Shown in pieces: positions 1-64,000 of a DNA stretch of 64,000 nt. The number at the start of each line of letters is the position of its first letter. Within the stretch, counting starts at the first letter, position 1. The notes under the pieces were generated by a model, which saw only the letters and a program-made list of their open reading frames with translations, was not told the DNA's origin and did not search any database. A program made the translations under genes and the position numbers. This DNA is from Azoarcus sp. DN11 (GTDB lineage: Bacteria; Pseudomonadota; Gammaproteobacteria; Burkholderiales; Rhodocyclaceae): contig NZ_CP021731.1 in NCBI RefSeq assembly GCF_003628555.1, forward strand, positions 3,472,001-3,536,000, given 5' to 3'.

Positions 1-2
1 CC

Positions 3-269
3 GGCGGAGCGGCCGGCACGGAGCCCTACGTGCAAGCCTTCGCGCAGTGGATCGCCGACACGCTCGCGGCGAACGATGTCGACGCGCTGCTCGATTACCG
101 GACGCTCGCGCCGCATGCCGAACGGGCGCATCCGACGGACGAACACCTGATGCCGCTGATGTTCGCCCACGGCGCTGCCGGCGGCCATCCGGTGGCGAAA
201 CGGCTGGCCGCAAGCGACGTGCGCTACGGCATGCTGGCGATGGACGCTTACGTTTTCGACGCAAGCTGA
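3..269 (+). CDS. Class III extradiol ring-cleavage dioxygenase (DODA/YgiD type), C-terminal part
   Basis: The frame is open from the window edge and ends at TGA 267-269, so only the last 88 residues are visible and the true start lies outside. The tail carries the pattern typical of the LigB/DODA-type dioxygenases: a WIAD helix, then LLDYR, LAPHAERAHPT and EH(L)xPL, in which the histidine-rich stretch belongs to the family's C-terminal signature. These enzymes open catechol-type rings with Fe(II) or Zn(II) and are cytoplasmic. Substrate cannot be judged from the fragment. Assignment to the family rests on recognition of the conserved C-terminal block, not on the metal-binding N-terminal half. 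Confidence 0.72.
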   Translation, partial: GGAAGTEPYVQAFAQWIADTLAANDVDALLDYRTLAPHAERAHPTDEHLMPLMFAHGAAGGHPVAKRLAASDVRYGMLAMDAYVFDAS

Positions 270-275
270 GCGAAA

Positions 276-295
276 GCGGGAAGCTCGTTTCCCGC
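276..295. terminator. Short hairpin after the dioxygenase gene
   Basis: Inverted arms GCGGGAA (276-282) and TTCCCGC (289-295) enclose a 6-base loop 7 bases after the dioxygenase stop. There is no T-run behind it, so an intrinsic terminator is only possible, not shown. The rest of 270-482 shows no gene. Confidence 0.25.
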
Positions 296-482
296 GCTCC
301 GCGTTCGCGTTAATATAAGCACACGCTTCTATGTGGGTAGGGGGCGGCCACGAAATGCCAGGCAGCGATGCCGACGGCTGCTCTCGCCGGCGCGCCGCCC
401 GCCTCCGCAGCGGGGTTGGCGTGGATGACCGAACCGCGTACAGCGACGACGAGCCCCCCGCCCACCCATTCCGGAGTTGATG

Positions 483-923
483 ATGTCCGTCGATACCCTG
501 ACCCTGTCTTGCCCCGAATGCGACGCCTTGAACCGGATGCCGGGCGAACGCCTGAATGACGAACCGATCTGCGGCAAGTGCCACGCACCGCTGTTCGCGC
601 GCAAGCCCCTGACGCTCACCGCAGCCAACTTCGTACAGCACGTCGAACGCAGCGACCTGCCCGTGCTGGTGGACTTCTGGGCCCCGTGGTGCGGCCCCTG
701 CCGCATGATGGCACCGGCCTTCGAGGAAGCGGCGAGGATGCTCGAGCCGCAGATGCGGCTGGCCAAGGTGAACACGGAAGAGATCCAGGAACTCGCCGCG
801 CGCTTCGGCATCCGCAGCATTCCCACGATGATCCTGTTCCGGAAAGGACAGGAAGTGGCCCGCCAGTCGGGCGCGATGAATGCGGGCGCGATCGCGCATT
901 GGGCACGCAGCCATGCGCTCTGA
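483..923 (+). CDS. trxC: Thioredoxin 2 (zinc-binding thioredoxin)
   Basis: A 146-residue cytoplasmic disulfide reductase. An N-terminal zinc-ribbon-like segment has CPEC (C10, C13) and CGKC (C30, C33). It is followed by a thioredoxin fold with the active site WCGPC (C70, C73) and the cis-proline motif SIPT. Length and the extra zinc module match TrxC rather than TrxA. Three in-frame start candidates are stacked (TTG 477, ATG 480, ATG 483). The GGAG at 473-476 is best spaced for ATG 483, so that start was chosen. It stands alone, without an evident operon partner; dtd follows 84 bases later in the same direction. Confidence 0.93.
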   Translation: MSVDTLTLSCPECDALNRMPGERLNDEPICGKCHAPLFARKPLTLTAANFVQHVERSDLPVLVDFWAPWCGPCRMMAPAFEEAARMLEPQMRLAKVNTEEIQELAARFGIRSIPTMILFRKGQEVARQSGAMNAGAIAHWARSHAL

Positions 924-1007
924 CCGGACGCTTGTGGCGCCGCCGTCCGACCTGTAACGTTGTCGCGCGGGCACGGATGTCCGCCACATAGTGAGGAATC
1001 GGCGCAG

Positions 1008-1457
1008 ATGTTGGCAGTGGTGCAGCGCGTGTCGGAAGCACGCGTCGTGGTGGACGGCAGGGTCACCGGCGAGATCGGTCGCGGACTCCTGATCCTGGTG
1101 TGTGCGGAACGCGGCGATCGCCGCGCGGAAGCGGACAAGCTGCTGGGGAAGCTCCTCAAGTTGCGGATCTTTTCGGACGAGGCCGGCAAGATGAACCGCT
1201 CGGTGCAAGACGTGGAGGGCGGCCTGCTGATCGTCAGCCAGTTCACCCTCGCCGCCGACACCACCGGCGGGAACCGACCGAGCTTCACCAATGCCGCGGC
1301 CCCCGACGAAGGACGGGCGCTGTACGAGCACTTCGTCGCCGAGGCACGCAAGGTGCACCCGCAGGTGGCGACCGGTGAGTTTGCCGCGATGATGCAGGTC
1401 CATCTGGTCAACGACGGGCCCGTGACCATTCCGATGCGCATCGCGCCGGCGACCTGA
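1008..1457 (+). CDS. dtd: D-aminoacyl-tRNA deacylase
   Basis: A 149-residue protein that hydrolyses D-amino acids wrongly attached to tRNA, a proofreading step after aminoacylation. It has the family hallmarks SQFTL (about residue 77), GNRPSF (about 88) and the C-terminal NDGPVT, whose Gly-Pro pair forms the chirality-selective active site. The start at ATG 1008 gives the canonical MLAVVQRV N-terminus. Longer in-frame extensions upstream look non-coding and lack a better ribosome site (GAGG at 993-996). The length equals that of well-known bacterial Dtd proteins. Confidence 0.95.
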
Positions 1458-1493
1458 ACGCGCATTCGCGCAGCCCTTGACGGAACGTTTCCC

Positions 1494-1811
1494 ATGACCG
1501 CTCGTACCTTTGCCCTCGGCCCTCTCGCCAGCCTGCTGGCCGCCCTGATCGCGGGCTGTGCCCAGGCGCCCACCGCCTCGCGCCCCGTGGAATACGCCTG
1601 CGATGCGGGCAAGGGCTTTTCGGTCGCCTACCACGCAGGGGGCGATGCGACGATAGACATCGAGGGGATGCGCTTCGGCCTGATGAAGGAGGCCGCGAGC
1701 GGCGGCGAGGAACGCTACGCCTGCGGCGCCCTGACGCTGTGGCGCCGCGGCAGCATGGCGCGCGTGGATCTGGAGAATTCCCTGTACGAAAACTGCCACG
1801 CGCGTGACTGA
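1494..1811 (+). CDS. MliC-like lipoprotein (C-type lysozyme inhibitor family)
   Basis: A 105-residue envelope protein with a lipoprotein signal peptide. A short basic start and hydrophobic stretch end in the lipobox LIAGC, so Cys22 should be lipidated. The mature part shows the MliC pattern: YAC near the start, aromatic and glycine positions (GKGFSVAY), a central ERYACGALTLWRRG and a final C. The two conserved cysteines would form the family disulfide. Family members inhibit host or grazing-organism lysozyme at the cell surface. A DUF-type relative without inhibitory activity is the alternative. It starts 36 bases after dtd and could be co-transcribed with it. Confidence 0.72.
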   Translation: MTARTFALGPLASLLAALIAGCAQAPTASRPVEYACDAGKGFSVAYHAGGDATIDIEGMRFGLMKEAASGGEERYACGALTLWRRGSMARVDLENSLYENCHARD

Positions 1812-1865
1812 TTTTCACCGCGGGAAAGCTTAAGATTATTCGTTCCACCGGCGGAGACCTGGATC

Positions 1866-2519
1866 ATGGCTTATGGCATAACCGACCTGACGACCTTCAT
1901 CCTCGGCACGATTTTCATCGTGCTGCTGCCCGGACCCAATTCGGTGTACGTGATGTCGATCGCGTCGCGCCTGGGGGTGGCGGCCGGTTATCGCGGTGCG
2001 TGCGGGATCTTCGTCGGCGACACGATCCTGATGATCCTCTCCGCAACCGGCGCCGCGTCCGTGCTGAAGACGACGCCGGCGCTGTTCATGGTGCTGAAGT
2101 ACGCCGGGGCGGCCTACCTCGCGTGGGTCGGCCTCGGGCTGCTGCGCGCGGCGCTCACCCGCTGGCGCGACAAGGCCGCGGGCGCCGTCGAAGCGGAGCA
2201 GGCGCCTCTCGACGCCGCACATCCCTTCCGTTCCGCGCTGGTGATCAGCCTGATGAACCCGAAGGCGATCCTGTTCTTCGTGTCCTTCTTCATCCAGTTC
2301 GTGGATCCCGGCTACGCTTACCCCGCACTCTCGTTCGCGATCCTCGGCACGATCGTGCAGGTGTGCAGCGCCGCCTACCTGTCGGCGCTGATCTTCGGCG
2401 GGGCGCACCTCGCGGCGCAGTTCCGCCGTCGCCGTCGCCTGTCCGCCGCCGCGACCGGCGGCGTCGGCGGACTCTTCATCGGCTTCGGGGCCAAGCTGGC
2501 CAGCGCGACGCTGGGCTGA
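1866..2519 (+). CDS. leuE: LysE-family amino-acid exporter, LeuE-like
   Basis: A 217-residue inner-membrane protein with about six hydrophobic segments and the LysE/RhtB signature LLPGPNSVYVM near residue 25. The run of motifs GIFVGD, KTTPALF, NPKAILFFVSFFIQFVDP follows E. coli LeuE almost position by position, and the length is very close to LeuE (212). LeuE exports leucine and related hydrophobic amino acids. A ribosome site (GGAGA) precedes ATG 1866. The exact substrate is inferred from similarity only. Confidence 0.85.
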   Translation: MAYGITDLTTFILGTIFIVLLPGPNSVYVMSIASRLGVAAGYRGACGIFVGDTILMILSATGAASVLKTTPALFMVLKYAGAAYLAWVGLGLLRAALTRWRDKAAGAVEAEQAPLDAAHPFRSALVISLMNPKAILFFVSFFIQFVDPGYAYPALSFAILGTIVQVCSAAYLSALIFGGAHLAAQFRRRRRLSAAATGGVGGLFIGFGAKLASATLG

Positions 2520-2591
2520 CGCCGCCACGGGACGCGGTTGCCGCTCCCCGTGCGCGTTGCGGCCCCGTCCGCGATGCGGGCGGGAATCCGG

Positions 2592-4007
2592 TCAGCTCGA
2601 TGCGGTTTCGGTCTTGCGCGGACGACGGCTGCGCGAAGCGCCCTTGCGCGCAGGCTTGGCCGGAGCTTCTTCCGCGGGCGATTGGTCCGATGTCTCGGCC
2701 GGGGGCGTCACTTCGGGAGCAACGGCCGCCGGGGCTGCTTCCGCCACGTCGGTGTTCCCGGCTTCCTCGGTGGCAGCCTGCGCCTTGCCGCGGCGTGGTT
2801 TGCGGCCGCCCGGCTTGGCGGTTTTCGGTTTCGGCGCTTCGCCCTGCTCCACTGCGCCGACTTCGGGCGTGACATTCGCAGCGGGCGGCGTGCTCACGGC
2901 GGCCGGAAGTTCGGGCTGTGCCGGCTCCTGCTTCGGTTGCGCGGCTTCGGGTTCGGCTGCGGGCATGTCCGTCTTGTGCGATTCCGCCGCGGCGGCGGCT
3001 TCCGCCTTCTTTCCTGCCGACTTGCGTCCACCCCGTTTGCGGCGCGATTCGTGCCGGCCGCTCCCCTCTTCGGCCGCGTGCCGCTCTGCCGGCGCGGCTT
3101 CGGCATGCGGCACTTCGCCCGGCGCAGATGCCACGTCCACCGCCTGCTCCGCAGACGCCTCGGCGGCGGCTTCCGCCGCTGCCGCGCGGTTGCCGCGATA
3201 GACATAGGCACCGGATTTTTCGTCGCGCCCGAACTCGAGCAATCCGCGCGACTGGGCTTCTTCCAGCAGGTTGCCGAAAGCGCGGAAGCCATAGTACGAC
3301 TCGTTGAAATCGGGCTTGCGGCGCTTGATCGCCTCTTTCAGCATCGACGCCCAGATGCGCACGCCGCTGTCACCGCGTTCGGCGACGAGCGCGTCGAAAG
3401 TCTCCACGGCGATGTTGATCGCCTTGAGCTTGCGCGCCTCGGTTTCCTCCTTGCGGCGTTTTTCCTCCTCGGGCGAACGCTTGGGCGCCGGCTGGGTTTC
3501 GCGCGTCTCGCGCTTGGCCGTGCGCTGGCTTTCGCGCACGAGGTCATCGTAGAAGATGAACTCGTCGCAGTTCGCGATGAGCAGGTCCGACGTCGATTGC
3601 TTGACGCCGACGCCGATGACCTGTTTCGCGTTCTCGCGCAGTTTGGACACCAGCGGGGAAAAGTCGGAGTCGCCGCTGATGATGACGAAGGTGTCGACGT
3701 GCGACTTGGTGTAGCACAGGTCGAGCGCGTCGACGACGAGGCGGATGTCGGCGGAATTCTTGCCGGACTGGCGCACGTGCGGGATCTCGATCAACTCGAA
3801 GTTCGCCTCGTGCATCACCGCCTTGAAGCCCTTGTAGCGCTCCCAGTCGCAGTAGGCCTTCTTGACGACGATGCTGCCCTTGAGCAGCAGGCGCTCGAGT
3901 ACCGGCTTGATGTCGAACTTCTCGTATTTCGCGTCGCGCACACCGAGGGCGACGTTTTCGAAATCGCAGAACACCGCCATGCTGACGCTGTCATGAGCTG
4001 AGGCCAT
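2592..4007 (-). CDS. NYN-domain protein with OST-HTH/LOTUS domain and long low-complexity tail
   Basis: A 471-residue protein. Residues about 10-155 form a NYN (PIN-like, LabA/DUF88) putative nuclease domain with acidic residues in CDFEN (D15), DALDL and SGDSDFSPL. Residues about 195-275 look like an OST-HTH/LOTUS RNA-binding domain (RIWASMLKEAIKRRKPDF, YGFRAFGNLLEEA). The last 190 residues are Ala/Glu/Pro/Lys-rich with several basic clusters (RRKRGGRK, GGRKPRRGK, RSRRPRK) and should be disordered. The pairing points to RNA binding or cleavage in the cytoplasm; no RNA target is known from sequence. Transcribed convergently with leuE. Confidence 0.82.
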   Translation of the reverse strand: MASAHDSVSMAVFCDFENVALGVRDAKYEKFDIKPVLERLLLKGSIVVKKAYCDWERYKGFKAVMHEANFELIEIPHVRQSGKNSADIRLVVDALDLCYTKSHVDTFVIISGDSDFSPLVSKLRENAKQVIGVGVKQSTSDLLIANCDEFIFYDDLVRESQRTAKRETRETQPAPKRSPEEEKRRKEETEARKLKAINIAVETFDALVAERGDSGVRIWASMLKEAIKRRKPDFNESYYGFRAFGNLLEEAQSRGLLEFGRDEKSGAYVYRGNRAAAAEAAAEASAEQAVDVASAPGEVPHAEAAPAERHAAEEGSGRHESRRKRGGRKSAGKKAEAAAAAESHKTDMPAAEPEAAQPKQEPAQPELPAAVSTPPAANVTPEVGAVEQGEAPKPKTAKPGGRKPRRGKAQAATEEAGNTDVAEAAPAAVAPEVTPPAETSDQSPAEEAPAKPARKGASRSRRPRKTETASS

Positions 4008-4144
4008 TGGGTTCTCCGGTGGGGGGTCGGGCGCGATCGCGGGGACCGCGGAAGGCGCACATGATAGCGATTCCTGCTGCGGCGATGGCGGATGTCATGG
4101 TGTCGGGTTGCGGCGCCGGATCCGTCGGGGCGCTGCGCCGGCCT

Positions 4145-5113
4145 TCACGCGACGCGGTCGGGCGGCGTGCGGCCGGCAAAGAAGGCCTCGACGTTTGCCA
4201 GCACACGCATGCCCATGCCGACGCGCGTCTCGCGCGTCGCGCTGCCCAGGTGCGGCAGCAGGACCACGTTCTCCAGCGTCGTCAGGCCTTCGCTGACGAG
4301 GGGCTCGCGTTCGAACACGTCGAGGCCCGCGCCGGCGATCGTGCCGCTGCGCAGCGCATCGACCAGCGCGACCTCATCCACGACCTCGCCGCGTGCGGTG
4401 TTGATGAGGAAGGCATCGCGGCGCATCAGCGCGAGGCGCTCGGCGTTGATCAGATGGCGTGTCGCGGCACCGCCCGGGCAATGCAGCGAGACGAAATCCG
4501 ACTGGGCGAGAACTTCCTCGACCGTATCGCACTGGCGCGCATCGAGCCCCGCGAGCGCCTCCGCCGGCACGCGGCTGCGGTTGAAGAACACGATCTTCAT
4601 GCCGAAGCCGTGCTGCGCGCGCATTGCGACCGCCCGGGCGATGCGGCCCATGCCGATGAGGCCGAGCGTCTTGCCGCTCATCCGGGTGCCGATCATGTGC
4701 GTCGGGCGCCAGCCGGTCCAGTTGCCGCTGCGCAGTTCGCGCTCGCCTTCGCCGGCACGGCGGGCGACCATCAGCATCAGGGTGATCGCGAGGTCCGCGG
4801 TGCAGTCGGTGAGCACGTCGGGCGTGTTCGTCACCGCGATGCCCAGGCCCCCGGCCGCGTCGATGTCGATGTGGCTGTAGCCGACGCCGTAGTTGGCGAT
4901 CAGCTTCGCGCTCGGCGCGGTGCCGAGGGCATCGGCGTCGATGCGGTCGGAGACGGTGGCAAGCAGCGCGTCGCAGGAGGCGAGTGCCGCGCGGATTTCA
5001 TCGCGGGAGAAGGGGCGGTCGTTGGTGTTCAGGCGGACGTCGAAGCGCTCGCCCAGAGCGCGTTCGACTTCAGCGGGCCACCGGCGGGTGAGAATGAGTC
5101 GGGGTCGGGTCAT
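4145..5113 (-). CDS. D-isomer-specific 2-hydroxyacid dehydrogenase (glyoxylate/hydroxypyruvate reductase type)
   Basis: A 322-residue NAD(P)-dependent oxidoreductase. The Rossmann motif GLIGMGRIARAVA lies mid-protein. The catalytic Arg is in NTARGEVVDE and the catalytic His in PHLGSAT, the standard positions for the D-2-hydroxyacid dehydrogenase family. Members reduce glyoxylate, hydroxypyruvate or 2-keto-gluconate; the precise substrate is not visible. ATG 5113 was chosen because AGGAAC lies 5 bases upstream and because further in-frame upstream sequence is only the antisense of the next gene. It lies 131 bases downstream of the NYN gene start, in the same direction. Confidence 0.9.
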   Translation of the reverse strand: MTRPRLILTRRWPAEVERALGERFDVRLNTNDRPFSRDEIRAALASCDALLATVSDRIDADALGTAPSAKLIANYGVGYSHIDIDAAGGLGIAVTNTPDVLTDCTADLAITLMLMVARRAGEGERELRSGNWTGWRPTHMIGTRMSGKTLGLIGMGRIARAVAMRAQHGFGMKIVFFNRSRVPAEALAGLDARQCDTVEEVLAQSDFVSLHCPGGAATRHLINAERLALMRRDAFLINTARGEVVDEVALVDALRSGTIAGAGLDVFEREPLVSEGLTTLENVVLLPHLGSATRETRVGMGMRVLANVEAFFAGRTPPDRVA

Positions 5114-5326
5114 GAGGTTCCTGCCTGTGATTCGGCTTGATGTTGTTCGTTGCCCGGGAGCTTTTCGGACTTCCGGGGCGCACTCCGCACGATACCCGCA
5201 ATGCGCGCTTCCCGGGATCGGGCACAACCCCAACGGCACGCCCCGGTCACCGGAAACCCTTGGCGCCCGTTCCGCTCTAATCGGAGCAGTCCTTTCCGGC
5301 CTGCACCAGTGCGCGGGGTTCGCGAC

Positions 5327-6151
5327 GTGGACATCCTGCCCCTGATCTCGCCGCTCGGCCTGCCCGGCACGAGCGCCATTCGTCCCGCCTCGACAAGCCT
5401 TGTCGCGGCTGCGAGCAGTTTTTCGCTGCTCGGCGATACCTCGACGATCGTCGATCTGTCGAGCTTCGGCCAGCTTCTTTCGGCGGTGGCGACTTTCCAG
5501 AACCGGCTGTCGATACTGCGTCCGGGTGCCACCGGCAGCAGCCTGGGAAGCAATTTCGGCACCGATTTCGGCAGTCTCGCGACCGAAGTGCAGCATTTCG
5601 TCGACAGCTTCAACGGCCTCCAGGGCAGCCTGAACGAGTTGGGTTTCCTGTTCGGCACGGTGCCGGGGTCGTCTCCGGGGACGCAACTGACCGCCGATCT
5701 CCAGACACGTTTGACGAAGGTGTTCGACAACGGGAGGTCCGCACTGACCCGCTTGTCGGATCTGGGCATCGAACTGCGGCCGTCGCTGATTCCCGGCGTC
5801 GGAACCTTGGGTATTGACGTGGTGAAGCTGCGTGGGGCCTTCGAAACCGACCCGGCAGGCACCTTTTCGCTGCTCGCGAAGGCGGTAGCGGAATTCTCCG
5901 CGCTCGGTGCGACGTTCACTTCCTCCAATGGCGGTGCGACAGGGCTTCTGGCGGCGGAACTGCAGTTCTCCGCGCTGCAGCTGAGCCAAGGCCTCTTCGA
6001 CACGGGCGCCGACCGGCTCAACGCCGGCCTTCCGGGCCTCAATGACCTGCTCACGCTGGCCTCGCTGGGCAATGCGGGGCGCGACTCGCAGGCGCGAACC
6101 CTCGCCGCCCTCAACGAGTTCTCGCTGGTCTCCTCTCTGCTGGGGCAATAG
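5327..6151 (+). CDS. Orphan protein resembling the C-terminal part of flagellar cap protein FliD
   Basis: About 274 residues if translation starts at GTG 5327; the start is uncertain because no strong ribosome site is seen and the frame stays open to 5150. Features recall the C-terminal domain of FliD: a FVDSFNGLQGSLNEL helix, a LQTRLTKVF segment, LSDLGIELRPS, then GIDVVKLRGAFETDPAGTF. There is no N-terminal FliD domain and no flagellar gene nearby. Serine, leucine and glycine are abundant and cysteine is absent, as in exported filament proteins. Function unknown; it could be a relic of fliD or a free-standing adhesin-like protein. Confidence 0.55.
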   Translation: MDILPLISPLGLPGTSAIRPASTSLVAAASSFSLLGDTSTIVDLSSFGQLLSAVATFQNRLSILRPGATGSSLGSNFGTDFGSLATEVQHFVDSFNGLQGSLNELGFLFGTVPGSSPGTQLTADLQTRLTKVFDNGRSALTRLSDLGIELRPSLIPGVGTLGIDVVKLRGAFETDPAGTFSLLAKAVAEFSALGATFTSSNGGATGLLAAELQFSALQLSQGLFDTGADRLNAGLPGLNDLLTLASLGNAGRDSQARTLAALNEFSLVSSLLGQ

Positions 6152-6265
6152 CCGGCCGCAACATCATGACACAACTCCGAATGCACTCATCTATCACTTA
6201 TATTACTGATTTAACTAAATTATTTACACGAATGATCGCAACATAAAAATCTTTTTGGGATAATA

Positions 6266-6297
6266 TTGTTGCGCCGCACAAGGGATTCGAATATAGT
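6266..6297 (+). promoter_or_regulatory. Predicted promoter of small RNA copy 1, with TGC-N3-GCA operator over the -35
   Basis: The -35 TTGCGC (6269-6274) is separated by 17 bases from the -10 TATAGT (6292-6297). The -35 lies inside TTGCGCCGCACAA (6269-6281), which contains TGC-N3-GCA. The same geometry recurs at the two other copies. The flanking 6180-6265 is unusually AT-rich for this genome and may act as an upstream element. Confidence 0.6.
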
Positions 6298-6304
6298 TTG
6301 AACC

Positions 6305-6370
6305 GTCTCCTCCACCCTCCTCCTTTGGTGTGGATTTAGCCCGAGCCGAATACCGCGCTCGGGCTTTTTT
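6305..6370 (+). ncRNA. Putative small RNA, copy 1 of a three-member family
   Basis: About 66 nt, predicted to start at G6305, 8 bases after the -10. Two hairpins are visible. In the first, TCCAC pairs with GTGGA and exposes CCTCCTCC in the loop, complementary to a strong Shine-Dalgarno sequence. The second is a terminator stem AGCCCGAGC / GCTCGGGCT (6338-6346, 6357-6365) ending in a T-run. The 33 bases from the start to GTGTGGATT are shared with copy 2. It ends 4 bases before the stop of the convergent lysR gene, so the hairpin may terminate both. RNA identity is inferred from structure and conservation; no transcript data. Confidence 0.65.
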
Positions 6371-6374
6371 CTTT

Positions 6375-7280
6375 TCAGCCGCCGCTCGGCGCGCTCAGCA
6401 GCGCCCAGATCCGGTCGACCATCGGGTTGCCGTTTTCGGCGGCTCGATGCAGGCGCACCTCCAGCGGGCAGGTCCATTGCGCGGGTCCCGCCGGAACCAG
6501 ACGGCCCTCGCTCATCTCGCGACCGACGCAACTCTCCGGGAGCCAGCCCAGGCCATGACCTTCCAGCACCATCGCCTTCAGGGCCTCGGACATGTGGGTG
6601 TCGAAGGAGCGGTCGAAATGGCAGCGCTCGTTGGCAAGCAGGATCATTTCCACGACGTGTCCGAGGTAGGTCCCTGACGAATACGCGAGGAAAGGCACCG
6701 CCGCCTCCACCTGCCCCGGCAGCTTGTAACACGGACGGCCGTCTTCGCGCGGCACCGACAGCGGCAGCATGCGGTCGGTCGCGAGCGTGATGTAGGGGAA
6801 GCGCACCGGATCGAGCAGCATCGGCAGTTGCGGATGGTGGTAGGCGATCAGCAGATCCGTTGCGCCTTCGATCAGCGCGCTCGCCCCTTCGGGCACGTTC
6901 ACCGCCCCGACGCGCGCGACGACGTTACCCAGCGACTCCTTCAACTGCCCCAGCCACCGGGGGAAGAAGGTCAGCGACAGCGTGTGCGCGACCGAAAAAC
7001 GCACGGTGTCGACGTTCGCCGGCGACTGCCCGCGCAGCACGGTGCGCATGTCGTAGGTACGCCGCAGGATGTCCACCGCGAAGCCGCGGAAGATCCGCCC
7101 GGCGGCCGTCAGGTGCACGCCCTGCGAGCTGCGGTCGATCAGCTCGACGCCGAGCCAGTCCTCGAGCGCCTGGATATGGCGGCTGAAGGTCGGCTGCGAC
7201 ACGTTACGGCGCTCCGCCGCCCTCGAAAACGCGCGTGCGTCGGTCAATGTGAGGAAATCCTCGATCCATTTGATCTGCAT
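6375..7280 (-). CDS. LysR-family transcriptional regulator (HypT/YjiE-like)
   Basis: A 301-residue regulator: winged helix-turn-helix in residues 1-60 (IEDFLTLTDARAFSRAAE, SQPTFSRHIQALEDWLG) followed by a periplasmic-binding-like effector domain. The N-terminus and FFPRWLGQL resemble the HypT group of LysR proteins, which sense hypochlorite; that subgroup call is tentative. ATG 7280 gives the standard LysR length; the frame extends to 7388 but would run through the promoter region. It is divergent from aspA (145 bases apart), so aspA is its most likely target, and it converges with small RNA copy 1. Confidence 0.85.
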   Translation of the reverse strand: MQIKWIEDFLTLTDARAFSRAAERRNVSQPTFSRHIQALEDWLGVELIDRSSQGVHLTAAGRIFRGFAVDILRRTYDMRTVLRGQSPANVDTVRFSVAHTLSLTFFPRWLGQLKESLGNVVARVGAVNVPEGASALIEGATDLLIAYHHPQLPMLLDPVRFPYITLATDRMLPLSVPREDGRPCYKLPGQVEAAVPFLAYSSGTYLGHVVEMILLANERCHFDRSFDTHMSEALKAMVLEGHGLGWLPESCVGREMSEGRLVPAGPAQWTCPLEVRLHRAAENGNPMVDRIWALLSAPSGG

Positions 7281-7338
7281 GTTCGGTCGGCTCCTTATTT
7301 GGCCTATCCGGGTCCTATTCGGCTTTCTTGGGGATGTT

Positions 7339-7353
7339 ATGCGTTTTTTGCAT
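7339..7353. promoter_or_regulatory. Candidate LysR-type operator in the lysR-aspA intergenic region
   Basis: The arms ATGC and GCAT enclose a 7-base spacer, giving the T-N11-A form that LysR regulators favour. It lies between the two divergent starts, 73 bases before aspA. Support is by position and symmetry only. Confidence 0.35.
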
Positions 7354-7425
7354 GGCACGACACGGAATCTCAACATCGTCCGTAGCATTCATGCACCCCA
7401 CCCACACCACGAGACAGGAACAAAG

Positions 7426-8865
<1,440 letters not shown>

Positions 8866-9044
8866 CGCTGCTGCCCGGCAACGTACCGCAACCCGGCCAC
8901 GGCATGAGCCGGCCGTTGCTGCGGTCGGGCCGGGCCGGGTTTATATTGCATCGCAGCACATGCAAGACATTCCGAAAAACATCTGCGCCTATTGAGCCAT
9001 ACGAATATCTGATCGCTCGATAGAAAACTTGTAGAACAACTTTA

Positions 9045-9073
9045 TTGCATTGCACAAGACGATTCGATATGAT
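9045..9073 (+). promoter_or_regulatory. Predicted promoter of small RNA copy 2, with TGC-N3-GCA operator over the -35
   Basis: The -35 TTGCAT (9045-9050), a 17-base spacer and the -10 TATGAT (9068-9073). The -35 overlaps TTGCATTGCACAA (9045-9057), which contains TGC-ATT-GCA. Spacing and overlap are identical to the other two copies. Confidence 0.65.
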
Positions 9074-9080
9074 TCAACCC

Positions 9081-9143
9081 GTCTCCTCCACCCTCCTCCT
9101 TTGGTGTGGATTTAGCCCGGACCTTCAAACGTCCGGGCTTTTT
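9081..9143 (+). ncRNA. Putative small RNA, copy 2 of a three-member family
   Basis: About 63 nt from G9081, again 8 bases after the -10. Hairpin 1 pairs TCCAC (9087-9091) with GTGGA (9106-9110) around a 14-base loop holding CCTCCTCC (9092-9099). Hairpin 2 is the terminator AGCCCGGAC / GTCCGGGCT (9114-9122, 9131-9139) followed by T's. The stem bases and loop of hairpin 2 differ from copy 1 while pairing is kept, which supports a functional terminator. It lies 215 bases after aspA with its own promoter. Short reading frames overlapping it (for example 9045-9251) do not look coding. Confidence 0.68.
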
Positions 9144-9350
9144 CTTTTCCGGGCCAGCCTGCGCTGGCTTGCCAGCCCCCGAGTCCGGGCGAGTGCGCGT
9201 GGTTCGGATCGGGTTGAAGTCCCGTTGAAGGCGACGCAACGGCCCGCATGAACGCGCGGGAACGCACGCCAGGAGGCATGGCTTGCGATCGGTCGATGGC
9301 GGTCATTTATGCCTCAAATCACCCCATGAGAACTTCTCACATGCTTATAG

Positions 9351-9379
9351 TTGCATAGCGCAACTTTTTTGTTTAATCT
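9351..9379 (+). promoter_or_regulatory. Predicted promoter of small RNA copy 3, with operator over the -35
   Basis: The -35 TTGCAT (9351-9356), a 17-base spacer and the -10 TAATCT (9374-9379). The -35 overlaps TTGCATAGCGCAA (9351-9363). A separate 13-base palindrome TGAGAA-C-TTCTCA (9327-9339) lies just upstream and is unique to this copy. The stretch 9144-9326 between copies 2 and 3 shows no gene or clear signal. Confidence 0.58.
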
Positions 9380-9386
9380 TTCAACT

Positions 9387-9461
9387 GTCTCCTCCACCCC
9401 TCTCCTCCTTTGGTGTGGATTGCAGCCCGGGCCCCCTCCAGAGCCCGGGCTCTTTTTTTTT
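9387..9461 (+). ncRNA. Putative small RNA, copy 3 of a three-member family
   Basis: About 75 nt from G9387, 8 bases after the -10. It keeps the 5' block with TCCAC / GTGGA hairpin, but the loop reads CCCTCTCCTCCTTT, a 2-base longer variant that still exposes CTCCTCC. The terminator stem AGCCCGGGC / GCCCGGGCT (9424-9432, 9443-9451) is GC-richer than in the other copies and is followed by a run of 9 T's. It converges on the end of the amine-dehydrogenase operon, whose last stop codon is only 6 bases away. Confidence 0.65.
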
Positions 9462-9466
9462 CCTGG

Positions 9467-10513
9467 TCAGGCCGCGGTCGGCACCTTCGCTTCCGCATCG
9501 CCAACCGCCTGCTGGCTCCGCACCTCGGGGTAGTAGCACATGTAGCCGCCTGCGCAGTGGCTCGGTGCGTCGCGCAGGCCGACGGCGAACTCGCGTACCG
9601 CGTCTTCCGGCTCGCCGGCCGCGATCCGCTCCAGCACGCGGGCGACGAGCTCGACGCTCTTGATCTTGCGCTCGCTCGCACCCTCGCGGCCGGCGATCTT
9701 CACCGCATGCACACCGGCCGCATGCATCGCCGGCATCGCGCAGACGCCGCACGGTCCCCAAGGGTAGCCGTTCGGCGCGGTCGAGAAGCCGTTGCCGAAG
9801 CGGTACCACAGCCAGCGCTTGTAATCGAGGTCGTTCTGTTCGAGGCGGCGCAGTGCGCGCTCATGCGGCTGGCCGCCGTCTGTTGCGCGGTATTCGAACT
9901 GGTAGTTGTCGATGCAGATCGGGCCGCCCTTGTTCATCGGCAGATGCACGGTATGACAGGTGCCTTCCTCGAACACGCAGCCGTCGTTGAGGACGAAGGC
10001 TTCGATGTCGAGGTCGGGCAGCGCTTCCGTGATCGCGCCGATCTCGGCGACGGTGACGTCGCGCGGCAGGATGATGCGGTTCGCCCCGAGCGCGGCGAAG
10101 AAGCGCGCGGACTCGACGTTGCGGCAGGTGGCGACGGAGCTGACGTGGATGTCGAGGTCCGGCACGTTGGCGGCGAGCGAGGCGATCAGCGAGATGTCGG
10201 CGACGATCGCCGCCTTGCCGCCGATGCTGCGAAAGCGCGTGCCGATCTCGGTGAGCGCGTCGAGATGCTGCTCGCCGTATTGCTGGGCGTTGAGGACGAG
10301 GAAAACCTCGGCGTCGAGCGCCGTGGCCTTGTCGACGACGCGTTCGAGATCCGCGTAGCCGTTGAGATTGCCGAACACGCGGCGATTCACGCCGGAGGTG
10401 TTGAACCGCTGGATCCAGTCGGGCGGGACGACGCCGCAGTAGAGTTCGCGGGCACCCGCGCGCACGAGCGGTTCGACTTCGGCCGGGGTGCTGATGGGGG
10501 CGGTAATTCGCAT
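9467..10513 (-). CDS. U32-family protein, UbiU-like (putative Fe-S O2-independent hydroxylase partner), end of the qhp operon
   Basis: A 348-residue protein of the U32 'peptidase' family. It aligns by eye with E. coli UbiU: HVSSVATCRNVESARFF..RIILPRD, then EAFVLNDGCVFEEGTC (C179, C186; the U32 C-x6-C motif), C200, PCGVC (C255/C258) and VKIAGREG. UbiU uses four such cysteines to hold a [4Fe-4S] cluster and, with UbiV, hydroxylates the ubiquinone ring without O2. Length (348) is close to UbiU. It is the last gene of the amine dehydrogenase operon, one base after the UbiV-like gene. A ubiquinone role cannot be excluded, but the context suggests modification of the QhpC tryptophan. Confidence 0.75.
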   Translation of the reverse strand: MRITAPISTPAEVEPLVRAGARELYCGVVPPDWIQRFNTSGVNRRVFGNLNGYADLERVVDKATALDAEVFLVLNAQQYGEQHLDALTEIGTRFRSIGGKAAIVADISLIASLAANVPDLDIHVSSVATCRNVESARFFAALGANRIILPRDVTVAEIGAITEALPDLDIEAFVLNDGCVFEEGTCHTVHLPMNKGGPICIDNYQFEYRATDGGQPHERALRRLEQNDLDYKRWLWYRFGNGFSTAPNGYPWGPCGVCAMPAMHAAGVHAVKIAGREGASERKIKSVELVARVLERIAAGEPEDAVREFAVGLRDAPSHCAGGYMCYYPEVRSQQAVGDAEAKVPTAA

Positions 10514-10514
10514 G

Positions 10515-11417
10515 TCAGGCTCCCGAGAGGACGATGCGGTTGACCCAGCCGTTCTTCACCGCTTCGGCAACGGCAGTGGCCATACCCTTCGCGTGACGGT
10601 AGTACATCGTGTTGCCGCGTTGCGAGGTGGGGAGTTCGTTCGTGCCGGGCCGTGCGCCGACTTCGTTGAAGCCGAGGCATTCGCGGCGGCACTTGTGGCC
10701 GGGCGAGAATTTTTCCGGGGAGTCGAGCGAGAGCGAGCCCAACTTGCAGATGCGCCCCTTGGCGATGTAGCCGTAGGGCGCGCGCACGCCGACGGGAAAA
10801 TCGATGCCGGCGTACATGTCGGCCGCGCCGAAGGGCGGGAAGTCGAGTTCGAGGCGGCCGATGCCGAGCCCGTCGAGGATGTCGCGGAAGGGGCCGGCGC
10901 GCAGGCCGTTGGGGTACATGCGCGCCCAGGTGGCGGACGGCAGGCGCGGGTCCTTCAGCATCTTGCCGAGCAGGCGTCCGGCGACCGGCCGCAGATCGGG
11001 GAACTCGCGCTGCACGAGGCGCGCGATGCCCCAGTCGTTGACGGTGACTTCGGCGCCCGCCGGCAGGCGTGCAAGCGCCGCGCGCAAGGGCGGAAACAGG
11101 CCGTCGCAGGCGATGGGCGTGACGAGGCCGAAAGTGAGGCCCCAGCGTTCGCACAGCGCGACGGCGCGGTCGATGGCTTCGACGCTCGGCAACAGGTGTT
11201 CGCAGAACTCGCTGCCGAGGAAGAAATGCGTCGGCTCGGCGTCGTCGGGGAGCGCGACACAGTCGCGGGCCTCGCCCAACGGGTCGAGGTAATCGTCGCG
11301 GGTGAGGCGTTCGTGGCGCGCGAAGGACGCGAGTTCGCGTTCGTCGACGAGGGCGAAGCCCAGTTCGATCGGTCGGGTACCGCTGTCGGGGGTGGGGGTG
11401 TGCTGTGTGCTTGTCAT
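10515..11417 (-). CDS. U32-family protein, UbiV-like (putative Fe-S O2-independent hydroxylase partner)
   Basis: A 300-residue protein. FFLGSEFC (C72) matches the YLGxxxC element of UbiV, and a later C224-x18-C243-x3-C247 set matches UbiV's C-x12-C-x3-C, so all four [4Fe-4S] ligands seem present. UbiV is 292 residues. The region VNDWGIARLVQREFP is also UbiV-like. Its ATG (11417) overlaps the qhpE stop in an ATGA, so translation is coupled to qhpE; the UbiU-like gene follows after 1 base. Such tight linkage to qhpE supports a role in CTQ biogenesis. The general U32 fold is clear; the function is inference. Confidence 0.72.
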   Translation of the reverse strand: MTSTQHTPTPDSGTRPIELGFALVDERELASFARHERLTRDDYLDPLGEARDCVALPDDAEPTHFFLGSEFCEHLLPSVEAIDRAVALCERWGLTFGLVTPIACDGLFPPLRAALARLPAGAEVTVNDWGIARLVQREFPDLRPVAGRLLGKMLKDPRLPSATWARMYPNGLRAGPFRDILDGLGIGRLELDFPPFGAADMYAGIDFPVGVRAPYGYIAKGRICKLGSLSLDSPEKFSPGHKCRRECLGFNEVGARPGTNELPTSQRGNTMYYRHAKGMATAVAEAVKNGWVNRIVLSGA

Positions 11418-12109
11418 GAATCGATCTCCGCGATTCTCTTGTGTTCCCGCCCATGCCAGCTGGCGCGGGCGGCGAGGAGTTCCACGAGCCCGTCGGGGCG
11501 CGCGGAGGGAAAGTCGGCGAGGACGCGTGCGACGATGCCGGTGAAGCGCGCCGCCGCCATGCTGGCGCCGCCAGTCGCTCTTGCGGGACCCGCGGGCGAG
11601 CAGCCCCAGCCGGCGCCGCCGGACGTCTCGCCCTGCAGCAGCGACCACTGCCCGGGGGCGCAGCGCGCATCGCCGCTGACGGAGAGCACGCCGGGATAGG
11701 TTGCGGGGAATACCGGCGTGCCGCGCGCCGGCGCTGCGGCGACGAGCACGACGCCTTGTGCGAGCGCACGGGCGCAGGCGTCGCGCAAGACCGTGCGGTC
11801 TTCGAGCAGGCCCAGGCTCAGATTGACGACACGCGCGCCCTCGCCGGCACACCATTCGATCGCGGCGGCGACCATCGCAGGCGTGGGGGCGTGCTTGTGC
11901 GAGGCGATGCGGGCGTCGATGAGGCGCGCCGCCGGCGCGGCCTCGAGCACGAGCGCCGCCACGGCTTCGCCATGCGGCAGCGGGCGGCCACCCACGGGCG
12001 CACGACACACGTTTCCATCGGGAACCGGCGCAAAGCTCGCCGCCCGATGCAGCACGTGCGAAGGTACGCGCGCGAAGCCGCCGTCCACGATGCCGACCAT
12101 GACGCTCAT
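11414..12109 (-). CDS. qhpE: Subtilisin-like protease of quinohemoprotein amine dehydrogenase biogenesis
   Basis: A 231-residue compact S8-type serine protease without signal peptide or propeptide. The catalytic triad can be placed at D9 (GIVDGG), H46 (LPHGEAVA) and S183 (GGASMAAA, against the usual GTSMA). The oxyanion-hole asparagine of subtilisins appears replaced (AAAPARG near 125). QhpE is known from Paracoccus as an unusual subtilisin-like enzyme that removes the leader peptide of QhpC in the cytoplasm. Position between the ABC transporter and the U32 pair, with 4-base ATGA overlaps on both sides, fits this. Function assigned by family and context. Confidence 0.85.
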   Translation of the reverse strand: MSVMVGIVDGGFARVPSHVLHRAASFAPVPDGNVCRAPVGGRPLPHGEAVAALVLEAAPAARLIDARIASHKHAPTPAMVAAAIEWCAGEGARVVNLSLGLLEDRTVLRDACARALAQGVVLVAAAPARGTPVFPATYPGVLSVSGDARCAPGQWSLLQGETSGGAGWGCSPAGPARATGGASMAAARFTGIVARVLADFPSARPDGLVELLAARASWHGREHKRIAEIDS

Positions 12110-13824
12110 ACGATCCTCAGCAAGGGTGCGGCGGGCCGGGTCGGCACATGCTCGACGAGGCGGCCGTCGCGCAGCTCGACGACTCGGTCGACCGCGCCGA
12201 CGGACGCGAGGTTGTGGGTGATGACGATGCGGGTGCGATCGGCGAAGACATGGTCGACCGCCCCGATGATCGCCTGCGCGACGGGGAGGTCCAGCCCGGA
12301 AGTCGTCTCGTCGAGGATCAGCACTGCCGGGTCCTGCAGGATCGCGCGGGCGAGCGCGATGCGCAGGCGTTCGCCACGCGACAGGGCCGCCGCGGATGCG
12401 CCGACGGGCCGGTCGAGTCCGCCGGCGTGGGCGAGCTTCGCGAGGCCGGCGAGATCGAGCGCACGCAGCAGCGCCGGCTCGTCGGCGCCGGGGGCGACGA
12501 AGCGCAGGTTGTCGCGCACGCTGCCGGGCGTCAGCACCGGCTCCTGGTCGACGACGACGACCTGCCGACGCAGTTCGGCGAGGTCGAGCAGATCGAGACG
12601 CACGCCGTCGAGTAGCAGGCGTCCGGCCTGCGGGTCGTAGTGGCGCTGCAGCAGGTCGATCAGCGTCGATTTGCCGGCGCCGGATGCGCCGACAAGCGCG
12701 AGCTTGGTGCCGGCCGGGATGTCGAGCGTCGCGCCGTCGAGCACCGCCTCGGCGCCATAGCCGAAGCGCACGGCGTCGAGCCGCAGTTCGCCGCGCACCG
12801 GCTGCGCGAGCGGGACGGCGTTCGCCGGAGACTGCACGGTCGGCTGCTCGGCGGCGAGCTCGCGGATGCGCTGCAGGCTGACCTTGGCGCGCTGCCAGCC
12901 CATGAACACGCCGGCGAGCGTCTGCAGCGGCCCGGCGGCGCGCGTCGTGTAGGCGATGAAGGCGACGACGACGCCGACCGACAGCTCGCCCGCCGCCGCC
13001 ATCGAGCCGCCGACCGCGAACACCAGCAGCACGCCAATGCCCGACAGCAGACGCTGCAGGCCGCCCGCGCCGAGAGACGCGAGTTGCGAGCGGCGCAGCG
13101 CGGCGAAGTAGTCGCCGTGGTGCGCGCGCAGGCCCGCCTCCTGCCGCCGCGCGGCGTTGGACGCCTGGATGAACTTCATCGCGCGCAGCGATTCGACGAA
13201 GAAGCTCGACATCGCGGCGCTTTCCTTGCGCATCGCCTGCGCGCTTTTTTCGAGCCACGGGCGCGTGAACATCAGCGCCGCGACCTGCAGCGGGACGAGC
13301 GCGAAGACGAGCGCCGTGAGCAGCGGGCTCAGGGACAGCATCAGCACCAGTGCGACCGTGAGCGAGAACGCGCCATTGAGCAGCGCCATCGGTGCGTCGA
13401 GGGCGAAGCGCTGCACTTCGGCGACGTCACCGTCGAGGCGCGACAGGATCTCGCCGCCGCGCGTGCGGGCATAATAAGTGGGCGCGAGGGTCTGCAGGTG
13501 TCGCCAGACCTGCTCGCGCAGGCCGAACAGGACGTGGGCGGAGAGCTTCAGGTAGGTGAGCCGGGACAGCGTTTCGACGAGCACGCCGCCGACCATCAGG
13601 ACGAGGAAGGCCGCGCAGAGCCACAGCACCAGACCGACCTTGCCGCCGACGATGCCGTCGTCGACGAGACGCTGCGTGAGGTAAGGCGGCAGCAGCGCCG
13701 CAGCCGAGCCGATGCACGACAGGACGACGACGCCGGCGACCATGCGCGCGCGTTCGCGCACCAAGGGCAACGCCCAGGCGAGGGCCTGGTGGGGCAAGGA
13801 GCGGCTGCCGTTCAGCGGGATCAT
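12106..13824 (-). CDS. qhpF: ABC transporter (fused permease-ATPase), QhpF-like
   Basis: A 572-residue half transporter: about six membrane helices in the first 320 residues, then an ATPase domain with Walker A GASGAGKST, Walker B AVLILDE and the switch histidine in VITHNLAS. The signature motif reads LSRGE instead of LSGGQ. In known qhp operons QhpF is an exporter thought to carry the processed QhpC subunit to the periplasm. ATG 13824 was preferred to the upstream ATG 13845 because the GGAGG ribosome site lies between them, 8 bases before 13824. The stop overlaps the qhpE start (ATGA). Confidence 0.86.
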   Translation of the reverse strand: MIPLNGSRSLPHQALAWALPLVRERARMVAGVVVLSCIGSAAALLPPYLTQRLVDDGIVGGKVGLVLWLCAAFLVLMVGGVLVETLSRLTYLKLSAHVLFGLREQVWRHLQTLAPTYYARTRGGEILSRLDGDVAEVQRFALDAPMALLNGAFSLTVALVLMLSLSPLLTALVFALVPLQVAALMFTRPWLEKSAQAMRKESAAMSSFFVESLRAMKFIQASNAARRQEAGLRAHHGDYFAALRRSQLASLGAGGLQRLLSGIGVLLVFAVGGSMAAAGELSVGVVVAFIAYTTRAAGPLQTLAGVFMGWQRAKVSLQRIRELAAEQPTVQSPANAVPLAQPVRGELRLDAVRFGYGAEAVLDGATLDIPAGTKLALVGASGAGKSTLIDLLQRHYDPQAGRLLLDGVRLDLLDLAELRRQVVVVDQEPVLTPGSVRDNLRFVAPGADEPALLRALDLAGLAKLAHAGGLDRPVGASAAALSRGERLRIALARAILQDPAVLILDETTSGLDLPVAQAIIGAVDHVFADRTRIVITHNLASVGAVDRVVELRDGRLVEHVPTRPAAPLLRIV

Positions 13825-13844
13825 TGTAAGCGCCTCCAAACCCA

Positions 13845-13932
13845 CAGGGCGGATGAGCCGAAGGCCGAGGCTGCCGGATGAGCTGCCGAACCCGCGGCCG
13901 ACATTTGGCGGAAGGCGCTCCGCTTTTCCGCC
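13845..13932. repeat. REP-like intercistronic repeat between qhpB and qhpF
   Basis: The block CAGGGCGGATGAGCCGAAGG and the next bases (13845-13867) recur almost unchanged at 20162-20184 (one base shorter). It is followed by an imperfect hairpin with arms GGCGGAA (13907-13913) and TTCCGCC (13926-13932). This layout resembles repetitive extragenic palindromes of betaproteobacteria. Confidence 0.55.
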
Positions 13933-13960
13933 CTACGTCCGTCGCCATCGGCACGGCGCA

Positions 13961-14037
13961 GCCCCCGACGGGAGGCACTTCGTGCCGAGGCGTCCGCCAC
14001 GCGTCCAACGAGGCGCGGCGTGCCTCCCGTCGGGGGC
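13961..14037. repeat. 18-bp perfect inverted repeat in the qhpB-qhpF gap
   Basis: Arms GCCCCCGACGGGAGGCAC (13961-13978) and its exact reverse complement (14020-14037) are separated by 41 bases. The 257-base gap 13825-14081 has no gene. It may be a transcript-stabilising or attenuating stem within the operon, or the footprint of a small mobile element. Confidence 0.7.
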
Positions 14038-14081
14038 GCGTTCAAGCCTCGCAGCGCATGAATCGGCATCCCGATCACCGC

Positions 14082-15179
14082 TCAGCGCTTCACCACCCGC
14101 ATCCAGCCGATCGACTGGTCCGCCCCGCCGGGCATCGTGATCTCGCCCTTCTTCTCCAGCGTCTCCGCGTCGTGGATGGACACCTTGTCGAGCGCGCCGC
14201 CGACATAGACCTCCTTGCCGTCGCCCGAGATGTTGATCGCGTAGAAGGTCTGAGGCAGCTCGACGCGTTTGAGCAGCTTGCCGGAGTCGGTATCGACCTT
14301 GCTCAGCTGGTTCATCACGAGGAAGGCCTCGTTGCGCCGGGCCGGGTTGATCACCGACGAGAACATCACCGTCGTCGCGTTCTCGAACTCCCTGACTTGC
14401 AGCGTTTCCGCGTCGAGGTCGAACATCGCGATGCCGGCCTTGAACGCTTCCGGCGAATCGGGCGGAACGTCGGTCTTGGCGACGAAGTACGGTGTCGACA
14501 GCACTCGCGCCTGCTCGTAGGTGCCCCACATCGCCAGCACGTCCGGCTCACCCATGCCCGGCCGCTCCCAGTGCCGGATCGGGAAAGTCTTCTCGAGCTT
14601 GCCGCTCTTGGTGTTGAAGAGATACATGTCCCAGCCGAGCGCAATCACGTGATCCGGATTGCCGGTCGGCGCGAGCAGGCTGATGCGGCGCGGCGCCGGG
14701 AAGGTGCGGCGCGGCTTCGCGTTCAGGCCGTCGGCGGTGTCGAAGACGGCGATGTAGGTGTCCTCGACCTGGTACTCGGAGCGCCCGAGCTGCACTGGCG
14801 CCTGATGGGCGTAGAGCTCCTTGCCGTCCTCGCTCACGGTGACGGCGAAAAAACCCTTCACGCGCCGCTGCGGCGTCGAGAAGTCGGCGCGGAACACCGG
14901 CTTGCCGGTATCGAGATCGACGCCGACGACGCTTTCCATGCGATTCGTGAGCACGTACGCGACCTTGCCGTCCTTCGGCACGGAGATTGCGCCGGGGATG
15001 CCGTCGCCGGGCAGCACGATCGTGCGGATCACCTCGCGCTTCTCGGGATCGATGACGTGCAGGTTGTTCGGGCGCGTGACGGTCAGGAGGTATTCCTTGG
15101 CGAACGCCGGCAGCGACGCGGCCGCGCAGCATAGGACCACCAGCGCCGCTCGCGCCTTCTTGATGGGCAGCATCCTCAT
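14082..15179 (-). CDS. qhpB: Quinohemoprotein amine dehydrogenase beta subunit
   Basis: A 365-residue periplasmic protein. The signal peptide spans about residues 1-27 (basic start, hydrophobic core, ASLPAFA cut site). The mature part consists of repeated seven-bladed beta-propeller-like strands (NLHVIDPEKREVIRTI, VDTDSGKLLKRVELP, SIHDAETLEKKGEITMPG), as in the known QHNDH beta subunit. It forms part of the substrate pocket beside the CTQ-bearing gamma subunit. It begins 3 bases after qhpC. The adjacent alpha, gamma and QhpD genes make the assignment secure. Confidence 0.93.
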   Translation of the reverse strand: MRMLPIKKARAALVVLCCAAASLPAFAKEYLLTVTRPNNLHVIDPEKREVIRTIVLPGDGIPGAISVPKDGKVAYVLTNRMESVVGVDLDTGKPVFRADFSTPQRRVKGFFAVTVSEDGKELYAHQAPVQLGRSEYQVEDTYIAVFDTADGLNAKPRRTFPAPRRISLLAPTGNPDHVIALGWDMYLFNTKSGKLEKTFPIRHWERPGMGEPDVLAMWGTYEQARVLSTPYFVAKTDVPPDSPEAFKAGIAMFDLDAETLQVREFENATTVMFSSVINPARRNEAFLVMNQLSKVDTDSGKLLKRVELPQTFYAINISGDGKEVYVGGALDKVSIHDAETLEKKGEITMPGGADQSIGWMRVVKR

Positions 15180-15182
15180 CGC

Positions 15183-15503
15183 TCAATCTCCCGGGAAAAG
15201 CGTCTGCAGTTCGCGCCAGTCACGCAGCGCCGAGTTCTTGCCGTCGGTCCAGTCACGCGCGGTGTTCAGGCTGTCGGCGAGCTGCGCCGGCCACCAGCAG
15301 GGGTCGGTGCAGCCGTAGAGATCGGCTTCCATCGGCTGGCACAGGCTGGCCAGTCCGCCGAAGGCATCGACTTCCCAGCCGGGGTCGAAGGTCGTCGTGC
15401 AGCCGACGACGCTGCTCATCAGCTGCACTTCCTCGCGATGGCCGTCGCTGGCCGCCTGTTCGATCAGGTGCGCCTTGTGGTTCAGGGCTCGCAGTCGTTT
15501 CAT
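15183..15503 (-). CDS. qhpC: Quinohemoprotein amine dehydrogenase gamma subunit precursor (CTQ-bearing)
   Basis: A 106-residue precursor. Taking the first 28 residues as leader, all cofactor and cross-link positions known from QHNDH crystal structures fall in register. They are Cys7-Glu16, Cys27-Asp33 and Cys41-Asp49 (thioether bridges) and Cys37-Trp43 (the CTQ cofactor); in precursor numbering C35, E44, C55, D61, C69, D77, C65 and W71. The leader ([16 protein letters not shown]...) is charged and not a Sec signal, consistent with cytoplasmic modification by QhpD, cleavage by QhpE and export by QhpF. The start overlaps the qhpD stop by ATGA. Confidence 0.96.
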
Positions 15504-16927
15504 TGCAGGGCACTCCTTTGTTCGAGGGCGGCGTTGAAGAACGCCGGGTTGGCGAGCGCGATCTCGCCGAAGGCTTCGAGGCCGAAGGCCGTCCATGCGC
15601 GGATCTGGTCGCAGTATTCGAAAGTCGGCTGGAAGGGGTCGCCGGAGCGCGAATACGATTCGTGGTAGCAACCGCCCGCGCACAGGCTGCGCGCGGGGCA
15701 GACCTGGCAGGCGCCGTGCGGGGCCTGGGCGCGGGTCATGAACTGCGTGAGGGACTCGCGGGCGATGCCGTTGTCGACGTCACCGAAGGTCTCCAGCCCG
15801 GAGCCGGTGAAACGGTGGCACAGCGAAATCTTGCCGCTGGTGCCGACCGCCAGCAGACCGACGCCGGCGCCGCAGGGCAGCACTTTCCGCGTGCCCATCC
15901 ACAGGTCCGTCATCAGCTGCTGCATGTTGCCGAAGCCGTGACGACGGCCGCGCTTGGCCTCGCTGATGTACTCGCGCCCCAGAGCCTTGAAGGCTTCGAA
16001 GACGATGTCGAGTTCCTCACGGCTCAACCCGACCGGCGAATCGGGGCCAGCGGTCGCGGGCGCGAAGCCGACTTCGAAGAAACCCAGCTCGTCGTGGAGA
16101 TGCTTGTAGATGGCGGCGACGTCGAGGTTGCCGGAGGCAAGCGTGACGCGTGCCCCGACCGGCTTCGATTTGTAGCGTTCGAGCAAGCGCTTCACGCGCA
16201 TCGCGACCGTCCTGTAGGTGCCGCCGCCGGCGATCGTGCGGCGATGGCGATCGTGCTGCGCCTGGTCGCCGTCGATGCTGACGGTGATGCCGAAGCGGTG
16301 CGCGTCGAGGAAGTCGATGATCTCGTCGGTGAGGAGCGTCGCATTGGTCGTCAGCGAGAACTCGGCCTCCTTGCCCGCCGCGGCGGCCTTGTCCTCGGCA
16401 TATTCGACGAGGTCGCGGATCACCGCGATGCGCGTCAGCGGCTCGCCGCCGAAGAAGACGATGCCGACGCGCTCGTTCTCGCACGCCTCGTCCATCAAGA
16501 GGTCGATCGAGCGCGCGCCGGTCTGGAAGTCCATCACCGAGGAGTTCTTCGGCGAGGTCAGGTCCTCGCGGTAGCAGTAGCTGCAGCCGAGGTTGCAACC
16601 GGTGGTCAGCGTCAGCACCAGCGTCTTCAGCGGCGAACGTTCGACGATGCGCGCCGGGATCTCGTAGTGCTTCGGCTGCGGCGCGACGATGCCGAGGTCG
16701 ATGAAATCGCTCAGGCTGTCGCACAGCTCGGCGGGCGTGTAGCGGCCGTCGAAGCGGCTCTGGATGTCGTCCGCGCTGACCGCGGGCGTCGCCTCGAACA
16801 GCCCGAGCAGCTCGGATGCGGCCGGATCGAGCTCGAAGATCGAGGTCGTCGGCACGTGCAGCAGCACCTGCCGGTCGCCCTTGCGGACCGCACGGTAGTT
16901 GTGGGGTTGGATCTGGAGCGTTGCCAT
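15500..16927 (-). CDS. qhpD: Radical SAM/SPASM thioether-bond forming enzyme
   Basis: A 475-residue cytoplasmic enzyme that installs the Cys-to-Asp/Glu thioether bridges in QhpC. Residues about 10-85 look like a peptide-recognition (PqqD/RRE-like) domain. The radical SAM cluster motif CNLGCSYC (C111, C115, C118) is followed by FFGGEPL and SIDGD. The C-terminus has a SPASM-type set of cysteines ([30 protein letters not shown]) for auxiliary Fe-S clusters. GGAGAG precedes ATG 16927. It lies 18 bases after qhpA, in the order A-D-C-B typical of qhp operons. Confidence 0.95.
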
Positions 16928-16945
16928 GTTCTCTCTCCTGACTCG

Positions 16946-18547
16946 TCAGCGCAGCGGCGTCGGGTTCCAGCGCTGCACGGTGACCATCAGGTGCCCTTTT
17001 GCATCGAGCGCGCGCTCTCCGTCGGCCACGGTCGCGACGACCGCGAGGTTGCCGACGTTATTGAGGCCGCGGCGGTTCGGATTCGGGCCCGCGAAAGCCG
17101 GCAGGAACTGGCCATGCGGCTCCATGTGGCCGGCGAACTTCAGGTCCTCGTCGTGCTTCGCGCGCTCGTCGAAAGGTTCGGCCGACCAGGTTGCGGGGAC
17201 GCTGCCGAGACGCACGTCGTCGTCTGTGCCGGCCTTACCGTCCGGCCCGTTGAGGTAGGCGACCGCATCGAACTGCGCGGACGCCGGCGGATTCGTGCCA
17301 CCGCCCAGACGCGCGATCGCGAACGCGGGCTCGACGCGCACCGAATCGATCTGCCGGTACACCGCCAGCGTCTGCCCCGACTCGCGGCCACCGACCGCGA
17401 CCTTGCGCACGCCCTGCGGCGCATCGGTCGCGACCTTCACACGCAGCTTCAACACGTCGGCCGACTTGCCGAGCCATTCGACGACTTCCACGCCGGGGCC
17501 GAGATCGACCTTCGGGTCGAGCCCGGCGCCCGCAACCGTCACGGTCGCCGTCTCACCCGCACGCAGCATCTTCGGGCTCACCGAGACGACCGCGTTCTTC
17601 GCCGCCTTGTCGGACCGCAGCGCTTCGAACGTCGCACCGATCTCCTCGGCGTTCTTCAGGAACCAGCGCCCGGAGATCCGCGAGCCGTCCTCGCTCAGCG
17701 CGAAAACCGCGCGCGTGTCCTCGTTGCCGAGCCGCGTCGAACCGCGCCATTCGTAGCCCGTGTAGATCACCGCATCGCCGTGGCCACGCACCGTATTGCC
17801 GGGCCCGAAGTGCAATTCGTAGTTCACTTCGTACTTGTCCTTGCCCTTCGGGACGGCAGTCATCGTGCCGGTATAGGGGCCCCAGCCGGGCCGCTCGCCC
17901 GCGACCACCCAACGGCCGTCGGCCGGGCGGTGCTTCGCACGGCTCCAGTCGCGCCAGGCATCGGTGTTCTTCGGATACAGGCCCGCCAGCCGCCCCGGCA
18001 TCTTGTCGCGGGCGATCTCCCACCAGTTGCGGTCGCGTCCGAGGGCTGAGTATTCGGCGCTCGGGAACTGGCCGAGGTGGGTGTGCATCAGCTTGCGCCA
18101 TTCGTCCTCGTCGCGGCGCTGCAGCGCGACGCGCCCGAAGCTGTGGCAGCGGCCGCACATCTGGGCGAATTCCTCGTCGGGCGGCGTGTCCTGCGTGTTC
18201 GGCCGGCGCTCCATCAGGGAACGGAACGCGGCGCTTTCCGCTGGCGCCAGACCCTGGCGGTCGGCGAGGTACTTCACGACGGCGCGGCGCTCCTCGGTCG
18301 TGAGTTCGACCTTGTGCCAGATGCCCATGCGCGTAACCGTCATGTCCCAGCCTTCGGGCGACTTGCGGATCTCGGGGATGCGCGTGAGCTTGCCGCCCTC
18401 CAGGTGACAGCTCACGCATTTCTTGTCGATCACGTCGCGTCCGGGGTCCTGGGCCGCCACGGCGGCTCCCCCAAGTCCGATCGCCAGCGCGAGCGCGCCG
18501 ACACTGCGCAGAGTTCTGCGCGTAATTTTTCTGGTCTCCGCCTTCAC
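16946..18547 (-). CDS. qhpA: Quinohemoprotein amine dehydrogenase alpha subunit (diheme)
   Basis: A 533-residue periplasmic subunit that passes electrons from CTQ to external cytochromes. Signal peptide about 1-32 (RKITRRTLRS, hydrophobic core, AAVAA). Two c-type heme sites: CVSCH (C44, C47, H48) and CGRCH (C131, C134, H135). Beta-rich domains follow, including Ig-like segments. GTG 18547 was chosen as start: GGAG lies 6 bases before it and it gives a normal signal peptide. Longer frames to 18748 would overlap the aldehyde dehydrogenase gene. Together with qhpB and qhpC it forms the amine-oxidising heterotrimer. Confidence 0.94.
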   Translation of the reverse strand: MKAETRKITRRTLRSVGALALAIGLGGAAVAAQDPGRDVIDKKCVSCHLEGGKLTRIPEIRKSPEGWDMTVTRMGIWHKVELTTEERRAVVKYLADRQGLAPAESAAFRSLMERRPNTQDTPPDEEFAQMCGRCHSFGRVALQRRDEDEWRKLMHTHLGQFPSAEYSALGRDRNWWEIARDKMPGRLAGLYPKNTDAWRDWSRAKHRPADGRWVVAGERPGWGPYTGTMTAVPKGKDKYEVNYELHFGPGNTVRGHGDAVIYTGYEWRGSTRLGNEDTRAVFALSEDGSRISGRWFLKNAEEIGATFEALRSDKAAKNAVVSVSPKMLRAGETATVTVAGAGLDPKVDLGPGVEVVEWLGKSADVLKLRVKVATDAPQGVRKVAVGGRESGQTLAVYRQIDSVRVEPAFAIARLGGGTNPPASAQFDAVAYLNGPDGKAGTDDDVRLGSVPATWSAEPFDERAKHDEDLKFAGHMEPHGQFLPAFAGPNPNRRGLNNVGNLAVVATVADGERALDAKGHLMVTVQRWNPTPLR

Positions 18548-18612
18548 TTCTGTCTCCACTCTCCGGTGAGTCAATGCGCTCCCCGCGCGCTGGCGGGAAG
18601 CGCCTCCCTCAC

Positions 18613-20115
18613 TCACAGCGCCATGATCACGGACTTGGATTCGGTATACAGGTCGAGCACCGCCCGCCCCATCTCGCGGCCGATGCCGGACTGCTTGAAG
18701 CCGCCGAAAGGCATCGCGTTGTCGAGAATGTTGTGGCAGTTCACCCACACCGTGCCGGCCTGGATCTTCGGGATCAGGCGATGCACGCGCGAAAGGTCGT
18801 TCGACCAGATGCTCGCGGCGAGCCCGTAGGGCGTGTCGTTCGCGCGCCGAGCAACCTCGTCGAGATCGTCGTAGGGCATCGCGACGACCACTGGCCCGAA
18901 GATCTCCTCGCGCACGACCTTCATGTCGTCGGTCGTATCGACGAGCACCGTGGGTTTCACGAAGTAGCCCGCGCCCTCGCCCGCCGCACCGCCCGTCGCG
19001 GCCCGCGCGCCCTCACTGAAGCCGCTCTCGATGTAGCCCAGCACGCGCTTTTGCTGCGTCGCCGACACCAACGGGCCGATCTGCGTCGCCGGGTCGATGC
19101 CGGCGCCGAGCTTCATGCTCGCGGCGATGCCGGAGAGGCCTTCGAGCACCTCGTCGAAGCGGCTCTTATGCACGAAGAGGCGCGACCCCGCCGTGCACAC
19201 CTGGCCCTGGTTGAAGAAGATCGCCTGCGCGGCACCGGCCGCGGCCATGCTCACATCCGCGTCGTCGAGCACGATCACCGGGCTCTTGCCGCCCAGTTCC
19301 AGCGACACGCGCGTCATGTTGTCGAGCGCGGCCTTGCCGACGAGCTTGCCGATCTCGGTCGAACCGGTGAAGGCGACCTTCTCGACGCCCTGGTGCGACG
19401 CGAGCGCCGCGCCCGCGGTGTGGCCCAAGCCGGTGACGACGTTCAGCACGCCCGCCGGGTAGCCCGCCTCCAGCGCCAACTCCGCAAAACGCAGCGCCGA
19501 CAGCGGCGTTTCCTCCGCCGGCTTCAGCACCATCGTGCAGCCGGTGGCGAGCGCCGGCGCCACCTTCCACGCCGCCATCAGCAGGGGAAAGTTCCACGGG
19601 ATGATCGCGCCGACCACGCCGACGGGCTGGCGCCGCGTGAAGCCGAAGAACTCGCGGTCGCGGATGATGGGCACCGACACGTCCATCGTCGAGCCTTCGA
19701 TCTTCGTCGCCCAGCCCGCCATGTAGCGCAGGAAATCGACCACCAGCGCGACGTCGACATGGCGCGCCATCATCACCGGCTTGCCGTTGTCGAGCGACTC
19801 GATCTCGGCCAGTTCCTGCGCGTTCGCCTCCACGAGGTCGGCGAATTTCAGCAGCAGGCGCTCGCGGTCGACCGGGCGCATCTTCGGCCAGTCGCCGCTC
19901 TCGAAGGCGCGTCGCGCCGCCGCGACGGCACGGTCGATATCTGCCGCTCCACCTGCCGGCACGCTGGAAAACTTCTCGCCGCTCGCCGGATCGATCACCG
20001 CCAGTGTCTCGCCGCTCGCCGCCTCCAGCCATTCGGGGCCGATCAGCATGCGCTGCGGACGCTGCAGAAAGCGCCGCGCGCCTTCGCTCAGTTGCTGTCC
20101 GTGGTAACGCTCCAT
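18613..20115 (-). CDS. NAD(P)-dependent aldehyde dehydrogenase (phenylacetaldehyde-type)
   Basis: A 500-residue cytoplasmic enzyme with the general-base Glu in LELGGKSP, catalytic Cys in GQVCTAGSR, and NAD-binding GSTEIGK. The overall pattern (IPWNFPLLM, NPYGLAA-like NDTPYGLAASIW, FGGFKQSGIGREMG) matches the FeaB/ALDH class 1-2 group. Immediately upstream of qhpA (65 bases), it should oxidise the aldehyde released by the amine dehydrogenase to the acid. FeaB-like phenylacetaldehyde dehydrogenase is a likely but unproven specificity, so no symbol is given. Confidence 0.9.
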   Translation of the reverse strand: MERYHGQQLSEGARRFLQRPQRMLIGPEWLEAASGETLAVIDPASGEKFSSVPAGGAADIDRAVAAARRAFESGDWPKMRPVDRERLLLKFADLVEANAQELAEIESLDNGKPVMMARHVDVALVVDFLRYMAGWATKIEGSTMDVSVPIIRDREFFGFTRRQPVGVVGAIIPWNFPLLMAAWKVAPALATGCTMVLKPAEETPLSALRFAELALEAGYPAGVLNVVTGLGHTAGAALASHQGVEKVAFTGSTEIGKLVGKAALDNMTRVSLELGGKSPVIVLDDADVSMAAAGAAQAIFFNQGQVCTAGSRLFVHKSRFDEVLEGLSGIAASMKLGAGIDPATQIGPLVSATQQKRVLGYIESGFSEGARAATGGAAGEGAGYFVKPTVLVDTTDDMKVVREEIFGPVVVAMPYDDLDEVARRANDTPYGLAASIWSNDLSRVHRLIPKIQAGTVWVNCHNILDNAMPFGGFKQSGIGREMGRAVLDLYTESKSVIMAL

Positions 20116-20161
20116 GAATGTGTCTCCTCTGTCTTATTGGTTGGTCTTTCGAAACGATTCG

Positions 20162-20184
20162 CAGGGCCGATGAGCCGAAGGCCG
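20162..20184. repeat. Second copy of the GATGAGCCGAAGGCCG repeat
   Basis: The sequence CAGGGCCGATGAGCCGAAGG and following bases is nearly identical to 13845-13867. It lies in the 86-base gap between the TerB-like gene and the aldehyde dehydrogenase. Both copies sit in the same operon. Confidence 0.5.
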
Positions 20185-20201
20185 GATCTGCCGAAGACGA
20201 T

Positions 20202-20681
20202 TCAGGCGTCCGGCCCGTCGTCGATCAGCCCGGCACGCGCCACTGCTGTCGCCCGCGCCGCATCGACGGCATCCGAATCGAGATCGAGCTGCTGCGCGAG
20301 CCGCGCCACCAGGCGGTCTTCGAGCCGCGCGAGGTCACCGTCCGCGTAGACGACTTCCCACAGCATCGTCAGCACCTCGCGCCGCTCGGCGGCGTTGAAA
20401 CCGGCCCGCACCGCCTCGGCGAATTCCCAGTCGTCGAGCGCTTCGGCATAGCGCTCGTCGGCAACCCGAAGGAGCTCGCGCACGGCCTCGTCGGGCAGGG
20501 AAAAGTGCTCGCGCAGCAGGCGCCCGATCGCCGCCTGTTCGTGTTCGCTCGCGCGGTGGTCGATGTACATCACCTCCAGCAGCAAAGCGGCGACCGCGAT
20601 GTGCCGGCGCTTGAAGGGCCCTGTTTCGAGTCCTTCGGCCTGGAGTTCGCCCGACAGCAGCGCCATCAGTTTGTTGAACAT
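20202..20681 (-). CDS. TerB-family protein
   Basis: A 159-residue alpha-helical, probably cytoplasmic protein. The pattern AALLLEVMYIDHRASEHEQAAIGRLLREHF, repeated as MLWEVVYADGDLARLEDRLVARLAQQL, is the pseudo-duplicated acidic metal-binding module of the TerB (tellurite resistance B-like) superfamily. Those proteins bind divalent metal near the membrane; a direct role in amine oxidation is unknown. GGGAGG lies 6 bases before ATG 20681. It follows the YCF48 gene by 21 bases, so it belongs to the operon. Confidence 0.78.
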   Translation of the reverse strand: MFNKLMALLSGELQAEGLETGPFKRRHIAVAALLLEVMYIDHRASEHEQAAIGRLLREHFSLPDEAVRELLRVADERYAEALDDWEFAEAVRAGFNAAERREVLTMLWEVVYADGDLARLEDRLVARLAQQLDLDSDAVDAARATAVARAGLIDDGPDA

Positions 20682-20702
20682 GCGTACGCCTCCCTGTCCT
20701 GG

Positions 20703-21674
20703 TTATTTGCCGGGAACGAGCCGCTCGACGCCGAGCTGACCGGCGACGACGACGGCCCCCGTCGGCGCCGCGACGACGGCGGCGAGGTTCTGGCGGTCGG
20801 GGCGGACCTCCAACTGGAAAGGCGCCGTCCCGCTGCCGCGCAGCACGACCCCGCCCGCACCGACGACGATCAGGCCGCCGTTCGCGAGTGCGATCCCCGA
20901 CGTGAGCGACTGCTCGGTCCCGGTATCGCGCACCTGCCAGCTGGTGCCGCCGTCGCGGCTCGCGATCACGCGCCCGCTCATGCCCAGCAGCACGATTTCG
21001 CCATCCGTTCGCTCCAGTCCGCTCCACAGCGAACCCGACACGCCGGTCGCGAGCCTGGTCCAGCTCGCGCCGCGATCGGTCGAACGGAACGCGACGCCGG
21101 TTTCGGCCGCGATGAAGAGCTTCCCGTCGCGGGTACCGAAGATGTGGTTCAGATGCAGGTCCCCATCGTGGCCGCTGCCCACCGCCAGGCGCGTCCATTT
21201 GTGACCGCCATCCCGCGTCACGAATGCCGCGCCGTACGCGCCGACCGCGTAGCCGCGTTGCGCGTCGGCGAAATACACCGACAGCAGCACCGGCTTGTCG
21301 TCCAGCGTCACCTGCACCTGCCAGGTCGCACCGCCGTCGGCCGTCGCGAGGATCACGCCGCCGTGGCCCACCGCCCAGCCGTGCGCCTCATCGACGAAAT
21401 GCACGGCGGTCAGCAGCGTGCTCACCGGCACCTCTGCCTGCTGCCAGGTCCTGCCCTCGTCGGCCGAACGCACGATCGTGCCGTAGTCGCCGACCGCGAC
21501 GAGCGCACTGCCCGCGCGCACCAGTCCCGTCACCGGCACCTTCGCCGCCAGCCGCGCCTTCATCGCCGGCGCCGGCACTTTCGCCGCTTCAGCCGGTGCG
21601 GCTGCGAACACCGTGGCGCTGGCCGCCAGACACAGGCCCAGCAGGGCCTGCCCGATACGATTGCCTGTCTTCAT
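20703..21674 (-). CDS. YCF48/HCF136-like beta-propeller protein, exported
   Basis: A 323-residue protein with a signal peptide (about 1-31, core ALLGLCLAASATVFAA). It has repeated BNR/YCF48 blades, each with the D-x-G-x-(T/S)-W pattern: SADEGRTWQ, TADGGATWQ, TRDGGHKWT, STDRGASWT, SRDGGTSWQ. ATG 21674 was chosen for the signal peptide; the open frame further upstream is the antisense of the RND gene. YCF48 proteins often act as assembly factors, and genes like this recur next to RND/MMPL and DUF1302/DUF1329 genes. It is 11 bases after the RND gene. Confidence 0.87.
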   Translation of the reverse strand: MKTGNRIGQALLGLCLAASATVFAAAPAEAAKVPAPAMKARLAAKVPVTGLVRAGSALVAVGDYGTIVRSADEGRTWQQAEVPVSTLLTAVHFVDEAHGWAVGHGGVILATADGGATWQVQVTLDDKPVLLSVYFADAQRGYAVGAYGAAFVTRDGGHKWTRLAVGSGHDGDLHLNHIFGTRDGKLFIAAETGVAFRSTDRGASWTRLATGVSGSLWSGLERTDGEIVLLGMSGRVIASRDGGTSWQVRDTGTEQSLTSGIALANGGLIVVGAGGVVLRGSGTAPFQLEVRPDRQNLAAVVAAPTGAVVVAGQLGVERLVPGK

Positions 21675-21685
21675 CGCGTCCCCCC

Positions 21686-24049
21686 TCAGTGGGCCATCAG
21701 CGGCGCACGGACGGGGCCGCGGCGCGGGATCAGCACGTCGATCGTCACCGCCAGCGCGGGCAGCAGCGTGATCGCCATGATCATGTTCATCATGAACATG
21801 AAGGTCAGCAGCATCCCCATGTCGGCCTGGAACTTCAGCGCCGAGAAGGACCAGGTCGCCACGCCGATCGACAGCGTCACCGCCGTGAATACGGTCGCCA
21901 CGCCGATCTCGCGCAAGGCTTGCTTGAACGCGGTGACGATGTCCTCGCCGTGCGCGAGGTGCATCTGCAGCCGGTTGTAGATGTAGAACGCGTAATCGAC
22001 GCCGATCCCCACCGCCAGCACCATCACCGGCAGCGTCGCGACCGTCAGGCCGATGTCGAGCGCCTTCATGAACCAGTAGCCGAGGAAGGTCGCCAGCGTC
22101 AGCGGCAGGCAGCACGCGACCATCGCACGCCAGTCGCGATACACCGCGAACACCAGCACCAGGATCGTGGCATACACGTAAAGCATCATCGGCAGCTCCG
22201 AGTGCTCGACCACCTCGTTGGTCGCGGCCTGCACGCCCGCGTTGCCGCTCGCGAGCCGCACCGTCACACCGGGGAAAGGCTGGGTCTCGCGGAAGTGCTT
22301 CACCGCCGCGACCACCTCCTTGATCGTCGACGCCTTGTGGTCCGCCAGATACAGGTTCACCGGCAGCAGCGTGCACTCCGGGTTGAAGAGGCGCATGCCT
22401 TCCGGCACCTGGCGCACCGCCTCGCCCAGCGTCAGCTCCTCCTGCGGGAGCGCGGCCCATTTCGGATTGCCTTCATTGACGCCCGAGGCCGCGAGCTTCG
22501 TCATCGCCGGCAGCGATTGCGCCGAGAGCACACCCGGCACGTTCGCGAGATACCAGGTCAGGCGGTCGACATGGCTCATGATGTCGTGGCGGTAGCAGCC
22601 ATCCGCGGGCGACTCGACCACCACCGTCAGCAGGTCCAGCCCGAGCGCGTAGCGCGCGACCACCGCCTCGACGTCCTGGTTGTAGCGCGAGTCGTTGTGC
22701 AGTTCGGGCGCCCCCGGCAGCACGTGGCCGACGTGCCGCCCCTGGCTCTGCCACACCGCGACCGCCAACAAGGCGAGGCACACCAGCGTGCCGATCGCGG
22801 CGTTGCGCGGATTGGCGATATGCACGCCGAGCGACGCCATCATGCGGTTGCGCAGCGCCTCCATCTTGGTCGCGCGCAGCACGAAGCGCTCGTCGAAGCG
22901 GAAGTAGCTCGCGACCACCGGCAGCATGATCAGGTTCGTCACGATCTTGTACGCAACGCCCACCGACGCCGTGATCGCGAGCTCGCGGATCATCGGGATC
23001 GGCACCAGCACCAGCGTCGCGAAGCCGACGAAAGCGGTGATCAGCGCCAGCGTGCCCGGCACCAGCAGGCCGGTGAAGCTGCGGCTCGCGGCGGTGTAGC
23101 CGTCGGCGCCGTTGATGACCTCCTTGGCGATGTAGTTCACCTGCTGGATGCCGTGCGACACCCCGATCGCGAACACCAGGAAGGGCACCAGGATCGCCAG
23201 CGGATCGAGGCCGAAGCCCAGCAGCGTGATCGTGCCGAACTGCCACACCACCGACACCAGCGAGCACGACAGCGGCAGGAAGGTCAGCAGCCAGGAGCGC
23301 GTATACCAATAGACGGCCGCGGCGGTCAGCAGGAAGGCGAGCGCGAAGAACTCGATCACGCTCGTCGCGCCTTCCGAGATGTCGCCCATCTGCTTGGCGA
23401 AGCCGATGATGCGGATCCTCACGTCGGCGTCGCTGAAGGTGTCACGCACCTCGCGCTCCAGCCGCTTGCTGAACTCCGCGTAGTCGAGACGCTCGCCGGT
23501 CTGCGGATCCGGGTCGGCGAGTTCCGCGACCACCATCGCCGACGATGAATCGTTCGCCACCAGCGAGCCGATGAAACCGCCGACGATCGTGCGCTCGCGG
23601 ATCGCCGTGATGTTCTCCGGCGTGAGCGCCTTCACCGTGACGTCGCCGCCGATCACGTCCTCGGCCTTCATGCCTTCTTCGGTGATCTGCACCGCCCGCG
23701 TGTTGGGCGTCCACAAGGACGTCACCGTGCGCCGGTCGACGCCCTTCATGAAGAACAGCGCCTGCGTCACGTCGTACAGCTTCGTCAGTGCCTTCTCGTT
23801 CCAGATGTCGCCCTGCTTCGCCTCGACGGTCACGATGATGCGGTTTGCGCCGAACAGCACCTCGCGATACTGGTTGAAGGTCTGGATGTATTCGTGGTTC
23901 TGCGGCAACTGCTTGTCGAAGCCCGCGCTCATGTGCAGGCGCGACGCGAACAGCGCCATCACCACGGTAAAGCCGAGCAAGGCAAGCAGGATCGGCAGGC
24001 GGTGCCTGAAGCACACGCGCTGCATCGTCCGCACGAGTCTCTCTATCAT
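21686..24049 (-). CDS. RND/MMPL-type transporter
   Basis: A 787-residue inner-membrane permease with two homologous halves. Each half has one TM helix, a large periplasmic loop and five more TM helices (for example FFALAFLLTAAAVYWYTRS and later MLYVYATILVLVFAVYRD). It resembles the MMPL/HpnN branch of RND carriers, which move lipids and other hydrophobic compounds, rather than the longer drug-efflux AcrB type; there is no periplasmic adaptor gene nearby. With DUF1302, DUF1329 and YCF48 it forms a recurrent envelope module. Substrate unknown. Confidence 0.88.
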   Translation of the reverse strand: MIERLVRTMQRVCFRHRLPILLALLGFTVVMALFASRLHMSAGFDKQLPQNHEYIQTFNQYREVLFGANRIIVTVEAKQGDIWNEKALTKLYDVTQALFFMKGVDRRTVTSLWTPNTRAVQITEEGMKAEDVIGGDVTVKALTPENITAIRERTIVGGFIGSLVANDSSSAMVVAELADPDPQTGERLDYAEFSKRLEREVRDTFSDADVRIRIIGFAKQMGDISEGATSVIEFFALAFLLTAAAVYWYTRSWLLTFLPLSCSLVSVVWQFGTITLLGFGLDPLAILVPFLVFAIGVSHGIQQVNYIAKEVINGADGYTAASRSFTGLLVPGTLALITAFVGFATLVLVPIPMIRELAITASVGVAYKIVTNLIMLPVVASYFRFDERFVLRATKMEALRNRMMASLGVHIANPRNAAIGTLVCLALLAVAVWQSQGRHVGHVLPGAPELHNDSRYNQDVEAVVARYALGLDLLTVVVESPADGCYRHDIMSHVDRLTWYLANVPGVLSAQSLPAMTKLAASGVNEGNPKWAALPQEELTLGEAVRQVPEGMRLFNPECTLLPVNLYLADHKASTIKEVVAAVKHFRETQPFPGVTVRLASGNAGVQAATNEVVEHSELPMMLYVYATILVLVFAVYRDWRAMVACCLPLTLATFLGYWFMKALDIGLTVATLPVMVLAVGIGVDYAFYIYNRLQMHLAHGEDIVTAFKQALREIGVATVFTAVTLSIGVATWSFSALKFQADMGMLLTFMFMMNMIMAITLLPALAVTIDVLIPRRGPVRAPLMAH

Positions 24050-24110
24050 TTCGGGTTATCCGTTGGGCCGGCCCTGCGGAAGTCACGCTCCCACAGGGCC
24101 GGCAGGTGCA

Positions 24111-25913
24111 TCAGAACGAGTACGAAACGCTCGCCGCGAGGAAATCGCGGTCGCGCATCAGGTTGTTGGCCCCGCCGCCGGAGAAGGTCACCCACTGGAT
24201 CGCCCCCTTCCACGCATCGCGGTAGTTCGCGAACAACGACAGCGTCAGCGCCTTGCGCCCCTCGACGAAGGGCAGCCCGTTCGGCGTCGTGCCGCGGACG
24301 TCGTGGGCCCAGTCGATCTGCGGCGTGAGCGTGACGCCGGAGCCCCACACGTTCGGGTAGTTCAACGCGGCCTCGACGACGTAGCCCCACGAGGTCTTGT
24401 TCGGCAGGGAGTAGTCCGGCAGGAACAGCGGCGTGCGCCCGCTGGTGTCGAGCCCCGGGTAATACGCGACCGCGGTCTCGGCGAGGATGAAGCCGTCGGT
24501 CGCCCCCAGTGCCTTCGCGACGCCGCCGAGTGGGTCGTTGTGCGAGAAGGTGTAAAAGCCCGTGAGGTGGAACTGGTACTTCTCCTCCTCGATGAAGCCC
24601 GGGTTGCTACCGTGTTCGTAGATGCTGAACTTGCTCGACGGCCCGCCGAAAATGTTGCCGAAAGGCACCGTCGGGTCGATGCCGACGCTGTCCTTCGGCC
24701 GGTACGACAGCTCCGCGCCGACGGCGATGTTCGCGAGCTTGGTGTTCGCCGAAATCGCGTACAAATCCTTGTCCTCGCCGTAGGCGATGAAATACCCGGT
24801 GACGGCGCCGGCGGTATTGCCGGTGAAGCCCAGGAAGGGCAGTTTGTCGTGGTAACGCTGGTAGGTGAGGGCGAACTCGGTGTCGATCTCTTCGGCGTTG
24901 TAGCGGAAGTTCACGCCGTACTGGCCGGTCTTCTTCGGCTCCTTCGTGCCGAGGAAGGGCACCGCGATGCCGGCCGCGACCGCCGCCGCATCCGAGATGC
25001 CCGGATTGTCGCCGCAATGCCCGGTCGGCAAGCCGGCACAGGCGCCCGGACCGGCAAAGGCCTCGACGATGCTGGTCGGCACGTACGCCACCCGTCGCCC
25101 CTTGCCGAGCACGTCCGCGGTCGAGAAGAAGGAGCCCACCGGATCGAACTTGAAGCCGTTCCAGCGGAACTGGTAGTACGCCTCCGCGCCGAGCCTCTCC
25201 GTCAGCGCGAGCGAGGCCGACAGCATCGGCGCCGGGATGAAGATCTCCTTCAGCTGCGTCCCCGGCACATGGAACTTCTGCAAGTCGATGGCGTTGATCT
25301 GGTTCACGCCGCCGACGATGAAGATGTCCTCGCCCCAGGAGATCACCTGGTTGCCGAGCTTGACCTTGCCGCGCCGGTCGCCGAGGGTGAACTCCTTGGC
25401 CACCCACAGGTCCAGCAGCGTCGCATTCCCCGTTGCCTCGTTCGCGGCATCCGTGCGGCGCGTGTCGTCCGACTTCGTGTCCACGAACCAGTTCACACGC
25501 GCCAGCGCGCTCCAGCCGTCCCCGTATTTCAGCGACAGGTCGTGCGTGCCCTTCAGCACCGCCGAGACGATGTCGTTCTTCTTGAAATTGAGGTTGCCGT
25601 CGTCGAAGTTCGTGAAATTGAAGTCGGCGTTCGCGTAACCCAGGCCGTTGCCCAGGTTGAACACCTTCGACAGTTCATTGTTCGCGCCGTTGTTGCAGCC
25701 GCCGCTGTCGTTGCCGAGAGTCTTGCAGCTCGCCGACTGCAGCCGGCTGATCACGCCGTACGAGATCGTGCTGTCCAGGCTGCCCGAGATCCCGTCCTCG
25801 GAGCCGAAGCGAAACGCATGACTCGCCGGCGACCAGCACGCCGCCGCAACCGCAACTGCCAGGATCGAAGGCGCGAGCGGGCCCCGACGATCCGAAATCG
25901 TCCTCTTCTTCAT
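24111..25913 (-). CDS. DUF1302 outer-membrane protein
   Basis: A 600-residue protein with a signal peptide (about 1-33, SHA cut site) and a mature sequence of alternating amphipathic beta strands ending in VSYSF, the C-terminal aromatic mark of outer-membrane barrels. Motifs GSLDSTISYGV near the start and VKLGNQVISWGEDIFIVGGVNQINAID in the centre are typical of DUF1302. Probably a channel or binding protein for hydrophobic substrates; function experimentally open. It lies 27 bases after the DUF1329 gene, the usual pairing. Confidence 0.88.
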   Translation of the reverse strand: MKKRTISDRRGPLAPSILAVAVAAACWSPASHAFRFGSEDGISGSLDSTISYGVISRLQSASCKTLGNDSGGCNNGANNELSKVFNLGNGLGYANADFNFTNFDDGNLNFKKNDIVSAVLKGTHDLSLKYGDGWSALARVNWFVDTKSDDTRRTDAANEATGNATLLDLWVAKEFTLGDRRGKVKLGNQVISWGEDIFIVGGVNQINAIDLQKFHVPGTQLKEIFIPAPMLSASLALTERLGAEAYYQFRWNGFKFDPVGSFFSTADVLGKGRRVAYVPTSIVEAFAGPGACAGLPTGHCGDNPGISDAAAVAAGIAVPFLGTKEPKKTGQYGVNFRYNAEEIDTEFALTYQRYHDKLPFLGFTGNTAGAVTGYFIAYGEDKDLYAISANTKLANIAVGAELSYRPKDSVGIDPTVPFGNIFGGPSSKFSIYEHGSNPGFIEEEKYQFHLTGFYTFSHNDPLGGVAKALGATDGFILAETAVAYYPGLDTSGRTPLFLPDYSLPNKTSWGYVVEAALNYPNVWGSGVTLTPQIDWAHDVRGTTPNGLPFVEGRKALTLSLFANYRDAWKGAIQWVTFSGGGANNLMRDRDFLAASVSYSF

Positions 25914-25940
25914 GGAGATTCTCCCTGGGTGGAGTGCGGG

Positions 25941-27320
25941 TCAGCGCTCGCCGCGGCGGCGCATTTCGTCCTGCGTGAAGTTGGCCGCAGTGATACGGCC
26001 ATCCTTGGCAGCAGTCAGGTCCAGCACCTCGCCCTCGGCAGTCCAGTTGTCGACCACGTAGCGGCGCGCAATCAGGTCATACATCTGCGTCTCGTACGCC
26101 ATGCACGCACCCACGTCCGGCGCCGCCCACAGGCTGCCCTCCTGCACGCGCCACAGGTTGCCCTTGGCGTCGTACATGTCCACCTGCAGCAGCGCCCACG
26201 AATCCTCGTCGAAGTGGAACACCCGCTTTGCGAAGGAGTGGCGCTTGTCGGGCTTCACCGTCGCCTCCACGACCCACACGCGGTGCGGCTCGTAGCGCAT
26301 CAGGTCGCGCTTCACATACTCGGGTCCGAGCATGTCCTTGAACTTCTGCTTCTTGTCGATCAGCTTGTAGGAGTTGTACGACACGTACATCTCCTTCTTG
26401 CCCACCAGCTTGTAGTCGTAGCGATCCAGCGCGCCCGTGAACATGTTGATCTGGTCGACGAAGTACAGGTTGTCGAAGCCGGCGATCGGGTTGTCGTAAG
26501 CGAAGGTCGGCGAGCGGCGCACGCGGCGCTGGCCCGGGAAGTAGATCCACGCATCCTGCGGCTTGTCGATGTAGGCGTGGATCAGGTAGCCCTCGCCCGC
26601 GCGCGACGGCGGCGTCAGCACGTCGTACAGCAGCTTCGACTCCACCCCGCCCACGTCCGCCGGCCCGGTCACCTTCGGGTCGTTGAAGGGGTACATCTCG
26701 TACGCCCACTGCTTGTTCTCGACGTAGCTGCCGTCCTTCTCCGGCATCAGCGCCGAGATCTGCGCGCGCCGCCCCAGCCCGGTGTAGCGCAGCTTGTAGT
26801 TCCACATCACTTCGGCACCCGACTTCGGCACCGGGAAAGGCACGCCCGCGCCGAACACCTGCTCGAGCTGCCACCCGTCCGCCCCCAGCTTCGCCGCCGT
26901 GGCGTTCTTCTTCGTCTGCGCGGCGACGAAATCCGGCACCGGACAGCTCCGCCGGCTCGGATACACGTCCATGCGGTAGCCCTTGTAGGCCTTGATCAGC
27001 GCGATCTGGCCGGCCGAGAGCTTGTCCGCGTACTTGTCGACGTTGCCCGCATCGATCGAGAACTGCGGCTTGTCGTCCTTGAACGGATCGAGATGCCCCG
27101 GCTTCCACCCCGCCGGCACCTGCGTCATCCCGCCGCTCCACGCCGGAATCGCGCCGTCCTTGCTCGCCGCCTGCTCCGCGCCGACCGGCGTCAGGCTCTT
27201 GCCCAGCGTCGCCGCCTCCGCCTCGGTCGCCGCCGCCCGCGCCGCGCCGTTGCCCAGCACGGCTGCAACGGTCATGCAAACGAGCGCGAGGCCAGGCGAC
27301 CTCCTGGTCCTTATGGTCAT
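25941..27320 (-). CDS. DUF1329 periplasmic/outer-membrane-associated protein
   Basis: A 459-residue protein with a signal peptide (about 1-29, GAARA cut site). The family features are LTPVGAEQAASKDGAIPAWSGG after the signal, the RRVRRSPTFAYDNP segment, and W/Y-rich strands of a LolA-like half barrel (WVVEATVKPDKRHSFAKRVFHFDEDSW). The LolA-like fold suggests handling of lipids or other hydrophobic ligands. It is the first gene of the long minus-strand operon, 304 bases from the divergent AraC-type regulator. Confidence 0.88.
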   Translation of the reverse strand: MTIRTRRSPGLALVCMTVAAVLGNGAARAAATEAEAATLGKSLTPVGAEQAASKDGAIPAWSGGMTQVPAGWKPGHLDPFKDDKPQFSIDAGNVDKYADKLSAGQIALIKAYKGYRMDVYPSRRSCPVPDFVAAQTKKNATAAKLGADGWQLEQVFGAGVPFPVPKSGAEVMWNYKLRYTGLGRRAQISALMPEKDGSYVENKQWAYEMYPFNDPKVTGPADVGGVESKLLYDVLTPPSRAGEGYLIHAYIDKPQDAWIYFPGQRRVRRSPTFAYDNPIAGFDNLYFVDQINMFTGALDRYDYKLVGKKEMYVSYNSYKLIDKKQKFKDMLGPEYVKRDLMRYEPHRVWVVEATVKPDKRHSFAKRVFHFDEDSWALLQVDMYDAKGNLWRVQEGSLWAAPDVGACMAYETQMYDLIARRYVVDNWTAEGEVLDLTAAKDGRITAANFTQDEMRRRGER

Positions 27321-27624
27321 GTTGTCGTCTCCTCACTTGATGTGATGTGCCGTTTGGCCGGCTTCTTGTCCGGTCGTCACGGCCGGCGCACGCGCCGACC
27401 TGCAACCGATGGCGTCGATTGTAGGAAGCGCCTTTCGCAGACCGTTATCCGAAATCGGCAATCCGCACCGTGAGCCCCGGCAGCTCGTCCCGAGCGACAA
27501 CGCGCGCAAACCATTAGAAAAATTTCATTGTCCCGCGTGTCACTTTTGTATTAGTGTCTTTCAAACAATAACAGCCCTTATAACTACAATTAATCGCACT
27601 TTCCGGTGAGGAGACAATCGGAAA
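27321..27624. promoter_or_regulatory. Divergent control region of the amine operon and its AraC-type regulator
   Basis: 304 bases without a gene. The half nearest the regulator (27510-27600) is AT-rich. A direct repeat GTGTC at 27537-27541 and 27554-27558 (17-base period, similar flanks CACTTT and TTTC) could be AraC-type half-sites. TACAAT (27585-27590) could be the -10 of the regulator. No strong -35 is seen on either strand, as expected of activator-dependent promoters. Confidence 0.4.
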
Positions 27625-28647
27625 ATGGATGCCCACATCCTCGCCGGGCGCGACCGGAACACGCGCACCGCGGGCGACGACGCCTATTCCGTCGTGCACC
27701 TCGACACGCGCGACGCCGACGACCACGCAGCCTGCCTGCAACACTGGAATCAGCGCTACGACCAGCTCTCGGCCGGCTCCTTCACGGGGCGCTTCGACGA
27801 ATTCTGGTTCGACAACGTGCAGGTCTTCCGCGAACGGACGAACCAGGTCGTGCACGAAATCGGCTGCTCGTGGGAAGGGTCGCGCACGATCGGCGTCCCC
27901 GTGGATATCGACGGCACCGGCTGGTACTGCGGCGAACCGTGCGGGCTCGACTCCATCGTCACGCTCAAGGGCGGTGAGGCGCTCGACTACCGCACCCCCC
28001 GCCTGCACGACATCGTCGCCGTCACGACCGACAACGAGGCCTTCACCGACTACGCCCTGCGCGTCGAACATCGCGACATCGAAGCCGAAATCGGCAAGCA
28101 GCGGATCATTCCGGCGACCGTCGGCCAGGCCGGAACCTTGCGCAGCTTCCTCCTCACGGTGCTCGCCAGCCTCGAAGCCACCCCGGCCCTGCTGCGCCAC
28201 CCGCAGATGCGCAAGGGCCTCGAACAGGCGATCTACGCCAGCATCATCGCCGCGATCACGCCGCGCGAGGACACCCCGCGCCCGGCGGCACCGTGCCGCG
28301 CCCGCCAGCTGATCGTCGACCGCGCCCGCGAATACATGCGCAGCCACATCGACGAGCCGATCACCGTCGCCGACCTGTGCACCGAACTGCGCGTATCGCG
28401 CCGCACCTTGCAGTACAGCTTCCAGGACATCCTCAACCTCAACCCGGTCAGCTTCCTGCGCGCACTGCGCCTGAACGGCGTCCGCCGCGAACTCAAGAAC
28501 GCCGACCCGGCCAGCCGCCAGATCGCCGACATCGCCGCGCGCTGGGGCTTCTGGCACCTCTCGCACTTCGCATCGGACTATCGCGCGATGTTCGGCGAAC
28601 TGCCTTCGGAGACGCTGCGCCAGCCCGCGCCCGCCTCCCACACGTAG
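27625..28647 (+). CDS. AraC-family activator, EutR-like; candidate QhpR
   Basis: A 340-residue regulator. The N-terminal half resembles EutR (QHWNQRYDQLSAGSFTGRF, FDNVQVFRERTN), which senses ethanolamine with B12. The C-terminal AraC/XylS domain has two helix-turn-helices (PITVADLCTELRVSRRTLQYSFQDIL and RQIADIAARWGFWHLSHFASDYRAMFGE). AraC-type QhpR proteins activate qhp operons in other bacteria. Here the gene is divergent from the 14-gene amine operon, so control by an amine effector is likely. A ribosome site GAGGAG lies upstream of ATG 27625. Confidence 0.83.
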   Translation: MDAHILAGRDRNTRTAGDDAYSVVHLDTRDADDHAACLQHWNQRYDQLSAGSFTGRFDEFWFDNVQVFRERTNQVVHEIGCSWEGSRTIGVPVDIDGTGWYCGEPCGLDSIVTLKGGEALDYRTPRLHDIVAVTTDNEAFTDYALRVEHRDIEAEIGKQRIIPATVGQAGTLRSFLLTVLASLEATPALLRHPQMRKGLEQAIYASIIAAITPREDTPRPAAPCRARQLIVDRAREYMRSHIDEPITVADLCTELRVSRRTLQYSFQDILNLNPVSFLRALRLNGVRRELKNADPASRQIADIAARWGFWHLSHFASDYRAMFGELPSETLRQPAPASHT

Positions 28648-28683
28648 CCGGGGCGGGCCCGCTCAGGTCACCCCAGGGCCACC

Positions 28684-30699
28684 TCAGGCCACCTTGAAGC
28701 GGCCCACGTCCGCCAGCAACCGCTCCGCGAGGCCCTCGAGCCGATCCGCCGTCTGGTGGCTCTCGACGGCAATCGCGCTGTTCTCCTCGGCCATGCGCGC
28801 GATCGTTTCGACGTTGCGCGCAATCTCCGTCGACGCCACGCTCTGCTCGCGCAGCGCATCGGATATCTCGGCCACCGTCTCCACGACCCGGCCGGCTTCG
28901 TCGCGGATGCTCGCCATCGCGGCCCCCGCCTCCTGCGCGCGGACAACGCCGGTGTTCACCTGCGTCACGCCGCCCTGCATGCTGTCGACGGCACCGCGCG
29001 CGTCGCGCTGGATCGCCCCCACCATCTGCGCGATCTCCCGCGTCGACTGCGTCGTGCGTTCGGCGAGCTTGCGCACCTCGTCGGCCACCACCGCGAAGCC
29101 GCGCCCCTGTTCGCCCGCGCGGGCAGCCTCGATCGCCGCGTTCAGCGCCAGCAGATTGGTCTGGTCGGCGATCTCCTTGATCACGTTCACGATCGCCGAA
29201 ATCCGTTCCGAACTCCGGTCCAGCTCGGCAATGGTGTCGGCCGAGCCGGACACCGCGCGCGCGATCTCCCCGATATCGGCGACCACCGACTCGACGATCT
29301 CGCCCCCTTCGCCCGACAGCCTGCCCGAGCGCCGCGCGAGCTCGTTGGCGTTGCTCGCGTTGCCGGCGATATGGTCGATGCCCACCGTCATCTCCTCCAC
29401 CGCCGCCGCCATGCTCGACGCCGCCTCGCTCTGCCGCTGCGAAGCCGTATCGATCTGGCGTGCCGACGCCACCATGCCGCGCGCGGTCTCCGCGACCTGC
29501 CCGGAATTGCTCTGGATGCTCGTGATCAGACGGCACATCGTCGCGGCCATGTCGTTGAAGCCGTCGGCAATCACGCGCAGCTCGTCGCGCGCCTGCAGCC
29601 TGATCGCGGTCGTCAGGTCGCCGGCCGCCAGTCGGTGACTGCCCTCGGCGAGCCGCTTCACGCTACCCATGATCGACAGATACACCCCGATCGAGAGGTA
29701 GGCGATCGCCACGGCGACGATCACCAACACGGCGACGTTCAAGTACAGCACGCGCCGGGCCTCGTCGATCCGGTGCCGCAGCAGCTCGTCGAGCGTCGGC
29801 AGCAGGATCTCGTTCATCTGCCTGTAGCCCACGGTGATCGCCTCGGTGGCCATCCCGAAATATGCCGACGCTGCGGTGCTCTGCAGGTCGCCCGCCTGGA
29901 TCTGGCGCACCACGGCGCTGACGTTCGCGAGCTTGCCGTTCATTTCCGCGAACGACGATTCCAGCCGCTGCGCAAGGTCGGGCCGCTGCGCGACGATCTT
30001 GCGGATGTTGGACTCGAGATCGCCCACCGCCGCATTCATGTCGTTCGCGAGCACGCTCACGTCGAGCTTTCCAGCCTCGTCGATCGTGCCGCGCGCAAGC
30101 ACCCCCGCCCCCCTGGCGCGCAAGCGGCCGATGCGCTCGAGCAGGTAGGGCGTGCGGACCACCGCCGTCGACATCAGGTAGAAACTATCCTGCTGCGGAT
30201 CGAAGGTCAGACCGTACTCGTCCGCGACCGCAATCTGGAAATCCAGCAGGCTCTGGACCAGCCGCGTATGCGCCCGGATGTTCTCGGCCGGATCCAGCTT
30301 CAGCCCCTCCCGTGCCAACCCGTCCCAGCGCGAACGGATGTCGCCCCAGTCGCTCTTGCGCACGGCAGGCGGAAGCACCGTGTCCAGCGTGTCAACCGCA
30401 CGATCGACCTCGGTCGCCTTGTCCGCGCGCGTCGCCTTTGCACTTTCCAGCCCCCCGAGCACCGCCGACGACAGGCCGCGATGCTGCTGCACCAGCTCGA
30501 CCACCCTGGAAATCGGCCGCGACAGATCCGAAGCGACCAGCTCGCGCTCCGTTCGCTCGATCGTCGCGTTCAACTGGCGCGCGAGCGTCAGCATCAGGCT
30601 GGCAAACGCCACCAGGATGATCAGGCCGAGCAGGCCGAATTTCACCGGGTAGCTGCAGCGGTTCATCAATCCCACGGCCGGCGCAAAAACCACTTTCAC
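28684..30699 (-). CDS. Methyl-accepting chemotaxis protein
   Basis: A 671-residue inner-membrane chemoreceptor. TM1 is at about residues 20-42, followed by a roughly 300-residue periplasmic helical sensor (with [16 protein letters not shown], reminiscent of nitrate/nitrite-sensing helices), TM2 around 330, HAMP, and the signalling hairpin with tip [35 protein letters not shown] quoted here only in part: [18 protein letters not shown]. No C-terminal CheR/CheB pentapeptide is seen. GTG 30699 has GGAGAG 6 bases upstream and gives the usual short N-terminus; the open frame reaching 30801 lacks a better site. Ligand unknown; convergent with the AraC gene. Confidence 0.9.
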
Positions 30700-30934
30700 G
30701 ATTCTCTCCGCAGATACATCCGTCGCACCCCCATCGGCATAAAACAGGGCCTTTTCGCCAGCGTAACGGAATAAACCGTCCGGGTACGTGATCTGTATCA
30801 AGACTGCGCGGACCCGTCATGCCGGGGCCACGCACCGGCCCCGTGCCTGCGTCCCGGTTCCGGCGCGGGCTTTTCCAAAACCCGCGCTCGCTGCACAATT
30901 GCGCCCTTTTTGGCCCAACACGGAGACATTCACA

Positions 30935-31348
30935 ATGAAGACCCGCCAGGTCCTGACCCTCGACGATGCACGCAAGATCGCCACGGCCGCGGAAACCGAA
31001 GCCCTGCGCAACGGCTGGGCGGTCACGATCGCGATCTGCGACGAAGGCGGCCACCTGCTTTGGCTGCAGCGCCTCGACAATGCGCCGCCGTCGAGCGCCT
31101 ATGTCGCACCCGAAAAGGCCCGCACCTGCGTCATGATGCGCAAGCCCAGCAAGGCCATCGAGGACATGGTGAACAACGGCCGCTTCGCCGGCCTCGGGCT
31201 GCCCGTCACGCCGCTCGAAGGCGGCGAGATGATCGTCGTCGGCGGCGAAGTGATCGGCGCGGTGGGCGTTTCCGGCGTGAAGTCCTCCGACGACGCACAG
31301 ATCGCGCGTGCCGGCGTCACGGCGATCGGCGCTTCCTGCAGCCTCTGA
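30935..31348 (+). CDS. GlcG/HbpS-like protein (DUF336)
   Basis: A 137-residue single-domain protein beginning LTLDDARKIATAAETEA, with VTIAICDEGGHLLWLQRLDNAPPSSAYVA and GGLPV-type C-terminal VVGGEVIGAVGVSG, the HbpS/GlcG profile. Relatives bind heme or corrinoids, or lie in glycolate and diol operons. CGGAG precedes ATG 30935. No signal peptide. Located between the chemoreceptor (divergent) and an HDOD gene, it gives no clear pathway context. Confidence 0.85.
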   Translation: MKTRQVLTLDDARKIATAAETEALRNGWAVTIAICDEGGHLLWLQRLDNAPPSSAYVAPEKARTCVMMRKPSKAIEDMVNNGRFAGLGLPVTPLEGGEMIVVGGEVIGAVGVSGVKSSDDAQIARAGVTAIGASCSL

Positions 31349-31490
31349 CGACAGCGAGCGGGGACCGGGCAGGAACACGCGCGCGCCCGTTCCCGGACCC
31401 CCTCGGCCAGCGCCTGCGCCCTCGCAACGACCGCCCGGCCGGCGCCAAGGCGCGGTAAACTTGCAGGCTCAATATCTATCGGGAATCGCC

Positions 31491-32351
31491 ATGAAGGATT
31501 TCGACGCTCAGGCACGCGCCTTCGGCGACCGGATCGAAGCCGAAATCGCTGGCGGACATCTCAGCTTTCCCACCGCCCTGGACGTTTCGCTACGCATCAA
31601 GCGGCTCGCCGACAGCCCGGCCTCCTCGCTCGAGGAGATCGCCGCGGTCGCAAAGACCGAGCCGGTGCTCGGAGCCAAGACCGTGCGCATGGCAAACGCC
31701 GTCGCGCTCAACCCCTACGCCAGCGAGATCACCAATGTCGTCGATGCCGTCCGCCGCATCGGCCTCGCCTCGCTGCGCTGCCTCGCCTTCGCGGTCGCCG
31801 CCGAGCAACTCGCCCAGGACCACCGCTCGCAGAAGATGCGCACCATCGCATCGGGGCTGTGGATGCACTCGGTCGACGTCGCCGCCTGGTCCCACGCCCT
31901 CGCCCGCGAACTGCGCGTGGTCAATCCCGACACCGCGATGTTCGCAGGCATGATGGCCGACATCGGGCAGTTCCTGCTGCTCGCCCGTGCCGCCGACTAT
32001 CCCGCGCTCGAAGACAACCTGCCCCGTTTCGCCGAGTTCGTGACCACCTGGAGCAATCCCGTCAGCAAGGCCGTGCTCGAAGTGTTCGAACTTCCCGAGA
32101 CGATCCTCGATACCTTCGACTGCAGCACCCCCTACAGCGGCTCCTGGCCCCCCGGGAACCTCGCGGACCTCCTTTTCGTCGCGAGCCTTGCGGTGGAAAC
32201 GCCCAATCCCTTCGACAAGCTCCTCGGGCTGGATCACCGTGCCGGACTCCGCGACGCAGCGCCGCACGGCATCGACCCGCGGGAACTCGACCAACTCCTC
32301 GACGCCGCCCGGGAGTCCCGCCAGCTGATTCTCGCCGCCCTCTGCAGCTGA
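31491..32351 (+). CDS. HDOD-domain signalling protein
   Basis: A 286-residue cytoplasmic protein formed almost wholly by one HDOD domain (FPTALDVSLRIKRLADSP, LGAKTVRMANAVALNPYASEITNVVDAVRRIGLASLRCLAFAVA quoted in part: VDAVRRIGLASLRCLAF). HDOD domains are HD-GYP relatives lacking the catalytic metal residues and act in motility, c-di-GMP or cell-cycle signalling. The sequence MMADIGQFLL shows the degenerate HD site. A second, truncated HDOD gene lies 3.5 kb downstream. Confidence 0.85.
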   Translation: MKDFDAQARAFGDRIEAEIAGGHLSFPTALDVSLRIKRLADSPASSLEEIAAVAKTEPVLGAKTVRMANAVALNPYASEITNVVDAVRRIGLASLRCLAFAVAAEQLAQDHRSQKMRTIASGLWMHSVDVAAWSHALARELRVVNPDTAMFAGMMADIGQFLLLARAADYPALEDNLPRFAEFVTTWSNPVSKAVLEVFELPETILDTFDCSTPYSGSWPPGNLADLLFVASLAVETPNPFDKLLGLDHRAGLRDAAPHGIDPRELDQLLDAARESRQLILAALCS

Positions 32352-32541
32352 CGCCCTGGCACGCGTCAGGCCCGCCCGCAGCCGGCAGCGGAGTGCCGAT
32401 CGGTGCCAGTTCGCGGCCTCGCGCGTCCCCTCGCGCCGGCACGCTGCACAGCAAGTTGTCATTACGCCGTGCGGCGCATACCATTACTGATCCGACCGTC
32501 CCTCCAACGGCGTGCACACGCCCAGCTTGAGCAGGTACCCG

Positions 32542-32757
32542 ATGACCGAAGAAGCCTTCGACCACGTCACCAGCCTGCAGATCCGGCTCACGGAGCTCCG
32601 CAACGAGCACCGCGACCTCGACGACGCCATCACGCGTCTGCAGGACTCCCCGCAGGAAGACGAACTGCTGCTGCGCCGCCTGAAGAAGCGCAAGCTCGCG
32701 CTCAAGGATCGCATCGCCGTCATCCAGCGCATGCTCGACCCCGACGAACTGGCCTGA
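32542..32757 (+). CDS. YdcH-like small protein (DUF465)
   Basis: A 71-residue, highly charged helical protein (LQIRLTELRNEHRDLDDAI, EDELLLRRLKKRKLALKDRIAVIQ) matching the DUF465/YdcH pattern of a short coiled-coil hairpin. ATG 32542 gives the standard MTEEAFDHV-type start; an upstream ATG at 32512 adds ten unlike residues. Function unknown. It lies 38 bases before metY. Confidence 0.82.
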   Translation: MTEEAFDHVTSLQIRLTELRNEHRDLDDAITRLQDSPQEDELLLRRLKKRKLALKDRIAVIQRMLDPDELA

Positions 32758-32795
32758 GCGGCGCTCGCGCCAGGGACAGCAAACCGCACCGACAA

Positions 32796-34100
32796 ATGAC
32801 CCAACCCAGGACCTTCGGCCCCGAAACGCTCGCCCTGCACGCGGGCCAGTCGCCCGACCCCGCCTTCGGCGCCCGCGCAGCCCCCATCTACTTCACGACG
32901 AGCTACGTCTTTCCGGACGCCGACCACGCCGCCGCGCTGTTCAATCTTGAACGCCCCGGCCACGTCTACACGCGCATTTCGAACCCGACCAACGCGATGC
33001 TCGAAGAGCGCATCGCGGCCCTCGAAGGCGGCATCGGCGCGATCGCCGTCGCGAGCGGGCAGGCCGCGCTGCATCTCGCGATCACCACCCTGACGGGCGC
33101 CGGCGGCCACATCGTCGCCTCGCACGCGCTCTACGGCGGCTCGCACAACCTGCTCGCCTACACGCTGCCGCGCTTCGGCATCACCACCACGTTCGTCGAT
33201 CCGCGCAACCCCGACGCCTGGCGCGCGGCAGTGCGCCCCGAAACGCGCCTCTTCTTCGGCGAATCGCTCGGCAATCCCGGCCTCGACGTACTCGACATTC
33301 CCGCCATCGCCGGCATCGCCCACGCTCATCGCGTCCCGCTGCTGGTCGACGCAACCCTCGTCACCCCCTGCCTGCAGCGCCCGCTGGCGCTCGGCGCCGA
33401 CCTCGTACTGCACTCCGCCACCAAGTTCCTCGGCGGCCACGGCGTCGCGGTCGGCGGCCTGCTGGTCGACGGCGGGCGCTTCGACTGGGAAGCCTCCGGC
33501 CTCTTCCCGACGCTCACCGAACCCTACGACGGCTTCCACGGCATGGATTTCGCCGAGGAATCGCCGATCGCCGCCTTCCTGCTGCGCGCGCGGCGCGAAG
33601 GCCTGCGCGATTTCGGCGCCTGCCTGTCGCCGATGAACGCCTTCCAGATCCTGCAGGGCATGGAAACGCTGCCGCTGCGCATGCGCGCCCACGTCGCCAA
33701 CGCACGCGCCGTCGCCGAACACCTCGCCGCCCACCCGCTCGTCGCGCACGTCGCCTGGCCGGGGCTCGCCAGCCATCCGGATCACGCGCTCGCCGCCCGC
33801 CTGCTGCCCGACGGCGCCGGCTCGGTGCTGTCCTTCGAACTCCAGGGCGGCCGCGCCGCCGGTCGCGCCTTCATCGAAGGCCTGCGCGTGTTCTCGCACC
33901 TCGCCAACGTCGGCGACGCCAAGTCCCTGGTGATCCACCCCGCCAGCACCACCCACTTCCGCATGTCCGCGCAGGACCTCGCGGCCGCGGGCATCAGCGA
34001 AGGCACCGTGCGCCTGTCGGTCGGGCTCGAGAGCGTCGACGACCTCATCGAGGACCTCAACCGCGGCCTGTACGCCGCCAGCCGCGTCGTGCAGGGTTAA
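32796..34100 (+). CDS. metY: O-acetyl/O-succinyl-homoserine sulfhydrylase (PLP enzyme)
   Basis: A 434-residue Cys/Met-metabolism PLP enzyme. The PLP lysine is K210 in [11 protein letters not shown]; substrate and phosphate contacts appear in [22 protein letters not shown] (quoted in part: [17 protein letters not shown]) and VASGQAAL. Length and the [24 protein letters not shown] region (quoted in part: [18 protein letters not shown]) fit MetY-type O-acetylhomoserine aminocarboxypropyltransferases, which add sulfide to activated homoserine to make homocysteine. The hydrolase gene follows after 3 bases. Confidence 0.88.
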
Positions 34101-34103
34101 GCC

Positions 34104-34913
34104 ATGGAACTGAGCGTCAACGACACGCCCGCCTACGTCTACACCGGCGGGCGCCCCTTCGATCGCCGCCAGGCCGCCGTGGTCCTGGTCCACGGCGCCG
34201 GCCACGACCACAGCGTGTGGAACTACCAGGCGCGCCAGCTCGCGCACCACGGCTTCGCCGTCCTCGCCCCCGACCTGCCCGGGCACGGCCGCTCGCACGG
34301 CGCCCCGCTGCCCACCATCGAAGCCCTGGCGGACTGGATCGCGGCCCTGCTCGACGCCGCCGGCATTGTGCACGCAGCCGTTGCCGGCCACAGCATGGGC
34401 TCGCTCGTCGCACTCCAGGCGGCCGCGCAGGCCCCCGTGCGCATCACGAAGCTCATCCTCCTCGGCAGCGTCGCCCCCATGCCCGTGGCACCGCCGCTGC
34501 TCGAAGCCGCCGCGCACCAGCGCGAGGCCGCACACGCGATGATCAACCAGTGGTCCTACACGCCCGCCTCGCAGCTCGGCGCGAGCCCCGTCCCCGGCGT
34601 CTCGCTCACCGGCCTCAACCTGCGCCTGATGGAGCGTCAGCGCGACGGCGTGCTCGCCAACGACCTCGCCGCCTGCAACGCCTACCAGGGCGGCCTCGAA
34701 GCGGCAGGCCGCATTCGCGCTCCCTGCGCGATGCTATGCGGCGAGCGCGACCAGATGACGCCCCGGAAGGCCGTCAAGCCCTTGCAGGAAGCACTCGCCA
34801 ACGTTCCCGGCGGTGCGCGTATGATAGTCATCAAAGGCGCGGGTCATGCGATGATGGCCGAAGCGCCCGATGCGGTCGGCGATGCCATGCGAGGCTTTCT
34901 CACCACCACATAG
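34104..34913 (+). CDS. Alpha/beta-fold hydrolase
   Basis: A 269-residue cytoplasmic hydrolase. The oxyanion segment is HGAGHDHSVW, the nucleophile S97 lies in GHSMGS, the acid is in CGERDQMTP (about residue 214) and the base His is in KGAGHAMM (about 246). Closest in look to esterases and C-C hydrolases of the MhpC/BioH kind; the substrate is not deducible. It starts 3 bases after metY, so the two are probably co-transcribed, though it lacks the longer form and features of MetX. Confidence 0.86.
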   Translation: MELSVNDTPAYVYTGGRPFDRRQAAVVLVHGAGHDHSVWNYQARQLAHHGFAVLAPDLPGHGRSHGAPLPTIEALADWIAALLDAAGIVHAAVAGHSMGSLVALQAAAQAPVRITKLILLGSVAPMPVAPPLLEAAAHQREAAHAMINQWSYTPASQLGASPVPGVSLTGLNLRLMERQRDGVLANDLAACNAYQGGLEAAGRIRAPCAMLCGERDQMTPRKAVKPLQEALANVPGGARMIVIKGAGHAMMAEAPDAVGDAMRGFLTTT

Positions 34914-34975
34914 GAACAACAACAGAGAAGCCCCGTTCGCTGCCGCACGACAGGATCCCCCAACAGGAGAGAGAC

Positions 34976-35788
34976 ATGTCGCAGCAGATCGATACGGGTA
35001 CGGCAGCAGAAGATCCGGTGTTTCCCACGATCCGCGAAGTCGATGCGGGCGCCCCCGTGCGCTGGATCGGGCGCGGCATCCGCGACTTTCGCGCCTGCCC
35101 CGTCCCCAGCCTCTTCTACGGCTTCTGTTTCGCGGCGATGGGCCTCATCGTGACGATGGTGTTCGAGCACGCCTACGCATACACCGCGGCGATGACCTCC
35201 GGCTTTCTCCTGCTCGGCCCCTTCCTGGCAATGGGGTTGTACGAGATCAGCCGGCAGCATGAACAGGGGCAAGCCTGCGCCCTCCTGCCCACCTTCACCG
35301 TGTGGCGGCGCAACGCCGGCAACATCGGCATCTTCGCCGTCGTTCTGGGCGTGATTTTCCTCGTATGGGCCCGTGCTTCGCTCGTCATCTTCGCGCTCTT
35401 CTACACCAACGAATTACCCAACCTCAGCGGCCTGCTGAGCCAGCTGGTAACGCTCGAAAACCTCGAATTCCTGCTCGTGTATTTCAGTGTCGGCCTGATG
35501 TTCGCGTGCATCGTGTTCGCGGCGAGCGTGATTTCGGTCCCGCTCATGCTCGACCGCGACCAGGACGCGATAACCTCGATGCTCGCCAGCATCGCCGCCC
35601 TCGCCCGCAATCCCGGCGCCATGCTCGTGTGGGCGTCGATCATCGTCGTATTGACTTTGATCGGCTTTCTCAGCTTTCATTTAGGGTTGGTGGTAGTGAT
35701 GCCCGTCGTCGGTCACGCAAGCTGGCACGCCTATCGGGACCTTGTCGCACCTGCGGCGGACGCGTCGCCCCCCGCACCCACACGCTGA
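34976..35788 (+). CDS. DUF2189 integral membrane protein
   Basis: A 270-residue inner-membrane protein with about six hydrophobic helices, among them SLFYGFCFAAMGLIVTMVF, IGIFAVVLGVIFLVWA and MLVWASIIVVLTLIGFLSF. It starts with a cytoplasmic segment IREVDAGAPVRWIGRGIRDF, the DUF2189 hallmark. GGAGAG lies upstream of ATG 34976. Some relatives are annotated as cytochrome oxidase-linked, but no heme or copper ligands are evident here, so no function is claimed. Confidence 0.8.
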   Translation: MSQQIDTGTAAEDPVFPTIREVDAGAPVRWIGRGIRDFRACPVPSLFYGFCFAAMGLIVTMVFEHAYAYTAAMTSGFLLLGPFLAMGLYEISRQHEQGQACALLPTFTVWRRNAGNIGIFAVVLGVIFLVWARASLVIFALFYTNELPNLSGLLSQLVTLENLEFLLVYFSVGLMFACIVFAASVISVPLMLDRDQDAITSMLASIAALARNPGAMLVWASIIVVLTLIGFLSFHLGLVVVMPVVGHASWHAYRDLVAPAADASPPAPTR

Positions 35789-35810
35789 AGGCCCTTCACC
35801 AGACCTTGCC

Positions 35811-36539
35811 ATGCATTCTGCCCAGGAACTCGTTGCCAACGTCGTTACGCTTGCGTCACTGCCGACGGTCTATCTGCGCATCCGCGACGAACTCGACACC
35901 CCGACCGGATCGGCAACGAGCGTGGCTCATGCCATCAGCGCGGATCCCGCGATCTCCTCCAGCCTGCTGCGCCTCGCCAACAGCGCCTTCTACGGTTACG
36001 GCGGCAGGATCGACACGATCACGCGCGCGGTGACGATCCTCGGCATCCAGCAGGTGCACGACCTCGTGCTCGCGATATCGGCCAGCGGCGCCTTCCCCCT
36101 GTTCGCGCCGCGGTACCTCGACATGCCGCGCTTCTGGCGCGGCAGCGTCATGCGCGGGCTGGCCGCGCGCGAGATCGGACGAAACCGGGGGATGATCGGC
36201 GTCGAGCGGCTGTTCGTGATCGGGTTGCTCTCCGACATCGGGCACCTGGTCATGTACCAGACGATTCCCGAACTCACGCATGAAGCGCGCACCGTCGCCA
36301 CCGCCAACCGCGAGCCGCTGCACGAGGTCGAACGCCGCATCGCCGGCTGCGATCATGCGGAGGTCGGGGCCGCCCTGATGGCCCAGTGGCACCTGCCGAC
36401 GACCTTCGTCGACATCATCGGCGCGCAGGGCAACCCGCGCCTCGCCGGCGACTACGTCCATGAAGCGGCAATGGTGCACGTGGCTGCGCGCATCGCCGAG
36501 GCCGATCAGGAAAACGAATCCAGCACGGCCGCCGCCTAG
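35811..36539 (+). CDS. HDOD-domain protein, ended early by an in-frame amber codon
   Basis: A 242-residue product with an HDOD domain (SLPTVYLRIRDELDTP, SSSLLRLANSAFYGYGGRIDTITRAVTILG quoted in part: LRLANSAFYGYGGRIDTI, and SDIGHLVMY). The domain core is complete, but TAG at 36537-36539 ends the frame. The same frame then continues for 46 sense codons to TGA 36678-36680 with a sequence typical of the missing C-terminus. With the tail it would be about 289 residues, like the 286-residue HDOD protein at 31491. The truncated protein may still fold. Confidence 0.8.
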   Translation: MHSAQELVANVVTLASLPTVYLRIRDELDTPTGSATSVAHAISADPAISSSLLRLANSAFYGYGGRIDTITRAVTILGIQQVHDLVLAISASGAFPLFAPRYLDMPRFWRGSVMRGLAAREIGRNRGMIGVERLFVIGLLSDIGHLVMYQTIPELTHEARTVATANREPLHEVERRIAGCDHAEVGAALMAQWHLPTTFVDIIGAQGNPRLAGDYVHEAAMVHVAARIAEADQENESSTAAA

Positions 36540-36680
36540 CGCATCGCCCCGGCAATCTGGTCACTGCTCAACATGGATCCGGCCAGCCTGCGCCGCATCC
36601 GCGAAAGCGCCGAACTCGACCTTTCCGCCTACACCGCGCTGTTTTTCCCCAACCTCGGCAACGCCCGCGCGCGTGCCTGA
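36540..36680 (+). pseudogene. Detached C-terminal tail of the HDOD gene beyond the amber codon
   Basis: In frame with the upstream gene, it reads RIAPAIWSLLNMDPASLRR..., then LSAYTALFFPNL and ends in TGA. The helical, acidic pattern fits the C-terminal helix of HDOD proteins. Its last 52 bases overlap the 3' end of the convergent hydrogenase protease gene. Confidence 0.65.
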
Positions 36681-37153
36681 ATCAGGCTGCGCCACCGCCC
36701 GGCGCAAGGGTCGCGCAGCAGTTCGCGCGCAAAGGCCAGCGCCCGCGCCACCCCCTCCGCGGCCGGTTCCGACAGCCCCTCACCCAGCTCGAACCGTTCC
36801 GCTCGGACGCCGAGGATGAAAGCCGGCGGCGGCTCGCTCCCCTCGATGCGCCGGAACACCGCCAGGATGGCGGAGGGCGAGAGCGCGTGCGAAAAGCTCG
36901 AGACGGGGACGCTGCCATCCGGCTCCCCGAACGCGAAGGGCGCCTGCAGGCCGCACTCCGCGTCGATGAACAGCGCCAGATCCGCGTCATGCAGTTCCAG
37001 CGCATGTTCGACCTGGAGCTGGAAATCATGAACGACCCGGACACCCGGCGGCAGTTCTGGCTCCAACGCGTGTAGCAAGGCCGGCCCGACGGCGTCGTCG
37101 CCGCGGGACTCGTTGCCGGTGACGAAAACGACCAGCCTCACCGGATCAGTCAC
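36629..37153 (-). CDS. hoxW: Hydrogenase maturation protease (HoxW/HyaD family)
   Basis: About 174 residues from GTG 37153, which overlaps the hoxH stop by 8 bases; GTG 37141 is an alternative start. The family signature is VVFVTGNESRGDDAVGPALL (nickel-sensing Asp pair), followed by DAECGLQ with the second nickel-binding acid. Such endopeptidases clip the C-terminal peptide of the large subunit once nickel is inserted. HoxH here keeps the cleavable tail, so this enzyme should be its partner. Last gene of the hox operon; convergent with the HDOD gene. Confidence 0.85.
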   Translation of the reverse strand: MTDPVRLVVFVTGNESRGDDAVGPALLHALEPELPPGVRVVHDFQLQVEHALELHDADLALFIDAECGLQAPFAFGEPDGSVPVSSFSHALSPSAILAVFRRIEGSEPPPAFILGVRAERFELGEGLSEPAAEGVARALAFARELLRDPCAGRWRSLIQARARALPRLGKNSAV

Positions 37154-38603
37154 GCACCACCCGGTCCAGCACCTCGCCGTTCGCCGCCGCCAGCTCCAGC
37201 ACCAGCGGCATCTTGCCCAGCGCATGGGTCGCGCAGGACAAGCACGGATCGTAGGCGCGGATCGCCACCTCGATGTGATTGAGCAGCCCCTCGGTGAGTT
37301 TCCGCCCGTCCAGGTAGCGACGCGCCACTTCCCGCACGGCCGTGTTCATCGCCTGATTGTTGTGGGTTGTCGACACGATCAGGTTGCACATCGTCACGAG
37401 GTCGTCGTCACCGACCTGATAGTGATGGATCAGGGTTCCGCGCGGCGCCTCGATGATGCCGACGCCCTCGTTTCCGCGCTTGCCGTCCCCCATCAACGGC
37501 CCTTCGAGCAAATCCCCATCGCCGAGCAGATCGCGGATCACCTCGGCCGCGTGCAGCATCTCGATCATCCGCGCCCAGTGATACGCGAGCGTCGCTCTCA
37601 CCGGCTCACCCTGGCCGTAATCGACGAACTCGCGCCGCTCCGACTCGGCCAGCGGAGTCGGGATGAAGTCGCAGTTCTGCACCCGCGCGAGCGGCCCGAC
37701 CTGGTACCAGCCCGCCTCCGGTCCCAGTTGCTCCAGGTAGGGGAACTTCATGTAGCTCCACGGCTTCACCTGCTCGCGGATCACGCTGCGGTAGGCCTGA
37801 TCCGGCACCTGGTCGATCAGCACCTTTCCACTCGCATCGCGGAAGCGCAGCGCCCCGTGATACAGGTCCATCCCGCCGTCCGGCCGCACCAGGCTCATCA
37901 GGTTGGCCGGGAATCGCCCGAATTCGTCATACAGCGCGGGATCGGCACGGTGCAGCCTCTTCACCAGCGCGACCGCCGCGCGGCTCCACTCGACCATTCG
38001 ATCGATATCCGCACGCAGCGCATCGCGGTCCTCGACCGCGAGATGCCGGTTCATTCCGCCCGGCACCGAGCCGGTGCCGTGGATGCGCTTGCCGGCGGTC
38101 ACCCGGATCACCTCCTGCCCGAACTTCCGCAGCAGCACCCCCTGGCGCGCAACCTCCGGGTGCGCCGCGGCCACCCCGACGATGTTCCGCTTGCCCACTT
38201 CGGAATCGAAGCCGAACAGCAGGTCGGGCGAGGACAGGTGGAAGAAGTGCAGGGCATGCGACTGCAGGATCTGGCCGTAGTGCATCAGGCGTCGCAGCTT
38301 CTCGGCCGAGCGCGTGATCCTCGTGCCCAGGACGCGATCCATCGCCTTCGACGCCGCGAGGTGATGGCTGACCGGGCAGATGCCGCACAGGCGCTGCACC
38401 ATCACCGGGACTTCCCAGTACGGACGCCCCTGGATGAACACCTCGAAGCCGCGGAATTCCACGATATGGAGCCGCGCCTCGCGCACGTGATCCTCCTCGT
38501 CGAGAAGCAGCGTCACCTTGCCGTGCCCCTCGACCCGCGACACCGGGTCGATCACCACCCGGCGCAGGCCCTCCCTGTCGGCAGCCGTTTCAAGCGAATC
38601 CAT
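37146..38603 (-). CDS. hoxH: NAD-reducing [NiFe] hydrogenase large subunit
   Basis: A 485-residue subunit carrying the NiFe site. The four nickel cysteines are in [11 protein letters not shown] (C73, C76) and DPCLSCATH (C454, C457). H460 marks the processing site, leaving a 25-residue tail to be removed. Length and motifs match the bidirectional (group 3d) HoxH. ATG 38603 has GAGG 6 bases upstream; the TTG at 38615 is less likely. It lies 8 bases after hoxY. Confidence 0.95.
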
Positions 38604-38611
38604 GCAAAACC

Positions 38612-39166
38612 TCAATCGAAATGCAGCAAGGGATGCGACAGGCGCGGCGTGCGACCGCCGATCAGGTCGGTCAGGAAGGTCCAGATCGCGTCGCCCGACG
38701 GCGGGCAGCCCGGAATGAAGTAATCGACCCGCACGACCTCGTGGATCGGGTGCACCCGGTCCAACAGCAGCGGCAATTCGGGATCATCGGGAACGCCCCC
38801 GTCCTCGACCCCGTCGCGCTTCACATACACCTGCTGCAGGCAGTCGCCCAGGTCGAGATGATTGCGCTGCGCCGGCAGCCCGCCGTTGATCGCACAGGCC
38901 CCCACCGCCACCAGCGTCTTGCAGTTGCGCCGGAACTCGCGCAGGACGTGGACGTTCTCCGCATTGCACACGCCGCCCTCGATCAGCCCGATGTCGCAAG
39001 GCCCGCAATGCTTGATGTCGGTCAGTGGCGAGCGGTCGAACTCGACGACCTTCGCGAGGTCGAGCAGGCGCTCGTCCATGTCGAGAAACGACATGTGGCA
39101 GCCGAAGCAACCGGCCAGCGAAGTCGTCGCAACGCGCACGCGCGGCATGAGGATGCTGTCGCTCAT
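38612..39166 (-). CDS. hoxY: NAD-reducing [NiFe] hydrogenase small subunit
   Basis: A 184-residue short small subunit with one [4Fe-4S] cluster: CFGCHMSFLD (proximal Cys pair), KHCGPCDIGL region, VGACAINGG and PGCPPSGD. The absence of the extra C-terminal clusters and of a Tat signal is typical of cytoplasmic HoxY. It passes electrons from HoxH to HoxU/HoxF. Start ATG overlaps the hoxU stop by 4 bases. Confidence 0.95.
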   Translation of the reverse strand: MSDSILMPRVRVATTSLAGCFGCHMSFLDMDERLLDLAKVVEFDRSPLTDIKHCGPCDIGLIEGGVCNAENVHVLREFRRNCKTLVAVGACAINGGLPAQRNHLDLGDCLQQVYVKRDGVEDGGVPDDPELPLLLDRVHPIHEVVRVDYFIPGCPPSGDAIWTFLTDLIGGRTPRLSHPLLHFD

Positions 39167-39867
39167 TCGCCCTTCTCCATCGCGACCGTGCTGATCGACG
39201 CCCGATCATACTTGCGCTCGCCGATCGGCACGGCAAACCCGACCCGCTTGCGCAGGATCACGCCCACGGGACAGATATCCGCCGCCCGATCGGTCACCGC
39301 GAAGTCCGTGTCGGCGAGCCGCCCCGACTCCGCATTCACGACCAGATGCTTGTGGATGCCGCGATCGGTCAGCGCGAACACCCCCTTGCCGTCCACATCG
39401 CGCGACGCCCGCACGCACAACTCGCAGAAGATGCAGCGGTTGAAGTCGAGCAGCACGTCCGGATGCGACGCATCGACCGGCCGGTCCGGGAAGAAATGCG
39501 CGAAGCGCGCGCTGCTCATGTCCAGCTCGTACGCCAGCGCCTGCAACTGGCAGTTGCCGCTCTTCTCGCACGACGGGCAGAAGTGGTTCCCTTCCACGAA
39601 CAGCATCTGCAGCAGCGCCCGCCGCTCGCCATTGATCTCCGGCGTATTGCTCTCCACTTCCATGCCGTCCCGCGCCGGCAGCGCGCAGGACGACACGTGA
39701 CGCCCGCCCACCTTCACGATGCACAGCTTGCACGAACCGTGCGGCGGGAAATCCGGGTGCCAGCACAGGTGCGGAATGTAGCGTCCGGCCGCGCGCGCGG
39801 CCTGCAGAATCGTCTGACCGTCCTCGAACGGCACCGGCTGCCCGTCGAACAGGAATGTCCCGCCCAT
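39163..39867 (-). CDS. hoxU: Diaphorase small subunit of NAD-reducing hydrogenase
   Basis: A 234-residue NuoG-N-like iron-sulfur protein. It has [2Fe-2S] cysteines in IPHLCWHPDFPPHGSCKLC (with SSCALPA), CPSCEKSGNCQLQ and CIFCELCVRA for further clusters. ATG 39867 lies 7 bases behind an unusually strong ribosome site, GGGAGGAGGTG; the upstream TTG frame was rejected. The GGAGGAGG is fully complementary to the CCUCCUCC loop of the small RNA family at 6-9.4 kb. Confidence 0.94.
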   Translation of the reverse strand: MGGTFLFDGQPVPFEDGQTILQAARAAGRYIPHLCWHPDFPPHGSCKLCIVKVGGRHVSSCALPARDGMEVESNTPEINGERRALLQMLFVEGNHFCPSCEKSGNCQLQALAYELDMSSARFAHFFPDRPVDASHPDVLLDFNRCIFCELCVRASRDVDGKGVFALTDRGIHKHLVVNAESGRLADTDFAVTDRAADICPVGVILRKRVGFAVPIGERKYDRASISTVAMEKGE

Positions 39868-39869
39868 CG

Positions 39870-41663
39870 CTACACCTCCTCCCGCCAATCGAGATGCGCC
39901 GCCGGGTCGTCACGACCGGTCATGCGACGCGCGGTCTCCAGCGCCGCATCCAGGTCGAACGCCGGCTTGAAGTCGAGCGAAACCAGGCGCCGCTCGTACG
40001 CCGGGCGGAACTTGACCAGCGTGTCGATCACCGGATTCGGCGCGCTGGACCCAAGCCCGCAATGGCTGGCATTCTTCAGCAGCCGGTCCAGCCACTCGAT
40101 GTCGGCCAGATCCATCTTGGCCCCCTTCCCGCTCGCGAGCTTGTCCATGTAGCCCTTGAGCAGGGCCGTTCCGACGCGGCACGGCGTACAGAATCCGCAG
40201 CTCTCGTGCGCGAAGAAATGCACGAAGTTGCGCGCCATCTCGAACGGATCGCGGCTCCCGTCGAACACCATGAACGCGCCTGCCGTCGGCACGTCCTCGA
40301 ACGCGATGCGTCGATGGAACTCGTGACTCGCGATCGTCACCCCCGACGCCCCGCCCACCTGCACGACCTGCGGATCGTGCGCTCCGCAGTCCTCGAGCAC
40401 GTGTTCGATGGTCACGCCGAAAGGGTATTCATAGACGCCGGGGTACGCGCAGTCGCCCGAAATCGAGAGCAGCTTCGTGCCGGTCGACTGTGGCGTCCCC
40501 GTCGCCGCGAATGCGGCCCCGCCCTGCAGCGCGATCAGCGTCGTCTTCGCGAGCGTCTCGACGTTGTTGACGACGGTCGGGCGTCCGAGATAGCCATGCG
40601 TCACCGGGAACGGCGGCCGGATCCGCGGCGTCCCGCGCTTGCCTTCCAGCGATTCGAGCAGCGCCGTTTCCTCACCGCACACGTAGGCGCCCGCACCGAG
40701 GTGGATGTCGATGTCGAAGTCGAATCCGCTTTCGCCCAGGATCCGCGCTCCCAGCAGCCCCGCGGCGCGCCGCACGGCCAGCACCGCCCGCAGATGCTTC
40801 AACAGATAGCGATACTCGCCCCGCAGGTACAGCAGCCCTTGTCGCGCACCGGTCGCCCACGCGGCCAGCGTCATACCCTCGATCACCCGGTCTGCCTGGC
40901 TGGCCAGCAGGACACGATCCTTGAACGTGCCCGGCTCCCCCTCGTCCGCATTGCAGACCACGACCTTGTCGGCCCCCTGCGCATCGTGGCACGCGCCCCA
41001 CTTCACCGCCGTCGTGAAGCCTGCCCCGCCGCGCCCGCGCAGACCCGAAATGCGCATCTCCTCGAGCCAGCCATCCTGTCCGCGCGCCATCGCCGCCTGC
41101 AAGGCCGATCCGGGAACGAAATCCGCGCCGAGCAAGGCGCCACGGCGACGGATGTTGTCATCGACGCGGAAGAATTCCGCAGGCCACTCGGCGAGCGGCG
41201 TCCCCGCGTGCACCAGCGCCGCGATGCGTTCCACGCGCGCCTCATCGAGCCGCGTCACCGCCACCCCATTCACCAGGATCGCCGGCCCCTGATCCCCCAT
41301 GCCGGTACAGGACGTGGCATCGACGCTCGCTTCGCCTCGCGGTGACACCTGCCCCGGCGACACACCCAGCCGGCGGCAAAGGCTCTCCATCAACGCACGG
41401 CTGCCGAGCATCCGGTCGATGATGTTGTCGGAAAACAGGATGCGGAACCGGCCGACGGGTTCCGTATGCAGGAAGCTGTAAAAGCCGGCAACGCCCTCAA
41501 CGCGCGCCCGTGGCAACTCCAGCAGGCCGGCGATTCGGGTCAGGGCAGCCGCCGGCAGATAGCCAATGGCGTCCTGCGTTTCGACAAGAACCTGCAGCAG
41601 TTGCGACGGCTCGCGCCGGTGGCGCTCGACCGCCTGTGCTGCTACCCGCTCGGCATCATGCAT
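39870..41663 (-). CDS. hoxF: Diaphorase large subunit (NADH/FMN) of NAD-reducing hydrogenase
   Basis: A 597-residue fusion of a NuoE-like domain (residues about 1-160, with the partly kept CTGMGDQGPA motif) and a NuoF-like domain. The latter has [17 protein letters not shown] for [16 protein letters not shown] for FMN and ESCGFCTPCRVG for the [4Fe-4S] cluster. It reduces NAD+ with electrons from HoxY/HoxU. First gene of hoxFUYHW, divergent from nrdJ. No hoxI and no hyp genes are in the window. Confidence 0.95.
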   Translation of the reverse strand: MHDAERVAAQAVERHRREPSQLLQVLVETQDAIGYLPAAALTRIAGLLELPRARVEGVAGFYSFLHTEPVGRFRILFSDNIIDRMLGSRALMESLCRRLGVSPGQVSPRGEASVDATSCTGMGDQGPAILVNGVAVTRLDEARVERIAALVHAGTPLAEWPAEFFRVDDNIRRRGALLGADFVPGSALQAAMARGQDGWLEEMRISGLRGRGGAGFTTAVKWGACHDAQGADKVVVCNADEGEPGTFKDRVLLASQADRVIEGMTLAAWATGARQGLLYLRGEYRYLLKHLRAVLAVRRAAGLLGARILGESGFDFDIDIHLGAGAYVCGEETALLESLEGKRGTPRIRPPFPVTHGYLGRPTVVNNVETLAKTTLIALQGGAAFAATGTPQSTGTKLLSISGDCAYPGVYEYPFGVTIEHVLEDCGAHDPQVVQVGGASGVTIASHEFHRRIAFEDVPTAGAFMVFDGSRDPFEMARNFVHFFAHESCGFCTPCRVGTALLKGYMDKLASGKGAKMDLADIEWLDRLLKNASHCGLGSSAPNPVIDTLVKFRPAYERRLVSLDFKPAFDLDAALETARRMTGRDDPAAHLDWREEV

Positions 41664-41735
41664 AGCGAACTCCGGAGCATGCTCTCTGCAAGAATTTTAG
41701 CAGCAAGTGATACTGCGTCACGCACCCACCCAAAA

Positions 41736-41755
41736 GAGGCGAACATTTCCGCCTC
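41736..41755 (-). terminator. Intrinsic-terminator-like hairpin upstream of hoxF
   Basis: On the minus strand GAGGCG and CGCCTC enclose 8 bases and are followed by TTTT (41732-41735). It lies 73 bases before hoxF in the direction of hox transcription, where no upstream minus-strand gene exists. It may be an attenuator in the hoxF leader, or insulation from nrdJ antisense transcripts. A longer read-through stem was not found. Confidence 0.4.
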
Positions 41756-41842
41756 TGTCGCACGAATCCTTGCGCGACACCCCGCGACAGCCGAAACCCT
41801 TTGCCGGCGCGACTTTCAGCCCCAAAAGTCAGCCAAAAGCGC

Positions 41843-41856
41843 TACTAGATATAGTG
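41843..41856. promoter_or_regulatory. Candidate NrdR box upstream of nrdJ
   Basis: TACTAGATATAGTG differs at two positions from the 14-base core CACTATATATAGTG of NrdR boxes, the operators of the ribonucleotide-reductase repressor. A consensus -35 TTGACA lies just downstream (41869-41874), with a weak -10. Only one box is clear; NrdR usually binds a tandem pair. The box is 143 bases before the nrdJ start. The rest of 41664-41998 holds no gene. Confidence 0.55.
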
Positions 41857-41998
41857 ACATTCTCACGCTTGACATACTGTTGTAATTTTTAACTCATTGT
41901 TTTTATGTGTTTTTATTTTTTTGCAAAATCAAACTCCACAGGCTATTGTTCACGCCGAAACACACACCATCGAACGGACTCACATACTGAAAACGACC

Positions 41999-44866
41999 AT
42001 GAGCACGACGATCAATCCGCAGGCAAAAGGCAAGGCCGACGCTTCGACCCTCGCACCCCAGGAAATCTCGGGCGAGGTTCTCATCGAAAAATACGCGAAG
42101 GACGACGAGCAGACCGTCGCCGAAGTGCGCACGCGCGTCGCACGCGCACTCGCGGCTGTCGAAGCCGAAGACAAGCGCGCCCATTGGGAAGCGAAATTCC
42201 TCGAAGCGCAGGAAAAAGGCTTCGTGCCCGCCGGCCGCATCAACAGCGCGGCCGGCACCAAGCTGCAGGCGACGCTGATCAACTGCTTCGTCCAGCCGGT
42301 CGGCGACTCCGTCACCGAAGCCGTGGACGGCCGTCCCGGCATCTACACCGCCCTCGCCCAAGCCGCCGAAACGATGCGCCGCGGCGGCGGCGTCGGCTAC
42401 GACTTCTCGAGCATCCGTCCGAAAGGCGCCCTCGTCAAAGGCACCCTCTCCAACGCCTCGGGCCCCGTGTCCTACATGCGCGTCTTCGACCGCTCGTGCG
42501 AGACCGTCGAATCCGCTGGCGCGCGTCGCGGCGCCCAGATGGGTGTGCTGCGCTGCGATCACCCGGACATCGAGGAGTTCATCCACGCCAAGGACCACGG
42601 TGACCTGACGAACTTCAACATCTCCGTGGGCGTCACCGACGCCTTCATGAAGGCCGTCGACACCGACACCGATGTCGAGCTTGCACACAAGGCCGAACCG
42701 ATCGACGACCTCAAGGCGGCGGGTGCCTACCAGCGCGACGACGGCCTGTGGGTATACCGCAAGCTGCGCGCACGCGAGCTGTGGGACCAAATCATGCGTT
42801 CGACGTACGACCACGCCGAACCCGGCATCCTGTTCCTCGACCGCATGAACCAGGACAACAACCTGTACTACTGCGAGACCATCGAGGCAACCAACCCCTG
42901 CGCCGAGCAACCGCTCCCCCCGTACGGCTGCTGCGACCTCGGCTCGATCAACCTCACGCCCTTCGTGAAGCATCCCTTCACCGAAAAGGCCGACTTCGAC
43001 TACCCAGCCTTCGGCAAGGTCGTCGACGTCGCGATCCGCATGCTCGACAACGTGCTCGACGTCACGCACTGGCCGCTCGAACAGCAGGAAAACGAAGCGC
43101 AATCGAAGCGCCGCGTCGGCCTCGGCTTCACCGGCCTCGGCGACGCCCTGATCATGCTCGGCCAACGCTACGACAGCCCCGAAGCCCGCGCCGTCGCTGC
43201 GAAGATCTCCGAGTACATGCGCGACCGCGCCTACCTCGCGTCGGTCGAACTCGCCAAGGAACGCGGCGCCTTCCCGCTCTTCAACGCCGACCTCTACCTG
43301 TCGGGCGGCAACTTCGCCTCGCGCCTCCCCAACGAGGTCAAGGACAAGATCCGCAAGCACGGCCTGCGCAACTCGCACCTGCTGTCGATCGCCCCGACCG
43401 GCACGATCTCGCTCGCCTTCGCGGACAACGCCTCGAACGGCATCGAGCCGCCCTTCTCGTACACCTACACCCGGCGCAAGCGCATGGCCGACGGCACGTA
43501 CAAGGAGTACGCCGTCGAGGACTACGCGTGGCGTTTGTACAAGCACCTCGGCGGCAACATGGACAGCCTGCCGTCCTATTTCGTCACCGCGCTCGAGATC
43601 TCGGCACAGGCCCACAAGGACATGGTCGCCGCGGTCGCGCCGTTCATCGACACCTCGATCTCGAAGACGGTGAACGTCCCCGAGGACTACCCCTACACGG
43701 AATTCGAGGATCTCTACCTCTCCGCGTGGAAAGCCGGCCTCAAGGGTCTCGCCACCTACCGTCCCAACTCGGTGCTCGGTTCCGTGCTCTCCGTCACCCC
43801 CTCCACCGAGCAGAAGCAGCCGCAGGACGTCGAGCTCTCCGGCCCGAACAAGCGCCTGTCGATCAAGAGCCTCCCCGCCCCGGTCCTGTCGAGCCTGCGC
43901 TGGCCCGGCCGCCCCGAACTCCCTGACGGGAACATGGCCTGGACCTACATGCTCGGCACTCCGACCGGCGACTTCGCCCTCTTCGTCGGCCAGGTCGGCA
44001 ACAACGGCGGCACCTTCCCGTTCGAAGTCTGGGTCAACGGCGCGGACCAGCCGCGTGGCCTCGGTGCGGTCGCAAAAACGCTGTCGATGGACATGCGTGC
44101 CAACGACCGCGGCTGGCTCAAGCTCAAGCTCGAGACCCTCGCCCGCACGATCGGCGAAAAATCCTTCGAAATGCCCTTCCCGCCGCACGGCGAGAAGACC
44201 ATGTTCCCGGGCGTCGTCTCGGCCTTCGCCCAGGTGGTGCGCTACCGTTGCGAAAAACTCGGCGCCCTCGAGGTGAGCGACGCGCCGACCCCGGTGCTGG
44301 ATACGCTCTTCAGCCTGCAGGAACCCAAGACCGGCACCGACGGCACGCTGTCCTGGACGGTGGATATCTCCAACCCGGCCACCGGCGAAGATTTCGTCCT
44401 CGGCCTGAAGGAAATCACCCTCCCCGACGGCGTCACGCGCCCGTACTCGGTGTGGCTGTCCGGCAACTACCCGCGCGCCCTCGACGGCCTGACCCGCATC
44501 CTGTCGCTCGACATGCGCGTCATGGACCCGGCGTGGATCGGCATGAAGCTGCGCAAGCTGCTGAACTACCCGGAACCGCTCGGCGACTTCATGGCCTTCG
44601 TCCCCGGAACCAAGCGCCAGCAGAACTACCCGAGCACCGTCGCGTACATGGCCCAGCTCATCATCCACCGCTACGCGATGCTCGGCGTGCTCGACGAGGA
44701 TGGCTACCCGGTTCGGGAGATGGGCATCCTCGAAGCACCGCGCGAAGACAGTGATCCGAAAGTCATGCAGGGCGGACTGTGCAGCGAATGCGGCAACCAC
44801 TCCGTCATCCGCAAGGACGGCTGCGACTTCTGCACCGCATGCGGAGCCGTCGGCACCTGCGGCTGA
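41999..44866 (+). CDS. nrdJ: Adenosylcobalamin-dependent (class II) ribonucleoside-diphosphate reductase
   Basis: A 955-residue enzyme making deoxyribonucleotides with B12, independent of oxygen. Substrate-site cysteine in [11 protein letters not shown], radical-site segment [12 protein letters not shown] and the finger loop APTGTISL are present. After residue about 620 come two TSCPD-like modules, each with LS(M/L)DMR ([30 protein letters not shown]). A C-terminal zinc-ribbon-like set C-x2-C / C-x2-C follows ([15 protein letters not shown]), which should relay reducing power. ATG 41999 gives the normal MST start; the open frame to 41897 crosses the promoter. Confidence 0.94.
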
Positions 44867-44897
44867 CCAACCTGAAGGCGCCCACGGCGGGCGCCGG

Positions 44898-44935
44898 CAA
44901 TAAAAAACGCGAACCACGGTTCGCGTTTTTTATTG
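44898..44935. terminator. Perfect bidirectional terminator between nrdJ and the nuo/Nudix operon
   Basis: CAATAAAAAACGCGAACC and its exact complement GGTTCGCGTTTTTTATTG are separated by only 2 bases, giving GC stems with A/T-tails on both sides. It ends nrdJ (plus) and the nuo-Nudix run (minus). Confidence 0.92.
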
Positions 44936-45035
44936 CCTCCTTGAGGCTCCGGCCGCAGCTTCTACGCCCGCCCGATCCCGCTACAAAACCGTGCAGCGCA
45001 GCAGCAGCCCATTTCTTCCCGGGGCCTTCGTCGCA

Positions 45036-45623
45036 TCAATCCTGCGGCTTCTCACCAATCGACAATCCCAGCGCAGGAAGCGCCCTGAACAGCGCCGCGA
45101 TCGTCTTGCCGTCAGTGATCGCGCCATTACCAATAGCCCCGATCGCCTCATCCACCGAAAAGGTCAGGATCTCGAGAAACTCCCCGTCGTCGAGCGCATC
45201 GCCCACATGGGTCAGCTCACGTGCCAGATAGATCTCGATGCGCTCGTCGGAGTACCCGATGCACGGATGCATCACGCCCAGGTATTCCCATCGGCCGGCG
45301 ACGTAACCCGTTTCCTCGCGCAGCTCGCGCTGGGCGCAGGCGAGGAGGTCCTCACCGGGATCGATTTTCCCCGCGGGAAGCTCCAGGAAGGCGCGACGAA
45401 GGGGATAGCGGAACTGTCGTTCGAACAGCAACTGCCCGTCGGGAAGAACGGGCACGACCACAACGGCACCGGGGTGCGTGATGTATTCCCGGACCGATTG
45501 GCTGCCGTCGGGAAGCGAAACCCGATCCCGACGGACCTTCAGCAGAACACCGTCGTAGACCGGGCTGGATTCGAGCGGGATCTCTTCGAGAGGATCCAGC
45601 TCAGAGGGATGCGAGGAGCGCAT
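45036..45623 (-). CDS. nudF: Nudix hydrolase, ADP-ribose pyrophosphatase type
   Basis: A 195-residue cytoplasmic hydrolase with the Nudix box G-x5-E-x7-REx-x-EE-x-G-U at [22 protein letters not shown] (quoted in part: [17 protein letters not shown]). The upstream strand [19 protein letters not shown] and downstream [21 protein letters not shown] are as in NudF. It splits ADP-ribose into AMP and ribose-5-phosphate. ATG 45623 lies inside the end of nuoN (23-base overlap), so it is the terminal gene of the complex I operon. Other nucleoside-diphosphate sugars are possible substrates. Confidence 0.88.
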
Positions 45624-47169
45624 AGGCGCAGAGGGACATCAGGCCTTGCGGCAGGAGACCGAGGACCGCGATCGCCAGACCGTTGGCCGACAGCAGGAAC
45701 CGCACCTCGCCCTGTGCGCGGATCGGGGCGGTATCGGTCGGCTCGTCGAAGTACATCACCTTCACGACGCGAAGATAATAGAACGCGCCGATCACGGACA
45801 TCAGTACCGCGACCACGGCCAGCCAGATGTATCCGGCAGCGACCACGGCCTGCAGGACGGACAGCTTGGCAAAGAAACCGATGAAGAACGGAATGCCTGC
45901 CATCGAGAACATCACGATCATCATCATCGCGGCGAACCACGAATTGCGCTTGTTCAGACCCTTGAAATCATCAATGGTCTCCGCCTCGAAGCCCGCCCGC
46001 GACAGCAGGATGACCATCCCGAACGACGCGAGACTCATGATCACGTAGGAAACCGCGTAGAACATCGCCGAGCTGTAGGCGTTGAGCGCAAAGTTGCGGT
46101 CGCCATCGACCACGCCGGCGAGCAGACCCAGCAGCACGAACCCCATGTGCGAGATGCCGGAGTAAGCCAACATGCGCTTGATGTTCGACTGAGCGATTGC
46201 AGCCAGGTTGCCAAGCACGATCGAAAGAACGGCCAGGAACATCAGCATCGTTTGCCACTGGTCGGCCAGTTCGAACAAGCCGTACACCAGCAGGCGCATC
46301 GCCATCGCGAAGGCCGCCAACTTCGGTGCCGAGGAGACCATCAGCGTGACCGCGGTCGGAGCCCCCTGATAAACGTCGGGAACCCACATGTGGAACGGCA
46401 CGACCCCCAGCTTGAACGCGATTCCCGCAACGACGAACACCAGACCGAACACGAGGACCGTCTTGTTCGCGGCCTGATGGTAGATCGACTGCGCGATACC
46501 GGAAAGCTCCAGACTGCCCGTCGCACCGTAGATCATCGACATGCCGTACAGGAGAAGGCCCGACGCCAGCGCGCCCAGCACGAAATACTTCATCGCAGCT
46601 TCGGTCGAGCGCGCGGACTCCCGATCGAACGCCACCATCCCGTACAGGGACAGTGACATCATTTCGAGCCCCATGTACAGCGGCAGCATGTGATTCGCGC
46701 TGATCATCACCATCATGCCAAGGCTCATCAGCAGCGACAGCAGATAGTATTCGGGCCGATCAACCTTGCGGTCGGCAAGGTAGCCCCGGCCATAAAGCAG
46801 CGCCACCGCGACTGCCAGCAGCGAAAACACCTTGAGCAGCCCGCCCAGCATGTCGCCGATGAACATTCCACTGAATGTGGCTACCACCTCGTTCGCCGCA
46901 TAACCATCGGCTAGGCTCATCACGATCTCGGCGAGCCGCACGCCGAACAGTGGCACTTCGGAAATCACCGCCGCGACGGCTGCAAGCAGGTTGGGGCTCA
47001 CAAGCACACAGACGAGCGCTGCAAACACCAGGGTAAGTTGTGTGAGCCCGTACGCGAGATCACTGGCGATCCGGCGTGCGAACGTGGATGCCAACATGAT
47101 CACCAGCGCCATCACAGCCACGAGAATCTCGGCTGCAGCGGGGTAAAAGTCGGGAACGACGAAATTCAT
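45601..47169 (-). CDS. nuoN: NADH-quinone oxidoreductase subunit N
   Basis: A 522-residue antiporter-like membrane subunit of complex I with about 14 helices. The proton-channel lysines lie in helices such as [35 protein letters not shown] and [17 protein letters not shown]. About 30 residues near 70-100 ([20 protein letters not shown]) look like extra sequence compared with the usual length of about 490. It lies 37 bases after nuoM. Confidence 0.95.
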
Positions 47170-47206
47170 CTTCTGACCAGTCCGAAAAAGTGTCTCGCCC
47201 GCTCGA

Positions 47207-48688
47207 TCAGAGCTTGCTCACGGCGACATGCCGCAGGAGTTCATTAACCGAAGCGTGCATCACTTCCGTGAATGGGAAGGGATACAGGCCCATCGCCAGT
47301 ACGCACAGCGCAAGGACGCCGAGGAAGGCAAACTCGCGCGCGCCGATGTCCTCGAGCTGGGCGACGTGGCTGTTGCCCACGACGCCGAAGACGACGCGCT
47401 TGTACATCCAGAGGGTGTACGCCGCACCCAGAATCAGCGTTATCGCAGCGCCAAACGCGACCCAGAAATTGAATTTCACGGCGCCAAGAACGACCATGAA
47501 CTCGCCGATGAACCCGCTGGTTCCGGGCAGGCCGGCGTTGGCCATCGAAAAAAGCATGAAGAACGCAGCGAACTTCGGCATCGTCTTCACCACGCCACCG
47601 TAATCGGCGATGTTCCGCGTGTGCATGCGGTCGTAGAGAACGCCGATGCAAAGGAACATTGCTCCCGACACGAAGCCGTGCGAGATCATCTGCACCAGAG
47701 CACCTTCAAGGCCGATGGCGTTGAACATGAAGAAGCCGAGGGTGACGAAACCCATGTGCGAGATCGACGAATAGGCGACCAGCTTCTTCATGTCGGTCTG
47801 AACGAGCGCCACGAAACCGATATAAATCACCGCGATCAGCGACAACGCGATCATCATCGGAGCCATGGCCTGCGAAGCGTCAGGCACGATCGGCAGCGAG
47901 AACCGCAGGAAGCCGTATGCGCCAAGCTTCAGAGCGATCGCTGCCAGCACCACCGAACCTCCGGTTGGAGCTTCGACGTGGGCGTCCGGCAGCCAGGTAT
48001 GCACCGGCCACATCGGAACCTTCACCGCGAAGGCGATCAGGAACGCCCAGAACACCAGTGTCTGCGCCGGCATCGCCAACGGCAGCTTGTGCCAATCGAG
48101 AATGCTGAAGCTCCCGCCCGCCTCCATGAAGAGGTAAAGCAGTGCAATCAGCATCAGCAGCGAGCCAAGCAGCGTGTAAAGGAAGAACTTGATCGCCGCG
48201 TACACCCGGTTCGCGCCACCCCAGATGCCGATGACGAGATACAGCGGGATCAGCGAGGCCTCGAAAAAGACATAGAACAGGATGCCGTCCAGCGCCGAGA
48301 AGATCCCGTTCATCAGCCCCGACATGATCAGGAATGCCGCCATGTACTGCGCCACTTTCTCCTCGATCACCTGCCATCCCGCGACCACGACCGTGATCGT
48401 GATGAACGCGTTCAGCAGGATGAACAACACCGAAATGCCATCGACCCCGAGGTGGTAGTTGATGTTGAAACGCGGAATCCAGGGCAGGAACTCGCCGAAC
48501 TGCATCGCACTGGTGCTCGCGTCGAACTGTGTGAACAGTGGAATCGCCACGGCGAATCCCGCCAGCGCAACCAGCAAGGAAAGAGACCGCGCCAGCGGCG
48601 CATTGCGGTCCGAACCGGTTGCTAGCACGAGCAACCCACCCAGGATCGGTATCCAGATCGCAAGGCTGAGGAATGGCATACCCGTCAT
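47207..48688 (-). CDS. nuoM: NADH-quinone oxidoreductase subunit M
   Basis: A 493-residue antiporter-like membrane subunit of complex I. It has 14 predicted helices, the catalytic Glu/Lys helices in [17 protein letters not shown] [19 protein letters not shown] and [18 protein letters not shown], and [18 protein letters not shown]. Length is normal. It follows nuoL by 69 bases. Confidence 0.96.
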
Positions 48689-48757
48689 CGTTACTTTCCG
48701 TTCAGTGCGCCGACATCCGACGCGCGTTTATCGTTATACACAGACCTACCTGCAGGA

Positions 48758-50779
48758 TCAGACCAGATTGAACCAGAAGGTCAGAAGGATAAAGACCCCA
48801 ATGATCATTGCAAAAGCGTACTGATACAGGTGGCCGGTCTGGAACAGGCGGCTGATCTGCGCAACCCAGCCCACCAGCTTTGCCGTCCCGTTGACTGCAA
48901 TGCCGTCGATGAGCGCCTGGTCGCCTCCCTTCCAGAGTCCCCTGCCGATCAGTCGCGAGCCACCAGCAAACGCGATCTCGTTGAAGCGATCGAAGAAGTA
49001 CTTGTTCTCGAGGAGCAGGTACACCGGCCGGAAGGTGCGCTGAATGGCGGCCGGAATGTCCGGGCGCACCAGATAGAAGAACCACGCCAGAACGCCCCCC
49101 CCCATCGCGAGCCAGAACGGCGCGGACTGCAGACCGTGCAGCGCCATCGCGACCGGACCGTGGAAGTGTTCCGCGAGTTCGGAGAGACCGACGTGATTGC
49201 TGCCGACGTGGATCACACCCTTGAACCACGCACCGACGAGCATCGGCTCGATCGTGAAGAAACCGATCACCACGGACGGGATAGCGAGAAGCACCAAGGG
49301 CAGCGTCACAACCCAGGGAGACTCATGCGGCTTCTGCCCGGGGGCGAGACCGTGGTGATGGTCGCCCGACACCTCTTCATCATCGTGGTCACCCTCGTGA
49401 TCGTGATGGCCGTGATTGTTGCCGAAACGCTCCTTGCCGTGGAACACGAGGAAATACATGCGGAACGAGTAGAACGCAGTCACGAACACGCCCGCCAGCA
49501 CGCAGAACAGGGCGTAGCCTGCGCCCGGGATGTGCGAAGCATGCACAGCCTCGATGATCGAGTCCTTGGAGTAGAAACCCGCGAAGAACGGAAAGCCGAT
49601 CAGCGCAAGCGAGCCGAGGAGCGAGGTGATCCACGTGATCGGCATGTATTTCCACAAGCCGCCCATGTTGCGCATGTCCTGGTCGTGGTGCATACCGATG
49701 ATCACCGAACCGGCGCCGAGGAACAGAAGCGCCTTGAAGAACGCGTGCGTCATCAGGTGGAACACGGCGGCAGAATACGCCGACACGCCAAGCGCCACCG
49801 TCATGTATCCGAGCTGCGACAGCGTCGAATACGCCACCACGCGCTTGACGTCGTTCTGGACGATACCGAGGAAGCCCATGAAGAGGGCGGTTGTGGCGCC
49901 GATCACCAACACGAACGACAGCGCAACATCCGACAGCTCGAACAGCGGCGACATGCGCGCCACCATGAAGATACCCGCGGTAACCATCGTCGCGGCGTGA
50001 ATCAGTGCCGAGATCGGCGTCGGGCCTTCCATCGAATCGGGCAGCCAGACATGCAGGGGAACCTGAGCCGACTTGCCCATAGCGCCGATGAAGAGGCAGA
50101 TACAGATCGCGGTAATGAGCGGCCAACCAGTGACAGCCATATTCTGCGCAGCCAGTTCGCTACCCTTCGCGAAGACTTCGGCATAGTTGAGGCTACCGGT
50201 GTATGCGGCGATCAGGCCGATGCCCAGCAGGAAGCCGAAGTCGCCGACACGGTTGACCAAGAACGCCTTGAGATTCGCGTAAATGGCCGTCGGCCGTTCG
50301 TACCAGAAGCCGATCAGCAGGTAGGACACCAGGCCCACAGCTTCCCAGCCGAAGAAGAGCTGCAGGAAGTTGTTGGACATCACCAGCATCAGCATCGAGA
50401 ACGTGAACAACGAGATATAGCTGAAAAAGCGCTGGTAGCCGGGATCGTCGTGCATGTAGCCGATCGTGTAGATGTGCACCATGAGCGACACGAAGGTCAC
50501 CACGAGCATCATCATCACGGTGAGCGGATCAACGAGAAAACCCACCTCGAACGTCAGATCACCGCTCTTCATCCACGTGTATACAGTGCCGTTGAAGGTA
50601 TTCCCGGCCTGAACGTCCTGAAAGATAACCACCGAAGCGGCGAACGCAACCGCCACGCCGAGGATCGTCGCAATATGCGAACCGGCACGTCCGATCGTCT
50701 TGCCGAACAGACCCGCCAGAATCGCCCCTGCCAGGGGCGCAAGCGGTACCAGGAGATAGAGCTTTTGCATGTCCGTCAT
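48758..50779 (-). CDS. nuoL: NADH-quinone oxidoreductase subunit L
   Basis: A 673-residue membrane subunit with about 16 helices, the distal proton pump with the long lateral helix at the C-terminus. Motifs include FFGWEAVGLVSYLLIGFWY, GKSAQVPLHVWLPDSMEGPTP (quoted in part: SAQVPLHVWLPDSMEGPTP) and KRVVAYSTLSQLGYM. A His/Asp/Glu-rich cytoplasmic loop (NNHGHHDHEGDHDDEE) near residue 450 might bind metal, or may simply be a charged linker. Confidence 0.96.
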   Translation of the reverse strand: MTDMQKLYLLVPLAPLAGAILAGLFGKTIGRAGSHIATILGVAVAFAASVVIFQDVQAGNTFNGTVYTWMKSGDLTFEVGFLVDPLTVMMMLVVTFVSLMVHIYTIGYMHDDPGYQRFFSYISLFTFSMLMLVMSNNFLQLFFGWEAVGLVSYLLIGFWYERPTAIYANLKAFLVNRVGDFGFLLGIGLIAAYTGSLNYAEVFAKGSELAAQNMAVTGWPLITAICICLFIGAMGKSAQVPLHVWLPDSMEGPTPISALIHAATMVTAGIFMVARMSPLFELSDVALSFVLVIGATTALFMGFLGIVQNDVKRVVAYSTLSQLGYMTVALGVSAYSAAVFHLMTHAFFKALLFLGAGSVIIGMHHDQDMRNMGGLWKYMPITWITSLLGSLALIGFPFFAGFYSKDSIIEAVHASHIPGAGYALFCVLAGVFVTAFYSFRMYFLVFHGKERFGNNHGHHDHEGDHDDEEVSGDHHHGLAPGQKPHESPWVVTLPLVLLAIPSVVIGFFTIEPMLVGAWFKGVIHVGSNHVGLSELAEHFHGPVAMALHGLQSAPFWLAMGGGVLAWFFYLVRPDIPAAIQRTFRPVYLLLENKYFFDRFNEIAFAGGSRLIGRGLWKGGDQALIDGIAVNGTAKLVGWVAQISRLFQTGHLYQYAFAMIIGVFILLTFWFNLV

Positions 50780-50791
50780 CGAGCCGCGTCC

Positions 50792-51097
50792 TTAACCCTT
50801 GAGGCTATCCAGATCATCCACGTGGATCGTCCGCAGATTGCGGAACAACACGACCAGAATCGCGAGGCCGATAGCGGACTCGGCCGCAGCCACGGTGAGG
50901 ATGAAGAAAACAAAAATCTGTCCGGCCAGATCGCCCAGATAGTGCGAGAAGGCGATGAAGTTCAGGTTGACCGCGAGCAGCATCAGCTCGATCGCCATGA
51001 GCAGCACGATCAAGTTCTTCCGGTTCAGGAAAATCCCGACCACGCTGATGGCGAACAGGATCGCGCCCAGAATGAGATAGTGGGAAAGCGAAAGCAT
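50792..51097 (-). CDS. nuoK: NADH-quinone oxidoreductase subunit K
   Basis: A 101-residue, three-helix membrane subunit of complex [25 protein letters not shown] carries the conserved Glu of the proton path (quoted in part: [18 protein letters not shown]), and [11 protein letters not shown] carries the second Glu. Twelve bases separate it from nuoL. Confidence 0.96.
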
Positions 51098-51118
51098 CTA
51101 TAACCCCTTGGGCAGTTC

Positions 51119-51721
51119 TTATTCTTTCTCGGCGGGCATCGAAACGAGCTCGACGCGATCACCACGCTTGACGGTCACTTGCTCCGACGGATTGACGTGG
51201 CGCACGCCCTTGCGCTTGCGAAGCGTGAGGGAAACGGCAACGACCATTGCCACCAGCAGCAGCAGCGACGCGAGCTCGAACGGATAGACGTAATCCGTAT
51301 ACAGGAGCCGTCCCAATTCGCGGGTATTGCTGTAACCGGCCTGCACCGCGGGCGGTGCAGGCATCGCCTCAAGTCCGAAGTAGCGGCCACCAAGAACCAG
51401 CCCCATCTCCACAACAAGCAGTACGCCGATCAGTGCCCCGACCGGGAGATAGCTCCAGAATCCCTCCCGCAGCCGGTCGAGATTGATGTCGAGCATCATC
51501 ACAACAAACAGGAAGAGCACCATGACCGCCCCGACATAAACCATGACGAGCACGATCGCGAGGAACTCGGCAGCGAGCAGGAGCCAAATGCCACCCGCAG
51601 TGACGAACGAAAGCACCAGGAACAGCGCGGCGTGCACCGGGTTCCGTGCCGTGATCACCCGAAGCGCGGCGAACACCATGATCGCCGACAGGATGTAGAA
51701 AACGAGGGTCTTGAAATCCAT
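51119..51721 (-). CDS. nuoJ: NADH-quinone oxidoreductase subunit J
   Basis: A 200-residue membrane subunit of complex I with five helices; helix 3 has the conserved VYVGAVMVLFLFVVMML. The C-terminal tail is polar. Spaced 21 bases before nuoK and 30 bases after nuoI in the operon. Confidence 0.95.
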   Translation of the reverse strand: MDFKTLVFYILSAIMVFAALRVITARNPVHAALFLVLSFVTAGGIWLLLAAEFLAIVLVMVYVGAVMVLFLFVVMMLDINLDRLREGFWSYLPVGALIGVLLVVEMGLVLGGRYFGLEAMPAPPAVQAGYSNTRELGRLLYTDYVYPFELASLLLLVAMVVAVSLTLRKRKGVRHVNPSEQVTVKRGDRVELVSMPAEKE

Positions 51722-51751
51722 GTCCTTTGTGGCGCCCGAGGGCGCTCTCCC

Positions 51752-52237
51752 TTAGCGGTACTTCGAGTCGGCTTCCCGGTCGGCGGCGATCTGGGCTTCG
51801 TAGCGGTCGCCAACGGCGAGCAGCATCTGCTTCGTGTAGTACAGATCGCCGCGTCGTTCGCCGTGGTACTCCAGAACACGAGTTTCAACGATCGCATCGA
51901 CAGGGCAGGCCTCCTCGCAGAAGCCGCAGAAGATGCATTTCGTCAGATCGATGTCGTAACGGGTCGTACGGCGCGATCCGTCGTCGCGCTGATCCGACTC
52001 AATGGTGATCGCCATGGCAGGGCAGATCGCTTCGCACAGCTTGCACGCGATGCAGCGCTCCTCGCCATTCGGGTAGCGACGCAGCGCATGCAGGCCGCGA
52101 AAACGCGGGCTCTGCGGAGTTTTCTCCTCCGGAAACTGCACGGTGATCTTGCGCGCAAACAGGTGACGCCCCGTCAGCGCCAAGCCCTTGATCAGTTCCT
52201 TAAGGAACAGGCTCCCGATGTAATCCTTGGCACCCAT
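51752..52237 (-). CDS. nuoI: NADH-quinone oxidoreductase subunit I (2x[4Fe-4S])
   Basis: A 161-residue peripheral-arm ferredoxin subunit holding clusters N6a and N6b: [16 protein letters not shown] and [16 protein letters not shown]. The N-terminal amphipathic helix attaches it to the membrane arm. It is 10 bases behind nuoH and delivers electrons to N2 in NuoB. Confidence 0.97.
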
Positions 52238-52247
52238 CTTCAGCCTC

Positions 52248-53297
52248 TCACTTCCAGATAGACAGCGGCGACATCATCCACACCGCCACCACGATCACCC
52301 ATACGAGGGTGATGGGAATAAACACCTTCCAGCCCAGCCGCATGATGTGGTCGTAGCGGAAGCGCGGGAACGTAGCACGCGCCCACAGGAAGACAAACAG
52401 GAAGAACGCCGTCTTCAGTGCGAGCCAATGGAACCCGTCGGGGATCGCCGCCACCGGGGAAAGCCAACCACCGAGGAACAGCACGGACGTCATCACCGAC
52501 ACCAGGAACATGTTCGCGTATTCGGCGAGGAAGAACAGCGCGAACGCCATGCCCGAGTACTCGACCATGTGTCCCGCGACCACTTCCGATTCGCCTTCGA
52601 CGACGTCGAACGGCGCCCGGTTGGTCTCCGCGATCCCCGAGATCAGGAACACAATGAACATCGGCAGCAGCGGCAGCCAGTTCCACGACAGGAAGGACAA
52701 GCCCATGTCGTGGAATCGCCCCTGCCCCTGCGAGTGCACGATGTCGCTCAGGTTCAGACTGGACGAGATCAACAGCACGCAGATCAGGGCAAAGCCCATG
52801 GCGACCTCGTACGACACCATCTGCGCCGCGGCCCGCATCGACCCCAGGAACGGGTACTTGGAGTTTGAAGCCCAACCCGCAATGATGACCCCATACACTT
52901 CCATCGAAGTGATTGCGAGGAGCAGCAGCAGACCGGCGTTCACGTTCGCGAGCACAATGCCATCGGCAAACGGCACGACCGACCATGCGGCCAGGGACGG
53001 AGCGATCGCAAGGATGGGCCCGAGGATGAACAGTCCCTTGCTTGCACCCGACGGAACGATGATTTCCTTGAAAAGGAGTTTCATGCCGTCGGCGATCGGC
53101 TGCAGCAGGCCTTTCGGACCCACGCGGTTGGGGCCGATACGCACCTGCATGTAACCGATGACCTTGCGCTCGGCAAGTGTCAGGTATGCCACACCCAACA
53201 TGAGCGGAGCAATGATCGCGACGATCTTCGCGAGCGTCCAGACGGCAGGCCACGCAGGCCCGAAAAACTGCGATACGGGTTCCAGCAATGCTTCCAT
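52248..53297 (-). CDS. nuoH: NADH-quinone oxidoreductase subunit H
   Basis: A 349-residue membrane subunit with eight helices, forming much of the quinone channel. Signatures: [20 protein letters not shown] and the acidic loop [22 protein letters not shown] 53297 shares one base with the nuoG stop (TGATG); the longer frame to 53327 would overlap nuoG by 31 bases. Confidence 0.96.
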
Positions 53298-55636
53298 CAG
53301 ACACGCTCCACGCTGATTTCGCCGCACATCGCCCCGAGGACGGCCGTTGCCGCAATGGCCGCGGCAACACGCACGCAGTTCGCCGCCACCGTGTCGTCGA
53401 CAACAATCTGGATCTCCGCGACGCCCTCGCCCTGCTTCAGGCGCACGTGAGCGCCCGATTCGACGCCGATTGCGGCAAGCGTCGCCGCGCTGGCGCGTGC
53501 GATCGGCGCCTTCGCGTCGCGCGTCTTCTGCAGCGACGGAGCGCGCCGCACGAGCGGATCGGCTGCGTAGATGGGCACGTCGCTGACGCGCTCGAACCCC
53601 TTGAAAGCCCGATCGGCAAACTTGAACTCGAGGCCGAAAAGCCGATTTCCGAAGTCGGGGCGGTTGCCGTCCGCAAGCGCTTCCTTAGCCACCGAATCCG
53701 AATCGTTCTGCTCGAATCCCTCGAACTCGAGCAGGTTTCCCAAAACCCGAAGAACCTTCCAGCCGGGCCGGGTTTCACCGAGAGGACGGGCGACCGCATT
53801 GAAATTCTGGGTCCGACCCTCGCAGTTGATGAATGTGCCCGAAGTTTCGGTGAAAGGCGCAATCGGCAACAGCACGTCGGCTGCGGCCAGAAGCGCAGGC
53901 GACTTGAACGCCGACAGCGAGATCACGAGCGGCGCTGCACCGAGCGCGGCTTGCGCCAAGGCAGGATTGGCGAAATCCAGATCCGGCTCGGCGTTCAGCA
54001 GCAGATACGCCTTGCGCGGTTGCTCCAGCATCTGGCGCGCGTTGAGGCCGCCAACCAGCGGAATGGCCTTGGCGAGATAGCCGCCTACGCTGTTGGCGGC
54101 TTCACCGATGATCCCGAAGGCACCATCGGTCAGACGACCGATTTCTTCGGCAAGCTGGTGAATTTCGGTTGCGAACTCGGTCTGGACGGCCAAATTGCCG
54201 AGCCACACTCCAACCTTGCGGCCCGACGCGAGGCTCCGGGCGATCGCACGCGCATCGTCAGATACGGCCGACGGTACGTCCGCAGCGAGGAGTTCCGCGA
54301 CTGCGACCCCCTTCTCGGCCGCAAGCGCGCCAACCACCTCCAAAAGCATCGGAACAAACGCGGATGGAGCAGCCAGCGCGCGGTTCTTTACGGGCAACAG
54401 CCACTCTTCGGCGCTCGCATTGAGCGCACTGACCTGCAGGCCGCGCTTGGCCGCCTGCCGCACACGCTGAGCGAGCAGCGGCGCGTCCTTGCGCAGGAAA
54501 CTGCCGATCACGAACAGCCGATCGAGGCTGGCGACCTCATTGATAGCCATACCCAGCCAGGGAGCGCCCTCGCGGAAACCGTCAGCGCGGAAATCACTTT
54601 GGCGCAACCGGAAGTCGACGCTATCCGAGCCTATAGCTCGGGTCAGCTTCTGCAGCAGATACAGTTCTTCGACAGTCGCATGCGGCGACGCCAAAGCACC
54701 GATCGAGTCCGGGCCATTTTGCTTGGCCGTCTTGCGCAGTCCGTTCGCGGCGAACTCCAGCGCGGTTTGCCAGTCAGTTTCCTTCCACGCACCGTCCTGC
54801 TTGAGCATCGGAACGGTGAGACGATCTTCGCTGTTCAGGCCTTCGTACGAGAAGCGATCCTTGTCCGACAGCCAACATTCGTTGATGTCTTCGTTCTCGA
54901 GCGGCAGCACGCGCTTGACCACGTCGTGCTTTACCTGAACGATCAGGTTGGAACCGAGCGAATCGTGCGGACTCACCGACTTGCGCCGTGCAAGCTCCCA
55001 CGTCCGCGCGGCGAAACGGAAAGGCTTGGAGGTGAGCGCGCCCACCGGGCAAAGGTCGATGATGTTCCCGGAGAGTTCCGAATCGACCGTCTTCTCGACG
55101 AACGGCATGATTTCGGCGTGCTCGCCGCGGAACGCCTGTCCGAGCTCCATTTCACCGGCGATCTCGGTCGTAAACCGCACGCAGCGGGTGCAGTTGATGC
55201 AGCGCGTCATGTCGGTCGCAACGAGCGGTCCGAGGTTCTTGTTCAGAACGACGCGCTTCTCTTCCTCGTAACGCGACTGGCTGCCGCCGTAACCGACTGC
55301 GAGATCCTGCAGCTGACACTCGCCGCCCTGGTCACAGATCGGGCAATCGAGCGGGTGGTTGATCAGCAGGAACTCCATCACGCCTTTCTGGGCCTTGACG
55401 GCCTGCTCGGAGCGGGTCCACACCTTCATCCCGTTCGTCACGGGCGTGGCACAGGCGGGCAGCGGCTTCGGCGCCTTCTCGACCTGCACCAGGCACATCC
55501 GGCAGCTTGCGGCGATGGAAAGCTTTTTGTGATAGCAGAAGTGCGGAACGAAAGCACCGATCTTGGTGGCAGCATCCATGATGGTGCTGCCATCCTCGAC
55601 CGTCACCTGCTTGCCGTCGATTTCAATCTCTAGCAT
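53297..55636 (-). CDS. nuoG: NADH-quinone oxidoreductase subunit G
   Basis: A 779-residue peripheral-arm subunit. An N-terminal [2Fe-2S] ferredoxin domain ([19 protein letters not shown]) is followed by [11 protein letters not shown] and CINCTRC for [4Fe-4S] clusters, then a molybdopterin-oxidoreductase-like domain without the cofactor. The N7 cluster motif of E. coli NuoG is not obvious, as usual in betaproteobacteria. One-base overlaps with nuoF and nuoH indicate translational coupling. Confidence 0.95.
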
Positions 55637-56949
55637 TACGGTCTCACGTAGATTTGGCTGCCTTCGTACTGAACTTCAGGCGGCACTAGACATTTCTTGT
55701 TTTCGATGTGGTACTCGAATTCCGAGCCGAAGTGCTTGATGAAGCTCTGCACCGGCATCGATGCCGCATCACCGAGGGCACAGATCGTCCGCCCCATGAT
55801 GTTGCCCGTCACCGAATTGAGGAGATCGAGATCTTCCTTGCGACCGAGTCCGTTTTCGATGCGATGGACCACGCGATAGAGCCAGCCCGTACCTTCGCGG
55901 CACGGCGTGCACTGCCCGCAGGACTCCTCAAAATAGAAGTAGGACAAGCGCTCGAGCGCCTTGACCATACAGGTCGTCTCGTCCATCACGATGACTGCGC
56001 CGGAACCGAGCATCGACCCCGCCTTCGAGATCGAGTCGTAATCCATCGTGCAGTCCATCATTACGCTGCCAGGCAGCACCGGCGCCGACGAGCCACCGGG
56101 AATCACCGCCTTCAGCTTGCGGCCGCCACGCATGCCGCCTGCCATCTCGAGCAGCTCGGCAAAGGGCGTACCCATCGCGATCTCGTAATTGCCGGGCCGA
56201 TTCACATGGCCGGAGACCGAGAACAGCTTCGTTCCACCATTGTTGGGCTTACCCAGGTTGAGGAAGCCCTCTCCGCCCATGTTGATGATGAAGGGAACCG
56301 AAGCAAAGGTCTCGGTGTTGTTGATCGTCGTCGGTTTGCCATACAAACCGTAGCTGGCGGGAAACGGCGGCTTGAAGCGCGGCTGTCCCTTCTTGCCTTC
56401 GATGGATTCAAGAAGCGCAGTCTCTTCGCCGCAGATGTAGGCGCCGTAACCGTGATGAGCGAACAACTCGAAGGAGAACTCCGAACCAAGAATGTTCTGC
56501 CCAAGAAGACCCGCAGCACGAGCCTCGGCGAGTGCCGCCTCGAAGCGCTGGTAAACCTCGAAAATCTCGCCGTGTATGTAGTTGTACCCGCGCTCGCAAC
56601 CCATCGCATACGCTGCAATGGTCATCCCTTCGATAACCGTGTGCGGGTTATAGCGCAGGATATCCCTGTCCTTGAACGTCCCCGGCTCACCTTCATCCGA
56701 ATTGCAGGCCAGATACTTCGCGCCGGGGAACGAGCGCGGCATGAAGCTCCACTTCAGGCCCGTGGGAAAACCGGCGCCACCCCGTCCTCGAAGCGACGAG
56801 GCCTTGAGTTCGGCGATGATGGTTTCAGGCGGAATCTTTTCGGAAATGATCTTGCGCAGCGCCGAGTAGCCGCCGCGCGCCACATAGTCCTGCAGACCCC
56901 AGGTACGATCGCCGTCGACGCCGGCGAGAATCAGTCCGCTTGCGCTCAT
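55636..56949 (-). CDS. nuoF: NADH-quinone oxidoreductase subunit F (NADH/FMN)
   Basis: A 437-residue subunit that binds NADH ([15 protein letters not shown]), FMN ([13 protein letters not shown]) and cluster N3 ([12 protein letters not shown]). It is the electron entry point of complex I. Its start overlaps the nuoE stop by ATGA. The hoxF gene at 39870 is a paralogue of this gene and nuoE together. Confidence 0.97.
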
Positions 56950-57425
56950 TTACTTTCCAGCTCCGCAAGAATCTGATCGATCTTTTCCTTGGTCATCCAG
57001 CTGCACATGTGATGGTTATTCACCAACATGACCGGAGCATCGCCACAGGCTCCCATGCACTCGCCTTCCTTCAACGTGAACTTGCCGTCCGGCGTCGTCT
57101 CGTTGAAATCGATGCCAAGCTTTTCCTTGAGGTAATCGGCAGCGTGGACACCCCCCGACAGCGCACAGGGGAGGTTCGTGCACACCGTAATCTTGTGACG
57201 GCCGACCGGCTCGAGGTCGTACATGTTGTAGAAGCTCGCCACCTCGTAGGCCGCAATGGCAGGCATACCGAGGTAGCTCGCGACGAACTCGATGAGTTCC
57301 TTCGGCAGCCAGCCCTTCTCGACCTGCGCGATGCGCAGCGCCGACATCACAGCCGACTGCTTCTGATCCGGTGGGTATTTCGCGATCTCGCGATCGATCT
57401 GTTGTAGCGATTCCTGACTCAGCAT
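56946..57425 (-). CDS. nuoE: NADH-quinone oxidoreductase subunit E
   Basis: A 159-residue subunit with the thioredoxin-like [2Fe-2S] cluster N1a: [11 protein letters not shown] and [15 protein letters not shown] 57425 gives the usual [18 protein letters not shown] N-terminus and length; the open frame to 57536 would run 62 bases into nuoD. Forty-nine bases separate it from nuoD. Confidence 0.95.
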
Positions 57426-57474
57426 TTCGTACTCGTCTTCCCGGTTTGCCAGCCGACGTTTCAAGATCGGGCGT

Positions 57475-58728
57475 TCAGCGGTCGATTTCGCCGAACACGA
57501 TATCCATGGTGCCAATGATTGCGACGACGTCGGCAATCATGTGACCACGCGCCACATCGTCCATCGCGGCAAGGTGCGCAAAACCTGGCGCACGCATCTT
57601 CAACCGATACGGCTTATTCGCACCATCGGACACCGCATACACGCCGAACTCGCCCTTGGGATGCTCGACCGCGGCATACACCTCGCCTGCCGGAACATGC
57701 ATGCCCTCGGTGAAGAGCTTGAAGTGATGGATCAGCTCCTCCATGTTCGCCTTCATGCGCTCACGCGGCGGCGGCGCCACCTTGTGGTTATCCGCGATCA
57801 CGGGGCCCGGGTTCTTGCGCAGCCAGTCGATGCACTGCTTGATGATGCGATTCGACTGACGCATCTCCTCCATGCGGACGAGATATCGGTCGTAGCAGTC
57901 GCCTGTCTTTCCGATGGGCACGTCGAAATCGACCTGATCGTAGACTTCGTAGGGCTGCTTCTTGCGCAGATCCCACGGAACGCCCGATCCGCGCAGCATG
58001 ACACCGGTAAAACCCCAAGCCTTGGCCTGTTCGGGCGTCACCACGCCGATGCCCACCGTCCGCTGCTTCCAGATGCGGTTATCGGTAAGCAGTGTCTCGT
58101 AGTCGTCACAGTAGCCGGCGAAGCGGTTCGTGAAATCCTCGAGAAAATCCAGCAGCGAACCCTGACGATTCTCGTTCAACTGACGAACAGTGTTCGCATT
58201 CTTGAACTTGTTGACCTCGTACTGCGGCATCCGGTCAGGGAGATCGCGATAGACGCCACCCGGACGGTAATACGCCGCGTGCATTCGCGCGCCGGAAACT
58301 GCCTCGTACACATCCATGAGGTCTTCGCGCTCACGGAAGGTGTACAGCACCATCGTCATTGCGCCGATGTCGAGTGCGTGGGTGCCGATACCCAAAAGGT
58401 GATTCAGGATTCGCGTCACCTCGTCGAACATCACACGGATGTACTGGGCGCGAATCGGCACCTCGAGCCCTAGCAGACGCTCGATCGCCATGCAATACGC
58501 ATGTTCGTTGCACATCATCGAGACGTAATCCAGGCGGTCCATGTAGGGCACCGACTGAATCCAGGTACGCGTCTCCGCAAGCTTTTCCGTTCCGCGATGC
58601 AACAGGCCGATATGCGGATCGGCGCGCTCGACGACCTCGCCGTCAAGTTCAAGCACCAGACGCAGCACGCCGTGCGCAGACGGGTGCTGAGGACCAAAGT
58701 TGATCGTGTAGTTGCGAATCTCAGCCAT
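57475..58728 (-). CDS. nuoD: NADH-quinone oxidoreductase subunit D
   Basis: A 417-residue subunit lining the quinone site, homologous to the hydrogenase large subunit but without nickel cysteines. Conserved blocks: [39 protein letters not shown] and the C-terminal GEIDR. ATG 58728 (MAEIRNY) has GGGG well spaced; it overlaps nuoC by 8 bases. ATG 58737 is less likely. Confidence 0.96.
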
Positions 58729-59326
58729 GGCCGACATCCCCGTAATTCTCTTCGCGCACGATGCGCGGCGTATTTTCGCGCGGCTCGATGGTTACCGGCT
58801 GATAAACCACTCGCCCCTGCTCTGCGTCGTAGCGCATCTCGACATACCCGGTGACGGGGAAGTCCTTGCGGAACGGATGGCCAACGAAGCCGTAGTCGGT
58901 GAGAATCCTGCGCAGATCGGGATGACCGGCGAACATGATCCCGTAGAGATCGAACGCCTCGCGCTCATACCAGTTCGCGCTCGGCCAGACGCCGACGACC
59001 GAATCCAGAACCGGGAAATCGTCGTTCTCGGCAAAAACCTTCACGCGCAGACGCCAGTTCTTCGTAACGGACAGCAAGTGCACCGCTACCGCGAAACGCT
59101 TGCCCGACCACGCACCATCGCCATAGGTCGAATAATCGAGCCCGGAAACATCGATCAGCTCATCGAAACAGAGGTCTGCGTGATCACGCAGACTCTGAGC
59201 GGCGCCGAGATAATTCTCCGGCGCAACTTCGATGGTCACCTCACCACGATCGATCACAACCGACCGCAACCTGTCACCCAGGACCTCATGAAGGGCCTGA
59301 CTCAGACGCTCAAGCTTGGGACTCAT
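58721..59326 (-). CDS. nuoC: NADH-quinone oxidoreductase subunit C
   Basis: A 201-residue peripheral-arm subunit (30-kDa type). The signature is [19 protein letters not shown] followed by [26 protein letters not shown] 59326 gives the standard MSPKLERL start; the frame is open to 59425 but would cross the end of nuoB. Confidence 0.95.
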
Positions 59327-59340
59327 AGATGAACCACCCA

Positions 59341-59817
59341 TCAGCGCGCGATGGTATTCGTGCGCTTGATCTTGTTTTGAAGCTGAATGATGCCGTACAG
59401 CAGCGCCTCGGCCGTCGGCGGGCACCCGGGAACATAGACATCCACCGGCACGATGCGGTCACAACCGCGAACAACCGAATAGGAGTAGTGATAGTAGCCG
59501 CCACCGTTCGCACACGACCCCATCGAGATCACCCAGCGCGGCTCGGCCATTTGCTCGTACACCTTGCGCAGCGCCGGCGCCATCTTGTTGCAGAGCGTGC
59601 CGGCAACGATCATCAGGTCCGACTGACGCGGACTGGGTCGGAAGACCACCCCGAACCGGTCGAGGTCATAGCGCGCACAGCCCGCATGAATCATCTCGAC
59701 CGCACAACACGCAAGACCGAACGTCATTGGCCATAGCGAACCGGTGCGCGTCCAGTTGATTACCGCATCGAGCGAAGTGGTGACAAACCCTTCACGGAAA
59801 ACGCCCTCAATACTCAT
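59341..59817 (-). CDS. nuoB: NADH-quinone oxidoreductase subunit B
   Basis: A 158-residue subunit carrying the terminal cluster N2. Ligands lie in [10 protein letters not shown] (tandem cysteines), [11 protein letters not shown] and [14 protein letters not shown]. It hands electrons to ubiquinone at the NuoD interface. Three bases separate it from nuoA. Confidence 0.97.
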
Positions 59818-59820
59818 GCA

Positions 59821-60195
59821 TCACTCCCAGTCGAGTGCACCGTTCTTCCACTCGACGACATAACCGATTACCAGCACGGCAATGAAGACCATAACCGAAC
59901 CGAATACGAACCATGCCACCTGGCCGGCAGCAATGAATTCCTGGAAAACCGTTGCCCACGGAAAGAGGAAGGCGATCTCGAGATCGAAAAGAATAAAGAG
60001 GATCGCAATGAGGTAGTAACGCACATCAAACTTCATGCGCGCATCTTCGAATGCCTCGAAACCACACTCATATGGGGACAGCTTCTCGCTGCCAGGGCGG
60101 TACGGGGCGACAAGGCGCCCGAGGATGACTGGAACGAGGCCAAAACCAAGCCCCACGAGGATGAACATCAGGACAGGAAAGTAGTTTTCCAGCAT
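59821..60195 (-). CDS. nuoA: NADH-quinone oxidoreductase subunit A
   Basis: A 124-residue, three-helix membrane subunit, first gene of the nuo operon. It shows [40 protein letters not shown] (quoted in part: [18 protein letters not shown]). The upstream 60196-60255 is AT-rich (TTATAAAAACTAAAAC on the coding strand) and should hold the operon promoter, but no clear -35/-10 pair could be fixed. Confidence 0.96.
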
Positions 60196-60259
60196 TGCGT
60201 GACACCCCGTTTTAATTACAGACTGTTTTAGTTTTTATAATTAACCCACTGCATGAAAA

Positions 60260-60277
60260 CGCCCGCTTTCGCGGGCG
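60260..60277 (-). terminator. Intrinsic terminator after tRNA-Leu
   Basis: On the minus strand CGCCCGC and GCGGGCG enclose GAAA and are followed by TTTT (60256-60259). It lies 11 bases after the tRNA-Leu 3' end and separates tpiA-secG-tRNA transcription from nuo. Confidence 0.85.
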
Positions 60278-60288
60278 ATTCAGTTTTC

Positions 60289-60373
60289 TGGTGCCGACGG
60301 TGAGACTCGAACTCACACGGCTTTCGCCACCACCCCCTCAAGATGGCGTGTCTACCAATTTCACCACGTCGGC
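60289..60373 (-). tRNA. tRNA-Leu (anticodon GAG)
   Basis: 85 bases including an encoded CCA (60291-60289 on the minus strand). Acceptor stem GCCGACG / CGTCGGC, discriminator A. D-arm with AAATTGGTAGAC; anticodon stem CCATC / GGTGG with loop TTGAGGG, anticodon GAG; a long variable arm (class II) and T-arm GTGAG-TTCGAGT-CTCAC. Decodes CUC/CUU. The placement between secG and nuoA is typical of betaproteobacteria. Confidence 0.96.
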
Positions 60374-60434
60374 ACGTTTGTTACAGCTCGAAATTATACG
60401 GCTTTTCCCTTATCACGCAAAGCCCCGAGGGAAC

Positions 60435-60794
60435 TTATTTCGGGATCGACTGTGCCTTGGAATCGCCCCCTTGCCCCGCAGGAGCGGCCCCGGCCGGTGC
60501 CGCCGGGACACTCACGGGCGCTTCCCGCATGATGCTGGAGGGCACCTGCGCCTTGCCGTTGGCGAGGTAGCTCAGACCCAGGCTGGTCAGAAAAAACACT
60601 GCGGCAAGGACGGCCGTGGTTCGACTGAGAAAATTGGCGGAGCCGGAAGCACCGAAAACACTCCCCGACGCGCCGCTACCGAAGGCCGCACCCGCATCGG
60701 CGCCCTTGCCGTGCTGCATCAGGACAAGACCGATGATGCCGAGACCGACCAGCACGTGAACGGTCAGAACGATAGAAAAAAAATAATGGCTCAT
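60435..60794 (-). CDS. secG: Preprotein translocase subunit SecG
   Basis: A 119-residue inner-membrane subunit of SecYEG with two helices (FFSIVLTVHVLVGLGIIGLVLMQ quoted in part: VLTVHVLVGLGIIGLVLM, and RTTAVLAAVFFLTSLGLSYLA). Between them lies the conserved loop HGKGADAGAAFGSGASGSVFG (quoted in part: GKGADAGAAFGSGASG). The C-terminal tail is Ala/Pro-rich. Nineteen bases after tpiA; tRNA-Leu follows. Confidence 0.95.
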   Translation of the reverse strand: MSHYFFSIVLTVHVLVGLGIIGLVLMQHGKGADAGAAFGSGASGSVFGASGSANFLSRTTAVLAAVFFLTSLGLSYLANGKAQVPSSIMREAPVSVPAAPAGAAPAGQGGDSKAQSIPK

Positions 60795-60813
60795 AACAGA
60801 CCCTGATTAATCG

Positions 60814-61572
60814 TCAGCTACTCCGGGCGGAGCTCGCCGCCGCCCTGCAGATTTCCAAAAAGGGCTGCGCCTCAAGCGAAGCCCCGCCGATCAAGCCGCC
60901 GTTCGCGTCAGGCAACCCGAACAACTGCCTGGCCGTATCAGGCTTGACGCTACCGCCATAAAGGATGCGAACTTGGTTCGCATCCTCGACATGTCGCGCC
61001 AGCCATCTGCGAACAAAATACAGGACTTCCTGCACCTGCTCGGCTGTTGCAGCACGCCCGGTACCAATCGCCCAGACCGGCTCATAGGCGACCACTACCC
61101 GCTGCAGCTCCGAAGGCAGAACGGCAGCCAAGGCATCGAGCTGCCGCAAAAGCACTTGCTCGGCAGCCCCCGATTCGCGTTCAGCCAACGTTTCGCCGAC
61201 ACATACTATGGGCGTGAGCCCGCTACCGAGCGCGGCCGCTGCTTTCCGACCAACAACGTCGTCAGACTCCAGATGCAACGCGCGACGCTCGGAGTGACCG
61301 ACCACAACGAAACGAACCCTCCAGTCGGCAAGCATCGCGGCGCTGACATCGCCGGTGTAAGCACCACCGGAGAACTCGCTCACATCCTGCGCACCAAGCG
61401 CGATTGCGCGCCCCTCCAGTATCTCGCCAACCTGCGGGAGATACGGGAACGGCACACATACGGCACAATCAACGCCGGACGGCATGCCGCCCAGGATGTA
61501 ATCCAGCAGCACACGATTCCGCGCCCGGTCGCCGTTCATCTTCCAGTTAGCGACGACTAGCTTTCGTTTCAT
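60814..61572 (-). CDS. tpiA: Triosephosphate isomerase
   Basis: A 252-residue cytoplasmic TIM barrel converting dihydroxyacetone phosphate to glyceraldehyde-3-phosphate. Catalytic Lys in ANWKMNG, His in VVGHSERR, Glu in AYEPVWAIGTG; phosphate loop YGGSVKPD and GGLIGGASL. Length normal. Heads the tpiA-secG-tRNA-Leu unit. Confidence 0.97.
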   Translation of the reverse strand: MKRKLVVANWKMNGDRARNRVLLDYILGGMPSGVDCAVCVPFPYLPQVGEILEGRAIALGAQDVSEFSGGAYTGDVSAAMLADWRVRFVVVGHSERRALHLESDDVVGRKAAAALGSGLTPIVCVGETLAERESGAAEQVLLRQLDALAAVLPSELQRVVVAYEPVWAIGTGRAATAEQVQEVLYFVRRWLARHVEDANQVRILYGGSVKPDTARQLFGLPDANGGLIGGASLEAQPFLEICRAAASSARSS

Positions 61573-61674
61573 GCATCGCGCCTCAGCGAAATTTTCCGAT
61601 TGTATCGTCAGGCCTCCAACAGGTAAAGGAAGGCCGCCAGATCACCGGCACGTACTACGGACGCAGCGCTGTAG

Positions 61675-61686
61675 CCCCCCCCCCCC
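61675..61686. repeat. Homopolymer C12 tract between pstB and tpiA
   Basis: Twelve consecutive C's in a 192-base intergenic stretch (61573-61764) that otherwise shows no gene. It is followed by an imperfect CCGCGG...CCGCGG hairpin. Such tracts slip readily in replication and are also prone to sequencing error. Confidence 0.85.
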
Positions 61687-61764
61687 GCGGCTTGCCCGCG
61701 GAGTGTCATGGGACCGCCGCGAACCAATCGGCATCCCTGGGCGTACAGAGAACCGCCTCCCGAC

Positions 61765-62628
61765 TCAGCCGAATCGGCCGGTGATGTAGTCTTCGGTTTC
61801 CTTTCGTTGCGGATTGACGAAGATCTGGTTCGTTTCCCCGAACTCCATCAGTTCGCCAAGATACATGTACGCCGTGTAATCGGAGACGCGCGCGGCCTGC
61901 TGCATGTTGTGCGTCACGATCAGGATGGTTACCTTGTCGCGCAATTCGTGAACCAGTTCCTCGATGCTGGCAGTCGCAATGGGGTCGAGCGCCGAAGTGG
62001 GCTCGTCGAAAAGCAGGACCTCAGGGTCGGTCGCAAGACAGCGCGCGATGCACAAGCGCTGCTGCTGCCCACCCGACAGCGCCGTCGCGGGGTCATGCAG
62101 ACGGTGCTCGACCTCCGACCACAGCGCGGCGCCCCGCAGGGCTTCCTTCACGCGATCGTCGATGACCGAGCGGCTGTGCTCGCCGCGAATGCGAAGACCA
62201 TACGCAACGTTCTCGTAGATCGACTTCGGAAACGGATTGGGTTTCTGAAAAACCATGCCGATCCGCATGCGGATTTCGATGGGATCAACGGCCGGATCGA
62301 GCAGGTTGGTGTTGTCGGGGAGCAGCCGAATCGTTCCTTCGTAACGGTTTCCCGGGTAGAGATCGTGCATGCGGTTGAAGGTCCGCAGCAGTGTGGACTT
62401 GCCGCAACCCGACGGGCCGATCAGCGCAGTGACACGCTTCTCGTGCACCGGCATGGAAATCGACTTCAGCGCCTTGAAGTCGCCATAGTAAAAGCTGAAT
62501 TCCTCGACCGAGGCCTTGACGGCGACACCGCTGCCGGGGCGCGCGGCATGACGGGCGCCGTCCCCCTGATCCGCGGCGCTACCGCCCTGCGGCGACGCCT
62601 CAGCGGCGACTTGGTTGTTCATTCGCAT
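61765..62628 (-). CDS. pstB: Phosphate ABC transporter ATP-binding protein
   Basis: A 287-residue ATPase with Walker [10 protein letters not shown], signature LSGGQQQR, Walker [14 protein letters not shown] and the switch His in [14 protein letters not shown]. PstB drives phosphate import through PstC/PstA. The extra N-terminal 35 residues are polar and probably disordered. It looks intact, but the permease genes that should precede it are reduced to remnants, so it may lack a membrane partner from this locus. Confidence 0.95.
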
Positions 62629-62640
62629 CGTAATACCTAC

Positions 62641-62790
62641 CTACCATTTGATGTCCTTGCGCACGTGGTAACGAATCCAGATTGATACGGCATTCATGGC
62701 CAATGTCATCAGGACGAGCATGAATCCGGCTGCAGCCGCATTCTGCGGGAAGGCCTCTTCGGGACGCGAAATCCAGTTGAACACCGGATC
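62641..62790 (-). pseudogene. pstA: pstA remnant (C-terminal end only)
   Basis: About 48 codons reading VFNWISRPEEAF, then NAAAAGFMLVLMTLAMNA and SIWIRYHVRKDIKW, then TAG. This is the terminal helix and tail typical of the phosphate permease PstA, which is normally about 290 residues or longer. No in-frame upstream sequence resembles PstA. It ends 12 bases before pstB, the normal spacing. Confidence 0.8.
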
Positions 62791-62849
62791 GGCATCACGG
62801 TGACTCCGGACTTCAGCCACCCGAAGTCCCCCCACGGAAACCCGGGACC

Positions 62850-62999
62850 GACGCCGTAGCGCCGTTCGGCGAAGAGCGGCGCCCACATTGCGTCCGCGAG
62901 AAACGACCGGATGGACACGTTGCTGAAAAAAACAAACGATTCGCTTACCAAGACCCCGATGATGCCAACGGTCGTCAACCGACAAGAGGCGCACGGGCG
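62850..62999 (-). pseudogene. pstC: pstC remnant (N-terminal segment only)
   Basis: About 50 codons reading TTVGIIGVLVSESFVFF, SNVSIRSFLADAMWAPL and FAERRYGV, the region around the first helix of PstC. Normal PstC has about 300 residues and several helices; none of the rest is present. No ATG start is seen in frame. The frame differs from that of the pstA remnant, and about 60 bases between them match neither. Confidence 0.75.
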
Positions 63000-63034
63000 C
63001 AGAAACGCCCGCGCGCCACGCCTTTCAAATACGA

Positions 63035-64000
63035 TCAGAGCTTCGCTTCACGTGCGAGCACGACCTCGATCGTCACACCAATTTCGGGCTCCCCCCCAAA
63101 CACGGAGCCGAACTTCTTCTTGTTGACGTGCTCCAGCGCAACGTCGTACGACTTGGCCGGCAGGGGCACGTACTTCGCTTCAGTTGCCAACTTGCCTGCA
63201 TTCTTCAGGTAGAAAGTGACGAAGTCACGCACCTCGGCCTTTTCGAGGGAATTTTCCGCAACGTAGATGAAAATCGGGCGCGATAGCGGATTATACGAGC
63301 CATCGAGAACGGTGGCAGCAGTTGGCTCGACGAGCTTGCCTTGCTTGTTCGCGATCGGAACAGCCTTTAGCTTGCCCTTGTTTTCGACGTAGTAAGCGTA
63401 GCCGAAGTAGCCGAGGCCATTGACGTCGCGAGAGACTCCCTGCACCAGCACGTTGTCGTCTTCCGAGGCCGTGTAGTCGCCACGCGAAGCCTTGGCCTTG
63501 CCGACAACCGCCTCGGTGAAATAATCGAAGGTGCCCGAATCCGAGCCCGGGCCGAACAACTTGAGCGGCGCATCAGGAAAGCTCGGATCGACCTGCTTCC
63601 ATCTGGTCACTACCCCTTGCGCGCTAGGCTCCCACATCTTTTTCATCTGCTCCACCGAGAGCTGCTTGATGAACGTATTTTTGGGGTTGATGACGACGGT
63701 CAGCGCATCGAAGGCAACCGGCAGCTCGATGTACCTGATGCCAGCCTGCGCGCAGGTTTCCATTTCCTTCTTCATGATCGGACGCGAAGCATCGGCGACG
63801 TCGATTTCGCCACGGCAAAATTTCTTGAAGCCGCCACCGGTTCCGGAAATACCGACCGTCACCTTCACCGCGCCTTTCTTCGCCTTCTGGAAGTCCTCGG
63901 CAACCGCTTCGGTAACCGGGAACACCGTGCTCGAACCGTCGATCCTGACCACGGACTGAGCATGCGCGGCCTGCGCACCCAGAACGAGGACTGTGGCCAC
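63035..64000 (-). CDS. pstS: Phosphate-binding periplasmic protein, start outside window
   Basis: At least 321 residues; the frame is open to the window edge and the first codons of the signal peptide are missing (the visible part ends LGAQAAHAQ). The mature protein has the phosphate-binding motifs VVRIDGSSTVFPVTEA, SGTGGGFKKFCRGE, ADASRP and GSDSGTFDYF. It captures phosphate in the periplasm for the PstCAB transporter, whose permease genes directly downstream are destroyed. Confidence 0.94.
   Translation of the reverse strand: MATVLVLGAQAAHAQSVVRIDGSSTVFPVTEAVAEDFQKAKKGAVKVTVGISGTGGGFKKFCRGEIDVADASRPIMKKEMETCAQAGIRYIELPVAFDALTVVINPKNTFIKQLSVEQMKKMWEPSAQGVVTRWKQVDPSFPDAPLKLFGPGSDSGTFDYFTEAVVGKAKASRGDYTASEDDNVLVQGVSRDVNGLGYFGYAYYVENKGKLKAVPIANKQGKLVEPTAATVLDGSYNPLSRPIFIYVAENSLEKAEVRDFVTFYLKNAGKLATEAKYVPLPAKSYDVALEHVNKKKFGSVFGGEPEIGVTIEVVLAREAKL

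Follow-up and report, generated by a model that had tools for sequence, protein, structure and literature searches.

The two genes that follow qhpE in the qhp operon of Azoarcus sp. DN11, V and U, very probably encode an O2-independent hydroxylase of the U32 kind which makes the dihydroxylated tryptophan from which CTQ arises, either substituting for QhpG or working alongside it; the reaction on QhpC is what we infer. A preliminary description of this DNA had proposed that the pair makes the CTQ quinone oxygen-independently. This reading is supported by the complementary distribution of V-U and QhpG, by the separate ubiU, ubiV and ubiT genes of this genome and by the lack of QhpG here, while the chemistry on QhpC would follow as described below. 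The literature searches made returned no paper linking a U32 pair to CTQ making.

The window (the whole analysed stretch of 64,000 nucleotides) carries the operon on its minus strand. The alpha subunit gene qhpA (16946-18748; TIGR03908, 722.3 bits, besides PF09098, PF09100 and others) is given as its longest frame, the start being uncertain and probably lying further in. It is followed by qhpD (15500-16927) encoding the radical SAM thioether synthase (TIGR03906, 739.7 bits), qhpC (15183-15512) encoding the gamma subunit with the CTQ precursor tryptophan, the proposed substrate of U-V (PF08992, 147.5 bits; NF037958, 162.9 bits), qhpB (14082-15179) encoding the beta subunit (TIGR03907, 506.7 bits), qhpF (12106-13845) encoding an ABC exporter (PF00664 and PF00005) and found at the same position in relatives, and qhpE (11414-12109) encoding the leader peptidase of QhpC (NF049966, 234.5 bits). 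The longest frame of qhpF opens with GTG at 13845, and the ATG at 13824 may be its true start. With QhpA, QhpB, QhpC, QhpD and QhpE all above the curated cut-offs and qhpF adjoining, the operon is, judged by these matches, firmly identified as a qhp operon of a CTQ amine dehydrogenase. Upstream of qhpA and on the same strand lies an aldehyde dehydrogenase gene (18613-20115; PF00171, 596 bits), whose product would catalyze the next step after amine oxidation and which adjoins qhpA also at the loci L051-L060. On the other side, qhpE is followed by V (10515-11417, minus strand, 300 amino acids) and U (9467-10513, minus strand, 348 amino acids). The genes qhpE and V overlap by ATGA at 11414-11417, and the TGA stop codon of V is separated by one base from the ATG of U, which confirms the coordinates, frames and coupling given for these three genes in the preliminary description. 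Inspection of the frames and Pfam matches revealed no candidate oxygenase besides V-U in this operon, and no further gene accompanies the pair there. The CTQ region of QhpC is alike in V-type clusters and in the QhpG-type clusters compared, so that the tryptophan presumably still needs oxygenation.

The U protein is a UbiU-like U32 protein and the larger of the two proposed hydroxylase subunits. It matched PF01136 (Peptidase U32) with 141.5 bits (Pfam gathering cut-off 22.4) and the UbiU profile with a probability of 99.7-99.8%; the scores against the UbiU equivalog NF047963 (76.2 bits, cut-off 440) and the TrhP model (63 bits, cut-off 534) stayed below the respective cut-offs. The predicted model of U (pLDDT 87) found the U32 protein 5d88 as its best fold match in the PDB, and a PDB sequence search with the U profile gave a best E of 0.033. 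Residues E171, C179, C186, C200, C255, C258, C320 and C326 are each invariant in 88/88 U sequences; the cysteines C179, C186, C200 and C255/C258 had been listed correctly before, and C320 and C326 are to be added to them. E171, C179 and C186 (E-X7-C-X6-C, 88/88) have exactly the spacing of E162, C170 and C177 in TrhP, all three of which are reported, in the part of the source consulted, to be essential for hydroxylation (PMC6599085). Position 241, which aligns with the fourth ligand of UbiU, is occupied by Asn here and by Cys in 66 of the 88 sequences.

V is a divergent partner with a UbiV-like cysteine set. Its residues C72, C224, C243 and C247, recognized already from the single sequence, are invariant in 87/87 sequences, and the possibility that V is a chance frame was rejected because 86 different relatives of full length keep these cysteines without exception. 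V belongs to no Pfam or NCBIfam family in the copies searched and does not reach the cut-off of PF01136. Six V relatives (group A1) did not match U32 at a threshold as permissive as E <= 1, and neither V nor three of its relatives matched the UbiV equivalog NF047965 (cut-off 275 bits). V is putatively placed in the U32 fold by profile-profile comparison, with a probability of 92-96% to U and of 18% to UbiV; against a single UbiV sequence the probability was 1.9%. The best E in a PDB sequence search with the V profile was 0.3, and a fold search with the V model returned other barrel proteins first and the U32 protein 5d88 at rank 24 (E 1.1e-3). The apparent kinship of V to UbiV is weak. Of the two genes assigned to the U32 family in the preliminary description, only U encodes a recognizable U32 protein. 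The designation as a UbiU/UbiV-like pair accords with the cysteines of V and the UbiU profile match of U; neither protein reaches the equivalog cut-off of its namesake.

The arrangement of the two genes was compared across the best 80 of 93 loci. In the 78 loci where both genes were scored (L140 and L153 show no V), V precedes U on one strand without exception, and the distance between them is at most 60 bases in 67; this arrangement is not due to chance. The tie of the pair to qhp is nearly exclusive. V was detected in 20/25 relatives with QhpC (this genome included) vs 0/125 without (p 1.5e-20) and in 1/398 genomes of a phylum sample, namely this one, so that in both sets it was seen only in genomes with QhpC. 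In many genomes these searches scored part of the first-look candidates (up to 15 a genome among the relatives, up to five in the phylum sample), and the absences of V and QhpG derived from such whole-genome searches are strong, not absolute. QhpC was present in 41 of the 44 genomes reached from U loci; the other three carry V-U with no QhpC match, indicating that the tie of the family to qhp is incomplete. Stand-alone V-U pairs occur in Desulfotruncus, a Clostridia MAG and a Myxococcaceae MAG.

The gene qhpG is described as essential to qhp systems, and its product inserts both oxygens from O2 (PMC7876137); the same source puts the qhp-bearing species at more than 1300. The present operon departs from this description, as a search of the whole genome at E <= 1e-15, covering 25 of the 69 first-look candidates, returned no QhpG. 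This agrees with the absence asserted in the preliminary description, and the possibility that qhpG merely lies elsewhere in the genome was rejected on the same result. A protein had to score at least 250 bits to count as QhpG; the PDB entry 7ctq reaches 466 bits, ahead of the next entry with 103, and matches of 60-111 bits (G438, G471, G536, G408, G565, G548, G577, G575, G574 and G570) were taken as other flavoproteins. In G406, a fragmentary QhpC match (24 bits) was disregarded. The 37 qhp genomes found via QhpC alone comprised 14 with V only, 16 with QhpG only, six with both and one with neither, the last being an incomplete MAG (86% complete). This complementarity was significant over all 37 genomes (Fisher p 1.2e-4) as well as over other genera only (p 0.0016). 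Four genomes of the genus of the window with orphan QhpG-like genes, not beside qhp, were tabulated as "both"; the orphan QhpG-like gene in G399 (L156) is followed by an RTX protein. Among the 49 QhpG-searched genomes to which U loci had led, 15 contained V-U together with QhpG, but the presence of QhpG was itself one reason for choosing some of them. A tree-aware paired test with eight independent pairs (QhpG opposite 3.6, same way 0.1, no difference 4.3; median p 0.25) points in the same direction as the complementarity and is not significant. The underlying QhpD tree contained 81 rows after removal of identical rows and rows shorter than 400 amino acids, and rows from genomes outside the whole-genome search were labelled from the locus only. 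In the last six alphaproteobacterial genomes the profile search for V was empty, which was taken as true absence because the same profile matched in other genome sets. The loci with neither gene within 20 kb (L043-L047, L070, L073-L075) were considered as lacking both; this was rejected, as whole-genome searches returned QhpG or V in each of these genomes.

Mutual exclusion of V-U and qhpG, named in the preliminary description as a distribution that would support its idea, is too strong a statement, since both occur in six of the 37 genomes. Co-occurrence is nevertheless seen in a minority of these genomes and the class with neither is nearly empty, so that an alternative route fits better than strict replacement. 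Replacement of QhpG fits this genome and eight Bacillota genomes in which V-U lies inside qhp and QhpG was not found; a role beside QhpG fits Thauera sp. 28, the second cluster of Aromatoleum aromaticum EbN1 and others. Several of the Bacillota carriers are presumably aerobes, which counts against an O2-independent reading. A. aromaticum EbN1 (G402) has two qhpC genes with V-U at both clusters, one of which is without QhpG, and two such dehydrogenases reportedly begin anaerobic amine degradation in this strain, as Schmitt et al. are said to have described in 2019. For Methyloversatilis, the portion of the source consulted names QhpA-C and no U32 protein (PMC5023235).

That the pair serves a ubiquinone or other small-molecule quinone pathway and stands in the operon for respiration of the amine electrons would accord with the resemblance of U to UbiU and with the UbiV-like cysteines of V. 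This is hardly credible, as the genome has its own ubiU (563 bits), ubiV (383.5 bits) and ubiT (128.6 bits), all within 446-456 kb of the genome. V-U was therefore rejected as the ubiUV of this genome, and the pair is not the only ubiUV of the organism. Moreover, a true UbiV was additionally present in 43 of the 55 V-bearing genomes searched for it (one of the UbiV searches omitted G062, G146 and six further QhpC-found genomes of the 37), no UbiV exceeded the cut-off in the eight Bacillota genomes, which we take to use menaquinone, and V was detected in none of the 125 relatives without QhpC.

Two further alternatives concern QhpC itself. V-U might perform only part of the oxygenation, for example the first, 7-hydroxylation, while the second oxygen comes from elsewhere; the haems of QhpA might supply it in the way that MauG does in methylamine dehydrogenase. 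In the excerpts consulted, MADH, LodA and GoxA are reported to receive their two oxygens in separate steps (PMC7876137) and UbiUV to be involved in individual hydroxylations of the ring (PMC6747719), and the separate conserved cysteine sets of the two proteins leave room for either division of labour; yet QhpG adds both oxygens, V stands without QhpG in 14/37 genomes and the operon offers no extra gene, which makes a partial role unlikely. It is still less probable that V-U is another accessory of QhpC maturation (a chaperone, a peptidase or a helper that assists QhpD in redox or Fe-S matters) and that an unrecognized enzyme oxygenates the tryptophan. U32 proteins are annotated as peptidases, and the co-occurrence with QhpG in 6/37 genomes means that V-U need not be a hydroxylase. 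However, an unrelated helper would not result in V-U or QhpG being present in 36/37 sampled qhp genomes, cleavage is already accomplished by QhpE, U retains the residues without which TrhP does not hydroxylate, and the operon lacks any other candidate oxygenase.

As a proposed O2-independent hydroxylase, V-U is comparable to UbiU-UbiV of E. coli, likewise an adjacent gene pair. U can be aligned with UbiU over approximately 280 residues, and V-U would share with UbiU-UbiV the role of ring hydroxylation in quinone making. Like in such Fe-S hydroxylases, each partner has at least four conserved cysteines (four in V, seven in U), and in V, as in UbiV, the first cysteine lies far upstream and three lie near the C-terminal part. 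However, the spacing is CX18CX3C in V and CX12CX3C in UbiV, the invariant cysteines of U, counted from C179, number seven whereas UbiU has four ligands, the fourth of which is at a position not conserved in U, the V-U operon lacks a UbiT partner, and the substrate would be a protein. The hydroxylation carried out by UbiUV is reported to be independent of O2 also in cells exposed to air (PMC10470549). TrhP and RlhA, prephenate-dependent U32 RNA hydroxylases, differ in their RNA substrates and in being single proteins; the E-X7-C-X6-C motif is common to TrhP and U, and TrhP shares its job with the O2-dependent TrhO as V-U would with QhpG. QhpG itself (FAD-dependent peptidyl tryptophan dihydroxylase, PDB 7ctq) has the job proposed here for V-U, with cross-linked QhpC as substrate and at the corresponding step, but is an unrelated protein requiring flavin and O2. 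MauG, LodB and GoxB, makers of TTQ or CTQ in other enzymes, also complete a protein-borne tryptophylquinone (PMC7876137), but are di-haem or flavin proteins with no U32 kinship.

By analogy, V and U are predicted to bind [4Fe-4S] clusters, to form a heterodimer and to hydroxylate independently of O2, with QhpC as the proposed substrate. QhpD would first make the thioether cross-links in QhpC. U-V would then put two oxygens on the precursor tryptophan to give 6,7-dihydroxytryptophan, as QhpG does with O2; QhpE would subsequently cut the leader, QhpF export the product and the quinone be completed by the haems of QhpA. As O2 would not be the oxygen donor, prephenate, on which TrhP and RlhA of the U32 family depend, is the obvious candidate. 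Within this scheme we infer what V-U does to QhpC and that it adds oxygen twice, as well as the donor, the Fe-S clusters and dimer formation.

We consider it likely that V-U is the first known O2-free hydroxylase of a protein side chain, a two-protein U32 Fe-S enzyme with prephenate or a similar compound as its probable donor, with which Proteobacteria and Bacillota make a protein-derived quinone under anaerobic conditions. To our knowledge, the tryptophylquinone routes studied use O2 or peroxide, and V-U would close the gap between these routes and a denitrifier reported to use CTQ enzymes anaerobically. If so, U32 hydroxylases would extend from RNA and lipids to proteins, QhpC would provide a small co-expressible substrate for finding the oxygen donor of U32 enzymes, and the V family, nameless in the Pfam and NCBIfam copies searched, would gain a function. 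After TrhP/TrhO and UbiUV/UbiIHF, this would be the third U32 hydroxylase duplicating an oxygenase that depends on O2, a pattern suggestive of anaerobic hydroxylation as a general chemistry. The very probable role of V-U would thus explain how bacteria growing without air make such amine-degrading enzymes.

In the Azoarcus sp. DN11 genome, a single contig of 4.96 Mb (window at G000:C1:3472001-3536000), the amine dehydrogenase operon is transcribed from the (-) strand down to position 9467, in the order aldehyde dehydrogenase (18613-20115), qhpA, qhpD, qhpC, qhpB, qhpF, qhpE, V and U. U (9467-10513) encodes a UbiU-like U32 protein and V (10515-11417) its divergent partner with a UbiV-like cysteine set. 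QhpA, B, C, D and E passed the curated NCBIfam cut-offs, and V and U are the only operon content besides qhpA-F and the aldehyde dehydrogenase gene. The F-E and E-V gene pairs overlap by four bases and V is spaced from U by a single base; from this E-V overlap and the V-U gap, the V-U pair looks translationally coupled to qhpE. Beyond the aldehyde dehydrogenase, on the same strand, genes for a BNR/YCF48-like protein (20703-22460), an MMPL transporter (21686-24049) and a DUF1302 protein (24111-25913) were found. The Betaproteobacteria toxic small RNA RF02278 occurs three times on the (+) strand (6304-6372, 61 bits; 9080-9146, 65 bits; 9386-9458, 56 bits), each time with the exact stretch CTCCTTTGGTGTGGATT; the third copy stops 8 bases short of the stop end of U, which is on the opposite strand.

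V is tied to qhp. Among 150 genomes of relatives, V was present in 20 of the 25 with QhpC, the subunit carrying the CTQ cofactor, and in none of the 125 without it (p 1.5e-20), and in the phylum sample it occurred in 1 of 398 genomes, the one containing the window. Public genomes were also scanned with U, and the best 80 of 93 loci were analysed. Scores for V as well as U were obtained at 78 of these, where the two genes always lie on one strand with V first, in 67 at most 60 bases apart. A qhp gene also matched in 58 loci, within 5 kb in all 58 and within 1 kb in 46; the commonest order was A-D-C-B-F-E-V-U (25 loci). In Aneurinibacillus, Bacillus, Brevibacillus and a Planococcaceae strain V-U lies within the operon (C-A-D-B-V-U-F-E, with a weak B match of 56-89 bits), and QhpG, the O2-dependent flavin tryptophan dihydroxylase of the studied systems, was not found in the eight Bacillota genomes of this type searched. 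QhpC was present in 41 of 44 tested genomes reached from these best 80 U loci. The three without a QhpC match, a Myxococcaceae MAG (L149), a Clostridia MAG (L150) and Desulfotruncus alcoholivorax (L154), have a distant U (36-39% identity) and no qhp genes were seen near their V-U; we read these pairs as a separate branch of the family that would act on a different substrate. Desulfotruncus is an obligate anaerobe; in its locus a DAHP synthase-like gene (shikimate pathway; judged by eye) at 8126-8944 adjoins V on the opposite strand.

The occurrence of V was compared with that of QhpG in qhp genomes picked via the QhpC family PF08992, blind to both genes, from the phylum sample (7/398), the relatives (25/150) and an alphaproteobacterial class sample (7/337); with two genomes met twice, this gave 37 different genomes. 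A V profile and a QhpG profile built from 14 sequences, whose best PDB match was the peptidyl tryptophan dihydroxylase 7ctq (466 bits; next CmlS, 103 bits), were run over whole genomes; in many, the QhpG search scored part of the first-look candidates, so that a low-ranked QhpG could escape. V only was found in 14 genomes, QhpG only in 16, both in 6 and neither in a single MAG (86% complete, qhp contig of 5.4 kb), a complementarity with a Fisher p of 1.2e-4 when kinship is ignored. For genera other than the window's own the counts were 4, 13, 0 and 1, respectively (p 0.0016, kinship likewise ignored). In this tally V-U takes the place of QhpG. On the QhpD tree (81 rows), with at least 11 state changes for V and 13 for QhpG, eight independent pairs differing in V were on average opposite in QhpG in 3.6, the same in 0.1 and without difference in 4.3 cases; the tree-aware paired test (median p 0.25) is consistent in direction and small in power.

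The preliminary description held that the pair replaces QhpG. The eight Bacillota genomes searched agree with this, as does the window's genome, in which a whole-genome search supported the claimed absence of QhpG (none at E <= 1e-15; 25 of 69 first-look candidates scored, so that a low-ranked one could escape). Strict replacement is counted against by the genomes with both, 6 of the 37 as well as 15 of 49 reached from U loci, a set partly chosen for QhpG already seen. QhpG and V-U even share one locus at L165 of Thauera sp. 28, at L065, the second cluster of Aromatoleum aromaticum EbN1, and at L068, the second cluster of genome G407. These clusters, with V-U beside an aldehyde dehydrogenase, look like aerobic and anaerobic equipment in one place. 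Such doubling of O2-dependent and U32 routes in one organism is described for UbiIHF with UbiUV in ubiquinone synthesis (PMC10470549) and for TrhO with TrhP in tRNA hydroxylation (PMC6599085). Four genomes of the window's genus carry QhpG-like flavoproteins away from qhp genes (L156:9709-11100 (+), L157, L158, L159), 57-62% identical to the QhpG queries; in L156 a 1992-residue RTX-repeat protein follows, and this flavoenzyme may have a second protein substrate. That V-U might be the ubiquinone genes of this genome, its only ubiUV, was rejected, since separate ubiU (563 bits), ubiV (383.5 bits) and ubiT (128.6 bits), each above its own cut-off, lie side by side near 0.45 Mb and the qhp-linked pair lies at 3.48 Mb. 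By score V-U are not UbiU/UbiV members; if the hydroxylase reading is right, they work like them. UbiV was above cut-off in 47 of 64 genomes searched and in 43 of the 55 V carriers among them, including 20/20 from the relatives sample. None above cut-off was found in the eight Bacillota genomes searched (G558-G564, G567); such Bacillota make menaquinone, not ubiquinone. UbiV above cut-off was also missing in four of five non-family QhpG-only genomes tested (G058, G175, G304, G324) and in G447, and present in the QhpG-only genomes G438, G471, G481 and G408. Set against the 20/20 V carriers of the relatives sample, this suggests that V tends to accompany anaerobic ubiquinone making.

Pfam places U (348 aa) clearly among the U32 proteins (141.5 bits); V (300 aa) and its relatives have no family match in Pfam or NCBIfam. 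Profile-profile probabilities were 99.8% for U-UbiU, 92-96% for V-U and 18% for V-UbiV. The predicted models are confident (pLDDT 87 for U, 88 for V), and the U32 protein 5d88 was the best PDB match of the U model (E 4.7e-8) and only rank 24 for V. The cysteine sets named previously never vary, and neither do E171, C320 and C326 of U: C72, C224, C243 and C247 are invariant in 87 V sequences, and E171, C179, C186, C200, C255, C258, C320 and C326 in 88 U sequences. E171, C179 and C186 are spaced identically to E162, C170 and C177, which are needed in the U32 tRNA hydroxylase TrhP (PMC6599085). The ligands are C169, C176, C193 and C232 in UbiU and C39, C180, C193 and C197 in UbiV (PMC6747719). 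The first three U cysteines align with those of UbiU from the same genome; the position of the fourth ligand is Cys in 66 of 88 U sequences and Asn in the window, so that C255 or C258 probably stands in for it. U has three more invariant cysteines (C258 or C255, with C320 and C326) than the four UbiU ligands require; they may form a second cluster or a redox pair and hint at more metal or redox chemistry than in UbiU.

QhpC has a similar CTQ region in V-type and QhpG-type clusters, thus its tryptophan presumably still needs the addition of two oxygens, which QhpG in studied systems inserts using O2, as shown with isotopes (PMC7876137). Judged from gene content and sequence, QhpC should be the substrate of V-U, which would add the oxygens to the CTQ-precursor tryptophan without O2. 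UbiUV hydroxylates independently of O2 even in air (PMC10470549), which weakens the objection that some of the Bacillota carrying V-U are air-living. If this reading is right, V-U would be a U32 O2-independent hydroxylase with a new substrate class; no link of quinohemoprotein amine dehydrogenase or tryptophylquinone with U32/UbiU was found in openly licensed PMC papers, and a description elsewhere is possible. The relative A. aromaticum EbN1 (G402, whose contig C2 matches plasmid NC_006823.1 at 100% identity over 6000 bases) has two QhpC genes, one in a cluster with V-U and no QhpG (L066) and one in the cluster with both (L065), whose QhpG was the only one in a whole-genome search. Schmitt et al. 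(2019) reportedly found two such dehydrogenases to start anaerobic amine degradation in EbN1, and CTQ maturation reportedly does not need O2. If this is true, it is established that the reaction runs anaerobically, and V-U is the leading candidate for the enzyme behind it.
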